Positions 1 through 64,000 of a DNA stretch of 64,000 nucleotides are shown here, piece after piece. The stretch is from Hysterangium stoloniferum. Lineage: Eukaryota > Basidiomycota > Agaricomycetes > Hysterangiales > Hysterangiaceae. The notes beneath the pieces are model-generated. The model saw nothing but the letters and a program-made list of their open reading frames with translations. It was not told where the DNA came from and made no database searches. Numbering within the stretch: position 1 is the first letter of the stretch; the number at the start of each line of letters is the position of its first letter. Both the position numbers and the translations under genes were made by a program. The DNA lies in NCBI GenBank assembly GCA_015178975.1, contig WHVD01000016.1, positions 1,015,346-1,079,345 on the forward strand, in the 5' to 3' direction.

Positions 1-179
1 AGATAATGGACAATAGTACAGATTTTCTGACTGCCATCCCTCAGCCCTTTTGTTGCCTTTTTATGCTTTTGAACATTAGTTTATGACTATTTTATGACTT
101 AAGAATGATATCATGTATGACATAATACATGATGTCAATCCAAGACATGTTGAAGTTTATGTTGAATAATGTTCAGAAT

Positions 180-1008
180 TGTTAAGATCTAAGCTGGGAG
201 GAGGGAAATGCTCTAGTTGGAGGGCCGATGAAGGGAAACCAGTTAATTGGGAGGCTGATGATACATAGAGATTGTACTAGTCAGGAGGTCCAACTCTATA
301 ACTGAAGTGGAGCTTGGCATCAACTTATGTGTTGCACCCTTGCATGAACTGTCAGGGTGCTCCAGTATTTCAAACAGAGTGGGTAGTACGGTATAAATCA
401 ACACTTAGCTCAATCGACCACAGGGCCAAATCACTAAGAGTTGAAGGATAAGGAATCATGGCTTGCCAAAGATGCCTTCTAAGGGTACATATAATGATGA
501 GAGGAGGGGACTAAAACTAAGAGGGTAATCTAAGTTGATTTTTGAACTGGAGAACTGTAGTATACATGAAGAAGATTTATACTATTATGAAAATGGATGA
601 TTGGAAGGCCAATCATAGAAGTGAAGTGTCAAACAGATCAAAAGGAAGTGATGACAAGGTGGGGGAAATAGGGACAACTGTACAATACTAAAAGAACAAT
701 ACTAGGAGGATGTGAGGTGGCAAATGAGGTATATATGTGGGATGGAAAATGGAGGAGTGGATGGGACAGAGACAGGACAGGGTACGAGGGAGCTTGAGCA
801 TAATATAAACAAGTATCAGGGGTGCTGTGAGGGGTAATGATGAGGGTGGGGATCCCAATAATGAGATGATGATGATCTACTAGTGAAAGATGAGTTGTGG
901 GGGTCCAGAATGGTGCGATCCTAACAAGAATGTTGAAAGATAGTCAAGTCAAAGTGTTGAAGGGTTGTTAGAAGTTTTGTTGGAAATGGTCTTGTAATGG
1001 TTGTGATA
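180..1008 (-). repeat. Degraded LTR (copy A)
   Basis: Read on the minus strand this runs from about TGTNACAACC to CTTAACA. It resembles the other LTRs here in its 3' part: the phrase around 305-345 (cttggcatcaacttatg) matches the cttggcttcagcttatg stretch of the LTRs at 15242 and 17975. The counterpart in copy B is 13554-14374. No clear target duplication is left. Positions 1-179 hold a further LTR-like promoter stretch with a CATAAAAAGG box and CAGTCAGAAAATC about 32 nt downstream on the minus strand. Confidence 0.55.
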
Positions 1009-2199
1009 CCCCATGTGAAGGTTTTGCTGAAATTTCCACTGATGATCAAATGTGAAGTTGCTAGGATGTGTTGCTGTGTATAGAGCATATTCTCACCTCT
1101 CAGGAATAGGATGAAAATATAAAGAAAAAGGTATTTTTTCAAGTTCACATCAGAACCAAACACTGTGATAGAGAAGATCATGGCAAAATTTTACATGATG
1201 TCCAACAAGAAGCAATATCCCTTCTGTTGGCATGAATCTGTGGGTATTTAGTCCAATTCAAGTGTCTCCTCTCCTCTGCCCTCAGTTGTTCACATCACTT
1301 CATTGAACATCTGAGCTAATATTAGAGTAGACTGCACTCAACAAGAAGGACCCAGGTCATACTCAAGCCAAGGAAGGCATGAGATGGAGGTTATAATAAG
1401 CCCAAAACTATGGGAAGTGGAATCAAGCCAGGATAACCATGGCTAGGTGCTGATGGGAGAGTATACATGTTTATGTGCATGAGTTGCCACTGGGTGAAAT
1501 TGGTGAAAACAACATGCATATTTATTGTTCTGCTCACACTTGTCTATTACAGCTCAAATTTGTACCTCACCATCCAGCCCTGGTTTCATTGTGACAATGA
1601 GCCTGCATTTTGACCACTGTGGAACCACCACCTTCCATCTGCAGGTAACTGTCTCATTTCTCTTGCCAGAGGTGTTCAACAACCTCTGGATATTTGCTAG
1701 GATGCCATCAGTACATTTTATTCTCCTTAAGTGGTATCCGGTGATTAATAGCACACAGGGGAAGTGAGTCTGTCTGTTCCACTGATTTACACAGGTCTTC
1801 CACCTCCAATCTCAGTTGCATACAAATTTGGTCTAAGCAATCATCAATGAAAGTTGTTGTCATTGACATAATTGAAGTAACATCTAGACCATGGATATTG
1901 GCAGAGTCTAGAGAGCCCACAGTGCCTTGAGTTGGGTTAAACCCGAGCATCATTCTGTGTTGGAATAAGAGAGGTGTGCCTAAATTGGATTGCAGTTTTC
2001 TAAGTTAATAACATTGAAATGTCGTGTCTCAGCAATATCCTGGTATTCAAGTGTTGCATTGACACTGTTATTTATCATAGTGCATAAACCAGAAGCCACT
2101 CACTGACACAATAATGGTTTGGCCAGTGGCATGGCTGGATATAAAGCTGATCCACTAAAGTTGTGGTTTTGTCTTTTTGTCTCACTTAATACAATAATC
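1009..2199. other. Unclassified stretch of the triplicated block
   Basis: Only short overlapping ORFs occur here and I see no conserved motif, TIR or LTR end. Its importance is as the empty site: GACAT at 1865-1869 is where copy B received a solo LTR. Probably old noncoding repeat debris. Confidence 0.4.
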
Positions 2200-2531
2200 T
2201 CTAGCTCTATATAGTCTAGTCAAACATATACTTACAATCTGATCAGAAAATCAACTTATCTTTTACCTCTCACTCTAAGAACCAAGTACCAGCATATTCC
2301 CAGAGCCTGTGGGTGTTCCAACTTAACATAGCATATTCTCAGAACCCCCAGGTCTCCCACCCCAACCTTGCACATTCCTGGACCTCCCAGGATTCCCATT
2401 TTCCCCCATTTGAAGTTGGACATGACAATTGTGTGAGGGCACAACACATAAGCTGAAGCCAAGTCCTACCTGCCACCCAGATTATATACAGGTTTCCTCT
2501 GGAGACCCACCTGTAAGCCCAGAGCTTAACA
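2200..2531 (+). repeat. LTR 3' fragment
   Basis: The 3' part of a gypsy LTR related to those at 47971 and 53162. It has a TATA-like ctatatagtc, a TGATCAGAAAATC stretch about 30 nt later, the cttatgtg/ctgaagccaagtcctac phrase, and ends in CTTAACA at 2531. The 5' part cannot be delimited. Copy B holds the same fragment, ending at 16642. Confidence 0.55.
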
Positions 2532-3118
2532 CCATGTTTTGTCATTATCTGAGTCACCTGTTCTGCATTGGAAAAATTTAAAGAGTAAATGTACTACATG
2601 AACACTTGTTTTCTCTGAGCTTGACAGTGTACATAATTTGGCTTTGTTGGAAGAAAATATCCCAACAAATACCCAAATGAGATGTCTGCATAATCTGCAT
2701 TGCCATGATGGCAGCAACCACTTCTCTCTTCTTTGGGAGTTATATTTTTGGGGATACTGTCATCCCACTTTGTAGTTAAATCGGAATTTTTGCTGCTGGA
2801 TAGTCACACATTTAGATCAAAAGACTTTTACTTTAGCATTAATCCATTATTAATGTATAGTCTGAGTATTCAAATATAAATATAAATATAAATTCGAACA
2901 TCACTTAGAATTTCACTCCATCAACAACCTGAACTGACTTGACTGGTCATGAATGCAGGTCAGGGATACCCTCCAAACCATGGGATTAATATTTTGTCTG
3001 TTTGTCGGATGCACTCTCAGATCGGACCTAATGCCCACAACTTCTGAGTACTAGCCTTTTCCACCTTTCTAATGTGTCACAATTCTCGTCGTGAAGGGGT
3101 ATACATACTTCAAACCCC
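2532..3118. other. Intergenic stretch, nothing recognised
   Basis: No gene or element end is visible. Copy D starts inside this stretch, at the bases matching about 2626 (tgacagtgtacataattt), where it is fused to a truncated Tc1 element. Confidence 0.4.
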
Positions 3119-3328
3119 ATGGCAAGTGGCAAGGCCAGTGGCAGTATGGATGACAATCCGCATGCAAAAGGAATGGCTTGCTTGCGGCTGCTGATTAATT
3201 ACAGTAAGTCCGTTTTAGACAGAAAACACGACTGGCGGACGAAGAACAAAATGCAACGATACAAGAGGGATGCGAGGACTGGCATGATATATCTCATTGA
3301 GCATCAGGTGAAGAGACGATTTCCATAG
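3119..3328 (+). CDS. Small conserved ORF, doubtful gene
   Basis: A 69-residue basic ORF starts MASGKASGSMDD and is preserved in copy D (37493-37702) with a single N-to-I change. In copy B (17200 onward) an insertion after the LLIN stretch breaks the frame. The basic C-terminus (KRDARTG...QVKRRFP) is not a motif I recognise. It may be a fragment of a spliced gene or chance reading; conservation alone is weak because the DNA block as a whole is conserved. Confidence 0.2.
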   Translation: MASGKASGSMDDNPHAKGMACLRLLINYSKSVLDRKHDWRTKNKMQRYKRDARTGMIYLIEHQVKRRFP

Positions 3329-3969
3329 TAAGCATATGTATGCTAAGAGAATACACTTCTACAGCTAGACACAGTACTGTTTACGGGGAAGTAATATTAG
3401 AGTCGATTGTGTTTGTGAGGCACGGCTCTACAGTGTGCTCATCGATGATGCCCATGAGCGACAGGTACATAATCGATCCTCTGACTGCTTTTCCACCATA
3501 AATTACAATTGAAGCGAAGGTTGATGTCAAAGTGGCCATGAAACTATAGTGGCGAGGGACTTCCGGTTCACGTCAAATAAAAACATCGATATGTCAATAC
3601 ATGAGCCATTCCCTAGTGTGTAGTGGATATATAGGTATAAGGGGAGTAGCACATACATGAGGGAAATCAAACCTTAGCGAGAAACGTCGTGTTGCAACGC
3701 CTTCCGTATGTGGTGGGGCTTAGTCAGCGTGGGAGGGCACAACACACCATTTGGCTTCCTCTGAACGATGACGAATGACACTGCTGCTCTTAGCCCTGTT
3801 GAAGAAACTGAGGTCACGAACTAGGCTGTATACTCCCAAGAATTGCATTGCTTATACATTGATTCGGAAACTTTAAAACCCACTAGGATATACAACGGGA
3901 GCAATTTTTTGTTCAATAGCAAGTGTCAGTTTCAGGTTAGCGATACAATTTGAAATCAATGCAGCGGCG
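3329..3969. other. Upstream spacer; MITE empty site
   Basis: No gene is visible. The bases ggggcttagtcagcg (about 3716-3730) are the uninterrupted TA site that in copy B/C was hit by the foldback MITE at 17851-24490. Confidence 0.5.
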
Positions 3970-4254
3970 ATGTGTCGCTGTGTCCACTGTCAATTAGCAA
4001 CCCGAACACAATCGGGGTCTCCTCAATGTGTTTGTTTGTTCGGTCCTCCTTCCATTCCAATACCTACCTCTGGGGAATCATCCTGTGACGTCTACTGCGA
4101 TACTTTTCTTCCCAAACCACATCCAATTTTATTTATATCTTTTGGAGCTTGCTCATTATATCCTGATGTCGTACCCAATATTTATACAGCTCTTGCGCAT
4201 GATTTCTCATTTTGGCGGACTATGTTCGGACCAACCGCCGCTGTGACACGTTAA
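3970..4254 (+). CDS. Conserved 94-aa ORF, doubtful gene
   Basis: The ORF (MCRCVHCQLATRTQ...) is unchanged in protein at 24742-25026 and 38344-38628. It is cysteine-bearing with two CxxC-like pairs near the N-terminus and has no recognised domain. The one base difference I found among the copies inside it (CAATTAGC against CAATTGGC) is synonymous in this frame but a stop in the overlapping frame. That mildly favours this frame. It lies about 360 nt upstream of the six-exon gene and could instead be its promoter region. Confidence 0.25.
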   Translation: MCRCVHCQLATRTQSGSPQCVCLFGPPSIPIPTSGESSCDVYCDTFLPKPHPILFISFGACSLYPDVVPNIYTALAHDFSFWRTMFGPTAAVTR

Positions 4255-4517
4255 GGATCGTCTCTGCTCATTGCGCTGATGCTCTACCTGTCATTTTCCT
4301 TGTATTGGATGATATTGTGACACTAGCACTGGTTGATGTAAGTCACATGAAGTTGGAGAACAATGTTTCAGCCTTTTTTTTTCTATTTCCTACCAATCTT
4401 CGAAAATATCAAATATGATCATTATTCTCAGGAGTTTTCGGGGACTCTTCTGAAACTTTGATTCGCCTTGTCATCTGGTCTTCAATAGAAATTGTGACGG
4501 CTTCGACCCTTAAAGAG

Positions 4518-4525
4518 TATAAAAG
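4518..4525 (+). promoter_or_regulatory. TATA box of six-exon gene, copy A
   Basis: TATAAAAG lies 97 nt before the start codon at 4615 and is kept in the other copies at 25286 and 38892. Confidence 0.65.
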
Positions 4526-4614
4526 GGATGTTAGGCGTCTACGGAGCTCCGCTCTTTGTCTTTTCACCACCACCCACCATCGATTTCCGCCAGCCTCATA
4601 CCCAAGCACTCAAG

Positions 4615-5764
4615 ATGTCTGCACTCGATCTAGGATCCATTTCGTCCTCTCTTCCTCAGCACCTTGCCTCACCCAAGGGACGCCCGTTCCGCAAGACGCG
4701 TGTGGTGAAGGATATCACCACCAAATACCCTGACGTCGATCAGGCTCTGATTGAGAGTGTACGTCGTCAAATGATATCTCATATATGTTCGCTCATACCC
4801 TCCATCAGTTTGTGGCTGATTTTGACAACATGCATTTGTAAGGTTCACTAGTGCTTAACCATATATATATCACTGACGCTACCTGCTATATATAGGGCCG
4901 CGTCCTCTCAGTCTTGCATTGATGCAGTAAGCGCTAGTCGACATTGCAGTACACTCATTTATCTCACCAATGTCCTCTCTCGCAGTGCATTACCAAGTTG
5001 AAGACGCTCAATTTGTCCGTTTCCCATTCTCCTCACTAGTCACGTTTCTATGCTAATGACTCTGCACCCATTTCAGGATTACGGAGAGAGACTCCGATAC
5101 GGACGACTCCTACGATAGGAGATCCCGATCGCGCAATGGGAGAAACACGCAGGCCCGTCAGAAGCTCGCCCCCTACAAAAAGCGAGCTTCTCGTTCTAAA
5201 TCACCACCTGCCGGCACGGACGCCGAAAGTACCGATCACAAGATCGTCAGCTCTAGGTGGGGACGTGATGCTGCCGCGTCTGCGAAAGTAATGTGTTTTA
5301 TTAAGACTAACCTATGACTGTCTGTTGATTATTGTCATCAGTCCCCTGACGCAACGGGTCCCTTCCTCGCCTACCGTCGCTATCCTATCACCAGGCCCGT
5401 CAATGACCGCGTCCTCTCCTGCAACGGACGACCGCTCGCGGTGTTGGAGTCTCTCAGTCGGAATACCATGACCGCCACGGAGGGCGAATATGTCGATACC
5501 CCGTACCCCGATATCAACTGCCGCCTTCGCCCCGCTGTGTGGTCTTCTAAGGACTACTATCCATCGTCTGACACCAGTTCGAACTACAGCGACTCCGACT
5601 CCGACTCGGGCTCCTTGATGGGCAATGATGATGTGGAGATGGATGACAATGGAATGAATCGGCAAGATCCCGCCCTCTCTTACAATGGCCCGTGTTACCT
5701 TCCTGCGTTTGAGAAGTATCTTGGACTTGCTGCGAGGATGAAGGGGTTGTGGCTTGGAGACTAG
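4615..5764 (+). CDS. Six-exon gene of unknown function, paralog 1
   Basis: Exons 4615-4758, 4809-4837, 4896-4926, 4986-5014, 5077-5287 and 5342-5764 join in frame to 288 residues. The five introns are 50-62 nt, with GT...AG ends and clear branch-like sites. Exons 2-4 are microexons of 29-31 nt. The protein opens MSALDLGSISSS, has a basic stretch (GRPFRKTRVVKD), an SR/KR-rich middle in exon 5 and an acidic Ser/Asp run (SDSDSDSGS) in exon 6. There is no signal peptide or membrane segment. I do not recognise the family. The start is chosen because it follows the TATA box and is the first ATG shared by the copies. The basic and acidic low-complexity parts suggest a nuclear protein, which is inference only. 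Confidence 0.75.
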
Positions 5765-7313
5765 TTTCCTCCCACACTGTTTCCAGCCGTGTTTTGTCTG
5801 GCTTATGTGAACCGTCTTATTTATCCTCACCACTATGCCGTCCCTTTTATTGTTTTGGTTTTGGTTTATGATCTTACTTCTTGGATCGTCTTTTTGTCTG
5901 CGGATTTCAGATCTGGTCTCAATCAATTTTTACATCACTAAATGGTGTTTGATCGGCCCGTCTGGCTCTCTGGTAAGTTTTTGCCTACATATTTTAGTTT
6001 ATAAACTGAAGTCTGTCTCTCAATAGCTTATCAACCCCTCATATGGTTACATGATTGCATGCGGCAGCGATATTGTGGATATCGCCGCCCGATCATTTAG
6101 TGTTTCTTACAGTGAGCTCAATCAGTTGCATTGCATCGCGTTGGCAGTATTTAATTCATATTTCCACAAAAGGATAATTCCTTTTGAAATCTCATTTGAG
6201 TATTAGCTGAATTTATCCATGGACGCTATTTTGCATGCCTGTCGCCGTTTGCGGATTGCAGTGATATCTGTAAAGGTACACTGCCTGATCGTTGGTAGAG
6301 CCTTTCGGTAAGCCAAAAATATCATGTTGTTTCCGTTGGTTCACATCTTTTTGATGCAGGTTCCGTCGATTGTGACCATTTGCTATCCGTACCCTTTCTT
6401 CCCTTGTCATTTTGATTGTCGTCCCACCTGCGCTTTCTTGTCCTTTCCTTGTAAACCAGCGTTGACTGAGCATACATTTCCAAAATAAAAGTTTTGAGTC
6501 TGGATTCTTGTCTCAATCTAGGGCGCGGTAGTAGTATTAAACTCGAACTCCAGTCTTATCGTGTAAACGTCTAGAAGATGGGGCTCTCTTAGGTTTCCAT
6601 GGGAACTGGCAACACTTGTGAGGCGCCCGATGGCCCAGATGGGGCACTGCCCCGTTTAAAAAAAAATCTAGCTACTATATAGATTACCTAGAGCGCCTAG
6701 ACCATGAGTTACAATTTGTCTAGGATATTGAACCACGCTAGTGAACTTAGATGAAGTCGCTGCATCAGGAAAGTCGGAAGATCAGTAAGTATGCCGTCTA
6801 TATTGTCTAGAGCCATCTAGGAGAGCTAGCTCGGCTAGACACGGCTAGACACACTACTTCGCGAGATCCCTATTTACTAGTCGGTATAAAAGCTTACTAT
6901 AGATCTAGGAAGGCTAGGGAGTCTACATAATGGGTGTAGACATTCCCAAATCCCTGATGTGGGCTGGCTCGCCTAGGAGCTAGCGGGTTGATCATGATGA
7001 GAATTTGGCACGAACGGCTGCGCGACTAGTGCAATGTTTTCAACCTCGTCTACTTGTTGTACAAAAGGTATTAATTTGAATAAAAATTCAATATTTTTAT
7101 ATGAATTGTATACGCATAATGAGGTCTCCATGTTCACAATACCAGGCGCTACCTCATATTGACAAGTGTTTTGATTTAATTTTCTCCCACTTTGCAGATT
7201 ATATTTCTCATTTTTCTATAAAATTTAGTTTTATAATGCGTGCATGCTCTAGTAGTTGGTGCTACCTACCTTCCTAATTAGGCAAGTCTGCCATTTTGGG
7301 AAAGTAGCATGAT
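5765..7313. other. 3' flank of the six-exon gene
   Basis: The first 150-200 nt are the probable 3' UTR and are nearly identical in all copies. Beyond about 6600 the sequence is rich in ctag motifs (for example gctagacacggctagacac), again shared with copy D. Minus-strand ORFs here shift frame between copies and look non-coding. Confidence 0.45.
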
Positions 7314-9470
7314 AGTCTGAACATGTTTTGCCTAATAGAGCAAAACTATTAGTTATTTATATAATGAATTAACTGCAATCATGTTGAAATAAGATCTTAA
7401 AGCTCGTAAATCTCAAGCAATAATGAATATAATTTCCGTTTGACCTTCTGTGTCTCGTAGGAGGCAAACGGATAGCGTAAGTACAAGAAATCTATACTAG
7501 TTATATACACCTTGAGAACAATAGACGTATGGTGACAAAGGGTTAAGCCAAACTCAAAAGAACAATAGGGTGGCAAATTGCCAGTGTGGCACCTTATGCA
7601 TGCTCACACAGCCCTATATTTTAACAAATCAAAGATTAGATGATATGTTTCAGATATAGCAAGAAATAATAGCAAGAAATATAAAATTTCTATGCTGTAG
7701 TTGAGCTGGGACTTGTTTTCCTAATTATTAGGACCTCTGCATATCTTTGCTCTGACTTTGCAACCAATATCCACTCTCAATTTCAGCCCTGACTCAGAAC
7801 CCAATTCTTATCCTCACAAAGTCTGGTCAACATTTGTCTCTGGTCCTTATGTGATAACATTAAGATGTATCATTGACATGAATTGAATTTTCTTGACTAA
7901 GTCCAAATTTTGAATGCCTCTTTTGATGAAGTATCAATTTTCCCTGATGATAAAGTGTGAGGCTATACTAGGAGATGATGGTTTACAGATGATTCTGTCA
8001 GAAAGGTCTCAGAAAAGTTCAATGATTAGATAATACAGAGGTGGAAGGACTAAGTACAGATTTTCTGACTGTCCTCACTTGCTCCTTTTGTTGCCTTTTT
8101 ATACCTTTCATTGTTAGTTTATGACTATTTTATGGCCTAAGAATGACATCAATCCAAGACAAGTCAAAGTTTAAGTTGACTAATATTGAGAATGTTGAAA
8201 ATGAGCCAAGTTGAACAGTCAAAAGGTTGTCAGAAGTTTTGTCCGAAATGGTCTTATAATGGTTCACATTATGTGAAAATGTCAGGTATGCCCTCAGGAC
8301 CCAAGGTCCACATTTCCCAATGTCTTATTGTTCTTGTTGTTTGCCCATTTTACACTATCATCTTGTTCTACTGTATAAGCCAGTTGAAGCCCCATCCCAA
8401 CATTTGTTCATTCATCATCCTGGTCCAGAGTCAACCACTTTGCTTCATTCCATATAAACTGGTCGACTAGCTGCAAAAGGTCCGATAACTTGCAGGGCAA
8501 CACCTAGACTGGATACAACTGGATGGAACTATGTGACCCGACTTTTGATTTCAGTTTGTGTGCTTTCATTAGGTACGCAACGATGCACACTTTTGATAGG
8601 CTTGACTTGTGATGTCAAATTCAGCCTCAATGGGGCAGGAGAAGTGGTTATGTGCCTGTGTTGGGGTTTTGGAGTGAGGAAAGTGTACACACCCAACTCT
8701 GGTGCTGTATTTGGGTTCATTATCACAATTGTACTGAACTCAGTTGATTTTGTGATTTTTTCTTTTTCTTCTGGACCCACCCACCTACTCACAGCATTTC
8801 TGGACACATTCTAGACCCACCATGGGCTAGACCTTTCGGGAACACAGACTGCAACCTAACTGTGCATGACAATGGTTAATTTGTGAGATTGTTGTGGAAC
8901 CACAATATCACAAATGGGGGCAGTATAGGGGGTATAGGGTATACGTCCTGGCCACAGCATCATGTATGCTGCTAGGTCCCATAGACTAGCAGCATGGGAA
9001 GATCCTAATCCCGAGTCTTACACTACCTGGCCACAGTGAAGCATCATGAACCTCCTCTGGTGCTCATTTAAGGAGGAGGTGATTCCTATGGACTCTAATG
9101 ATAGCTTACCTTCCTAACCCCAAGATGCACTGCCCAACACGTTACATGACAGCCTGTCCACCTACAGGACATCTACTATGAGGAATGCCTTGCATCCTGG
9201 AAGGAGACAATGTGGCAGTGTCTAGAAGGCTATTGAGTAGTCCATTTGCTGTTCGAGGACTGGAGGAGTGCTCGACTAGGGACTGGAAGGAAAAGAATGG
9301 ATCCATTTTTTTCCCCCTTTCCACATCAATATCTTTCCTCACTGCCCCTAAACCCACCAACCTCTCTTCGAATGCTGGGGTCTTGGCACCTTGCAGGTTT
9401 GGGGGCTCCACACAAGACACCTGGGGGGCATCCTTGAAACTTTCCAGAACTTCGTATAGCACATCCCTTC
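7314..9470. other. LTR-like debris and unclassified repeats
   Basis: Around 7960-8270 lies sequence related to the LTR segments at 1-180 and 13160-13550. It has cagattttctgactg followed by tgcctttttatac, the reverse complement of a TATA plus start-site arrangement. From 8300 to 9140 I recognise nothing. From 9140 to 9470 the bases lead into a polypurine tract and so belong to the 3' end of a retrotransposon interior. Confidence 0.4.
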
Positions 9471-10105
9471 AAACTGGGGGGCACTGTGAGGAGTATGCTT
9501 TTACCACAGTTTCATTGTAGTAAAAGACTCCTTTTATTTCATTTATATTTTACATATTTTACTCACATTTTCCTATCCTTTACATTCTTCGACTATTGCA
9601 CCATTTCATTAGTTCAAAGCTCTGAGTATACTTGTGGGTGCTCTCAGTGCCAAATAACAACAGACACTTTTTACCCCATAACCATGACTTGCCCAGACAC
9701 CCACTTAGTGTCCTGCAAGTTGTGATTGGGGTATCATCTCGACCGTCACAGACTGGCTTTAACTATCAGTGCAATCACAGTTTTGAACCATACTAGTTGA
9801 AACTCAAACCATTATCTCAATCTGTGTGGACTACATCCACACTACTCTGTTTGTTCGACTCTCTTGTTATTTCCTTAATCACTCGAGCAGTTGCTCAGAA
9901 TCGCACTTCAAAGTCAATTCTCTTTCAGTCTTCTTAGCTATCTATTCTACTTAAGATAGCTAATCCTTTCAACCATATTGAACTAGATAGTCAATATGCA
10001 TTTTGGTCTGTATTAGACTTAGATAGTCAATACATTGTCGTGTCATACCTAAATGGTTGATATTCTTCATATATAGAATGGTTAGAACTTCCATCACTCT
10101 TCACA
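9471..10105 (+). mobile_element. LTR (family 3) with preceding polypurine tract
   Basis: A purine-rich tract (aaactggggggcac) ends at 9484 and is followed by TGTGAGGAGTATGC...CTTCACA at 9485-10105. This is the usual order of polypurine tract then 3' LTR, so the element lay on the plus strand and most of its interior is lost. A shorter member of the same family, in the opposite orientation, is at 54470-54873, which fixes both ends. Confidence 0.7.
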
Positions 10106-11527
10106 CCTAGATGCACCATCAACAATAGCAGTACCAGTTGCATCCACATCAACCCATCCCAATCTCATTCCTCTCACTTCACTTGAATCCCCTACCACTG
10201 TTTCGCATTGCCTGCATATTGCATCAATGGGTCCCATTGTTTCAACATTGTTCACTCCAAATTTCACTCCTCTCACCCAACACAAACCCCCTGCTATCCC
10301 TTCATGTCATCTAGTTAAGCCACTGACTGTTCCAGTGCCTGCTATCCCAATACCCTGCATCTTCGATTCTAACCCCTTCAATACACAACCCCCCCCCTGC
10401 TATGATTCCATCTGCACAGACAACTCACTCCTTGCCTCCCTCTCCAGGGCCTGATCCTGTCCCCTTGCTGGAAACTCCTAATGACTTTGAGATTCCATGT
10501 CCACCTATCATTAACTTGAGCTCTTCACCAGAACCTGCACCCTCCCTTTGTGTATCCCTTGGCAGCCCAATTCTCCCACCCTATGAAGAACTGATAGAGG
10601 TTGATGCTCCCAGTGAGGATCTGGGAAGAGACCTTCCCCAAATGAGTGAGAAAGCAAGGGGAAAACTGAGGGCTATAACCCTGGATGTTGAACCTGTCAT
10701 AGTAGATTCCCTACCTATCACCAATTCACACCAGCATTCTTGGCTTGCCTCCTCCATCACCACTTCCAATCCCCAAAGTGGACATGATGCTGACTGATTG
10801 GATGTGTGTGTCTATCAATTACCCTCCCACACAATCCGTGGTAGGGGGTGTATTAACACAATTAGGGGATGTAATGCAACACCTGTTATTCAAGGAAGGC
10901 ATACAAGGCTACAGTGGACCACTCATGACAGCCACTCCTATGGTGGACTTGTATTTACATATTGATGATGCCACAGAAAAAGACAAATTGGCAGAGGACA
11001 TTGGAAAGATTGAACTTTCAAAGTTCTGGCAGCTTCTAGTGGACCAAACCCATACCCCCGAGAGATGCAGATATACTCCATGTTGGTGACTTCATGGACC
11101 TGCTCAAGAGGATCTCAACAGAGTTGAGTGTGTTGGAGTGCCACTGTACTGACATGATCATGGAGTTATGGTAGCCATCTTCAGGGACTCAACCACCCTT
11201 GGCCTCCTCTCCTCATATGGCAGTGCAACCTTCACACCCCCCTCTTATCACTCGAATTGTGACTGACCCTGTTGACCATATGCACCCTATTGTTTGAACT
11301 AGACAAAAGGCTTATGGGCTCTGGGTCTCCACTATACACCATTTACAAGAATATTCATATGGTCATCACAGCACTGACCTACAAGACATCATCTTGTCAT
11401 TCTGAATAAAATGTGCTAATTGGACTCAAGCCATCCTGAACCTGGGAGGTTCCTCTCGAGAAGTTGGGGAGGAGTTCCTGATGTCTTTCAGGATTCATGT
11501 AACATAGCTCTTTGAACTGGGGGACAC
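10106..11527 (+). pseudogene. Retrotransposon interior remnant
   Basis: Overlapping short frames encode Pro/Ser-rich text (10402-10797) and a more ordinary stretch (10745-11089, with YLHIDDATEKDKLAEDIGK). The block ends in another polypurine tract (aactgggggacac, 11515-11527) directly before an LTR start. It has the position of a retrotransposon interior, perhaps gag-like, but no catalytic motif is visible. Frameshifts and stops show it is not functional. Confidence 0.4.
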
Positions 11528-11698
11528 TGTAAGAGGTACCCTTTTCATGGGAATATAACTATCTTGTCAGATTATATTCCCTACATTTTTTCCTTATTTT
11601 TTACTAATTTGTAAATTGTCTAATTTCCAATTACATGCATTTACATATATTAGTTCAAAGATCTATGTATGCCTGTGGGTACATAGACCTTTTGAGCA

Positions 11699-11837
11699 CT
11701 TACATACTTTATGTTTATGTACACTAGTGGGGATAACATAAAAAACTCAGACACTTTTACCCCATAACCACAACTTGCCCAGACACCCTTTTAGTGTCCT
11801 GCAAGTTGTGATTGGGGTATCATCTCAGCCATCTTGA
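11699..11837 (+). repeat. 139-bp direct duplication, left copy
   Basis: Identical to 12647-12785 wherever I compared it. The two copies flank the inserted LTR. This is far longer than the 5-bp target duplication of LTR elements. Confidence 0.85.
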
Positions 11838-12646
11838 TATCCTGTAGGACTTGGCTTCAGCTTATAGGCTGCGCCCTCGCTAGATCGTGTTGTCCAATTT
11901 CAAACGGACGGATGGGGATCCCGGGGAGTCCGGGCGGGGTTCGTGGGTCGTAGGTCGTAAGTCGAGGGTCGTAGGTCGTAAGTCGAGGGTCGTGGGTCGT
12001 GAGTCGTGAGTCGTGAGTCGAGTTGGTTGAGAGAGATAGATGCGCCGGAGCCCGTAAGCTCCGACTAGTGCGAGCGATGTGAATCGAGTAAGGTTTTAGA
12101 GCGGAAAATATTATTAGATTACTGGGGGGAGTCTAAGCTAATTTTCTGACTGGATTGTATGTACAACATCTGCCAGTTTATATAGACCGTGGAATGCATG
12201 ACATACCAAATCCAGTAATAATGAAACGAAAACTAACAAAACATGAAATGGGAATAGTAAACACCAAATTGGTGTTAGGAACGGAACGGAACGGAGCGGA
12301 GTCCGAATCGTGACAAAGCATAACCCATAACGGGAAACGGAGCGGGAGCGGAGTCCTAAATCGTGACAGGTCATTTGACTAAAACGGGAATGGGGCTCGA
12401 TTAGAGCGGTGATGGGATTCTAAGCGGGGACCGGTGACTGATGCGTGGGACGAAGACGGACATAGACAGAGACGGAGTCCGGGGGAAGTCCGGTGACTGA
12501 TATGTAACATAATGAGGTCGAACGTAACGAGTCTTGACATAACGGAGTCCGGGCGGGAAATCCTATAAACAGACGATTGGTGCTTGTAGCGCGTGGGGGC
12601 GTACGGGTTAGTGCCTGGAGTCCGGCGGGATTGTCCGGTCGTAACA
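11838..12646 (-). mobile_element. Solo LTR (gypsy family 1), 3'-truncated
   Basis: On the minus strand it begins TGTTACGACCGG and matches the LTRs at 47971 and 53162, including the TATA/start-site region (12135-12185). About 45 bases of the usual 3' end are missing. A run of seven-base gtcgtRg repeats lies at 11946-12020. Confidence 0.8.
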
Positions 12647-12785
12647 CTTACATACTTTATGTTTATGTACACTAGTGGGGATAACATAAAAAACTCAGAC
12701 ACTTTTACCCCATAACCACAACTTGCCCAGACACCCTTTTAGTGTCCTGCAAGTTGTGATTGGGGTATCATCTCAGCCATCTTGA
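12647..12785 (+). repeat. 139-bp direct duplication, right copy
   Basis: Partner of 11699-11837. It is followed by family 4 LTR sequence that the left copy lacks, so this copy marks the true continuation. Confidence 0.85.
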
Positions 12786-12991
12786 ATGGCTTCCAACTTG
12801 AACTTACAGCAATCATCTAGCTTTGCACTGAATAGTCAAAGCTTGAACTTTCATTGGTTACTACTCACATCTAGCCTTACTCATACCAACCTCTCCTCTT
12901 ACTCTTTTTTCATTAGCCTACTCTTTGGAATTGTACCACAAGGTCAATTCCATTATCTCTTAGCTGTTTTAGTTATCTTATGGTTACTTAA

Positions 12992-13101
12992 GGAGGATAA
13001 TCTAAAACTTTAAAAGTTATTTGTCCACTAAAGTATATATATTTATATTGTTTGTTGTAGAATTAATATTTAATCAAATTCAGTCTATCAGGTGGTACTC
13101 T
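12992..13101 (+). repeat. MITE-like fragment
   Basis: About 110 bp starting ggaggataatc and containing gtatatatatttatattg closely match 45152-45261. The longer copy there ends with an inverted ggaggat. Here the far end has decayed. Confidence 0.5.
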
Positions 13102-13553
13102 ATTGGTTACAATAGATTTATTCAGATTTCTTATTTATTGGAGTGACCTTATTTCCCCCATGACACAAATCAAATTTTCTTGACATTTTCTTGACAAATA
13201 TCAAAGTAGTAATTGAATGTCTTCAGCTCTGTCAAATACAAAATTGCCTCTTTCAGTGGAATATTAATTTGTCCTGCAGATGAAGTGAGAGGCTAACTAG
13301 GACACAGAGGGCTCATGAATTGATTTGTCAAATAAAGTCTCAAAGGGTTGCAACAAATAGTAATACACTGAATAGGTAATGGACAATAGTACAGATTTTC
13401 TGACTGCCATCCCTCAGCCCTTTTGATGCCCTTTTTATGCTTTTGAACATTAGTTTATGACTATTTTATGACTTAAGAATGATATCATGTATGACATAAT
13501 AAATGATGTCAATCCAAGACATATTGAAGTTTATGTTGAATAATGTTTAGAAT

Positions 13554-14374
13554 TGTTAAGATCTAAGCTGGGAGGAGGTAAATGCTCTAGTTTGAGGGCC
13601 AATGAAGGGAAACCAGTTAATTGGGGGGCTGATGATAGAGATTGTACTAGTCAGGAGGTCCAACTCTATAACTAAAGTGGAGCTTGGCTTCAACTTATGT
13701 GTTGCACCCTTGCATGAACTGTCAGGGTGCTCCAGTATTTCAAACAGAGTGGGTAGTACAGTATATGTATAAATCAACACTTAGCTCAATCGACCACAGG
13801 GCCAAATCACTAAGAGTTGAAGGATAAGGAGTCACGGCTTGCCAAAGATGCCTTCTAAGGGTAGATATAATGATGAGAGGAGGGGACTAAAACTAAGAGG
13901 GTAATCTAAGTTGATTTTTGAACTGAAGAACTGAAGTATACATGAAGAAGATTTCTACTATTATGAAAATGGATGATTGGAAGGCCAATCATAGAAGTGA
14001 AGTGTCAAACAGATCAAAAGGAAGTGATGACAAGGTGGGGGAAATAGGGACTTACTAAAAGAACAACACTAGGAGGATGTGAGGTGGCAAATGAGGTATA
14101 TATGTGGGATGGAAAACAGAGGAGTGGATGGGACAGAGACAGGACAGGGTACTAGGGAGCTTAAGCATAATATAAACAAGTATCAGGGGTGCTGTGAGGG
14201 GTAATGATGAGGGTGGGATCCCAATCATGAGATGATGATGATCTACTAGTGAAAGATGAGTTATGGGGGTCCAGAATGGTGGGATCCTGACAAGAATGTT
14301 GAAAGATGGTCAAGTCAAAGTATTGAAGGGTTGTTAGAAATTTTGTTGGAAATGGTCTTGTAATGGTTGTGACA
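13554..14374 (-). repeat. Degraded LTR (copy B)
   Basis: Counterpart of 180-1008. Its minus-strand start reads TGTCACAACC, better kept than in copy A, and it ends CTTAACA. Confidence 0.55.
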
Positions 14375-15241
14375 CCCCATGTGAAGGTTTTGCTGAAATA
14401 CCAGTGCCTGATGCCACTGATGATCAAATGTTAAGTTGCTAGGATGTGTTGCTGTGTATAGAGCACATTCTCACCTCTCAGGAATAGGATGAAAATATAA
14501 AGAAAAAGGTTATTTTTAAGTTTACATCAGAACCAAAGGCTGTGATAGAGAAGATCATGGCAATATTTTACATGATGTCCAACAAGAAGCAATATCCCTT
14601 CTGTTGGCATGCATCTGTGGGTATTTAGTTCAATTCAAGTGTCTCCTCTGCCCTCAGTTGTTCACATCACTTCATTGAACATCTGAGCTAATATTAGAGT
14701 AGACTCCACTCAACAAGAAGGACCCAGGTCATACTCAAGCCAAGGAAGGCATGAGATGGAGGTTATAATAAGCCCAAAACTATGGGAAGTGGAATCAAGC
14801 CAGGATAACCATGGCTAGGTGCTGATGGGAGAGTATACATGTTTATGTTCATGAGTTGCCACTGGGTGAAATTGGTGAAAACAACATGCATATTTATTGT
14901 TCTGCTCACACTTGTCTATTACAGCTCAAATTTGTACCTCACCATCCAGCCCTGGTTTCATTGTGACAATGAGCCTGCATTTTGACCACTGTGGAACCAC
15001 CACCTTCCATCTGCAGGTAACTGTCTCATTTCTCTTGCCAGAGGTGTTCAACAACCTCTGGATATTTGCTAGGATGCCATCAGTACATTTTATTCTCCTT
15101 TAGTGGTATCCGGTGATTAATAGCACACAGGGGAAGTGAGTCTGTCTGTTCCACTGATTTACACAGGTCTTCCACCTCCAATCTCAGTTGCATACAAATT
15201 TGGTCTAAGCCATCATCAATGAAAGTTGTTGTCATTGACAT

Positions 15242-15974
15242 TGTTAAGAACTGAAAACTGACTAATGTCGGTGGCCGACAGGGACTGATTGGAAGGACTT
15301 GGCTTCAGCTTATGTGCTGCGCCCTTGCAAATGTCTGTTGAGTGTCCTTAAATTTTGGGTGGGCGGAAACTAATCCTAACGAGTTCCTTTCGGCGAGATA
15401 CCAATCGGGATCGAGGGATAAGTCGAGTGTTGGGCCAAGGGGTTGGGGCCGGGAGTGGGTGAGCGCACGCGAAGGCGGATGAGGGGATCCTTAGTATGAG
15501 ACTGTTACAGATGTATGAGGGTATTCTGAGTCGATATTATGATTGCCTAGTAACTACAACTACAGCGGGTTCATATACAAGTAACAGGCATCTAGAAAAT
15601 ACTAATGGGGAGAAAGGCAGAAAATGGTATTAACAATAAGCTCGACTAGGAACGGGAAGTTTATGATTAGTTCAGAGGCCGATGATAACTGAGAGTGGAA
15701 TTACAGTAAAAGGAAATAGTTCGAGGACTACAAATATAGATAGACATATGTGAAATGTAGGATAGAACAGATCAACATAATAAAAGGGACATATCAAAAG
15801 TTTAACCAGATACTACGAGTATTTTGATGTGGGTGTAAATGCAGTTTGATCACCGCGAAAGCATACGTCAGCATTGGGGGCAATGGTTTCCGATGTGGTG
15901 ACTTGAGCGATAACTTGAATTGTTGATAGGTGGCGATAACCTCGGGGCCGAACGGCTGCGACACGGTGGTAACA
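15242..15974 (-). mobile_element. Solo LTR (family 2), GACAT target duplication
   Basis: The plus strand reads TGTTAAGAACTG...GGTGGTAACA, flanked by GACAT at 15237-15241 and 15975-15979. Copy A has a single GACAT at 1865-1869 with no insertion. It belongs to the same LTR family as 17975-19054. It inserted after the block duplicated and later lost its interior by LTR-LTR recombination, as solo LTRs do. Confidence 0.93.
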
Positions 15975-16309
15975 GACATAATTGAAGTAACATCTAGACC
16001 ATGGATATTGGCAGAGTCTAGAGAGCCCACAGTGCCTTGAGTTGGGTTAAACCCAAGCATCATTCTGTGTTGGAATAAGAGAGGTGTGCCCAAATTGGAT
16101 TGCAGTTTTCTAAGTTAATAACATTGAAATGTTGTGTCTCAGCAATATCCTGGTATTCAAGTGTTGCATTGACACTGTTATTTATCATAGTGCATAAACC
16201 AGAAGCCACTCACTGACACAATAATGGTTTGGCCAGTGGCATGGCTGGATATAAAGCTGATCCACTAAAGTTGTGGTTTTGTCTTTTTGTCTCACTTAAT
16301 ACAATAATC

Positions 16310-16642
16310 TCTAGCTCTATATAGTCTAGTCAAACATATACTTACAATCTGATCAGAAAATCAACTTATCTTTTACCTCTCACTCTAAGAACCCAGTACC
16401 AGCATATTCCCAGAGCCTGTGGGTGTTCCAACTTAACATAGCATATTCTCAGAACCCCCAGGTCTCCCACGCCCAACCTTGCAGATTCCTGGACCTCCCA
16501 GGATTCCCATTTTCCCCCATTTGAAGTTGGACATGACAATTGTGTGAGGGCACAGCACATAAGCTGAAGCCAAGTCCTACCTGCCACCCAGATTATATAC
16601 AGGTTTCCTCTGGAGACCCACCTGTAAGCCCAGAGCTTAACA
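16310..16642 (+). repeat. LTR 3' fragment (copy B)
   Basis: Same fragment as 2200-2531, ending CTTAACA at 16642. It was inherited with the block. Confidence 0.5.
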
Positions 16643-17974
16643 CCATGTTTTGTCATTATCTGAGTCACCTGTTCTGCATTGGAAAAATTTAAAGAGTAAA
16701 TGTACTACATGAACACTTGTTTTCTCTGAGCTTGACAGTGTACATAATTTGGCTTTGTTGGAAGAAAATATCCCAACAAATACCCAAATGAGATGTCTGC
16801 ATAATCTGCATTGCCATGATGGCAGCAACCACTTCTCTCTTCTTTGGGAGTTATATTTTTGGGGATACTGTCATCCCACTTTGTAGTTAAATCTGAATTT
16901 TTGCTGCTGGATAGTCACACATGTAGATCAAAAGACTTTTACTTTAGCATTAATCCATTATTAATGTATAGTCTGAATATTCAAATATAAATATAAATAT
17001 AAATTCGAACATCACTTAGATGAACTGACTTGACTGGTCATGAATGCAGGTCAGGGATACCCTCCAAACCATGGGATCAATATTTTGTCTGTTTGTCGGA
17101 TGCACTCTCAGATCGGACACAACTTCTGAGTACTAGCCTTTTCCACTTTTCTAATGTGTCACAATTCTCGTCGTGCAGGGGTATACATACCTCAAACCCC
17201 ATGGCAAGTGGCAAGGCCAGTGGCAGTATGGATGACATTCCGCATGCAAAAGGAATGGCTTGCTTGCGGCTGCTGATTAATTTTTCCGTGACATGGGTAC
17301 GGATGAGAGAGCAGTCTGGTGGTGAATTACTGTAAGTCCGTTTTAGACAGAAAACATGACTGGCGGATGAAGAACAAAATGCAACGATACAAGAGGGATG
17401 CGAGGACTGGCATGATCTATCTCATTGAGCATCAGGTGAAGAGACAATTTCCATAGTAAGCATATGTATGCTAAGAGAATACACTTCTACAGCTAGACAC
17501 AGTACTGTTTACAGGGAAGTAATATTAGAGTCGATTGTGTTTGTGAGGCACGGCTCTACAGTGTGCTCATTGATGATGCCCATGAGCGACAGGTACATAA
17601 TCGATCCTCTGACTGCTTTTCCACCATAAATTACAATTGAAGCGAAGGTTGATGTCAAAGTGGCCATGAAACTATAGTGGTGAGGGACTTCCGGTTCATG
17701 TCAAATAAAAACATCAATATGTCAATACATGAGCCATTCCCTAGTGTGTAGTGGATATATAGGTATAAGAGAAGTAGCAGATACATGAGGGAAATCAAAC
17801 CTTAGCGAGAAACGTTGTGTTGCAACACCTTCCGAATGTGGTGGGGCTTACAGCTGTTCCGAGTACCGATGGCGGTGTTCAAAATTTTTAAAAATAGTTC
17901 CGCTTTTGACCTACAGACAAATTGTGCTATATGTCAGGAATGAGACCCAATTAAGACACAGTATTTTGGGGTGT

Positions 17975-19054
17975 TGTTAAGAGCAGAAACTGACGGATGT
18001 CGGCAGACCGACGGGGACCGAACGGAAGGACTTGGCTTCAGCTTATGTGCTGCGCCCTCGCAAGTTACCGTCAGGTGTCCTTAAATTTCGGGCGGGCGAA
18101 AACTAGTCCTGTCAAGTAAACCTCTCGGTAAACTACCGATCGGAAACCGAAGGATAAGTTGAGGGTTGGGTTGAGGGGTCGGAGACCAAGAGTCGGAGGC
18201 TGAGAGAGTCAGAGACTGAGAGAGTCAGAGACCGAGAGAGTCAGAGACTGAGAGTCGGAGACTGAGACAGTCGGAGACTGAGACAGTCGGAGACTGAGAC
18301 AGTCGGAGACTGAGACAGTCGGAGACTGAGACAGTCGGGGACTGAGAGTCGGAGACTGAGAGTGTCAGGGACTGAGAGTCGGAGACTGAGAGTCGGAGAC
18401 TGAGAGTCGGAGACTGAGAGTCGGAGACTGAGAGTCGGAGACTGAGAGTCGGAGATTAGAGGTTGAAGTCGTAAATGTAGGTTGAATCGTAAATCAGATG
18501 GAGTCGGAATGTGGTGGTCGTGAATAGATAATAAAGTCGGAAATTAGAGGGATATATAAGTCGATCTAAGTCGATCTAAGTCGATATTCTAAGTCGATAT
18601 TCTGATTGTCTAGTAGTTACATTACAGCGGGTTTATATATGGGTTATCGGCGTCTAGAAACTACTAACTAAGGGAAGAGCGGAAAACGGCATTGACAAAT
18701 AAGCTTGACTAGGAACCGGAAAGTTACAATAAGATCGGAAGCCGAGATTTAGCCGAGAGCGGAATTATGAGAAAAGGGAATAGTCCACGGACTACAGGTA
18801 TATATGGGCATATGTGAAACATAGAGTAAAACGGATCATCATAATGAAAGGGGATGTATCAAAGCATAACCAGATGGTACGAGTATATTTGACAGGGGCG
18901 TAAACGAGGTTTGATCGCCGCGAAGGTATATGTCAGTGTCGGTGTTCCGAAGGTTGCCGAAATGATAACTTGATCAATAACTTCGAACATTGATAGACTG
19001 TAGTATTCTCGGAGACCATCGGGTTGCGACATGGGTTACGACACGGTCGTAACA
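17975..19054 (-). repeat. Left (3') LTR of the family 2 element
   Basis: 1080 bp, TGTTAAGAGCAG...GTCGTAACA on the plus strand. It is nearly identical to the right LTR apart from the number of internal minisatellite units, so the insertion is recent. Confidence 0.92.
18180..18450. repeat. LTR-internal minisatellite
   Basis: Tandem 14- and 16-bp variants of gagtcggagactga and cagtcggagactgaga. The matching array in the right LTR (about 23088-23325) has fewer units, which explains most of the 40-bp length difference between the LTRs. Confidence 0.9.
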
Positions 19055-19749
19055 GTATCCCCCCATTTGGCCGAAATCCCAAGGAGGCCGAAAAGTGCTG
19101 AAGAATAAGGTGAAGGCTGGAAGGTCGGAAGGGGATGGGATTTGGCAAGGTGCTGGAAAGGGTTCGGAAAAGGTTCGGAAAAGTTCGGAAAGGATTCAGA
19201 AAGGATTCGGAGAGGATTCGGAAAGTCAAGATCGAGATAAAAGTCAGGATGAGGCCATGGTCATATTTGGATACTTGAATGTATGTAAGTTCAAACCTCG
19301 AAAAGGTCCGGAAACCTAAAAATTCCGAAAATCCAATAAGGTCTGAAAGTTCGAAAAGGTCCGGGACAGAGTCCGGAAGTTCCGAGAAATCCGAGCACAC
19401 TGAAAATGTGGGAGCAGACAAACAGGGCAAGGGGGACAGGGGTGACAAAAGTCCGAAGATGCCAAAATGCAGAGGGTGCAAGGCAGTGCGAGAATAAATG
19501 CTAACCAGTAGGACAGAAAGGTGCCGGAAAGGCTGGAAGGTGTCCGAATGGACTGGAAATTGCCTATGAGGGGCCGGAGTGTTAACTGGGGGCAAACAGG
19601 GAATGCCGAGTTGCTGGCAGCCACTGAGAGGGCCGAGGAGGAAGTGAAGGAAAAGAGAACAGTATACACAAATATGGGTGTCGGAAAATGTCGGGATGCT
19701 GTAGATGATAGGGGTCCGGATATGTTCGGATATGCTTGATGGAAGTCTT

Positions 19750-20640
19750 TGATAATGTCCGATGTGTTTCCGAGTTCTGTGGCAAGAATCCAGGATACTT
19801 ATTCATCGGTACCTTCGTAACCTGTCCACTTGACCAAATAGAGTAGTTTGCAGGTACGTCAGTGATTATCCATCTTTGAATCTAGGATTTCCGATATCTC
19901 GAATTCGGGTTCCCCATCAATAACCATGGGTGGAGGCGAAAGTTGTACTAGGTGTACTGCACGCATATTCTCGGGGAGCTGAAACGTTCAAGAGAGCGTG
20001 CCTGCTTGTGCTATAATTTCAAAAAGGTCCTAAGTACTTATTGGCGAGCTTTTTGGATGGCCTAGTCATTCGGAAGAACTCGGCTTTTGGAAGAACTCAG
20101 TTTTGACAAATACTCGGTCACTGATCTTGAGTTCAGGGGGCGGCAGCCGATTTTTATCTGTGGAGTGTTGGTAATGTTCGTGGGCCGATGTGATGTTCTT
20201 TCGAAGTTCTTGGTGTAGCTCATTGAGGTTTGTGACAAAGTCCTGAGCACGGGTTGAAGTGAGATCGCGTTCCAGATGGATAGTGATATCTTGCGGGTCG
20301 AGTGAACATCGGGAATGATCGGGGTCGGACGGGTTATTGAGGTGTGCTTTGGTGACTGGGTCTAATGGAATTGCCGATAGTATATCTTGATGTAATTTTC
20401 GGTGTCCATAAGGATAACACTGCGCATGACTGGATGTATAAGGTAAGTAGCTCGGATTAACTCGGACAGTTGTTCCGATGAAAACATAGGCTTGAAAATA
20501 TGCAGATTAACTGTGGCGTAGTCACTACTCCCCTCTTTAAGATAGACGTCCCATCGTCTAGTCATAGCGTCGTGTTTTCCACCAAGGCGGCCAGGACGGA
20601 AGCGGAATGACCATTGAAGGCAGAGAGGTATTCGGAGAAG
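19750..20640 (-). pseudogene. Gypsy pol remnant: RNase H end, integrase C-terminus, chromodomain
   Basis: Reading the minus strand downward: FRFRPGRLGGKHDAMTRRWD marks the RNase H to integrase linker (about 20600-20540). After a junction near 20290 come the integrase C-terminal region (HLERDLTSTRAQDF, then LKISDRVFVKTEFF, then LPENMRAVHLVQ) and a chromodomain (GEPEFEISEILDSK ... KLLYLVKWTGYEGTDE, about 19915-19795). The HHCC and DDE core between linker and C-terminus is missing. In-frame stops lie in the chromodomain (after DNH and after TDE). The integrase-plus-chromodomain order identifies a chromovirus of the Ty3/gypsy group. Confidence 0.8.
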
Positions 20641-21940
20641 GGCCGGGTGACGGTATTTTCGGAATCCGAAGTTTCCAAAAGTTCGAAGAGGTCGGAAAAT
20701 CCGGAAATCTGAAATTGAGCTGAAACATTGGTGCCAAAAGACCAAGTATGCTAAAAGGGTTGGAATGGCGCAAAAGGCCATATATGCTAAAAAAAACCAA
20801 GATAAAAACAATCATGGCAAGAAGGGAAAACTCAATAAAGAGTTAAAATTTGGAGAGTCCAAGGTTTTTGGAAAGTCCGAGGGTCCCGAAAATTTGAGGA
20901 TTTCGGAAGTCCAAGAAATTCCGAAAATCCAAAGGTTTTGGAAAGTCCGAGGTTTCCAGAAAGGTCGGAAAATTCACAGAATTTGAAGTCGGACAAAAGG
21001 GCTGAAAAGGCCGGAAGAGAGGCCAGGGATCCAAAAGGCTAGGATTGCCCGAAGGCCAAAGTTTGCCTGAAAAGGCTGGATTAAACTGATTTTTGGCAAG
21101 CAAACACTCAACAGATAATTGGGAACGGAAAGGTCCAAGGATTCCGGAAAGTCTGGAAATCTGAGGAATCCGAAGTTAAGTGAAAGTGTTGAACATGCCG
21201 AAAACAGCCATAAAATGCCTAAAAGGCCAAATATGCCAAAAGGCTTGAGGTGCCCAAAAAAGGGCCGAGGGTTGCCCGAAGGCCAAGAGTGCCAAAAGAG
21301 GCCAGGGGTGCCCGAGAAAAGGGCTGAGGGTTGCCCGAAGGCCAAGAGTGCCAAAAGAGGCCAGGGGTGCCCGAGAAAAGGGCTGAGGGTTGCCCGAAGG
21401 CCAAAAGTGCCTGAAAGGCTGGATTAACTGATCTCAGCAAACAATCACTCAACAAATAAGTAGGATCCAAAGGGTCTGGAAATTCCGGAAAGTCCGGAAG
21501 TCCGAAGAATCCAAAAGTTCCGAGGGTTCCGGAAAGTTCGGAAATAACCATGGAATCCGAGTTTAAGTGAGAGAGTGGTAAGCCAAAAGACCAGAGATGC
21601 CGAAAAGGCTAGGCCCAGAAGGGCCATGGGTGCCCGAAGGCCAGAGATGCCTGAAAAGCCAGATTAAACTGATCTTCACGAGCATATACTCAACAGGTAA
21701 TTGAAATCCAAAGGGTCCGAAGATTCCGGAAAGTCCGGAAATCCAAGGAATCCGAAGAATCCAAAGTTGACTGAAAGAGTAGAACATGCCAAAAGGAACC
21801 AGAGGTACCAAAAGGCCAGAAAATGCCCAGAAAGGCAAAAGGTTGCCCGAAGGCCAGAGATGTCTGAAAATATTCAGAGCAGACCAATACAGTCAAATGA
21901 GAGGCATCGGAAGTTTCGGAAAATTTACTGCTCAATACCC
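20641..21940. repeat. Low-complexity interior with direct repeats
   Basis: Dominated by short phrases such as ccggaaagtccggaaatcc. Three longer direct repeats, starting at about 21070, 21418 and 21660, each pass through ctggattaa-ctgat...ctcaaca. ORFs on both strands are products of the repeat and I do not call them genes. Nothing resembling reverse transcriptase or gag is left. Confidence 0.7.
21245..21420. repeat. Tandem repeat of about 69 bp
   Basis: Two full units and a partial third of ggttgcccgaaggccaagag...gagaaaagggctga. Confidence 0.85.
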
Positions 21941-22870
21941 GGAAATCAACGGATTATAGTGGGTGAGACAGTGGTATCCTAGAAATAATCAAGCAACTCA
22001 TACTGCTAGTCAAAGGGGTGACGTCCAGATTTGTTCCACAAGGGAAACAGGTAAATGCTCCTCAGAGAAACTGAAAAGAGCCAGAAAATGTCCCAGAAGG
22101 GAACCGGAAAGCGTATTGCAGTTTGGAATGTATCCAGGTTGCAAAAGCCGGTGAGAGATGGGTACTGCATAAAATCTTCCTGACTCGGAGTCCGACCTGC
22201 CGAAAAAACCGGAAAGTCTGGAGAGTCATTGTAGGAATCAATGCAGAGGTTGAGAGGAATCCGAATAGTCGGAGAATAGTCGGAGAATGGGTCGGAAGGT
22301 AGTGACAAGACAAGGAACATGCATGGGACAGCATGGACCAAAGGGTAGGTCGGAAAAGGGTCCAAACAAAAGTTCGGAAAAGGGGTCGGGACCCGAAAAA
22401 GGTCCGAAGGCGAGGCAAAGAACAAGGGTAAGCAAGGCGATGTCGATTTGGAGTTATGAGCAATGGTTTAGGAAGGTATATCTGTAAAGAAAACCAAGCA
22501 CTAGGTGGTCAACACATTGCGAACTTGAATCCATAATATACCATCAAGGTAAATGACAGGCAAAGCATATTTCCGGAGGCTGACGGATTCCGATAGTATG
22601 GTGACTAGTGGTAAATTAGTCCTTTCGGAATATCCGGAGATAATCGGGAGCCGAGCAAACCAGGGGCAGGACGAAACAAGGATCGAAGCAGGGCAAAATG
22701 AGTGGAATCTGAGTAAAACAGGATCAGCTTTGGCCATTAACTTATCTTTGCATCTGGAAATCAGAATGATGTCTGAAAACACAAAAGGGTTCTGTAAAAG
22801 ATAAGTAATGCGATGCCGATGTGGAGTGATGAACAATTGAATAGACATAAGGACGGGTTTGCGAGTAGAA
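21941..22870. other. Retrotransposon leader-side interior, no gene seen
   Basis: This is the position of the 5' leader and gag of a minus-strand element, but I see no gag motif or CCHC finger. Short ORFs occur on both strands without recognisable features. Confidence 0.4.
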
Positions 22871-22882
22871 ATCAGAATATAC
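22871..22882 (-). promoter_or_regulatory. Primer-binding-site-like stretch, family 2
   Basis: On the minus strand, directly after the 5' LTR, the bases read GTATATTCTGATTTC. Ten of these (ATATTCTGAT) are the exact complement of ATCAGAATAT at 23474-23465, which lies about 30-34 nt after the TATA box inside the LTR. Confidence 0.6.
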
Positions 22883-23922
22883 TGTTAAGAGCAGAAACTG
22901 ACGGATGTCGGCAGACCGACGGGGACCGAACGGAAGGACTTGGCTTCAGCTTATGTGCTGCGCCCTCGCAAGTTACCGTCAGGTGTCCTTAAATTTCGGG
23001 CGGGCGAAAACTAGTCCTGTCAAGTAAACCTCTCGGTAAACTACCGATCGGAAACCGAAGGATAAGTTGAGGGTTGGGTTGAGGGGTCGGAGACCAAGAG
23101 TCGGAGGCTGAGAGAGTCAGAGACTGAGAGAGTCGGAGACCGAGAGAGTCAGAGACTGAGAGTCGGAGACTGAGACAGTCGGAGACTGAGACAGTCGGAG
23201 ACTGAGACAGTCGGAGACTGAGACAGTCGGAGACTGAGACAGTCGGAGACTGAGACAGTCGGAGACTGAGAGTCGGAGACTGAGAGTGTCGGGGACTGAG
23301 AGTCGGAGACTGAGAGTCGGAGATTAGAGGTTGAAGTCGTAAATGTAGGTTGAATCGTAAATCGGATGGAGTCGGAATGTGGTGGTCGTGAATAGATAAT
23401 AAAGTCGGAAATTAGAGGGATATATAAGTCGATCTAAGTCGATCTAAGTCGATATTCTAAGTCGATATTCTGATTGTCTAGTAGTTACATTACAGCGGGT
23501 TTATATATGGGTTATCGGCGTCTAGAAACTACTAACTAAGGGAAGAGCGGAAAACGGCATTGACAAATAAGCTTGACTAGGAACTGGAAAGTTACAATAA
23601 GATCGGAAGCCGAGATTTAGCCGAGAGCGGAATTATGAGAAAAGGGAATAGTCCACGGACTACAGGTATATATGGGCATATGTGAAACATAGAGTAAAAC
23701 GGATCATCATAATGAAAGGGGATGTATCAAAGCATAACCAGATGGTACGAGTATATTTGACAGGGGCGTAAACGAGGTTTGATCGCCGCGAAGGTATATG
23801 TCAGTGTCGGTGTTCTGAAGGTTGCCGAAATGATAACTTGATCAATAACTTCGAACATTGATAGACTGTAGTATTCTCGGAGACCATCGGGTTGCGACAT
23901 GGGTTACGACACGGTCGTAACA
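22883..23922 (-). repeat. Right (5') LTR of the family 2 element
   Basis: 1040 bp. The minus-strand promoter has a TATATAA box at about 23508-23501 and the presumed transcript start near 23478-23474. Confidence 0.92.
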
Positions 23923-24741
23923 GGTGTATATGATATAGTAGAGATCTATATATTTATGTATATATTTGGCCTTATGACATCCTATTTAATATTCAGTGAG
24001 ATATCAGTGCAATGGTTCCCCTGCATTCAATTATTCATATATTTGCATATAGGTTGGTGGAACTAATACTATCTATTGTATGAAAATATCCCCTGAGTTG
24101 TGAGGCATAATGCTACCTTTTGAACAAGTTACACTACTGACTCAGTAAGTAGCTCAACTTATTCAAAAGGTGGTATTAAGCCTCACAACTCAGGTAATAT
24201 TCTCATACAATATATTGTATTAGTTCAGCCAACCTATATTCAAATATATGAATAATTGAATGCAGGGGAACCATTGCACTGATATCTCACTGAATATTAA
24301 ATAGGATGTCATAAGGCCAAATATATACATAAATATATAGATCTCTACTATATCATATACACCCCAAAATACTGTGTCTTAATTGGGTCCCATTCCTGAC
24401 ATATAGCACAATTTGTCTGTAGGTCAAAAGCGGAACTTTTTTAAAAAAATTTTGAATTTTGAACACCGCCATCGGTACTCGGAACAGCTGTAGTCAGCGT
24501 GGGAGGGCACAACACACCATTTGGCTTCCTCTGAACGATGACGAATGACGCTGCTGCTCTTAGCCCTGTTGAAGAAACTGAGGTCACGAAATCTAGGCTG
24601 TATACTCCCAAGAATTGCATTGCTTATACATTGATTCGGAAACTTTAAAACCCACTAGGATATACAACGGGAGCAATTTTTTGTTCAATAGCAAGTGTCA
24701 GTTTCAGATTAGCGATACAATTTGAAATCAATGCAGCGGCG

Positions 24742-25026
24742 ATGTGTCGCTGTGTCCACTGTCAATTGGCAACCCGAACACAATCGGGGTCTCCTCAATG
24801 TGTTTGTTTGTTCGGTCCTCCTTCCATTCCAATACCTACCTCTGGGGAATCATCCTGTGACGTCTACTGCGATACTTTTCTTCCCAAACCACATCCAATT
24901 TTATTTATATCTTTTGGAGCTTGCTCATTATATCCTGATGTCGTACCCAATATTTATACAGCTCTTGCGCATGATTTCTCATTTTGGCGGACTATGTTCG
25001 GACCAACCGCCGCTGTGACACGTTAA
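24742..25026 (+). CDS. Conserved 94-aa ORF, copy C, doubtful
   Basis: Same protein as 3970-4254. In this copy the overlapping frame is also open (24722-25018), so coding status is unresolved. Confidence 0.22.
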   Translation: MCRCVHCQLATRTQSGSPQCVCLFGPPSIPIPTSGESSCDVYCDTFLPKPHPILFISFGACSLYPDVVPNIYTALAHDFSFWRTMFGPTAAVTR

Positions 25027-25285
25027 GGATCGTCTCTGCTCATTGCGCTGATGCTCTACCTGTCATTTTCCTTGTATTGGATGATATTGTGACACTAGCA
25101 CTGGTTGATGTAAGTCACATGAAGTTGGAGAACAATGTTTCAGCCTTTTCTTTTCTATTTCCTACCAATCTTCGAAAATATCAAATATGATTATTATTCT
25201 CAGGAGGTTTCGGGGACTCTTCTGAAACTTTGTCAGCTGGATCTGGTCTTCAATAGAAATTGTGACGGCTTCGACCCTTAAAGAG

Positions 25286-25293
25286 TATAAAAG
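25286..25293 (+). promoter_or_regulatory. TATA box of six-exon gene, copy C
   Basis: TATAAAAG, 90 nt before the start codon. Confidence 0.65.
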
Positions 25294-25375
25294 GGATGTT
25301 AGGCGTCTACGGAGCTCCGCTCTTTGTCTTTTCACCACCACCCACCATCGATTTCCACCAACGTCATACCCAAAC

Positions 25376-26530
25376 ATGTCTACCCTCGATCTAGGATCCT
25401 TTTCGTCCTCTCTTCCTCAGCACCTTGCCTTTTCACCCAAGGGACGCCCGTTCCGCAAGACGCGTGTAGTGAAGGATATCACCACCAAATACCCTGACGT
25501 CGATCAGACTCTGATTGAGAGTGTAGGTCGTCAAATGATATCTCATATACGTTCCCTGATGACATCCTCTCCTTCATGCCCTCCATCAGTTTGTGGCTGA
25601 TTTTGACAACATGCATTTGTAAGGTTCACTAGTGCTTAACCATATATATATCACTGACGCTACCTCCTATATATAGGGCCGCGTCCTCTCAGTCTTGCAT
25701 TGATGCAGTAAGCGCTAGTCGACATTGCAGTACACTCATTTATCTCACCAATGTCCTCTCTCGCAGTGCATCACCAAGTTGAAGACGCTCAACTTGTACG
25801 TTTCCCATTCTCCTCACTAGTCACGTTTCTATGCTAATGGCTCTGCACCCATTTCAGGATTACGGAGAGAGACTCCGATACGGACGACTCCTACGATAGG
25901 AGAACCCGCTCGCGCAATGGACGAAACACGCAGGCCCGTCAGAAGCTCGCTCCCTACCAAAAGCGAGCTTCTCGTTCTAAATCACCACCTGCCGGCACGG
26001 ACGCCGAATGTACCGATCGCAAGATCGTCAGCTCTAGTTGGGGACGTGATGCTGCCGCGTCTGTGAAAGTAATGTGTTTTATTAAGACTAATCTATGACC
26101 GTCTGTTGATTATGGTCATCAGCCCCTTGACGCAACGGGTCCCTCCTTCGCCTACGGTCTCTCTTCTATCACCTGGCCAGTCGAAGACGGTGTCCGCTTC
26201 TACAACGGACAACCGCTCGCGCCGTTGGCAACTTTCAATGCCACAGAGAATGAATATGTCGATGTTGCACATCCCAATATCAACTGCCACCTTCCCCCCG
26301 CCGTATGGTCTTCTGAGGACTACTATGCATCGTCTGACACTAGTTCGAGCTCCGGCGACTCCAACTCCGACTCGGATTCCTTGCTGGGCAACGATGACCT
26401 GGGGATAGATGATAATGGTATGAATCGGCAAGCTCCCGCCGTCTCTTACAGTGGCGACTTTTTCCTTCCTGCATATGAGATGGAACCGGTACTTCTTGCG
26501 AGGATGATGGCCATGTGGTTTGAAAACTAG
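25376..26530 (+). CDS. Six-exon gene, paralog 2 (divergent last exon)
   Basis: Exons 25376-25522, 25590-25618, 25677-25707, 25767-25795, 25858-26068 and 26123-26530 join in frame to 284 residues. Exons 1-5 differ little from paralog 1: three substitutions plus one inserted F in exon 1, and about six changes in exon 5. Exon 6 differs at roughly 40% of residues and is five codons shorter, yet the following UTR is again nearly identical. Function is unknown. Intact splice sites and the open frame suggest it is expressed rather than decayed. Confidence 0.75.
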
Positions 26531-27687
26531 GTTCCTCCCAGTGTTTCCAGCCTTGTTTTGTCTGGCTTATGTGAACCGTCTTATTTATCCTCACCGCTAT
26601 GCCATCACTTTTATTGTTTTGGTTTTGTTTTATGATCATATTTCTTGGATCGTCTTTTTGTCTGCGGATTTCAGATCTGGTCTCAATCGATTTTTACATC
26701 AATAAATGATGTTTGATCGGCGCGTCTGGCTCTGTGGTAAGTTTTTGCCTACATATTTTAGTTTATAAACTGAAGTCGGTCTCTCAATAGCTTATCAACC
26801 CCTCATATGGTTACATGATTGCATGCGGCAGCGATATTGTGGATATCGCCGCCCGATCATTTAGTGTTTCTTACGGTGAGCTCAATCAGTTGCATTGCAT
26901 CGTCGGCAGTATTTGATTCATATTTCCACAAAAGGATAATTCCTTTTGATATCTCATTTGAGTATTAGCTGAATTTATCCATGGACGCTATTTTGCATGC
27001 CTGTCGCCGTTTGCGGAGTGCAGTGATATCTGTAAAGGTACACTGCCTGATCGTTGGTAGAGCTTTTCGGTAAGCCAAAAATATGATATTGTTTCCGGTT
27101 GGTTCACATCTTTTTGATACAGGTTCCGTCGATTGTGACCATTTGTTATCCGTACCCTTTCTTCCCTTATCATTTTGATTGTCGTCCCATCTGTGCTTTC
27201 GTGTCCTTTCCTTGTAAACTAGCGTTTATTGAGCATATATTTTCAAAATAAAAGTTTTGAGTCTGGATTCCTGTCCCAATTCGGGGCGCGGTAGTAGTAT
27301 TAAACTCGAACTCCACTTGTGAGGCACCCGACGGAGTGCAATCAAGAGCCCAAATGGGGTACTGGCCTTATTTGGAAAACGTCTATGGTAAGTGGGGTCA
27401 GCTATAGCATACCTAGAGCGCCTAGACCATATAGTTACAATTAGTGTAGGATAGTCGAACCGGGCTAGTGAACTAGTTGATTGTTAAATGAAGTCACTGA
27501 GCTGGCTATCTCGCCCAAGGAGCTAGCGGATTGGAATTCCATTTCCTGATCATGATAGGGGAGAATTTGGCACGAAGGATTGATGCTTTCAACCTCGCGT
27601 TACAACGTCTGGTTGTTGTACAAATGGTATTAATTTGAGTAAAAATTCAATAGTATTATATGAACACATAATATCAATAGCCGCGTC

Positions 27688-27797
27688 TACGGTGTCCCAA
27701 CTGTATCAGGTCTATTTTCTTTTTGAATTTTGAATTTTGAATTTAGGTTTGAGATTAGCGCTAGTGCCATGGGGATACGTCAGCCCCACGCTTGCCG
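27688..27797 (+). repeat. Left terminal inverted repeat of the alpha-kinase element
   Basis: The first 60 or so bases match the right end closely. Further inward only blocks match (gagattagcg, gtcagccc, ccgttttgggtaag), spread over about 110 bp. A short gaattttgaattttgaatt run lies inside. Confidence 0.85.
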
Positions 27798-28093
27798 TTT
27801 TGGGTAAGCCAGCCATTCCCAGCCAGGTCGAGTTCAACGAAAAGAACCTGTACACTGGTCAGGTCCCCCCCCCGGTGTAGATCCATATGTCCCACTGCAC
27901 TCACTGCCATTAAATACATGAAACACATTACTGCAGTAACTGTAATTTGGCAGTTTCAAATAAAATTAGGGAATTTACTAGTACTTTCTACAAAATTCGG
28001 AGCCTAAAAATTAAATTATGTGATAGTAAATATATATGTAATTTGTAGGACTTCCTCTAAAATATTGACAGCCTATCTGTTAATCTGCTTGCT

Positions 28094-30606
28094 ATGCCTC
28101 ATTGTTCAGGCTGTTCTAAAAAGTTTCCTAATCTCGAAGAGAAAGTCTTGTGTGGTCGATGTTACAAACTTGATCAAAAACCTTCTGAACCCGAAAAAAA
28201 AATTATACTAGTGAGTTCAGTACTAATCATTTATGAGATTAATAAATGATAGAAAAAAAACAGGCAAAGCCACAATGTGATGGATGTGGTGTAATTTATG
28301 CATTTTTGACTGAACCCATTTGTGGTTTTTGTGTAGATAAAGCAGACAAAAGTGTGTTTCTTCCGAGAATTATTTGCATTGTTCAATGAGCTTATAAATT
28401 TTAGGGCCCCATTTATCTGAAGGTATGTTCTCATACTATATTATGCAACACTGTTGAATTTGCCATTTACTGATAGATATAGGTGATCTTGCAGAATTCC
28501 TGACTCAGCGTACATTAGACTTTGAAAAGACTGCATCAAAGCATTGTTTGCATAAGCCACTGCCCCCAAATGATAGCCTTCTCAAAGGATATGAAGTGCG
28601 CGAGAAGACTCCGGCTTTGAAAAAGCAAAACAAAGGGGAAATAATTAATATTAGATATTCACTTGCTCAGATTATCCCAGGCAAAAATAAACCTGTACAG
28701 GTTTGTATATTTAGTTGTATTTTTCATATTAAGATTAAATAATTGTCTGGTGACTGCAGATTTCACTACCAATGCAGAAAGAGCCTTTTGATGTACAGGA
28801 TGATGCTAATGAAGTTATTGACAAAATCCTGTCAAATGGGAAAAATTATTATGATCACTACACTAACTGTGATATTAAATTGATATGATATTATTTATAC
28901 ATGAAAAAACTCCACTAATTTATTGTGTAGGGAAAGAGTTATTTTCATTGTTGTAAATGGAACAAACTTGCAGGACGATAACTTTGTGGATGTTGATGTG
29001 ATAAAGCTTGGGGGGAAAAGCATTGGTGAATGGCGGACAGATCTAATAAATTGAGACTTCCTTTCAGTTAAAGATGTCAAGAAAAATGATCTCACACTTC
29101 AATTACGATTGCATGAAGATGTGCCCATAGTGAGTCATTGTGATTGAATTGCAGTTACAGTTATATTTATATAAATCACAGATCAGTGACGAAGAGCTAA
29201 ATACTAGTGGTAGAATGGATAATAATAAGAAAATAACTAGAGAAAATGGTATTAGAAGCCTTGGAGCGAAGCATAAGAATGCCTCTTCCGAAAAGGGTCA
29301 GTTTTGAATTTTTACATATATTTGTATATTTTATTATGCTTATAAATTAATCTAAAGAAGCAGGTACAACAGATAATACATGGCCTAACAAATGTTATAC
29401 CAGTGCATATGTTAGCCACTATGCAACTGTAAATGTGGTATACATGGCCTATAAATTCCAAAGGATTAAAGTATCAGTCAATCCATGTACTTGTGATGTT
29501 GAGATTACAGAAAGTGACGACATGGAGACAGTTCTTGTACAGAAGAATTGGCGAGAGCACATAGGATGTGGTGGACGGAGGGGTGGATATTTGGGCTATG
29601 GACTTTATAAATATGCTTTTGAGGTATGCTTAAAACATACATATCATATGGTGTGATATATAACAGTTTCTTTCATTCACAGGGAAAAATCCAAGAAAAA
29701 GATTTTGCACTCTTCGAGTGGAAGGAAGTTTGTTGCCAGTTCAACGAGGAGAATTTCAACAAGTTGGGATCAGAATTGGTGCGTTTAGCCTGGGGTGAAT
29801 ACTTTGCTGAGTCATTCAACGAACGGATTAGATCTAGCAGTGTCAAAAATATACCCAGTGAGTTAAATTCTCAACAATAATAAATTAAAGTTAATCTTTA
29901 ATGGTTTAAATTACAGTGCTTAGGTGGAATACAAAGGATACTTTCATTGGGAAATTGGTAGATGAAGTAAAAGACGCTACAGATTCATCTCAAAATTCTA
30001 GCCTGGTTGAGCCCAGTATACGATGGAATGCATTCCTGGCAGCACCATTGCTACCCAAGCCAACACGAGAGGCCAAATTCTCTGGGAATGAACAGGCTGG
30101 AAGTAACACAGATAGGCTTGGGATGTGTGTTGATGCTTTTGCCCATCACACTGTGATTGATTCTGTTGGCGAGTTTTTATTTGCTGACTTGCAAGGTAAG
30201 TCCTAATGTAATTCAAAATGATTGTTATTCACCACTGAATTTGTAGGATTTATCTATGGAAATAATATGGTGGTCCTATTTGACCCTCAAGCACACAGGT
30301 ACATATGTTCCAATAGTCTTATCAATAGATATACTAATATGATTCTGAAGTTTTGATCAAACAAGCGGTCCATGGGATAAAGGTGCCCACACTATCCAGA
30401 ATTTCCTCAATACACACAAATGCAATGATATTTGTCATAGCATTGGGCTTGATAATATCCGTGTCAAAGTCCCTCCTCCCCAGAAAAGGGATATGGATTG
30501 TCATAGAGTTGGTACAACATGCCCTCAAGGCTCATCTACCTTTGAAAAGCTTATCTCCCCTGTGTATGAGGAAGCTGTGCAACAGGCAGCCATTGATCTT
30601 GATTGA
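28094..30606 (+). CDS. Zinc-ribbon alpha-type protein kinase
   Basis: About 13 exons give roughly 610 residues. Exons 1 and 2 each encode a CxxC...CxxC zinc-ribbon-like unit (CSGC...CGRC and CDGC...CGFC). The alpha-kinase domain occupies the C-terminal half. It has a Gly-rich GCGGRRGGYLGYGLYKYAFE stretch (29570-29622), the FADLQG and LFDPQAHT segments (about 30175-30298) and the zinc-binding THKCNDICHSIGL (about 30414-30453). Alpha-kinases are atypical Ser/Thr kinases that phosphorylate helical substrates. Most introns are clear and in phase. The junction between about 28873 and 28932 does not join cleanly in frame, so either my model is wrong there or the copy is damaged. It sits inside a TIR element, convergent with an integrase gene. 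The substrate is unknown. Confidence 0.8.
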
Positions 30607-30776
30607 TTGAACAGAATTTTAGCTATTTTCTTGATCTTCAAAACATAAAACTTAACTCCCATTTACAACATCTATTAGAATACACATTTATAATAAAAGT
30701 AGTTCTGATTTTTTCTTTTTAATAATTACATGTGTGGCAACATTGCCTCAAAAATGGCCCAGACATTGTGCAGATT

Positions 30777-32316
30777 TTACTCTTTGACATGTAATGTCTC
30801 ATATACTTTGGCTGCATGCTTTTCATATTCAACACTCACAAACCACAAAAGGTTCTCCCCTCCTAGCTCTTCCTTCAACTGACAGACTATATCCCGATCT
30901 ACAGGCTGCAAGAGATTCTCAGCACCAAGATCTTTATATGTAGTGAGTGCAACGTTAGGTGACATCCCAGATGGCAGAATCTTATGCTTGTCCTTCCGAA
31001 CCCGATGGTTATTAAACCGGTCCCGTAACTGGTCCAGCTCCTGTTGAATGAGCTTTGGCCATAACCAGCATACCAATTCACTGTGATGTATCAGTACTAA
31101 TAGTAATATTATGAAGGGGAAATGACTTACTGGTGGTGTACATCCATTGGATTATAAATGCCTTCACCAGCTTCCCAATGCACTTTCACGTTGTTGCCCC
31201 ACTTGAGATGAAGTTGTAGCCATCCACGCTCAATAGTTGTGTTGTGTACTGATTTTAAGAAATGATGTGCAGGGAGGCCGTCTACACACAACTTGGGTGA
31301 AAATATCTCCCTAGGAATGATCAAACATCAGTAGAAAAGTATAAGATAAAGATAGATATTACAGTACCTTAAAGTATTTGCGATACCAAAGACTCTGCCA
31401 GTCTCGCTCCCACAGTCTGTTGTTGTCTGAACAGGCATACCTGTATTCACTCAGTACCAGGAAGGTCAAAAGGCAAAAGACTTACCACCCATCTTCTCAA
31501 TCAAGCTTAGATATAAATATGCGATGGCTATCTTCAAGCGATTGTTTGGGAGCACCCAAATCCCCAACCATGCCCCTGACCATACATCTCGTATTGCCCA
31601 AAGTGGGAAACCGATTGCCGCTAGTTTATCATGACCATTCCCACTCCATTCTTGATGAGGGCCTAATAGGATGAGCGGCGAACAGTTTATTTTTCTCATG
31701 CCAGGTTGTCTAATCACAAAGCTGGCTGGGTCTTGAGGTTGCATAGTTGATGTAACAAAACTCCTAAGAATAGTTATCAATTAAAAACATGAAGTGAATC
31801 ACAATGTATGTACTTACCTTGTCAAGTTAATCCCAGTCCTTGCAGCGATTGCTTCCTTCACCACCTGTGGTCCTTGTTGACTTGTAGGATCCTGAGCCAT
31901 TTGGTCGAGAACAAGCTGCCGCTTCACAGTATTTGGAAGACACTTTGTTGTAGCCCCACTACCTTGTAAGCCAAGCTGAGTACGATGGCGAGCAATAGTT
32001 GCTTCACTAATAAAAGTAAAAACTGAGGATCAAAAATATAGAGCATGAAATAAATAGACATACCTTATCTGGATCCCATGCTCTGCAAGAAATAGCTTGC
32101 TGAGTTCTTTACGGTTGGTAATGCCATGTCGGTGGTATTCAATAATACATTGCTTTATGTTTTCATCATCAGAGGATGCTATGAGTAGTTATTTGAAAGA
32201 AAAAAAATTAACAGTGATTATATCACAAAGACAGTGGAAGATAACTCACGGCAGTGCCTGTATTGATTGGATCCCATAGGATTGCGATTGTAGTGCATGC
32301 TAGGCTGAGATTGCAT
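30777..32316 (-). CDS. rve-type integrase (putative transposase)
   Basis: About seven exons in minus order: start at 32316 (MQSQPSMHYNRN), an HTH-like region (EYHRHGITNRKELSKLFLAE ... SEATIARHRTQLGL, 32180-31980), then the catalytic core. Core motifs are GPHQEWSGNGHDKL with the probable first Asp (about 31680), FPLWAIRDVWSGAWLGIWVL, TTDCGSET with the second Asp (about 31425), and VHNTTIERGW with the Glu (about 31235), 42 residues after the second Asp. The C-terminus ends HVKE at 30777. This D,D,E layout with the WSG strand is that of retroviral-type integrases. All frames join in this copy, so it may be functional. The intergenic gap to the kinase stop is about 170 nt. Confidence 0.82.
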
Positions 32317-32339
32317 AGATTTGGTATCTGGAATCACCA

Positions 32340-32585
32340 GTGATATTGAGCAGCGGCAATGATGATAGTGAGCAGTGGCGGAGATGATAGTGAGGGGCCA
32401 CGATGGCAATATTGGACAGCGGCAGTGATGGTGCAGTGGTGGAGATGATAGTAATGGGCCACGATGGCAATATTGGATGGTGGCAGTAATGATAGTGAGC
32501 AGCAGTGGAGATGATAGTGAGGGGCCACAACGGCAATATTGGACAGTGGCAGCAAGAGCGACAATGATAGTGAGTGATGATGAGG
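32340..32585 (-). repeat. Subterminal minisatellite of the alpha-kinase element
   Basis: About three units of 80-90 bp containing gagatgatagtgaggggcca and ggcaatattggacagtggcag. It lies between the right TIR and the integrase start codon, the position of promoter and transposase-binding sites in many DNA transposons. Confidence 0.8.
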
Positions 32586-32627
32586 AGCAATAGTTGTGAA
32601 GACTTACCCAAAACGGGCAGTTAGGGC

Positions 32628-32737
32628 TGACCGTACCATAGCTGACACATCTGCTTGGCACTCTTGAAACGCTAATCTCGAACCCCAAATTCAAAATTCA
32701 AAAGAGAAAATAGACCTCATACAGTTGGGACACTGTA
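32628..32737 (-). repeat. Right terminal inverted repeat of the alpha-kinase element
   Basis: Reverse complement starts TACAGTGTCCCAACTGTAT and matches 27688 onward. Confidence 0.85.
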
Positions 32738-32743
32738 CGTGTC

Positions 32744-34259
32744 TACTGATTCCAATGTACCATGTCAGGCCGATTCCTCTTTTGACAGTGGTGACACTGC
32801 ATTGGTGAATGATGAGAGGAATTATGAACAGCAAGCCGCAGAAGGTACTAATTCGGCTTTCTTTTCATTACTAACATTTGCGTTCCATATAGAAAAATTG
32901 ATTCCGGCATCTGCACCACTCACTGTTGACAAGAGACCTGAAACACTGATAAGATAGCCTCTATTCACCTCTATCCAAGAGACAGCAACAAATTCACATG
33001 TCAACAGGTCTGACGATGGGCAGAAGTCTATTCTGTAGGTATCCTTTGTGCCCAAATTTCATAGTCACCATCTTATCACGTTTCAGTGTTGGGGATCCCG
33101 TAAAAGCCACGGATTTGTTCCTGAATAAATGGAGACTCCTGTGAGTCGACATATGTATAGCTCTCCATTAGCATGGCGCTAATGCACACAAGCAGCAGCT
33201 TGACTCCCTCCAGCCTGTCGACAACTCTTCTGTGGTCTCTATTACCAAAATTGAAGAGCCCTCGGATTAGATGGCCCATCCTGAGTGGGCATTCCTTCCA
33301 TTTGATTATTTTGTCATTGCCATATCTCATTTCGTGCAGGCTCCCATCCGAGCAGAAAATTCAGGATGAGAAAGATAGGCATGGGAAGGACAAGGTCACT
33401 TTTCCGGCTAGTTTTGAGGAAATTGTGAGTGAAATTTTACATAGCCGTTCATGACCATGTTATTAATGTGCCCATACAGAAAAGGATCAGGAATGGAAGC
33501 CAAAACTCCGGCTTTGTATTACCGACCACTTCCTCAGCCGAGCAGGCTGCTACGCACTTCACTGGAAGAAGGCGTAGAAATATGAGGCATGTCAGTGGCA
33601 CTCTCCCCAAAACACACCCTCCTTTGGACCTTTCAGCCTTGGTAAGTGACTTTAATAAGGCTTTCTCCCAAAACTTAGAAAAATTGATTTCTGTAAAAAA
33701 ATATAGACTTCTCAGCCCGACACAGCTTTGCTGAAGACACTTTCAAGGGTATTAGAATAGGAGAAATAGGACTGAGAACTCAAAGGGGGTAATTGTAAGT
33801 GGACCCTCTGTCACAGACCCCAAAAAACACTGTCATTTCTTTCAAACCATGGTTCCTCATATTATTGAATCCCCTGAGTCCACAGTCCAACCCCTTACCT
33901 TTTGAGTCTTGCCATCCCTTTCCAGACCTTCTGGCCTCCTTCCAGGCATCCCTATCCATTCCCCTCCCCTTCCCTCTCCTTGTGGATATCAACTATTCCT
34001 GCTAATACCTTAGATAAGTAAGTGGCTAACTCCAGAGGCTGGTGGCATTAGTGTTCCTTTGTGGAAAGAGTCCTTGTTCTGTGTTAGGTAGAGTTATTTT
34101 TAGACTACTGGGTGCCTATGGGTCACACCTCACAGGGGGATTCCTTAGACAGTTACATGTCAGGGGCACTGCAGGCAGTGCTACCATGAGCAGGGGTACT
34201 GATAGTGGGATGACAGATGGGTAACAAGGCTAAAGTGGCCTGCAGTGGTTCCAAAATGG
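32744..34259. other. Unclassified stretch with possible exons
   Basis: Plus-strand exon-like pieces with good GT...AG borders occur: 33360-33423, 33480-33642, and 33706 onward ending in a stop near 33756. A minus-strand 84-codon ORF at 33330-33076 is equally plausible as a coding piece. I recognise neither. From 33780 to 34259 there is no gene I can support. The copy in the right arm is the same apart from one homopolymer length. Confidence 0.3.
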
Positions 34260-36010
34260 TTGGGATCCTAACACACCACCATCTTGGGCATGTGAACTAT
34301 AAATAAATTAGTAACATGCTCAACAATGGCTCCATCAAAGATGTGCAGTCCAATCCTACCTGCCCATCCTCAAATGCAACTAATGTATCCTTGGAAAACA
34401 GACAAAATCATCCATTCCAAAAATACATCAGGAGGCAGAGGGGCATACATAAAGCAATGAGGAAACCTGAGAAAAAATGGGTAGATTTAACAGGACTGGA
34501 AGCTGTGATGTGTCACAGTGGAAACAACTACATCATGAACATAGTTGACAATTATACAAGTTTCATTTGGACAATACCATTAAAAAAAAAAATGATGCAT
34601 TTCCATAACTCCAACATTGGGAAAAAGCTAGGAAAATTGAAACAGGACTCAAAATCAGAATATATTGCACTGATAATGATGAACTGAAGAGTCATGAAAT
34701 GACAGATTGGCTGGCATCCAGAGGTACTCAACAGCAGTTTATGGCAACCCTACACATCTGTACACATTGGATGAATAGACTGCATGCATAGAACACTTAT
34801 GGGGAAGGCTTGCTCAATGTGTATCTATCCTAATTTACCATCATACTTGTGGGGTGAATTTTACAGTACCTCACAGCCACTCATCTACATGTTAAAATGA
34901 CCACTGCTTCCCTCAATGGCATAATCCTATGGGACCTTTGTATGGTTGACTACCTGACTACTCTTACATGCAAGAAATTGGATATCATCCTTTTTTTCTC
35001 ATTCAAAATACAGTAAATACAAAAGTCTATGAGCATTCAATTGAATGTGACCTTATTTGTTATGATGCAAACTCTAAAATACCAAACATCAAGCCAAATC
35101 TATAGTTCTTACTATGTCCAATTTCTGGAAAGCCATGATGGACATTGCCAGATTCCCAATTCTGAACTTAATGTTCATGCCGATGATACCCCCAATCTAT
35201 CAACTAAGTCTGCTTCATCTGATATTTACTCTCCCAGTCTTCCTGCTGAACTCCTTACTAAATCTTCTCCAATCCTACCTCAATCCAGGCAACCTCCTGT
35301 TTCAATCCCAATGGTTGATCCATCTCCCCTTCAACATTCTAATTGTACAGCTGCTGAACCATCTGTTTCCACTGCACAGCTTGAACATGCTATCCAAGAA
35401 TCCAAGGATTGTGCTGAGAAAATACAATTTCAGAAACAAGAACACTTGCCATGAATTGCCAAACTGCATGATACTGTCATGACATTCGCAACATCAAACA
35501 CCAGATCATGATGAGTTGCAACAAGCCCTCTCATTGATCCAGTCTGCATATTAACCAATACTAACATACATACCTTAATGGCAATTCAGATACTTTTGGA
35601 GTTGATCCATTGACATGTAAATGCGGAACTGCAGACATGGGCTGAGGCTCTCCAATCAGGTGATGGTGAGCTGGATTCCAGGATGAACTAGACTCTCTTA
35701 AGACTATGGGGGTCTATAAGCTTGTACCTCAACCTGAAGTTCCTCAGGGGTGTAAAATACACAAGGACAACCTGTTTTCTGAATCAAAAGGGATGAGACC
35801 AGCAAGGCATTTTGGTGGAAGGTATACTTAGTCTTCAAAGGCTTTGAGCAAATTTATGGCAAGGACTACCATAAAACAACCTCACCTACAGCAAACATGG
35901 AATCCTGGTGCATTTCGCTTCATATTGGTGCCACTCTAGAATGGGATGCACAAAAAATTGACATTAAAACCACATTTCTTTATGGATTGTTATCTGAGGA
36001 TGAAGTACAA
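34260..36010 (+). pseudogene. Ty1/copia pol remnant (left arm)
   Basis: In order: a GAG-pre-integrase HLGHVNYK (about 34267); integrase core text SGNNYIMNIVDNYTSFIWTI (34510-34575) and SHEMTDWLASRGTQQQF (34690-34740); the chromatin-side part MSIQLNVTLFVMM...SSYYVQFLESHDG (35029-35150); a Ser/Pro-rich linker; and an RVT_2 start (MGVYKLVPQPEVPQG about 35705, then QIYGKDYHKTTSPTANMESW, then WDAQKIDIKTTFLYGLLSED up to 36000). Many stops and frameshifts are present. A Tc1 element interrupts reverse transcriptase at TA 36011-36012. The catalytic YxDD end is not present. Confidence 0.8.
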
Positions 36011-36012
36011 TA

Positions 36013-36995
36013 CAGTGACTTACAAAACATATCCAATGTTTTGCAGTTTCAACTTGTATAGCTTATACCCCAGTAGATAAAATTGTAAAAGTCACTGTAA
36101 TATTTGCCAACATACTTTATCATGTATAATCCAAGACACCATAATGTCTTTATGTAATATCCATATATGGTAACAATATGAATATTTTAATAGAGAGGGG
36201 TCATTGGATACCTTTTGTCACTGACAGGCTTTTGGCAGGAAATTACTTATATTTAGTACTTGGTATAGCCACACTTTGCCTTTAATACATCTGCAACCCT
36301 CCTAGGCATACTTTCAATCAAATCCTGGCACACCTTTGCATCAACCTTGTACCATTCCTCCACCACCCTCTCCCACCTCTCCCAAAGCTCTTCCATCCCC
36401 TGGGGTGCATTATCATATCCTGCCAACCTCCTCTTCAGGTGATTCCATAAGTGTTCAATGGGATTCAGGTCAGGAGACTGTGCTGGCCATGAGAGAACCC
36501 TGAAACCATTTTCTTGAAACCAATTCTGGGCCTTCTTGCAGGTATGCTTGGGGTCATTATCCTGCTGGAAGATGACATCATCTGCAGATTTACCATAATC
36601 CCTGAGGTTGGCTTGCAAATCATGCTCCAGAATCTGTATGTAGAGATCCCCATCCATCCTTCCATCAATCCTGCATGCATAACCCCCCCAGCCTGTCACT
36701 CAAGTCCTCCCCTGCCTTTTTCCACACCCACTTCCTACCATCTGACCCCAGCCTATTGATTCTTGTCTCATCAGACCACACCACCTTCTTCCAGTCCTCC
36801 ACAGTCCAATCCTGATGTGCCAAAGCAAAGTCCATCCTCTCCTTCCTATGCTTCTTAGAAAGAAGAGGCCTTTTCTTCTTGACCACAGGCTTTATCCCAG
36901 CTGCCTTGAGTCCACAACATACTGTTTGAGGATTGAGTGACTGGTTGGTGATAGTGCAAAGTGCCTTTGTTGCATCTACAGCTGTATCAGCCTTC
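36013..36995 (-). pseudogene. Truncated Tc1-type transposase (left arm)
   Basis: The terminal repeat starts CAGTGACTTACAAAACATAT after the TA. The minus-strand frames encode VVWSDETRINRLG (first Asp), FQQDNDPKHT (second Asp) and PDLNPIEHLW (Glu), the DD34E order of Tc1. A deletion plus frameshift near 36690 removes the KFGGGSLMIWG-like segment seen in the element at 48995. The N-terminal HTH and other end are cut off at 36995 by the junction to copy D. Confidence 0.9.
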
Positions 36996-37492
36996 TGACA
37001 GTGTACATAATTTGGCTTTGTTGGAAGAAAATATCCCAACAAATACCCAAATGAGATGTCTGCATAATCTGCATTGCCATGATGGCAGCAACCACTTCTC
37101 TCTTCTTTGGGAGTTATATTTTTGGGGATACTGTCATCCCACTTTGTAGTTAAATCGGAATTTTTGCTGCTGGATAGTCACACATTTAGATCAAAAGACT
37201 TTTACTTTAGCATTAATCCATTATAAATGTATAGTCTGAGTATTCAAATATAAATATAAATATAAATTCGAACATCACTTAGAATTTCACTCCATCAACA
37301 ACCTGAACTGACTTGACTGGTCATGAATGCAGGTCAGGGATACCCTCCAAACCATGGGATTAATATTCTGTCTGTTTGTCGGATGCACTCTCAGATCGGA
37401 CCTAATGCCCACAACTTCTGAGTACTAGCCTTTTCCACCTTTCTAATGTGTCACAATTCTCGTCGTGAAGGGGTATACATACTTCAAACCCC

Positions 37493-37702
37493 ATGGCAAG
37501 TGGCAAGGCCAGTGGCAGTATGGATGACATTCCGCATGCAAAAGGAATGGCTTGCTTGCGGCTGCTGATTAATTACAGTAAGTCCGTTTTAGACAGAAAA
37601 CACGACTGGCGGACGAAGAACAAAATGCAACGATACAAGAGGGATGCGAGGACTGGCATGATATATCTCATTGAGCATCAGGTGAAGAGACGATTTCCAT
37701 AG
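37493..37702 (+). CDS. Small conserved ORF, copy D, doubtful
   Basis: Same as 3119-3328 with one residue changed. No recognised domain. Confidence 0.2.
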   Translation: MASGKASGSMDDIPHAKGMACLRLLINYSKSVLDRKHDWRTKNKMQRYKRDARTGMIYLIEHQVKRRFP

Positions 37703-38343
37703 TAAGCATATGTATGCTAAGAGAATACACTTCTACAGCTAGACACAGTACTGTTTACGGGGAAGTAATATTAGAGTCGATTGTGTTTGTGAGGCACGGC
37801 TCTACAGTGTGCTCATCGATGACGCCCATGAGCGACAGGTACATAATCGATCCTCTGACTGCTTTTCCACCATAAATTACAATTGAAGCGAAGGTTGATG
37901 TCAAAGTGGCCATGAAACTATAGTGGTGAGGGACTTCCGGTTCACGTCAAATAAAAACATCGATATGTCAATACATGAGCCATTCCCTAGTGTGTAGTAG
38001 ATATATAGGTATAAGAGGAGTAGCAGATACATGAGGGAAATCAAACCTTAGCGAGAAACGTTGTGTTGCAACGCCTTCCGAATGTGGTGGGGCTTAGTCA
38101 GCGTGGGAGGGCACAACACACCATTTGGCTTCCTCTGAACGATGACGAATGACGCTGCTGCTTAGCCCTGTTGAAGAAACTGAGGTCACGAAATCTAGGC
38201 TGTATACTCCCAAGAATTGCATTGCTTATACATCGATTCGGAAACTTTAAAACCCACTAGGATATACAACGGGAGCAATTTTTTGTTCAATAGCAAGTGT
38301 CAGTTTCAGATTAGCGATACAATTTGAAATCAATGCAGCGACG

Positions 38344-38628
38344 ATGTGTCGCTGTGTCCACTGTCAATTGGCAACCCGAACACAATCGGGGTCTCCTCAA
38401 TGTGTTTGTTTGTTCGGTCCTCCTTCCATTCCAATACCTACCTCTGGGGAATCATCCTGTGACGTCTACTGCGATACTTTTCTTCCCAAACCACATCCAA
38501 TTTTATTTATATCTTTTGGAGCTTGCTCATTATATCCTGATGTCGTACCCAATATTTATACAGCTCTTGCGCATGATTTCTCATTTTGGCGGACTATGTT
38601 CGGACCAACCGCCGCTGTGACACGTTAA
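38344..38628 (+). CDS. Conserved 94-aa ORF, copy D, doubtful
   Basis: Protein identical to the ORFs at 3970 and 24742. See the discussion at 3970. Confidence 0.22.
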   Translation: MCRCVHCQLATRTQSGSPQCVCLFGPPSIPIPTSGESSCDVYCDTFLPKPHPILFISFGACSLYPDVVPNIYTALAHDFSFWRTMFGPTAAVTR

Positions 38629-38891
38629 GGATCGTCTCTGCTCATTGCGCTGATGCTCTACCTGTCATTTTCCTTGTATTGGATGATATTGTGACACTAG
38701 CACTGGGTGATGTAAGTCACATGAAGTTGGAGAACAAGGTTTCAGCCTTTTTTTTTCTATTTCCTACCAATCTTCGAAAATATCAAATATGATCATTATT
38801 CTCAGGAGTTTTCGGGGACTCTTCTGAAACTTTGATTCGCCTTGTCATCTGGTCTTCAATAGAAATTGTGACGGCTTCGACCCTTAAAGAG

Positions 38892-38899
38892 TATAAAAG
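38892..38899 (+). promoter_or_regulatory. TATA box of six-exon gene, copy D
   Basis: TATAAAAG, 97 nt before the start codon at 38989. Confidence 0.65.
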
Positions 38900-38988
38900 G
38901 GATGTTAGGCGTCTACGGAGCTCCGCTCTTTGTCTTTTCACCACCACCCACCATCGATTTCCGCCAGCCTCATACCCAAGCACTCAAG

Positions 38989-40138
38989 ATGTCTGCACTC
39001 GATCTAGGATCCATTTCGTCCTCTTTTCCTCAGCACCTTGCCTCACCCAAGGGACGCCCGTTCCGCAAGACGCGTGTGGTGAAGGATATCACCACCAAAT
39101 ACCCTGACGTCGATCAGGCTCTGATTGAGAGTGTACGTCGTCAAATGATATCTCATATACGTTCGCTCATACCCTCCATCAGTTTGTGACTGATTTTGAC
39201 AACATGCATTTGTAAGGTTCACTCGTACTTAACCATATATATATCACTGACGCTACCTGCTATATATAGGGCCGCGTCCTCTCAGTCTTGCATTGATGCA
39301 GTAAGCGCTAGTCGACATTGCAGTACACTCATTTATCTCACCAATGTCCTCTCTCACAGTGCATTACCAAGTTGAAGACGCTCAATTTGTCCGTTTCCCA
39401 TTCTCCTCACTAGTCACGTTTCTATGCTAATGACTCTGCACCCATTTCAGGATTACGGAGAGAGACTCCGATACGGACGACTCCTACGATAGGAGAACCC
39501 GATCGCGCAATGGAAGAAACACGCAGGCCCGTCAGAAGCTCGCCCCCTACCAAAAGCGAGCTTCTCGTTCTAAATCACCACCTGCCGGCACGGACGCCGA
39601 AAGTACCGATCACAAGATCGTCAGCTCTAGGTGGGGACGTGATGCTGCCGCGTCTGCGAAAGTAATGTGTTTTATTAAGACTAATCTATGACTGTCTGTT
39701 GATTATTGTCATCAGTCTCCTGACGCAACGGGTCCCTTCCTCGCCTACCGTCGCTCTCCTGTCACCAGGCCCATCAATGACCCCGTCCTCTCCTGCAACG
39801 GACGACCGCTCGCGGTGTTGGAGTCTCTCAGTCGGAATACCATGACCGCCACGGAGGGCGAATATGTCGATACCCCGTACCCCGATATCAACTGCCGCCT
39901 TCGCCCCGCTGTGTGGTCTTCTAAGGACTACTATCCATCGTCTGACACTAGTTTGAACTACAGCGACTCCGACTTCGACTCGGGCTCGTTCATGGGCAAT
40001 GATGATGTGGAGATGGATGACAATGGAATGAATCGGCAAGATCCCGCCCTCTCTTACAATGGCCCGTGTTACCTTCCTGCGTTTGAGCAGTATCTTGGAC
40101 TTGCTGCGAGGATGAAGGGGTTGTGGCTTGGAGACTAG
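38989..40138 (+). CDS. Six-exon gene, paralog 3
   Basis: Exons 38989-39132, 39183-39211, 39270-39300, 39360-39388, 39451-39661 and 39716-40138 join to 288 residues. Compared with paralog 1 it has about eight amino-acid changes in the last exon (for example Y to S, R to P, S to L, S to F, K to Q) against about three silent ones, while introns and flanks differ at about 1% of bases. Organisation and charge pattern are as in paralog 1. Function is unknown. Confidence 0.75.
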
Positions 40139-41698
40139 TTTCCTCCCACACTGTTTCCAGCCGTGTTTTGTCTGGCTTATGTGAACCGTCTTATTTATCC
40201 TCACCACTATGCCGTCCCTTTTATTGTTTTGGTTTTGGTTTATGATCTTACTTCTTGGATCGTCTTTTTGTCTGCGGATTTCAGATCTTGTCTCAATCGA
40301 TTTTTACATCACTAAATGGTGTTTGATCGGCCCGTCTGGCTCTCTGGTAAGTTTTTGCCTACATATTTTAGTTGATAAACTGAAGGTCGGTCTCTCAATA
40401 GCTTATCAACCCCTCAAATGGTTACATGATTGCATGCGGCAGCGATATTGTGGATATCGCTGCCCGATCATTTAGTGTTTCTTACGGTGAGCTCAATCAG
40501 TTGCATTGCATCGTCGGCAGTATTTAATTCAGATTTCCACAAAAGGATAATTCCTTTTGAAATCTCATTTGAGTATTAGCTGAATTTATCCATGGACGCT
40601 ATTTTGCATGCCTGTTGCCGTTTGCGGATTGCAGTGATATCTGTAAAGGTACACTGCCTGATCGTTGGTAGAGCCTTTCGGTAAGCCAAAAATATGATGT
40701 TATTTCCGGTTGGTTCACATCTTTTTGATGCAGGTTCCGTCGATTGTGACCATTTGCTATCCGTACCCTTTCTTCTCTTGTCATTTTGATTGTCGTCCCA
40801 CCTGCGCTTTCTTGTCCTTTCCTTGTAAACTAGCGTTGACTGAGCATACATTTCCAAAATAAAAGTTTTGAGGCTGGATTTTTGTCCCAATCCAGGGCGC
40901 GGTAGTAGTATTAAACTCGAACTCCAATCTTCTCGTGTAAACGTCTAGAAGATGGGGCTCTCTTAGGTTTCCATGGGAACTGGTAAGATTTGTGAGGCGC
41001 CCGATGGCCCAGATGGGGCACTGCCCCGTTTAGAAGAAATCTAGCTACTATATGGATTACCTAGAGCGCCTAGACCATATAGTTACAATTTGTCTAGGAT
41101 ATTGAACCACGCTAGTGAACTTAGATGAAGTCGCTGCATCAGGAAAGTGGGAAGATCAGTAAGTATGCCGTCTATATTGTCTAGAGCCATCTAGGAGAGC
41201 TAGCTAGCTAGCTCGGCTAGACACGGCTAGACACACTACTTTCGCGAGATCCCTATTTACTAGTCGGTATAAAAGCTTACTATAGATCTAGGAAGGCTAG
41301 GGAGTCTACATAATGGGTGTAGACATTCCCAAATCCCTGATGTGGGCTGGCTCGCCTAGGAGCTAGCGGGTTGATCATGATGAGAATTTGGCACGAACGG
41401 CTGCGCGACTAGTGCAATGTTTTCAACCTCGTCTACTTGTTGAACAAAAGGTATTAATTTGAATAAAAATTCAATATTTTGATATGAATTGTATACGCAT
41501 AATGAGGTCTCCATGTTCACAATACCAGGTGCTACATCATATCGACAAGTGTTTTGATTTAATTTTCTCCCACTTTGCAGATTATATTTCTCATTTTTCT
41601 ATAAAATTTAGTTTTATAATGCATGCATGCTCTAGTAGTTGGTGCTACCTACATTCCTAATTAGGCAAGTCTGCCATTTTGGGAATGTAGCATGATAG

Positions 41699-41980
41699 TG
41701 TATTAGGTATAACGAGTATTAAAGAAGTAAGCGCTTGTATGAAGAAGGTGAGACAGAATGTCTCGAAAAGATGCAATGCGTCGTATTGTTCAATCTCCTC
41801 TCAGATGTACTATTATATACACGTAGTATAGCTGTAAGAATATGCAACGGGATTTCATGTGGGTGAGGGGATGACAAAGTCCCTACCAAAATACATGTGA
41901 TGACTAAGCTACTGTACAGTACTAAATACCCGAGTGTAGTCAGACTGTGAGCACTCTCAACAGCTTGCAATATTCTAACA
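41699..41980 (-). mobile_element. Copia-like LTR with adjacent 3' interior
   Basis: The minus strand runs TGTTAGAATATTGCAAGC...TACCTAATACA, 282 bp, in the short TGTTAGAATA style of copia LTRs. Copy A continues differently after catgatag (7312), so this is a junction rather than a clean insertion. The adjoining 41981-42120 reads as the interior before the 3' LTR on the minus strand. The 133-codon ORF spanning both is not a gene. Confidence 0.6.
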
Positions 41981-43271
41981 ATAGCTAGTGAATCTCCCAG
42001 CAAATGTTTACAGTGCTTTCCATTATGTAAGGTGCGCACTAGATTTGCAGGGAAATATTGCATGAAAATTGTGAACCTTGTAGCTCTCTCAATAATTGAC
42101 AAATTGCCTTGTAACTTCATAAATGTATTTTACTACCATATATCTAGTATATTTTGATGTTATAACTCCACAATTTGACCTACAGCATCTTTCCCAAAAT
42201 TGCAGCCCATTTGAGCTTGTGAACCAATTCATGAGCCAACAGATGTGTCACTCCCAATGAGCTTGTAATATGTTGTTTTACATGTATCTAGGTAGTAAAA
42301 AATGACAGCACCTGGCGTTTGTGGTCTAAATACCAGCTTCAAACCTGTATGAGGGTAGTTTGTATGCATTTACTTGGTGAACTCACTCACATTAGCTCTG
42401 TTGCATTTTCAGACATGTGGGGTTTCAAATTATGTATATAAGGTCACTATATAATAAATATAAAAGCCCCAGAGCCCTCTAAGTCCCCATTCCTGCTGTG
42501 TGGCCTCCCAACCCAAGGTCCTACCCCCACCATGCTTCTTACCACAGCTGCAGCATATCCATCCCCAGCAGCCATGAGAAGTAGGGTATAGTTCAGACTG
42601 CCCACTCCCACTGATACCCAACAGTATTTGCACCTCAGAGATACAGTCCATGAGCCAGCTGGCCTACTGAAGCAGCATTGGCACTGTCAAATCCGATGGT
42701 AATATCCTGTGTCAAGGAGCATGGCCTTGGTCGGATGTGTTAATATTCAGATTTGATGGTGTGACAGGAAAGAAAATGTCTACCTAATGGTAGCCTTCTC
42801 AGCACCCAAGAGCCCATGGGTATTTTTGTCGCTGGGGAGAAGGAAGGCAATAGCAGCAAGGATAGCACTACCAGTAACAATATCACCATCATGACCTACA
42901 CAAAACAGCCACTCGCAAACACTACTCACCTCTCACTCACCTCCTTCGCACCAATAATCTTTGCACCGACCTCCACCCATGTCATCCCCTCCTTGACCCA
43001 GCCCTTGGGGTTCTTCTGGTCAAACCACCCCATGCCCACCAACACACCAAAATGACACAAAATCTGCCCCACCGCAGCATGCCGCTTAGCACCTCCTCCA
43101 CCTCTGGAGTGTCATACAGCTACACAAAGGGGACGCTGCCCCGATTCACATACATACCCCTGCTGATCGGATTACTTGAAGAGAGAAACCATGGATTCTT
43201 GAATGTTGCCACCGTAGTCTTCAGGTTTGTTAGTGGTTTGAAGTCTTCGCTAGGTTGATCCAACACTGGAA
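41981..43271. other. Unclassified stretch
   Basis: A possible coding piece at 42816-43055 is Thr/Pro-rich and unrecognised. I see no TIR, LTR end or catalytic motif. Confidence 0.35.
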
Positions 43272-43667
43272 TCAATAATCTAAAGTAGACATTAAGATCA
43301 ACAATGGCACCATTCTACCATCCTGGTGTACTTGGAATATTTGGCCTGGAAGCGTGTCATTCAAAGTCAAAGTTTTGAATGCTGTGCTCAGCCACAAAAC
43401 TGTTTGACCATTGCCATTGGGGTCTACAGAGTTACCCTGTACTGGTTCTGGTTGAATGGATGTGTTCCATTTCATTTTCTTCTTTGGGCCAGTTTCTGCT
43501 GCTTCCAAACCTTCCTCCAAGTCCTCATCATTTTCACTGAGCGTATGTTTCTCTGGGTGATAGTCAGGGGATGTATCATTGTCCAATCCCAGCTCAATGG
43601 CTCCTTCTTCAAGAACCTTGTCGACATCAGTGATGGCCACTTCATCATCTTCTACTATATCTGCCAT
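43272..43667 (-). CDS. Acidic ORF, unrecognised
   Basis: 131 codons starting MADIVEDDEVAI, acidic for the first 60 residues, then a basic patch (GPKKKMKW) that could act as a nuclear localisation signal. The composition looks more like a real exon than its plus-strand shadow. The end may be an intron boundary rather than the stop. It is divergent to the gene at 44290. Confidence 0.3.
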   Translation of the reverse strand: MADIVEDDEVAITDVDKVLEEGAIELGLDNDTSPDYHPEKHTLSENDEDLEEGLEAAETGPKKKMKWNTSIQPEPVQGNSVDPNGNGQTVLWLSTAFKTLTLNDTLPGQIFQVHQDGRMVPLLILMSTLDY

Positions 43668-44289
43668 CTTTTTGAGAGCTTGATCTTCCTACCAGACACT
43701 CACTTCCCTGCTTTTTTGAGGTATGAGGGTGATATTTTGGAACCTATGAGGTGAGTCACACATTACACAATGTGTTTGTTATACCTCATGCTCAGTCGAC
43801 ATGGAGGTATTCAACCAGTTACCTGGTGCCCTAGATCTGTGAATATGTTCTGGGGTGGGGCTGCCATACTGGGGATAAAATCTGTAAGATACTGTTGAGC
43901 CATTGAGTACATATTTTTTAAGTCTTTTTCTCTTTTGTGTTTGGTTGCTAATTGAAATACATACACATATCAGGACCAGAACATCAGGAATTGTATTGAT
44001 ATACTATTTTGTTCACCCCTTTTCACACTTTCAGCATTTCCTAGGCAGCATCCACCACACCCATACAGCATCATTGAAGGGAAACATTTCATGGAACCAC
44101 ACACATGAGTGCTCAGAGCCTACTGCCTCTGCTGGGGCAACTCTCTTTTCTGTCTCCAATATCTTTCTCCACCTACCTATCCTACCATTTGTACAAACCT
44201 ACATGAGTCGGGAGAATTTTATACTTACTGGTAATGCAAACTGGGAACAATCTCGATGTGATCAGTGTTCTTTTCTCCAATTTTTTGGC

Positions 44290-46342
44290 AGGAAAAAACC
44301 AGACTCTCCACAAAAGGTATGGTCAGTATTTTGACTCTGCCAACTCTACTTACAAATCTTGTTTTTGCAGAGATTCTACTCATTGTTCCCCAAGGATACA
44401 CTTCTGATGAGTGGTCACAGGTCACGGTGTTGTGGGATTGCAAATGGGAAGATGTTTTTGCAGCAATTGTTGTTGGCATAGGCTGTGAAAAAAAAGTATG
44501 CAAACCTATCTTGAGGTTCAAGCTAGACAAGCCAAAAGCAAAGAACTTCAACCTCAGCACTGCAGAGGACTGGGATGTCCTAAAGAATCAAGTGACAGAT
44601 GAAGAAAAGTGTCAAGCGAAGTCAAAGCAATCTGCTGTCAAGGTTGACATTATTGTATCAGACAAAGTAAGTCCTATTATTAGCATGTGTTAGAATCTAT
44701 TAATAGTACTTACTTTGGTTTTTAGTACATGAATCCACTATGATGCCAGTTTGTAAAGGGATTCACTATCCCAACCTGCAAAGGAAAGCAAAAGATTAGC
44801 CCCCTCAATTTAGATGTCAACTCAGATGAGCTAGCTGCAGACAACCCTGCAAGTGGGCTCTCAGGGCTGTATGTCTCTGGCTCAGATGGGTTTAGTGATG
44901 AAGAACGTCAGGCACACAGCCTAATTTTGGCAAAACACAGGAACTGTCCAGGCTGCCCACATGGTGATGGGGCATTTTGCTTGAAGTCAAAGGATGGGGC
45001 ACATGTTCGTTTCACATCTGCCCAGGTAAAAGGATGGGCAAAGGCACTGGTAAGACACAATAATTAGTCATCATTTCTTCCATTATTAACATTCATAGGC
45101 AAAAAATGTGACTGGCATGTCAGTTGAACTACCACCACATACACCTAGTTTGGAGGATAACCCAAAACTTTAAAAATTATTTATCCACTAAAGTATATAT
45201 ATTTATATTGTTTGTTGTAAAATTAATATTTAATCAAATTCAGTTGATTAGGTATCACTCTGAAGAATGCAAAAATATTAATATTTATCCTATATCTGAC
45301 AAAATTTAGTCAAACAATCATCTGTAGATTATTCTTTTGGAATAAATTGCACAATGGGGATTGGTACCCCAGATAGTTCTGGTTAACTCTCTAAACCAAC
45401 TAAATTTAAATTATATGAAATATATTTTAAAGTTTGCTTGTATACAAGAGAATACATCATAACCCAAAGATTAAGTCATAACCCAAATAATCTAGGTTAA
45501 CCCAAATAATTTTGTGTAACTATGTCATTTGTGCATATTTTAAAGATGAAATTTCAGGTAATTGAATCTAAACTCATAGAATAAGTTGTCATGGCCAGAA
45601 GGAATAGTCTCACTTGGAAAATATGAGGATTATTCAGTAAAATTTTGTATATTCAATAAAGAGTGACCATCCTCCTTTTGAATATTTTTTATGGCAGCCC
45701 CTGGTTCATCCACCACCTGACACTCTACCCCTCCCCCCACTAATGACACAAACCATCCTAACTGTGTCCAGTCCTACTCCATCACTCCCCACTCCAGCTT
45801 GTCCCACATCACCTCAGTTGCAGCCTGCCAACTCCTTCATCCCTGCTTCTGGCAGCACAAGTATTGACCTCAGCCTTCTTATAACAATTCAGCTGATGAA
45901 TATAAGCCAGATGCAAATGCAGATGTTTCAGGCAATATCAGTACCTCACAGTGGATCATATGGTGTATCTTACAATGTGCCTGGTGCAATGCCGAGTGGC
46001 CCAGCCCCCTATGCTCCCCCCCCATTCAGTTTTAATGGCCCTTTTGGTGAAATGGCTCAGCTACCACACACTGTCAGTCTGGCTAACGGCTCCCATGGTG
46101 TTGCACCCATTGTCATTGACCACAACAAGCTTTACTCTCAGGTTGATGAATTTCTCGAGCCACTTTTGGAAAGGGAGCGCAAACACTGCCATATTTTGGC
46201 AAAGCTGGTGGATTGTGGACTTTATCATCTTGATGAAGTCCATCTTATTAGTGACACTATATTGGAGGGTACTGGGATGGTACTGGGGGATATATTTTGG
46301 CTGCGAACAAAGGTTGAACATGCATTAAAGAAGTTGCAATGA
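44290..46342 (+). pseudogene. Spliced gene of unknown family, probably decayed
   Basis: Exon-like pieces join in frame: about 44292-44316, 44372-44667 (EILLIVPQGYTSDEWSQ to VDIIVSDK), 44725-45051 (containing CPGCPHGDGAFCLKSKDG) and 45100 onward (KNVTGMSVELPPHTPSLE). A final exon at about 45701-46342 is Pro/Ser-rich with a C-terminal EFLEPLLERERKHCHILAKL helix. A TGA at 44741-44743 interrupts the third piece. A 520-bp repeat (45152-45675) sits between the last two coding pieces. The CxxC...C pattern may bind zinc. I do not recognise the protein. Confidence 0.5.
45152..45675 (+). mobile_element. MITE-like insertion
   Basis: AT-rich, non-coding, with short inverted ends ggaggat...atcctcc. The first 110 bp recur at 12992-13101. 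Target duplication is unclear. Confidence 0.45.
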
Positions 46343-46432
46343 TTTTCTTTCTCTGCTTAATAGAATATATCATTTTAAAGCTTCTAATGGCCTTGGAATT
46401 AATGTATAGCACAAAGTACTACTTATGAGGCA

Positions 46433-47515
46433 CTACAGGTAATTAGAATGCTGGAACCAACCCTCCACATAGCTTGGTGTGACCATTGACAGTACATCTG
46501 TAATAAATGTATGAATAGCAAGGTCATCCTTGGTATCTACAGCTGCTCGAAACTGAGTGCCATGACGGCGGATTACACTTTTCATAAATGAAAAACCCTC
46601 TTCTATGGGGTTGAAGTCGGGAGAATATGGTGGTAGATAAATGAGTTTCACACCCCTGAACAATGTGTTAGCAGGAAAATATAGGATATAAAAACACCTT
46701 TCTGTGAAAAGATCTGCAACACCATCAACATGATGGATGGCACAATTGTCCATCACAAGGACACTCTCTGGCTGAGGGTAGGGATTCATGACATTGACAA
46801 GCTCCTGAATGAAAGTGAGGAATGAATCCCCATCGAAAGACCCATGGGTTATTTTCAGGTGTATGATTCCACGCAAGCTAAGTGCGGCAAGAATGGAGAA
46901 GCTGTGAAGCAAAGCTAGTCAATTAAAACATGCCCTCATATCTAGAAATAACTTACCAGTCTCCACGCTGAAAATAAGTCTGTTTGCATGCATGAGAACC
47001 TTTCAGTGCACATCCCATACTGTGATAAGTGGTCAGGATATTGACTGCACTTTCATCTGTAAAAACAAGTTGCTCTGGCCATTCATCACCAATCTTGAAA
47101 AGGAAAAGCTTGCGTGCCATTTGACAGTGTTCCAGGGCAGTCTTTGAAAGCTAAAACAATATAAATATGAGCACACCATCTAATGATTTACGGACATACC
47201 TTCTTCCATGTGTATCCAAGTAATGCCAAGGTGCAGTGGACAGTTGACAATAAAACCTCTACACCAAGCATTTCAAATAGATCCATTGCAATCTCATCTA
47301 AGTATGGATCAGGCTTCTCGTCCAGTAGACCCATCATATACTAAAAGAAACAGTCAGAATTGTGCTCACAGTATACATACATACCTTCATTCAAATACAC
47401 ACATTGCATGCCACCATGTCCATCAATGGTACCTTCCTTTACTTGTTGTATTCTGTAGGGTCACGCGAAACATCCCCAATCTCGTTCCAAAGCTGCAAAG
47501 TTCGCTGAACTACCC
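46433..47515 (-). pseudogene. DDE_3 (IS630/Tc1-mariner type) transposase
   Basis: Spliced frames on the minus strand: LWNEIGDVSRDPTEY (HTH end, about 47500-47450), YMMGLLDEKPDPYLDEIAM ... VEVLLSTVHCTLALLGYTWK (47345-47205), QLVFTDESAVN with the first Asp (about 47060), SVLVMDNCAIHH with the second Asp (about 46735) and LPPYSPDFNPIEE with the Glu (about 46600). The protein ends at 46433. An in-frame TAA after EYNK and the missing N-terminus indicate decay. It abuts the truncated gypsy integrase at 47515. Introns are about 43-50 nt. Confidence 0.8.
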
Positions 47516-47965
47516 AGAGAATGAATATACCTTGTTTTGAGAATCTGTCAACAATGACTAGAGTGGCAGAAAAGCCTTCGGAGTCCAGTAGGTGTTCAAT
47601 TAAATCCATAGAGATGGAATTCCACAGGTGTTCCAGTACCGGGAGTTGTTTCAAAAGGCCATATGGCTTGTGACACTGTGATTTAGAGTGTGGACAAGTA
47701 ATGCAAGATTTACAATAGTGCTTAATGAAGCCTTGGAGTCTGGGCCAAGTGTATTCTCTTCTTATTAATGATAGAGTTTTGTTGAACCCAAAATGTCCCG
47801 AGAGTGGATGGTCATGTTTTACTGAAGGATCCTGAGGCAGAGGCTGGAGGAGTCTGGGACATGTATGCGATCATCAAGTCTAAAGAAACCATGCTGGTCG
47901 AGAGACCACCAGGGTTGACCGGGGTCCATGGGGTGTCAAGGTGTGCTATAGTTATCGGGTCTAGT
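47516..47965 (-). pseudogene. Gypsy integrase N-terminal fragment
   Basis: The H2C2 zinc finger is visible: HPLSGHFG then CKSCITC (about 47810-47700). The start of the catalytic core follows (SISMDLIEHLLDSEGFSA, then LVIVDRFSKQGIFI) with its first Asp. It ends abruptly at 47516. A frameshift lies near 47830. Confidence 0.82.
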
Positions 47966-47970
47966 AGAAT

Positions 47971-48776
47971 TGTTATGACCAGAAATCCCACCAGACTCTG
48001 GGCACTAACTTATATGCACTCACACCCTACACACACCAATTATCAGTTTACCGGAATACCCGCCAGACTCCGTACGTCAGACCTGTCCATGCTTGACCTT
48101 CGTTACTTCATGTATCAGTCACCAGAATACCCGCTGGACTCTGCTCCTGTCTATCTCCAACCCTGTCCCACATACCAGTCACCAGACCCCACTTGGAAAA
48201 CCCATCAGCTCTCTAACTGAGCCCCATTCCCATTATGGTTAAATGACCTATCACGATTTGGACTCCACTCCCACCCTGTTCCCATTATGGTTTTACGACC
48301 TGTCATGATTTGGACTCTGCTCTGCTCCGTTCCATTCCTAACACCAAGTTTGGTGTTTATTTATCTCATTTTATGTTTGCTAGTTTAGTTTTCATTATTA
48401 CTGGATTTGGTATGTTATTCACTCCACAGTCTATATAGTCTGGCAGATGTTGTACATACAATCCAGTCAGAAAATCAGCTTAGATTCTCCCCAGTAATCT
48501 TAGTATATTTTCCACTCTATTCTCCTCTTGAAACACACCACTCTTACTTGTCAGATCCCACAGGCTCCAACCCATCTATCACTCGACCTCCAACTTATCT
48601 ATTTCAACTCCCCAACCTCTCAACCCATGAACCCCACTGGACTTCCCAGGATTCCCATCCACCCATTTGAAATTGGACAAGATGATCTCACAAGGGTGCA
48701 GCCTATAAGCTGAGGCCAAGTCCTACCGGCTTTCCCATGTGTTTCTCCAGAAACCCTCCATGTACACAACTTAACA
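47971..48776 (+). mobile_element. LTR (gypsy family 1), full length
   Basis: 806 bp from TGTTATGACC to CAACTTAACA. It has a TATATA box at 48432, and CAGTCAGAAAAT begins 32 nt later at 48464. The flanks AGAAT and ATAAG do not match, so it is not a simple solo insertion. It replaces the left end of the neighbouring Tc1 element. Confidence 0.85.
48432..48475 (+). promoter_or_regulatory. LTR promoter and presumed transcript start
   Basis: TATATA at 48432-48437 and CAGTCAGAAAAT at 48464-48475. The spacing fits initiation at about 48461-48464. The 12-mer is the exact complement of the primer-site-like stretch after the 5' LTR (55116-55127). Confidence 0.6.
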
Positions 48777-50241
48777 ATAAGCATGACATCATAGCTTTCC
48801 TTATCAGGGAAGTAGGAAATGAACAATGGACATGGTGCATCTGGACATTTTTTTTGCTCTGTCAACTGATACATGAAACTCAACTAAGGTTCATATAACT
48901 GTGGGAATTTCTGGTTAGGTTCAACAATGTCATGTGACCACATGTTTAAATAACACATTTACATGAACCTTTGCCTCAATTCACCCCCCATCACATGATG
49001 AAGAAGCACTCTACTGAAACAAGGCTCTCTGTCATTTCTCTTCCCCAGGAGGGTCACTCCTGCAGAACAATTGCTTCTAAACTTCATATTGGGCACTCTA
49101 CAGTATCAGAAATTTGCTCCCAACTTCCTGGTCCACTTCCAACACCTTCCAGAGGTTGTCCTCCCAAACTCTCCCCAGGGATCATCACCACCTGGCTCAT
49201 TCTATCACCTCTGGACAGGTTGATAATGCCTCCCAAGCCAAGTCCCACCTCTCCCTCAATGTCTGCACACAGACAATTAGAAATGCATTGAAGAAAGAGA
49301 ATTTGAAGGCTGTGGTGAAGGCCAAAAGACCTCTTTTTGCCTGTCAACACATCAAGGCTCGATATGAGTTTGCTATCAAGTACCAGCATTGGACTGAGGA
49401 GGACTGGTTTAGGGTCATCTTCTCAGATGAGACCAAAATCAATCATTTGGGCTCTGATGGGAGGTTGTGGGTATGGAAAAGACCAGGTTCTGCACTCACT
49501 CAGCAGCATATCAATGGAACTATCAAATTTGGAGGGGGGAGTCTAATGATTTGGGGATGTATGACAGCACATGGTGTGGGGTACATGTGCAAGATAGATG
49601 GGAGGATGGATGGGGAGATGTACAAGGACATATTGGAGGACTATATCTTCAAAACAGTGGAGTATTATGGGATGGACAGGGAAAGGTTTGTCTTCCAGCA
49701 GGACAATGACCCTAAACAGACTTGCAAGTTGGCCAAGGATTGGTTCAAGGACCATCAGGTGGAGGTTTTAGACTTGCCTGCACAGTATCCAGACCTGAAT
49801 CCAATAGAACACTTATGGTGGGAGTTGAAGAGAAGGCTTGGAACATACCCTGAGACACCCAAGAGCATATTGGAGCTCTGGGAGAGAGTGGAGGTGGAAT
49901 GGGAGGGTATTCCAAGGGAGAAATGCCTTGAATTGATCAAGAGCATGCCTAGAAGGGTTGCTGCAGTACTAAAGGCCAAGAGGGGGTACACTAAATACTG
50001 AAACTGGTAAAAACTAGTAATTAATTACAAGAGCAAAAAAAGTGTCCGGATGCACCATGTCCATTATTAATTTCCTACTTTCCTGATAAGGAAAGCTATG
50101 ATGTCATGCTTATGTCATCATGTAGGTCAGATATATACCTCTTACCTCTGATTTATTCAGAATTCTATCTATTTTATTTCTGGAGCTGTAAACCCATCTT
50201 TCCAATTTCACCAAACATCCGGACGCTTTTTTGGGTCACTG
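48777..50241 (+). mobile_element. Tc1-type transposon, left end missing
   Basis: The right end reads ...CGGACGCTTTTTTGGGTCACTG next to TA (50242-50243), as Tc1-type ends do. An inverted subterminal repeat of about 85 bp (ataagcatgacatcatag...) is present at 48777 and again, reversed, near 50110. The outer left terminus is replaced by the LTR ending at 48776. It was inserted in gypsy pol. Confidence 0.85.
48995..50001 (+). pseudogene. Tc1-type DD34E transposase with one frameshift
   Basis: The N-terminal HTH (STETRLSVISLPQEGHS ... IGHSTVSEICSQL) is in one frame. After a one-base shift near 49175 the frame continues through FSDETKINHLG (first Asp, about 49425), KFGGGSLMIWGCM, FQQDNDPKQT (second Asp, about 49700) and PDLNPIEHLW (Glu, about 49800), with 34 residues between the last two. 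It ends RGYTKY at 50001. Apart from the shift it is full length, about 335 residues. ATG at 48998 is equally likely as the start. Confidence 0.9.
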
Positions 50242-50249
50242 TAGCTTCT

Positions 50250-52418
50250 CAATATCCATAATGATAATTCCACAGACAATGTGATGTATGAGGAAAGTTG
50301 CACAGACTCATGCAGTAAGTTGCTGATTTGTCAAAATAGGTTTCAAGTTGTGCAGGTTTACTGTGGCATAGTCATTGCTCCCCTCTTTAGGATAGACATC
50401 CCATCATCTAGTTAAAGTGTCAGGTTTGCCACCGAGGTGACCAGGTCGAAAGTGGATAATCATATTGAAAGCTGATAGGTATTCAGACCAGTGGGCCTGC
50501 CAATGGGTCAAAGGTTTTGTAGTAGAAATGTATTCCAGGTTTTTATGATCTGTTACAACATCAATCGGAATTCCTGAGCCTTCCAAATAGTGTCACCACA
50601 TTTTGAAAGCTGAAAAAATTGCTAGGAGTTCCTTATCATGAATGTCATAATTGAGCTCTGCTCCGATGAAAGTGTGGGACAGAAAAGCCACAGGGTGGAC
50701 TTCTCCATCAGAGTCCTGGATAGACAAAATGGCTCCAAGTGCATAGTCCAAGGCATCCATTTCAACAATGAGTGGGAAGTCCAGTTTCCAGTGCAACAGA
50801 ATTGGATCTGAAGAAAAAGAATCTTTTGAAAGATTGAAAGCTTTTTGACACTTATCATTAAAATTCTGCAGAGTATCCTTGCACGTAAGATGGGTAAGGG
50901 GAACCGTGATTTCAGAATATCCACAGATAAACCGTCAGGAAAAATTGGCAAAGCCGAGGAAAGATTGTATATCTTTAACTTTTCTGGGTTCAGGCCAATC
51001 TTTGATGACTTGTACTTTAGTTTCATCCATGTGGAGTCTGCCGGGTCCCATTATGAAGCCCAGGTATTCCACGGAGTCAATGTCAAAAGTACAATTTTTA
51101 CCATTCATGAATAAACCATGTTGTGTGAGTCTCTGGAGAACTTCATGGACTTGTTTGTCATGTTCTGCAGAGTCCTCCGAATAGATAAGAATGTCATCCA
51201 AGTAAACAATGATGCATACATTGAGCATGTCAGAGAAAATGTCATTGATAAAATGTTGAAAAACAGACAGAGCATTGGTGAGTCCAAAGGGCATCACCAA
51301 CCACTCAAAGGCCCCATAACAGGTTCTGAAAGTAGTTTTCCATTCATCTCCCACAGAGATCCAGACCAAATGGTAGGCATGTTTAAGGTCTATTTTGGTA
51401 TAAATCTGGGCATTCCGTGGAGCATCGAGCAGGTCAGATATAAGTGGGAGTGGATACTTATCCTTTTTTGTGACAGCATTGAGTCCTCTGAAATCATCAC
51501 ATAGTCTAAGGGATCCATCCTTCTTTTTGACAAACAGAATAGGTGTTCCAAAAGGAGACTTAGAGGGTCTGATAAAACCTATGGACAAATGTTCATCCAG
51601 GAAATCCCAGATTGTGGAAAGTTACATGGACGAAAGCGGGTAAATATGTCCAAGGGGTGGCTGGGCACCTTCTTTGAGGTCAATTTTCAAGTCATACTCT
51701 CTGTGGGGGTGGAAGCCGGTCAGCTTTTCACTCACCAAAAACATCTGCAAAGTTGTGATATTTCTCCAGGACACCTTCTAGATCAGGGGTTTGCTCAGAT
51801 GCAGATACCAGAGTTGAGAAATGACCAGTTGCTTCATCAATTTTTAAATTGATAGTGAATGCCTGGGACCCATCCATTTTTGTCACCCTAATAAATGCTG
51901 CAGCATTAATGAGAGAAAGAGACAGAGGTGCCGTGGGTTCCAGGGAAGCCATAGGTGCCATAGGGATCACAGGAGTCCTCGAGACTGCAGGTGCCAGGAA
52001 GGCCATGGGTGCTGTGGAGGCCATGTTGGGTACAGTTTTCTCGGAAGCTGCAGGTGTCCAGACAGTTATGCTGTTTGCTACCCAGTCAATCAATGGATTG
52101 TAGCAGGTAAGCCAGTTATGTATGTCCTAGGACAACTGAGCAACTTGAGTCTAACTGGGTCACATAGAAAGTGACCAACTGAGATGTTCCACACAGGAAA
52201 CAGATGGATAAATTGCAAGCTTGGGTGATAACCAAATTGCTTGTGCCATCAAAAAGTCGGAGGCCAACTGGGTTTATCAGATAAGTTGACAACAGATTAT
52301 TTTGCATGAATTTTGTATCTAAAAAATAATGAGTGGAGCCAGAATCTATGAGTGCTGAAAAAACAAATTTCAGAATCATATTAGACCTAAGTTTAATAAA
52401 AAATGAGTCAGAGTTCAA
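50250..52418 (-). pseudogene. Gypsy protease, reverse transcriptase and RNase H
   Basis: Protease: SALIDSGSTHYFLD with the DSG triad (about 52355). Reverse transcriptase: [20 protein letters not shown] (51530-51470), [19 protein letters not shown] and the YLDD catalytic box in [13 protein letters not shown] (about 51205). RNase H: EMDALDYALGAIL (50760), DHKNLEYIS and [15 protein letters not shown] (about 50440). Frameshifts lie near 51728 and around 51000-50940. TGA stops follow KMW (about 50592) and LTR (about 50402), at positions where Arg is usual. A Tc1 insertion cuts the frame at 50242. Confidence 0.88.
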
Positions 52419-52757
52419 AAGAGTGGATGTGTTGAGATGGGTAAACTCGTGAATGTGCGGAGAGGCAATGCAACCCCCAACCTGTGCAGAGTCTGTGGGG
52501 TTGCTTACTCTTTTTTCAAGTCAGAAGCCAGTTTGTCCTTTGACAGGGATTCTGTGGAGGAAGTCTTGGCTGTTCGACCTTTTGCAAAGTTTGCTTTTGC
52601 CAATGGACAATCCAGAACTTGATGACCGGGTTTTCCGCACAAGAGACAAAGGTTATTATCCATACGATGTTGTCTTTCTTGTGGAGTCAATTTGCCATTG
52701 GGTCCAAGCTTGCCTGTGAGGTTGGGTTTTCCGGTTTGCTTGCCGGACTGTTGACCT

Positions 52758-52881
<124 letters not shown>

Positions 52882-53161
52882 AGAAGACTTTTTATTGTTC
52901 TTCTTATCGGATTGCATGTTGTTTTGGTTGCTGGTGGACGAAGTGTTGTTGTTGTTTTTATTGGCCATGGACTTGTTGACTTTGTCTGTGGAGCTCTTGT
53001 GGGCAACTTCTGTGTGACATTCCCAATAGCGTGCATCCACGTTTTGAGCCTTGAGGCAGATACAGGACAGTGTTTTTGGCTTGCCATCTTCTCCTTTTGA
53101 GACGTCATCTTTAAGGCGGGATGGCAGACCGGCATAGAACTGGTGGCAGAGAGTGGGATCG

Positions 53162-53968
53162 TGTTACGACCAGACAATCCCGCCAGACTCCGGGCACTAA
53201 CCTGTACGCCATCACACCCTACACACACCAAATGTCTGTTTATAGGATTTCCTGCCTGGACTCTGTACATCAAGACTTGTTACGTTCAACCTCATTACGA
53301 CACACATCAGTCACTGGACTTCCCCCGGACTCCGTCTCTGTCTATGTCCATCTTCATCCCACGCATCAGTCACTGGACCCCACTCAGAATCCCATCACCG
53401 CTCTAATCAAGCCCCATTCCCGTTTTAGTCAAATGACCTGTCACGATTTGAACTCCGCTCCCACTCTGTTTCCTGTTATGGTTATGCTTTGTCACGATTC
53501 AAACTCCACTCCGTTCCGTCCCATTCCTAACACCAAACTTGGTGTTTATTATTCCCATTTTATGTTTTGTTAGTTTCATTTCATCATTACTGGATTTGGT
53601 ATGTCATTCACTCCACGGTCTATATAAACTGGCAGATGTTGTACATACAATCCAGTCAGAAAATTAGCTTAGATTCCCCCCAGTAATCTAATAACATTTT
53701 CCGCTCTAAAACCCTACTTGATTCACACTGCTCGCACTAGTCGAAGCCCCCGGGCTCCGGCACATCTATCTCTCTCAATTATCTCGACTCATGACCCACA
53801 ACCTCTGACCTATGACCTACGACTCACAAACCCCACCCGGATTCCCGTCTGCCTGTCTGAAATTGGACAACACGATCTAGCGAGGGCGCAGCCTATAAGC
53901 TGAAGCCAAGTCCTACTGGATATCCCGCAGGTTTCTCCAGAGACCTGCCCTGTGTGTGTATCCTAATA
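53162..53968 (+). mobile_element. Solo LTR (gypsy family 1) inside gag
   Basis: TGTTACGACC... to a decayed ...TCCTAATA. The flanks GATCG (53157-53161) and GATTG (53969-53973) are a near-perfect 5-bp target duplication. TATATAAA is at 53621 and CAGTCAGAAAAT at 53653, again 32 nt apart. Confidence 0.85.
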
Positions 53969-54469
53969 GATTGCCCCACTGACAACAAGCTGCAAGATTG
54001 TTGAACTGGACAATATAGTCCATGATGCGCTGGGTGTCCTTCATACAAAGATTAGTGAGACTATTCTCAGCTTCTCCAGTCAGGTCATGCAGGCCAAAGT
54101 TGGTTTCTAGCTCCATAACAAAAGCATCCCAATCTTCAAGCCAAAGTGGCTCTTCCTCAGAAAGTCCACTAAAAGCTGGTTCAAACCATTTCAATTCAGA
54201 TCCCGAGAGGTATGAAAGTGTGTAGTTAACTTTTCAGGAGTCCATGGAGAATGTGGTGGATCAATCATGGAAATTGAAGTGACATTGCATGAGGAAAGTG
54301 GAAAGTTTGTTTGGGTTGGAACCTGTGAAGGGTTCCAGAGCATTGACTTTTGACCATGGAGGTTCCAGATCCTTCTTACTGCCTTCTCCGAGCATGTGAT
54401 TCATCAATCTCTCTAAAGTGATTGCTAACAACTCAGAGGTGGGATCCAAAAGTGGTGGTCGATCATTAG

Positions 54470-54873
54470 TGTGAAGAGTGGTGGAAGTTCTGACCGTTCT
54501 ATATACAAAGAAATGACTAGAATGGGAAGAAGGATGATTCGAGTGGAGGCCTCAACTATTATAGTTCGAGGCCAGAAGTGTTCACTAGTTCAGATAATAC
54601 TACCTATGTGGTAGCTGACATATTACCCTGATCACCGCTCGCTGTAGACCTGGTTTGTGTCTTACGAGTGGTGGTGCTTGGGTAAAAGTGTGTCTGAGTT
54701 CCATTTGGTGCTGAGTGCACCCACAAGTATACACAGAGCTTCAAACTAATGAAATGGTGCAATATTCAAAGAATATAAAGGATAGAAAAATATGAATAAA
54801 ATGTGTAAAATATAAATAAAATAAAAGGAGTGTTTTACCACAATGAAACTGTGGTAAAAGCATACTCCTCACA
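54470..54873 (-). mobile_element. Solo LTR (family 3) inside gag
   Basis: 404 bp, TGTGAGGAGTATGC...CTTCACA on the minus strand, with flanks ATTAG and GTTAG as a target duplication with one change. Removal restores the gag frame. Confidence 0.82.
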
Positions 54874-55115
54874 GTTAGATGGGGGATTTTCAACACCTTT
54901 GCCATTGTCAGGGGCCACGGACTCATCCTGATTCTCAGATTTGTCCAGGTTTGCTGGGACTTCTTTGATATGGGCTTCTTCCGTGGCGTCCAGCTGGTTT
55001 GTGAGAGTCTGGCTGGTATACAAAGTAAGTGGGGAATGAAGAGTCGATGGTCCAGGTAATGATTCCTGTACATGTGCTTTTCTTCTTGGTGGCATATTGC
55101 ACAATCTGCGAGTCT

Positions 55116-55129
55116 CAGTCAGAAAATAC
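55116..55129 (-). promoter_or_regulatory. Primer-binding-site-like stretch, family 1
   Basis: Directly after the 5' LTR the minus strand reads GTATTTTCTGACTG. ATTTTCTGACTG is the exact complement of CAGTCAGAAAAT, found at the presumed transcript start of the full-length LTRs. Confidence 0.65.
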
Positions 55130-55442
55130 TGTTAAGAGTTGTGCACAGAGCTTATCAGAGGGTTTCCAGAGAAACCTGTGGGAAAGCCAGTAGGACTTGG
55201 CTTCAGCTTATAGGCTGCACCCTTGTGAGATCATCTTGTCCAATTTCAAATGGGCAAACAGGAATCCCGGGGAGTCCAGGAGGTATTCCAGTGACTAGTA
55301 CATAAAGTAACGAAGGTTGAGCGTGGACAGATCTGATGTACAGAGTCCGGTGGGTATTCCAGTAAACTGATAATTGGTGCGTATAGGGTGCAGGTGCATA
55401 TAAGTTAGTGCCTGGAGTCTGGTGGGATTTCCGGTCATAACA
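55130..55442 (-). repeat. Gypsy 5' LTR, internally deleted
   Basis: 313 bp from TGTTATGACCGG to CTCTTAACA on the minus strand. About 500 bp present in the other family 1 LTRs, including the TATA box and start site, are missing, so this promoter is dead. It abuts the Tc1 remnant at 55443. Confidence 0.82.
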
Positions 55443-56615
55443 AAGAGATCCTTTCTCTACTTGATGCTGGCCATTCTGCCAAACATATTTCAGTTTCCAC
55501 TGGATATAGCTTTGCTACTATCTCTAGACTTCAGTCTAAACATTGCTCCCACCTTTCTAAGTCCTCTGGTGGTCGTCCTTCCAAACTCTCTACAGCCAAT
55601 ATCCATTTTGCACAATGTCTTATCAGCTCTGGGAAGGCTGATACAGCTGTAGATGCAACAAAGGCACTTTGCACTATCACCAACCAGTCACTCAATCCTC
55701 AAACAGTATGTTGTGGACTCAAGGCAGCTGGGATAAAGCCTGTGGTCAAGAAGAAAAGGCCTCTTCTTTCTAAGAAGCATAGGAAGGAGAGGATGGACTT
55801 TGCTTTGGCACATCAGGATTGGACTGTGGAGGACTGGAAGAAGGTGGTGTGGTCTGATGAGACAAGAATCAATAGGCTGGGGTCAGATGGTAGGAAGTGG
55901 GTGTGGAAAAAGGCAGGGGAGGACTTGAGTGACAGGCTGGGGGGGTTATGCATGCAGGATTGATGGAAGGATGGATGGGGATCTCTACATACAGATTCTG
56001 GAGCATGATTTGCAAGCCAACCTCAGGGATTATGGTAAATCTGCAGATGATGTCATCTTCCAGCAGGATAATGACCCCAAGCATACCTGCAAGAAGGCCC
56101 AGAATTGGTTTCAAGAAAATGGTTTCAGGGTTCTCTCATGGCCAGCACAGTCTCCTGACCTGAATCCCATTGAACACTTATGGAATCACCTGAAGAGGAG
56201 GTTGGCAGGATATGATAATGCACCCCAGGGGATGGAAGAGCTTTGGGAGAGGTGGGAGAGGGTGGTGGAGGAATGGTACAAGGTTGATGCAAAGGTGTGC
56301 CAGGATTTGATTGAAAGTATGCCTAGGAGGGTTGCAGATGTATTAAAGGCAAAGTGTGGCTATACCAAGTACTAAATATAAGTAATTTCCTGCCAAAAGC
56401 CTGTCAGTGACAAAAGGTATCCAATGACCCCTCTCTATTAAAATATTCATATTGTTACCATATATGGATATTACATAAAGACATTATGGTGTCTTGGATT
56501 ATACATGATAAAGTATGTTGGCAAATATTACAGTGACTTTTACAATTTTATCTACTGGGGTATAAGCTATACAAGTTGAAACTGCAAAACATTGGATATG
56601 TTTTGTAAGTCACTG
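55443..56615 (+). pseudogene. Tc1-type transposase, nearly full (right arm)
   Basis: It starts inside the HTH (EILSLLDAGHSAKHISVSTG), continues through SKSSGGRPSKLST, and shares DETRINRLG, FQQDNDPKHT and PDLNPIEHLW with the left-arm copy, ending KCGYTKY at 56375. The same internal deletion near 55940 breaks the frame. The right end CACTG meets TA at 56616-56617. It carries about 190 bp of N-terminal sequence that the left arm lacks. Confidence 0.9.
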
Positions 56616-56617
56616 TA

Positions 56618-58368
56618 TTGTACTTCATCCTCAGATAACAATCCATAAAGAAATGTGGTTTTAATGTCAATTTTTTGTGCATCCCATTCTAGAGTGGCAC
56701 CAATATGAAGCGAAATGCACCAGGATTCCATGTTTGCTGTAGGTGAGGTTGTTTTATGGTAGTCCTTGCCATAAATTTGCTCAAAGCCTTTGAAGACTAA
56801 GTATACCTTCCACCAAAATGCCTTGCTGGTCTCATCCCTTTTGATTCAGAAAACAGGTTGTCCTTGTGTATTTTACACCCCTGAGGAACTTCAGGTTGAG
56901 GTACAAGCTTATAGACCCCCATAGTCTTAAGAGAGTCTAGTTCATCCTGGAATCCAGCTCACCATCACCTGATTGGAGAGCCTCAGCCCATGTCTGCAGT
57001 TCCGCATTTACATGTCAATGGATCAACTCCAAAAGTATCTGAATTGCCATTAAGGTATGTATGTTAGTATTGGTTAATATGCAGACTGGATCAATGAGAG
57101 GGCTTGTTGCAACTCATCATGATCTGGTGTTTGATGTTGCGAATGTCATGACAGTATCATGCAGTTTGGCAATTCATGGCAAGTGTTCTTGTTTCTGAAA
57201 TTGTATTTTCTCAGCACAATCCTTGGATTCTTGGATAGCATGTTCAAGCTGTGCAGTGGAAACAGATGGTTCAGCAGCTGTACAATTAGAATGTTGAAGG
57301 GGAGATGGATCAACCATTGGGATTGAAACAGGAGGTTGCCTGGATTGAGGTAGGATTGGAGAAGATTTAGTAAGGAGTTCAGCAGGAAGACTGGGAGAGT
57401 AAATATCAGATGAAGCAGACTTAGTTGATAGATTGGGGGTATCATCGGCATGAACATTAAGTTCAGAATTGGGAATCTGGCAATGTCCATCATGGCTTTC
57501 CAGAAATTGGACATAGTAAGAACTATAGATTTGGCTTGATGTTTGGTATTTTAGAGTTTGCATCATAACAAATAAGGTCACATTCAATTGAATGCTCATA
57601 GACTTTTGTATTTACTGTATTTTGAATGAGAAAAAAAGGATGATATCCAATTTCTTGCATGTAAGAGTAGTCAGGTAGTCAACCATACAAAGGTCCCATA
57701 GGATTATGCCATTGAGGGAAGCAGTGGTCATTTTAACATGTAGATGAGTGGCTGTGAGGTACTGTAAAATTCACCCCACAAGTATGATGGTAAATTAGGA
57801 TAGATACACATTGAGCAAGCCTTCCCCATAAGTGTTCTATGCATGCAGTCTATTCATCCAATGTGTACAGATGTGTAGGGTTGCCATAAACTGCTGTTGA
57901 GTACCTCTGGATGCCAGCCAATCTGTCATTTCATGACTCTTCAGTTCATCATTATCAGTGCAATATATTCTGATTTTGAGTCCTGTTTCAATTTTCCTAG
58001 CTTTTTCCCAATGTTGGAGTTATGGAAATGCATCATTTTTTTTTTTAATGGTATTGTCCAAATGAAACTTGTATAATTGTCAACTATGTTCATGATGTAG
58101 TTGTTTCCACTGTGACACATCACAGCTTCCAGTCCTGTTAAATCTACCCATTTTTTCTCAGGTTTCCTCATTGCTTTATGTATGCCCCTCTGCCTCCTGA
58201 TGTATTTTTGGAATGGATGATTTTGTCTGTTTTCCAAGGATACATTAGTTGCATTTGAGGATGGGCAGGTAGGATTGGACTGCACATCTTTGATGGAGCC
58301 ATTGTTGAGCATGTTACTAATTTATTTATAGTTCACATGCCCAAGATGGTGGTGTGTTAGGATCCCAA
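56618..58368 (-). pseudogene. Ty1/copia pol remnant (right arm)
   Basis: Mirror copy of 34260-36010 with the same stops and the same Tc1 insertion site in the RVT_2 start. The ORFs at 58312-57941 and 57599-57174 encode the same proteins as in the left arm. Confidence 0.8.
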
Positions 58369-59883
58369 CCATTTTGGAACCACTGCAGGCCACTTTAGCC
58401 TTGTTACCCATCTGTCATCCCACTATCAGTACCCCTGCTCATGGTAGCACTGCCTGCAGTGCCCCTGACATGTAACTGTCTAAGGAATCCCCCTGTGAGG
58501 TGTGACCCATAGGCACCCAGTAGTCTAAAAATAACTCTACCTAACACAGAACAAGGACTCTTTCCACAAAGGAACACTAATGCCACCAGCCTCTGGAGTT
58601 AGCCACTTACTTATCTAAGGTATTAGCAGGAATAGTTGATATCCACAAGGAGAGGGAAGGGGAGGGGAATGGATAGGGATGCCTGGAAGGAGGCCAGAAG
58701 GTCTGGAAAGGGATGGCAAGACTCAAAAGGTAAGGGGTTGGACTGTGGACTCAGGGGATTCAATAATATGAGGAACCATGGTTTGAAAGAAATGACAGTG
58801 TTTTTTGGGGTCTGTGACAGAGGGTCCACTTACAATTACCCCCTTTGAGTTCTCAGTCCTATTTCTCCTATTCTAATACCCTTGAAAGTGTCTTCAGCAA
58901 AGCTGTGTCGGGCTGAGAAGTCTATATTTTTTACAGAAATCAATTTTTCTAAGTTTTGGGAGAAAGCCTTATTAAAGTCACTTACCAAGGCTGAAAGGTC
59001 CAAAGGAGGGTGTGTTTTGGGGAGAGTGCCACTGACATGCCTCATATTTCTACGCCTTCTTCCAGTGAAGTGCGTAGCAGCCTGCTCGGCTGAGGAAGTG
59101 GTCGGTAATACAAAGCCGGAGTTTTGGCTTCCATTCCTGATCCTTTTCTGTATGGGCACATTAATAACATGGTCATGAACGGCTATGTAAAATTTCACTC
59201 ACAATTTCCTCAAAACTAGCCGGAAAAGTGACCTTGTCCTTCCCATGCCTATCTTTCTCATCCTGAATTTTCTGCTCGGATGGGAGCCTGCACGAAATGA
59301 GATATGGCAATGACAAAATAATCAAATGGAAGGAATGCCCACTCAGGATGGGCCATCTAATCCGAGGGCTCTTCAATTTTGGTAATAGAGACCACAGAAG
59401 AGTTGTCGACAGGCTGGAGGGAGTCAAGCTGCTGCTTGTGTGCATTAGCGCCATGCTAATGGAGAGCTATACATATGTCGACTCACAGGAGTCTCCATTT
59501 ATTCAGGAACAAATCCGTGGCTTTTACGGGATCCCCAACACTGAAACGTGATAAGATGGTGACTATGAAATTTGGGCACAAAGGATACCTACAGAATAGA
59601 CTTCTGCCCATCGTCAGACCTGTTGACATGTGAATTTGTTGCTGTCTCTTGGATAGAGGTGAATAGAGGCTATCTTATCAGTGTTTCAGGTCTCTTGTCA
59701 ACAGTGAGTGGTGCAGATGCCGGAATCAATTTTTCTATATGGAACGCAAATGTTAGTAATGAAAAGAAAGCCGAATTAGTACCTTCTGCGGCTTGCTGTT
59801 CATAATTCCTCTCATCATTCACCAATGCAGTGTCACCACTGTCAAAAGAGGAATCGGCCTGACATGGTACATTGGAATCAGTA
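58369..59883. other. Unclassified stretch (right arm)
   Basis: Mirror of 32744-34259. One A-run near 58925 is a base shorter than in the left arm, which changes the reading of an intron, not an exon. Confidence 0.3.
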
Positions 59884-60310
59884 GACACGTACAGTGTCCC
59901 AACTGTATGAGGTCTATTTTCTCTTTTGAATTTTGAATTTGGGGTTCGAGATTAGCGTTTCAAGAGTGCCAAGCAGATGTGTCAGCTATGGTACGGTCAG
60001 CCCTAACTGCCCGTTTTGGGTAAGTCTTCACAACTATTGCTCCTCATCATCACTCACTATCATTGTCGCTCTTGCTGCCACTGTCCAATATTGCCGTTGT
60101 GGCCCCTCACTATCATCTCCACTGCTGCTCACTATCATTACTGCCACCATCCAATATTGCCATCGTGGCCCATTACTATCATCTCCACCACTGCACCATC
60201 ACTGCCGCTGTCCAATATTGCCATCGTGGCCCCTCACTATCATCTCCGCCACTGCTCACTATCATCATTGCCGCTGCTCAATATCACTGGTGATTCCAGA
60301 TACCAAATCT

Positions 60311-61845
60311 ATGCAATCTCAGCCTAGCATGCACTACAATCGCAATCCTATGGGATCCAATCAATACAGGCACTGCCGTGAGTTATCTTCCACTGTCTTT
60401 GTGATATAATCACTGTTAATTTTTTTCTTTCAAATAACTACTCATAGCATCCTCTGATGATGAAAACATAAAGCAATGTATTATTGAATACCACCGACAT
60501 GGCATTACCAACCGTAAAGAACTCAGCAAGCTATTTCTTGCAGAGCATGGGATCCAGATAAGGTATGTCTATTTATTTCATGCTCTATATTTTTGATCCT
60601 CAGTTTTTACTTTTATTAGTGAAGCAACTATTGCTCGCCATCGTACTCAGCTTGGCTTACAAGGTAGTGGGCTACAACAAAGTGTCTTCCAAATACTGTG
60701 AAGCGGCAGCTTGTTCTCGACCAAATGGCTCAGGATCCTACAAGTCAACAAGGACCACAGGTGGTGAAGGAAGCAATCGCTGCAAGGACTGGGATTAACT
60801 TGACAAGGTAAGTACATACATTGTGATTCACTTCATGTTTTTAATTGATAACTATTCTTAGGAGTTTTGTTACATCAACTATGCAACCTCAAGACCCAGC
60901 CAGCTTTGTGATTAGACAACCTGGCATGAGAAAAATAAACTGTTCGCCGCTCATCCTATTAGGCCCTCATCAAGAATGGAGTGGGAATGGTCATGATAAA
61001 CTAGCGGCAATCGGTTTCCCACTTTGGGCAATACGAGATGTATGGTCAGGGCATGGTTGGGGATTTGGGTGCTCCCAAACAATCGCTTGAAGATAGCCAT
61101 CGCATATTTATATCTAAGCTTGATTGAGAAGATGGGTGGTAAGTCTTTTGCCTTTTGACCTTCCTGGTACTGAGTGAATACAGGTATGCCTGTTCAGACA
61201 ACAACAGACTGTGGGAGCGAGACTGGCAGAGTCTTTGGTATCGCAAATACTTTAAGGTACTGTAATAATCTATCTTTATCTTATACTTTTCTACTGATGT
61301 TTGATCATTCCTAGGGAGATATTTTCACCCAAGTTGTGTGTAGACGGCCTCCCTGCACATCATTTCTTAAAATCAGTACACAACACAACTATTGAGCGTG
61401 GATGGCTACAACTTCATCTCAAGTGGGGCAACAACGTGAAAGTGCATTGGAAGCTGGTGAAGGCATTTATAATCCAATGGATGTACACCACCAGTAAGTC
61501 ATTTCCCCTTCATAATATTACTATTAGTACTGATACATCACAGTGAATTGGTATGCTGGTTATGGCCAAAGCTCATTCAACAGGAGCTGGACCAGTTACG
61601 GGACCGGTTTAATACCATCGGGTTCGGAAGGACAAGCATAAGATTCTGCCATCTGGGATGTCACCTAACGTTGCACTCACTACATATAAAGATCTTGGTG
61701 CTGAGAATCTCTTGCAGCCTGTAGATCGGGATATAGTCTGTCAGTTGAAGGAAGAGCTAGGAGGGAGAACCTTTTGTGGTTTGTGAGTGTTGAATATGAA
61801 AAGCATGCAGCCAAAGTATATGAGACATTACATGTCAAAGAGTAA
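60311..61845 (+). pseudogene. rve integrase, frameshifted copy
   Basis: Same exons as 32316-30777, but with at least five one-base losses: near 60668 (GGGG to GGG), 61049 (GGGG to GGG), 61450 (GGG to GG), 61615 (AA to A) and 61764 (GGGG to GGG). As written it cannot give a full protein. These may be read or assembly errors rather than real mutations. Confidence 0.75.
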
Positions 61846-62015
61846 AATCTGCACAATGTCTGGGCCATTTTTGAGGCAATGTTGCCACACATGTAATTAT
61901 TAAAAAGAAAAAATCAGAACTACTTTTATTATAAATGTGTATTCTAATAGATGTTGTAAATGGGAGTTAAGTTTTATGTTTTGAAGATCAAGAAAATAGC
62001 TAAAATTCTGTTCAA

Positions 62016-64000
62016 TCAATCAAGATCAATGGCTGCCTGTTGCACAGCTTCCTCATACACAGGGGAGATAAGCTTTTCAAAGGTAGATGAGCCTTGAGGG
62101 CATGTTGTACCAACTCTATGACAATCCATATCCCTTTTCTGGGGAGGAGGGACTTTGACACGGATATTATCAAGCCCAATGCTATGACAAATATCATTGC
62201 ATTTGTGTGTATTGAGGAAATTCTGGATAGTGTGGGCACCTTTATCCCATGGACCGCTTGTTTGATCAAAACTTCAGAATCATATTAGTATATCTATTGA
62301 TAAGACTATTGGAACATATGTACCTGTGTGCTTGAGGGTCAAATAGGACCACCATATTATTTCCATAGATAAATCCTACAAATTCAGTGGTGAATAACAA
62401 TCATTTTGAATTACATTAGGACTTACCTTGCAAGTCAGCAAATAAAAAACTCGCCAACAGAATCAATCACAGTGTGATGGGCAAAAGCATCAACACACAT
62501 CCCAAGCCTATCTGTGTTACTTCCAGCCTGTTCATTCCCAGAGAATTTGGCCTCTCGTGTTGGCTTGGGTAGCAATGGTGCTGCCAGGAATGCATTCCAT
62601 CGTATACTGGCTCAACCAGGCTAGAATTTTGAGATGAATCTGTAGCGTCTTTTACTTCATCTACCAATTTCCCAATGAAAGTATCCTTTGTATTCCACCT
62701 AAGCACTGTAATTTAAACCATTAAAGATTAACTTTAATTTATTATTGTTGAGAATTTAACTCACTGGGTATATTTTTGACACTGCTAGATCTAATCCGTT
62801 CGTTGAATGACTCAGCAAAGTATTCACCCCAGGCTAAACGCACCAATTCTGATCCCAACTTGTTGAAAATTCTCCTCGTTGAACTGGCAACAAACTTCCT
62901 TCCACTCGAAGAGTGCAAAATCTTTTTCTTGGATTTTTCCCTGTGAATGAAAGAAACTGTTATATATCACACCATATGATATGTATGTTTTAAGCATACC
63001 TCAAAAGCATATTTATAAAGTCCATAGCCCAAATATCCACCCCTCCGTCCACCACATCCTATGTGCTCTCGCAATTCTTCTGTACAAGAACTGTCTCCAT
63101 GTCGTCACTTTCTGTAATCTCAACATCACAAGTACATGGATTGACTGATACTTTAATCCTTTGGAATTTATAGGCCATGTATACCACATTTACAGTTGCA
63201 TAGTGGCTAACATATGCACTGGTATAACATTTGTTAGGCCATGTATTATCTGTTGTACCTGCTTCTTTAGATTAATTTATAAGCATAATAAAATATACAA
63301 ATATATGTAAAAATTCAAAAACTGACCCTTTTCGGAAGAGGCATTCTTATGCTTCGCTCCAAGGCTTCTAATACCATTTTCTCTAGTTATTTTCTTATTA
63401 TTATCCATTCTACCACTAGTATTTAGCTCTTCGTCACTGATCTGTGATTTATATAAATATAACTGTAACTGCAATTCAATCACAATGACTCACTATGGCA
63501 CATCTTCATGCAATCGTAATTGAAGTGTGAGATCATTTTCTTGACATCTTTAACTGAAAGGAAGTCTCAATTTATTAGATCTGTCCGCCATTCACCAATG
63601 CTTTTCCCCCAAGCTTTATCACATCAACATCCACAAATTATCGTCCTGCAAGTTTGTTCCATTTACAACAATGAAAATAACTCTTTCCCTACACACAATA
63701 AATTAGTGGAGTTTTTCATGTATAAATAATATCATATCAATTTAATATCACAGTTAGTGTAGTGATCATAATAATTTTTCCCATTTGACAGGATTTTGTC
63801 AATAACTTCATTAGCATCATCCTGTACATCAAAAGGCTCTTTCTGCATTGGTAGTGAAATCTGCAGTCACCAGACAATTATTTAATCTTAATATGAAAAA
63901 TACAACTAAATATACAAACCTGTACAGGTTTATTTTTGCCTGGGATAATCTGAGCAAGTGAATATCTAATATTAATTATTTCCCCTTTGTTTTGCTTTTT
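62016..64000 (-). pseudogene. Alpha-kinase, partial and frameshifted copy
   Basis: Mirror of 28094-30606 with its 5' part beyond the window. One-base length changes occur near 62448 (extra A), 62612 (C lost), 62868 (extra base) and 63072 (G lost, in KNWRE). The kinase motifs LFDPQAHT and HKCNDIC are still present. Confidence 0.75.

Follow-up and report, generated by a model that had tools for sequence, protein, structure and literature searches.

The IS3EU and GingerRoot transposons have been described with TA..TA termini, usually 6-bp target duplications and an IS3/IS481-like DDE transposase (accessible part of PMC10045372). The word "kinase" did not occur in the main text of that paper, as far as it was accessible. 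For fungal IS3EU, the accessible part of PMC12730594 (Kojima 2025) gives TAYGG..CCRTA termini and terminal inverted repeats (TIRs) longer than 30 bp. In the TET-bearing fungal members described there, the transposase and alpha-kinase genes lie in opposite orientations.

We analysed a 64,000-nt stretch of the Hysterangium stoloniferum genome, referred to here as the window. The element within it is probably a degraded copy of a cut-and-paste DNA transposon of the IS3EU superfamily. This membership is the most likely assignment, judged from the termini and the layout in comparison with the published descriptions of IS3EU. The features of the element are listed in Table 1. As the initial annotation had claimed, two convergent spliced genes lie inside the ends, the kinase on the plus strand and the transposase on the minus strand.

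Table 1. Positions of the element features in the window.
Feature	Positions	Strand	Remarks
Left target-site duplication, CGCGTC	27682..27687	.	One mismatch to the right copy
Left terminal inverted repeat, start TACGGTGTCCCAACTGTAT	27688..27739	+	Arm comparison, 19-mer matches
Alpha-kinase gene, about 12 exons	28094..30606	+	Exons joined by hand; N-terminal CxxC pairs
Alpha-kinase domain region	29396..30603	+	Motifs ADLQ, LFDPQAH, HKCNDIC
PF24764 (rva_4) DDE transposase gene, 7 exons	30777..32316	-	Exons joined by hand; convergent with the kinase gene
Degenerate direct repeats, 61-66 bp spacing	32343..32552	.	Between transposase start and right end
Right terminal inverted repeat, inward TACAGTGTCCCAACTGTAT	32686..32737	-	Arm comparison, 19-mer matches
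Right target-site duplication, CGTGTC	32738..32743	.	Flank comparison
Second copy of the same element	59890..64000	-	Inverted and truncated

The two 52-nt arms showed 83% complementarity. A 19-mer of the TIR matched the window three times, against 0.04 in shuffled sequence (up to 3 mismatches), and the 111-Mb assembly 90 times, against 3 matches for the reversed pattern used as a control (up to 2 mismatches). These results bore out the inverted ends. The reading of the element as a TIR transposon whose transposase is of the rve type was likewise supported. TACGG formed the start of 37 of the 44 exact TIR matches, and TACAG that of the remaining 7; the window copy has TACGG at its left end and, read inward, TACAG at its right end. 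Its TIR (52 bp at 83%) and that of C146, an element of the second family discussed below (243 bp at 98%), both exceed 30 bp, as described for fungal IS3EU.

Target duplications were compared in 18 two-ended copies. Twelve had an exact duplication of 5 bp and two an exact duplication of 6 bp, while imperfect duplications were found in two copies at 5 bp and in two at 6 bp, the window copy among the latter. Mismatched flank pairs agreed by chance in only 2/306 cases at 5 bp and 1/306 at 6 bp. Three of the 18 copies (L015, L023 and L024) had an additional TIR; for these, the end pair was chosen by its matching flanks. Thus the 6-bp duplication initially proposed for the window copy was seen, with one mismatch, but the norm of the family is 5 bp. 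The second copy in the window lies within an 8.4-kb inverted duplication that reaches the contig end and is probably an assembly artefact.

The transposase of the window copy matched PF24764 with 31.2 bits (cut-off 26), which confirmed the integrase identity proposed at first. PF24764 was recognised in 17/17 members of alignment A1, and rve, HTH_32 and HTH_21 in 1/17 each. The predicted core resembled those of TnsB, IstA, Mu and retroviral integrases; overall, the TM-scores were low. An HHCC zinc domain ahead of the core, as in Ginger1 and retroviral-type integrases, was also sought, and no invariant or nearly invariant His or Cys preceded the first catalytic Asp in the 17 aligned transposases. 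The D,D(42)E core of the initial annotation held for the 42-residue spacing between the second Asp (codon start 31417) and the Glu (31231). It did not hold for the first position, which is Asn in the window copy (AAT, 31639-31637, minus strand). The first Asp was present in 16/16 compared homologues and the complete triad in 15/16, the exception being P0073 with Asn at the second place. Because the first catalytic Asp is replaced by Asn, the window copy looks dead, and from its sequence it is very probably inactive.

The assignment of the other gene to the alpha-kinases was upheld by several comparisons. One exon of the window kinase matched PF02816 with 23 bits (cut-off 21.3), and 5/5 kinase homologues matched the same profile, P0003 reaching 56 bits. 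The C-lobe also matched solved alpha-kinases. Most intron borders in the window copy were GT..AG, with an ambiguous junction near 28867/28932, and a TGA at 29052-29054 is in frame in the gene as read by hand, unless it is intronic.

The two genes occurred together on opposite strands in 9/9 two-ended copies longer than 4.5 kb, two of which had partial deletions. The kinase was missing from all 9 shorter two-ended copies, and is therefore not needed in cis. A transposase match was also present in 18 of the 21 clusters with a kinase match. The initial annotation had named two kinds of locus that would speak against the pairing. For the first, integrase copies with the same TIRs and no kinase, none of the complete copies was two-ended with a full transposase and no kinase. 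The 29 transposase-only clusters do speak against the pairing; they were mostly fragments, and two of them, C535 with a full and C539 with a near-full transposase, had one TIR each and no kinase match in the stretch read. For the second, kinase genes at syntenic host loci without TIRs, there were three kinase-only clusters, all fragments. A PF24764 profile search of the genome gave no matches; this search misses the known copies, and it gave none in the control genomes either.

Some loci were set apart. C517 and C509 were rejected as independent insertions. Both have a truncated transposase and share their outer flank with C61 and C68:75k, which suggests that they were duplicated as part of a larger repeat. 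The 4- and 5-kb stretches read at C441 and C24 held, respectively, a transposase exon alone and a lone broken kinase.

The same genome contains a second, very divergent family with TATGG..CCATA termini. Its near-full transposase loci had the convergent kinase-transposase pair in 4/4 cases, and its transposase, assembled from hand-joined pieces, was homologous to that of the window family (hhalign E 1.3e-21). In C146, TATGG was found at both ends, and this one copy was flanked by an exact 6-bp target duplication. The C146 alpha-kinase had been considered as a host gene, but this was rejected, as the gene sits inside this second IS3EU-like element.

Between two subfamilies, the kinase gave dN/dS values of 0.16-0.21 and the transposase values of 0.11-0.15. 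The low kinase values indicate that the gene is kept by selection. In full-length elements the kinase is a long-standing part on which selection acts. Our preferred reading of its role, with chances of about even, is that it serves as a transposition helper. The kinase could instead be captured cargo that aids the host or the retention of the element, not transposition itself. Purifying selection is compatible with any useful function, and captured TET/JBP genes have also been described in other fungal DNA transposons (accessible part of PMC12730594). However, passive cargo would be expected to be lost or swapped more often, whereas the convergent pair recurs within this genome in two families that have diverged strongly, and is also described in TET-bearing rust IS3EU (same part of PMC12730594). 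In Termitomyces, relatives of the kinase and of the transposase carry consecutive gene tags. All four PF02816 matches in the H. stoloniferum genome, from an insensitive search, lay beside a transposase, with none at a locus lacking one. Captured cargo is therefore unlikely. Among public proteins, 162 transposase clusters were found against at least 10 clusters of the more divergent kinase, so many transposases may be without a kinase. Viral contigs contained no relatives of either protein.

Alpha-kinases have an ATP-anchoring lysine in the N-lobe. The N-lobe of the element kinase did not match solved alpha-kinases, and the PF02816 alignment of P0003 begins only at profile position 36. By eye, the window lineage seems to have a hydrophobic residue where this lysine would stand (alignment A5); C146 reads VIVK. 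The hydrophobic residue makes a pseudokinase possible, that is, a catalytically dead protein that would assist the transposase as a scaffold or by binding DNA, and whose CxxC pairs might contact nucleic acid or protein. The AlphaFold model (mean pLDDT 42.8) was too poor to place the lysine. On the other hand, the C-lobe motifs DLQ, DPQAH and HxCNxxC were retained in most copies and homologues, with departures in L010, L011, L012, L016, P0004, P0005 and P0127, and a dead fold would not need them. We regard a pseudokinase as improbable.

The initial annotation knew of no described superfamily with this layout. The layout is already mentioned in print, since TAYGG..CCRTA termini, TIRs longer than 30 bp and an opposite-strand alpha-kinase are given for fungal IS3EU, the paired genes in TET-bearing members (accessible part of PMC12730594). 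Although the duplications are mostly of 5 bp, and IS3EU was compared through its published description, a separate superfamily is very unlikely, given also the 6-bp duplication and the homologous transposase of the second family. What appears new, as far as our searches show, is the mushroom copies with no TET gene seen, the selection test and the second paired family. The reading for TET covers the window copy and sets aside the insertions carried by L012, L015 and L016. A Tet_JBP profile search found no matches in this genome, nor any in the control genomes. A chance placement of the kinase beside the transposase has a negligible probability and is refuted by the long two-ended copies, the second-family loci and the Termitomyces neighbours, which vindicates the initial view that the pairing is not accidental.

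The PF24764 IS3-like transposase would act on TAYGG-type termini and insert the element with staggered cuts of 5-6 bp, and intact copies would transpose. As a helper, the convergent kinase would work in trans as an accessory factor; it might phosphorylate the transposase or else a protein of the host's chromatin or silencing system, thereby raising or timing transposition. The kinase would then be active, with a target and a benefit to the element. A selected kinase inside a DNA transposon would also offer an unusual opportunity to learn how such an element regulates its own movement by phosphorylation, which is testable with purified proteins.

Alpha-kinases have been called "highly expanded in the rusts" (PMC4469406), and PF02816 was enriched 2.34-fold in wheat rusts compared with eight other basidiomycetes (Q 0.035; Table 3, PMC5295586). 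Neither paper, in its accessible part, states a link between these kinases and transposons. It is plausible that such elements explain alpha-kinase gene expansions, as the four PF02816 matches of the H. stoloniferum genome, all from the insensitive search, have a transposase next to them. More tentatively, the alpha-kinase may be a second subunit that fungal IS3EU acquired in ancient times and can hardly do without, and that phosphorylates the element's transposase or the host silencing machinery; most basidiomycete alpha-kinase genes, including the rust expansions, would then belong to transposons and not to host signalling. If rust alpha-kinases do ride on IS3EU, much of the "signalling" repertoire would be mobile DNA, and its annotation should say so.

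The element kinase shares the C-lobe DLQG and DPQ motifs and the HxCNxxC site with MHCK-A, ALPK1, TRPM7 and eEF2K. It differs from them in being transposon-borne, in its N-terminal CxxC pairs and in an N-lobe that is unrecognised by sequence. The window element resembles IS3EU and GingerRoot in general in its TA..TA termini and DDE transposase (accessible part of PMC10045372), whereas 5-bp duplications dominate in its family instead of the usual 6 bp. With the TET-bearing IS3EU of Pucciniales it has in common the TAYGG..CCRTA termini, a TIR of more than 30 bp and a kinase gene that runs opposite to the transposase gene. Those elements hold a TET/JBP gene between the pair (accessible part of PMC12730594), while in the window copy only about 0.2 kb separates the transposase and kinase genes.

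The 19-mer of the terminal inverted repeat (TIR) matched three times in the window (0.04 expected) and, with up to two mismatches, 90 times in the 111-Mb assembly, compared with three matches for a control pattern read backwards. Facing ends, paired up to a length limit of about 7.3 kb, gave 18 two-ended copies, namely the window element and 17 others. Target duplications were exact at 5 bp in 12 of these copies and at 6 bp in two, and were imperfect at 5 bp in two and at 6 bp in two, including the window element. Of 306 mismatched flank pairs, 2 agreed at 5 bp and 1 at 6 bp. Three of the 18 copies had an extra TIR, and the ends chosen were those with matching flanks. These mostly exact 5-bp matches indicated that the window family is a transposon family with a usual duplication of 5 bp. 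The TIR excess, the two-ended copies and the matching flanks thus verified the inverted-ended transposon of the initial annotation. Its 6-bp flank duplication is present, imperfectly, at the window element, but it is not the usual length in the family.

Features of the window and related loci. TIR, terminal inverted repeat.
Feature	Location	Strand	Size	Remarks
Transposon (window element)	27688-32737		5,050 bp	52-nt inverted ends, 83% complementary
Degenerate repeats	32343-32552			61-66-bp spacing, transposase start to right TIR
Inverted duplication	28620-36995 / 55633-64000		8.4 kb	0 mismatches, 19 indels (17 in one-base runs); reaches contig end exactly
Second element copy	59890-64000			Part of the inverted duplication
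Open frame	49081-50001	+	306 aa	Tc1/mariner-type transposase-like (by eye)
Frame	50935-51621	-		Gypsy-type reverse transcriptase fragment-like (by eye)
Second-family element	C146, 641479-647202			L033/L031/L032
Kinase P0001	C532 copy			NCBI protein, Hysterangium stoloniferum
Transposase P0090	C539			NCBI protein, Hysterangium stoloniferum

The gene on the minus strand codes for a PF24764 transposase, and this domain was found in all 17 members of the transposase alignment. There were 162 public relatives; the named ones among the best 120 are presumably all agaricomycete proteins, five of those rows being nameless. The structure model of the closest homologue (P0006) was confident (pLDDT 90), and its predicted core is similar to those of TnsB, IstA, Mu and retroviral integrases (best E 5.5e-6), with low overall TM-scores. 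The plus-strand gene has CxxC pairs near the N-terminus and an alpha-kinase domain (PF02816), which was matched in all five homologues scanned. Its homologues come from Hysterangium, Suillus, Gymnopilus, Tricholomella and Termitomyces. Over the C-lobe, the kinase-domain profile matched alpha-kinases of solved structure (4kuj, E 1.3e-10; also ALPK1, TRPM7, MHCK-A and eEF2K).

Both genes were matched in all nine two-ended copies longer than 4.5 kb (the window element and L009-L016), which bears out the proposed pairing of kinase and integrase. The kinase start is missing in L009, and the ends of both genes are missing in L011. The nine shorter two-ended copies (L017-L025) gave no kinase match, and six of them kept a 5' transposase remnant. 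Among the genome-wide matches listed, 18 clusters had both genes (the C180 cluster comprising two elements), 29 had the transposase only and three the kinase only; these counts come from rows typed in as a selection, which by eye covered every listed locus. The genes lay on opposite strands throughout in 17 of the 18 two-gene clusters among these matches, the exception being C431:553k, with transposase pieces on both strands. Many of the 29 transposase-only clusters, part of which were inspected, are fragments. C535 and C539 retain most of the transposase gene and gave no kinase match in the stretch read, with a single TIR each. Two truncated transposases with open exons, L029 (C517) and L030 (C509), have an identical outer flank, caagggcgag, which also lies beside the ends L006 and L007, so they apparently sit inside some larger repeat.

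A second family, with TATGG..CCATA ends, occurs in the same genome. Its type locus on contig C146 holds one of the four PF02816 matches of the genome inside 243-bp TIRs starting TATGG, with an exact 6-bp target duplication (GTTCCG) and convergent alpha-kinase and transposase genes. The transposase, with its pieces joined by hand, matched PF24764 (28.3 bits against a cut-off of 26) and the window-family transposase (hhalign E 1.3e-21). The kinases of the two families were barely alignable (probability 14%, E 0.0019). The C146 locus is a deeply diverged second element, IS3EU-like, and its end had 12 genome matches compared with one for the control. Near-full matches to its transposase, on C146, C53, C37 and C40, faced an opposite-strand kinase in all four cases, about 3 kb away on C37. 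A fifth kinase match of this family, on C24, is broken and stands alone within the 5 kb read. On C441, C17, C129 and C312 a single transposase exon was matched, and C441, the one of these four loci that was read, showed no kinase. All four PF02816 matches of the genome thus adjoin a transposase. That search ran exon by exon and missed most of the known kinase copies; the genome may hold further alpha-kinases that escaped it.

The pairing extends to other species. The transposase and kinase of Termitomyces sp. T32_za158 have consecutive tags (C0992_005461 and C0992_005462) on a 4,979-base contig, and both proteins of Gymnopilus junonius lie on a 290,224-base contig; we infer the same-contig placement in the two species. 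Together with Hysterangium C532, a transposase was a neighbour or on the same contig in all three clusters that could be checked, of at least ten kinase clusters.

The window integrase does not have the intact D,D(42)E core first read in it. Its first catalytic Asp is replaced by Asn; the Asp was kept in all 16 homologues compared and, leaving out the inverted duplicate, in each of the 10 other copies that were read. The second Asp is Asn in L012 and L014, and the Glu is also Asp in L012. The kinase gene has a TGA at 29052 in the window, L009, L010, L012 and L016; the equivalent codon is sense in L011, L013, L014 and L015, and Arg in the public C532 model. The TGA could be spliced out in the copies that bear it. 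The 8.4-kb inverted duplication is probably an assembly artefact.

Two subfamilies of the window family differ by 22-26% of nucleotides in aligned pieces. Codon comparison between them gave dN/dS values of 0.16-0.21 for the kinase (6/6 pairs) and 0.11-0.15 for the transposase (7/7 pairs), with bootstrap limits of 0.07 to 0.26; the pairs are non-independent, with one deep branch common to all, dS is high (0.75-0.88), and some of the copies are broken, with stop or gap codons excluded. The kinase values indicated purifying selection on the kinase during subfamily divergence. Within subfamilies, the values (kinase 0.39-0.70, transposase 0.32-1.28) were as expected of decaying copies.

Judging from its family, the transposase would cleave at the element ends by DDE chemistry and join them with a 5-6 bp stagger. 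For the kinase we favour the role of a trans-acting helper because of the selection on it, the recurring layout and the absence of the gene from short derivatives. The kinase might possibly act instead as a pseudokinase scaffold. Its N-lobe had no match in the profile comparison with solved structures. In the alignment of kinase homologues, read by eye, a hydrophobic residue occupies the position expected for the canonical ATP-binding lysine in the window lineage, as it might in a pseudokinase. The C146 kinase (L031) has VIVK there, also by eye. The scaffold is retained as an alternative to the helper, as the position of this lysine in the N-lobe could not be fixed. Captured cargo, as suggested initially, is less likely in view of the repeated layout.

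One report on IS3EU, the superfamily to which the window element most likely belongs, lists TA..TA termini and duplications that are usually 6 bp long (PMC10045372). TET/JBP-bearing IS3EU families from seven rust species are described with 6-bp duplications, TIRs longer than 30 bp and ends TAYGG..CCRTA, and in all of them TET/JBP lies between oppositely oriented transposase and alpha-kinase genes (PMC12730594). The initial statement that no described superfamily has this layout is therefore not supported. Among the open-access papers listed, judged by title and abstract start, no other was found on the transposase/alpha-kinase pairing, and Repbase may already contain such families. The window family differs from the usual IS3EU pattern in its mostly 5-bp duplications. 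With the TET-bearing rust elements it shares the placement of transposase and alpha-kinase on opposite strands.
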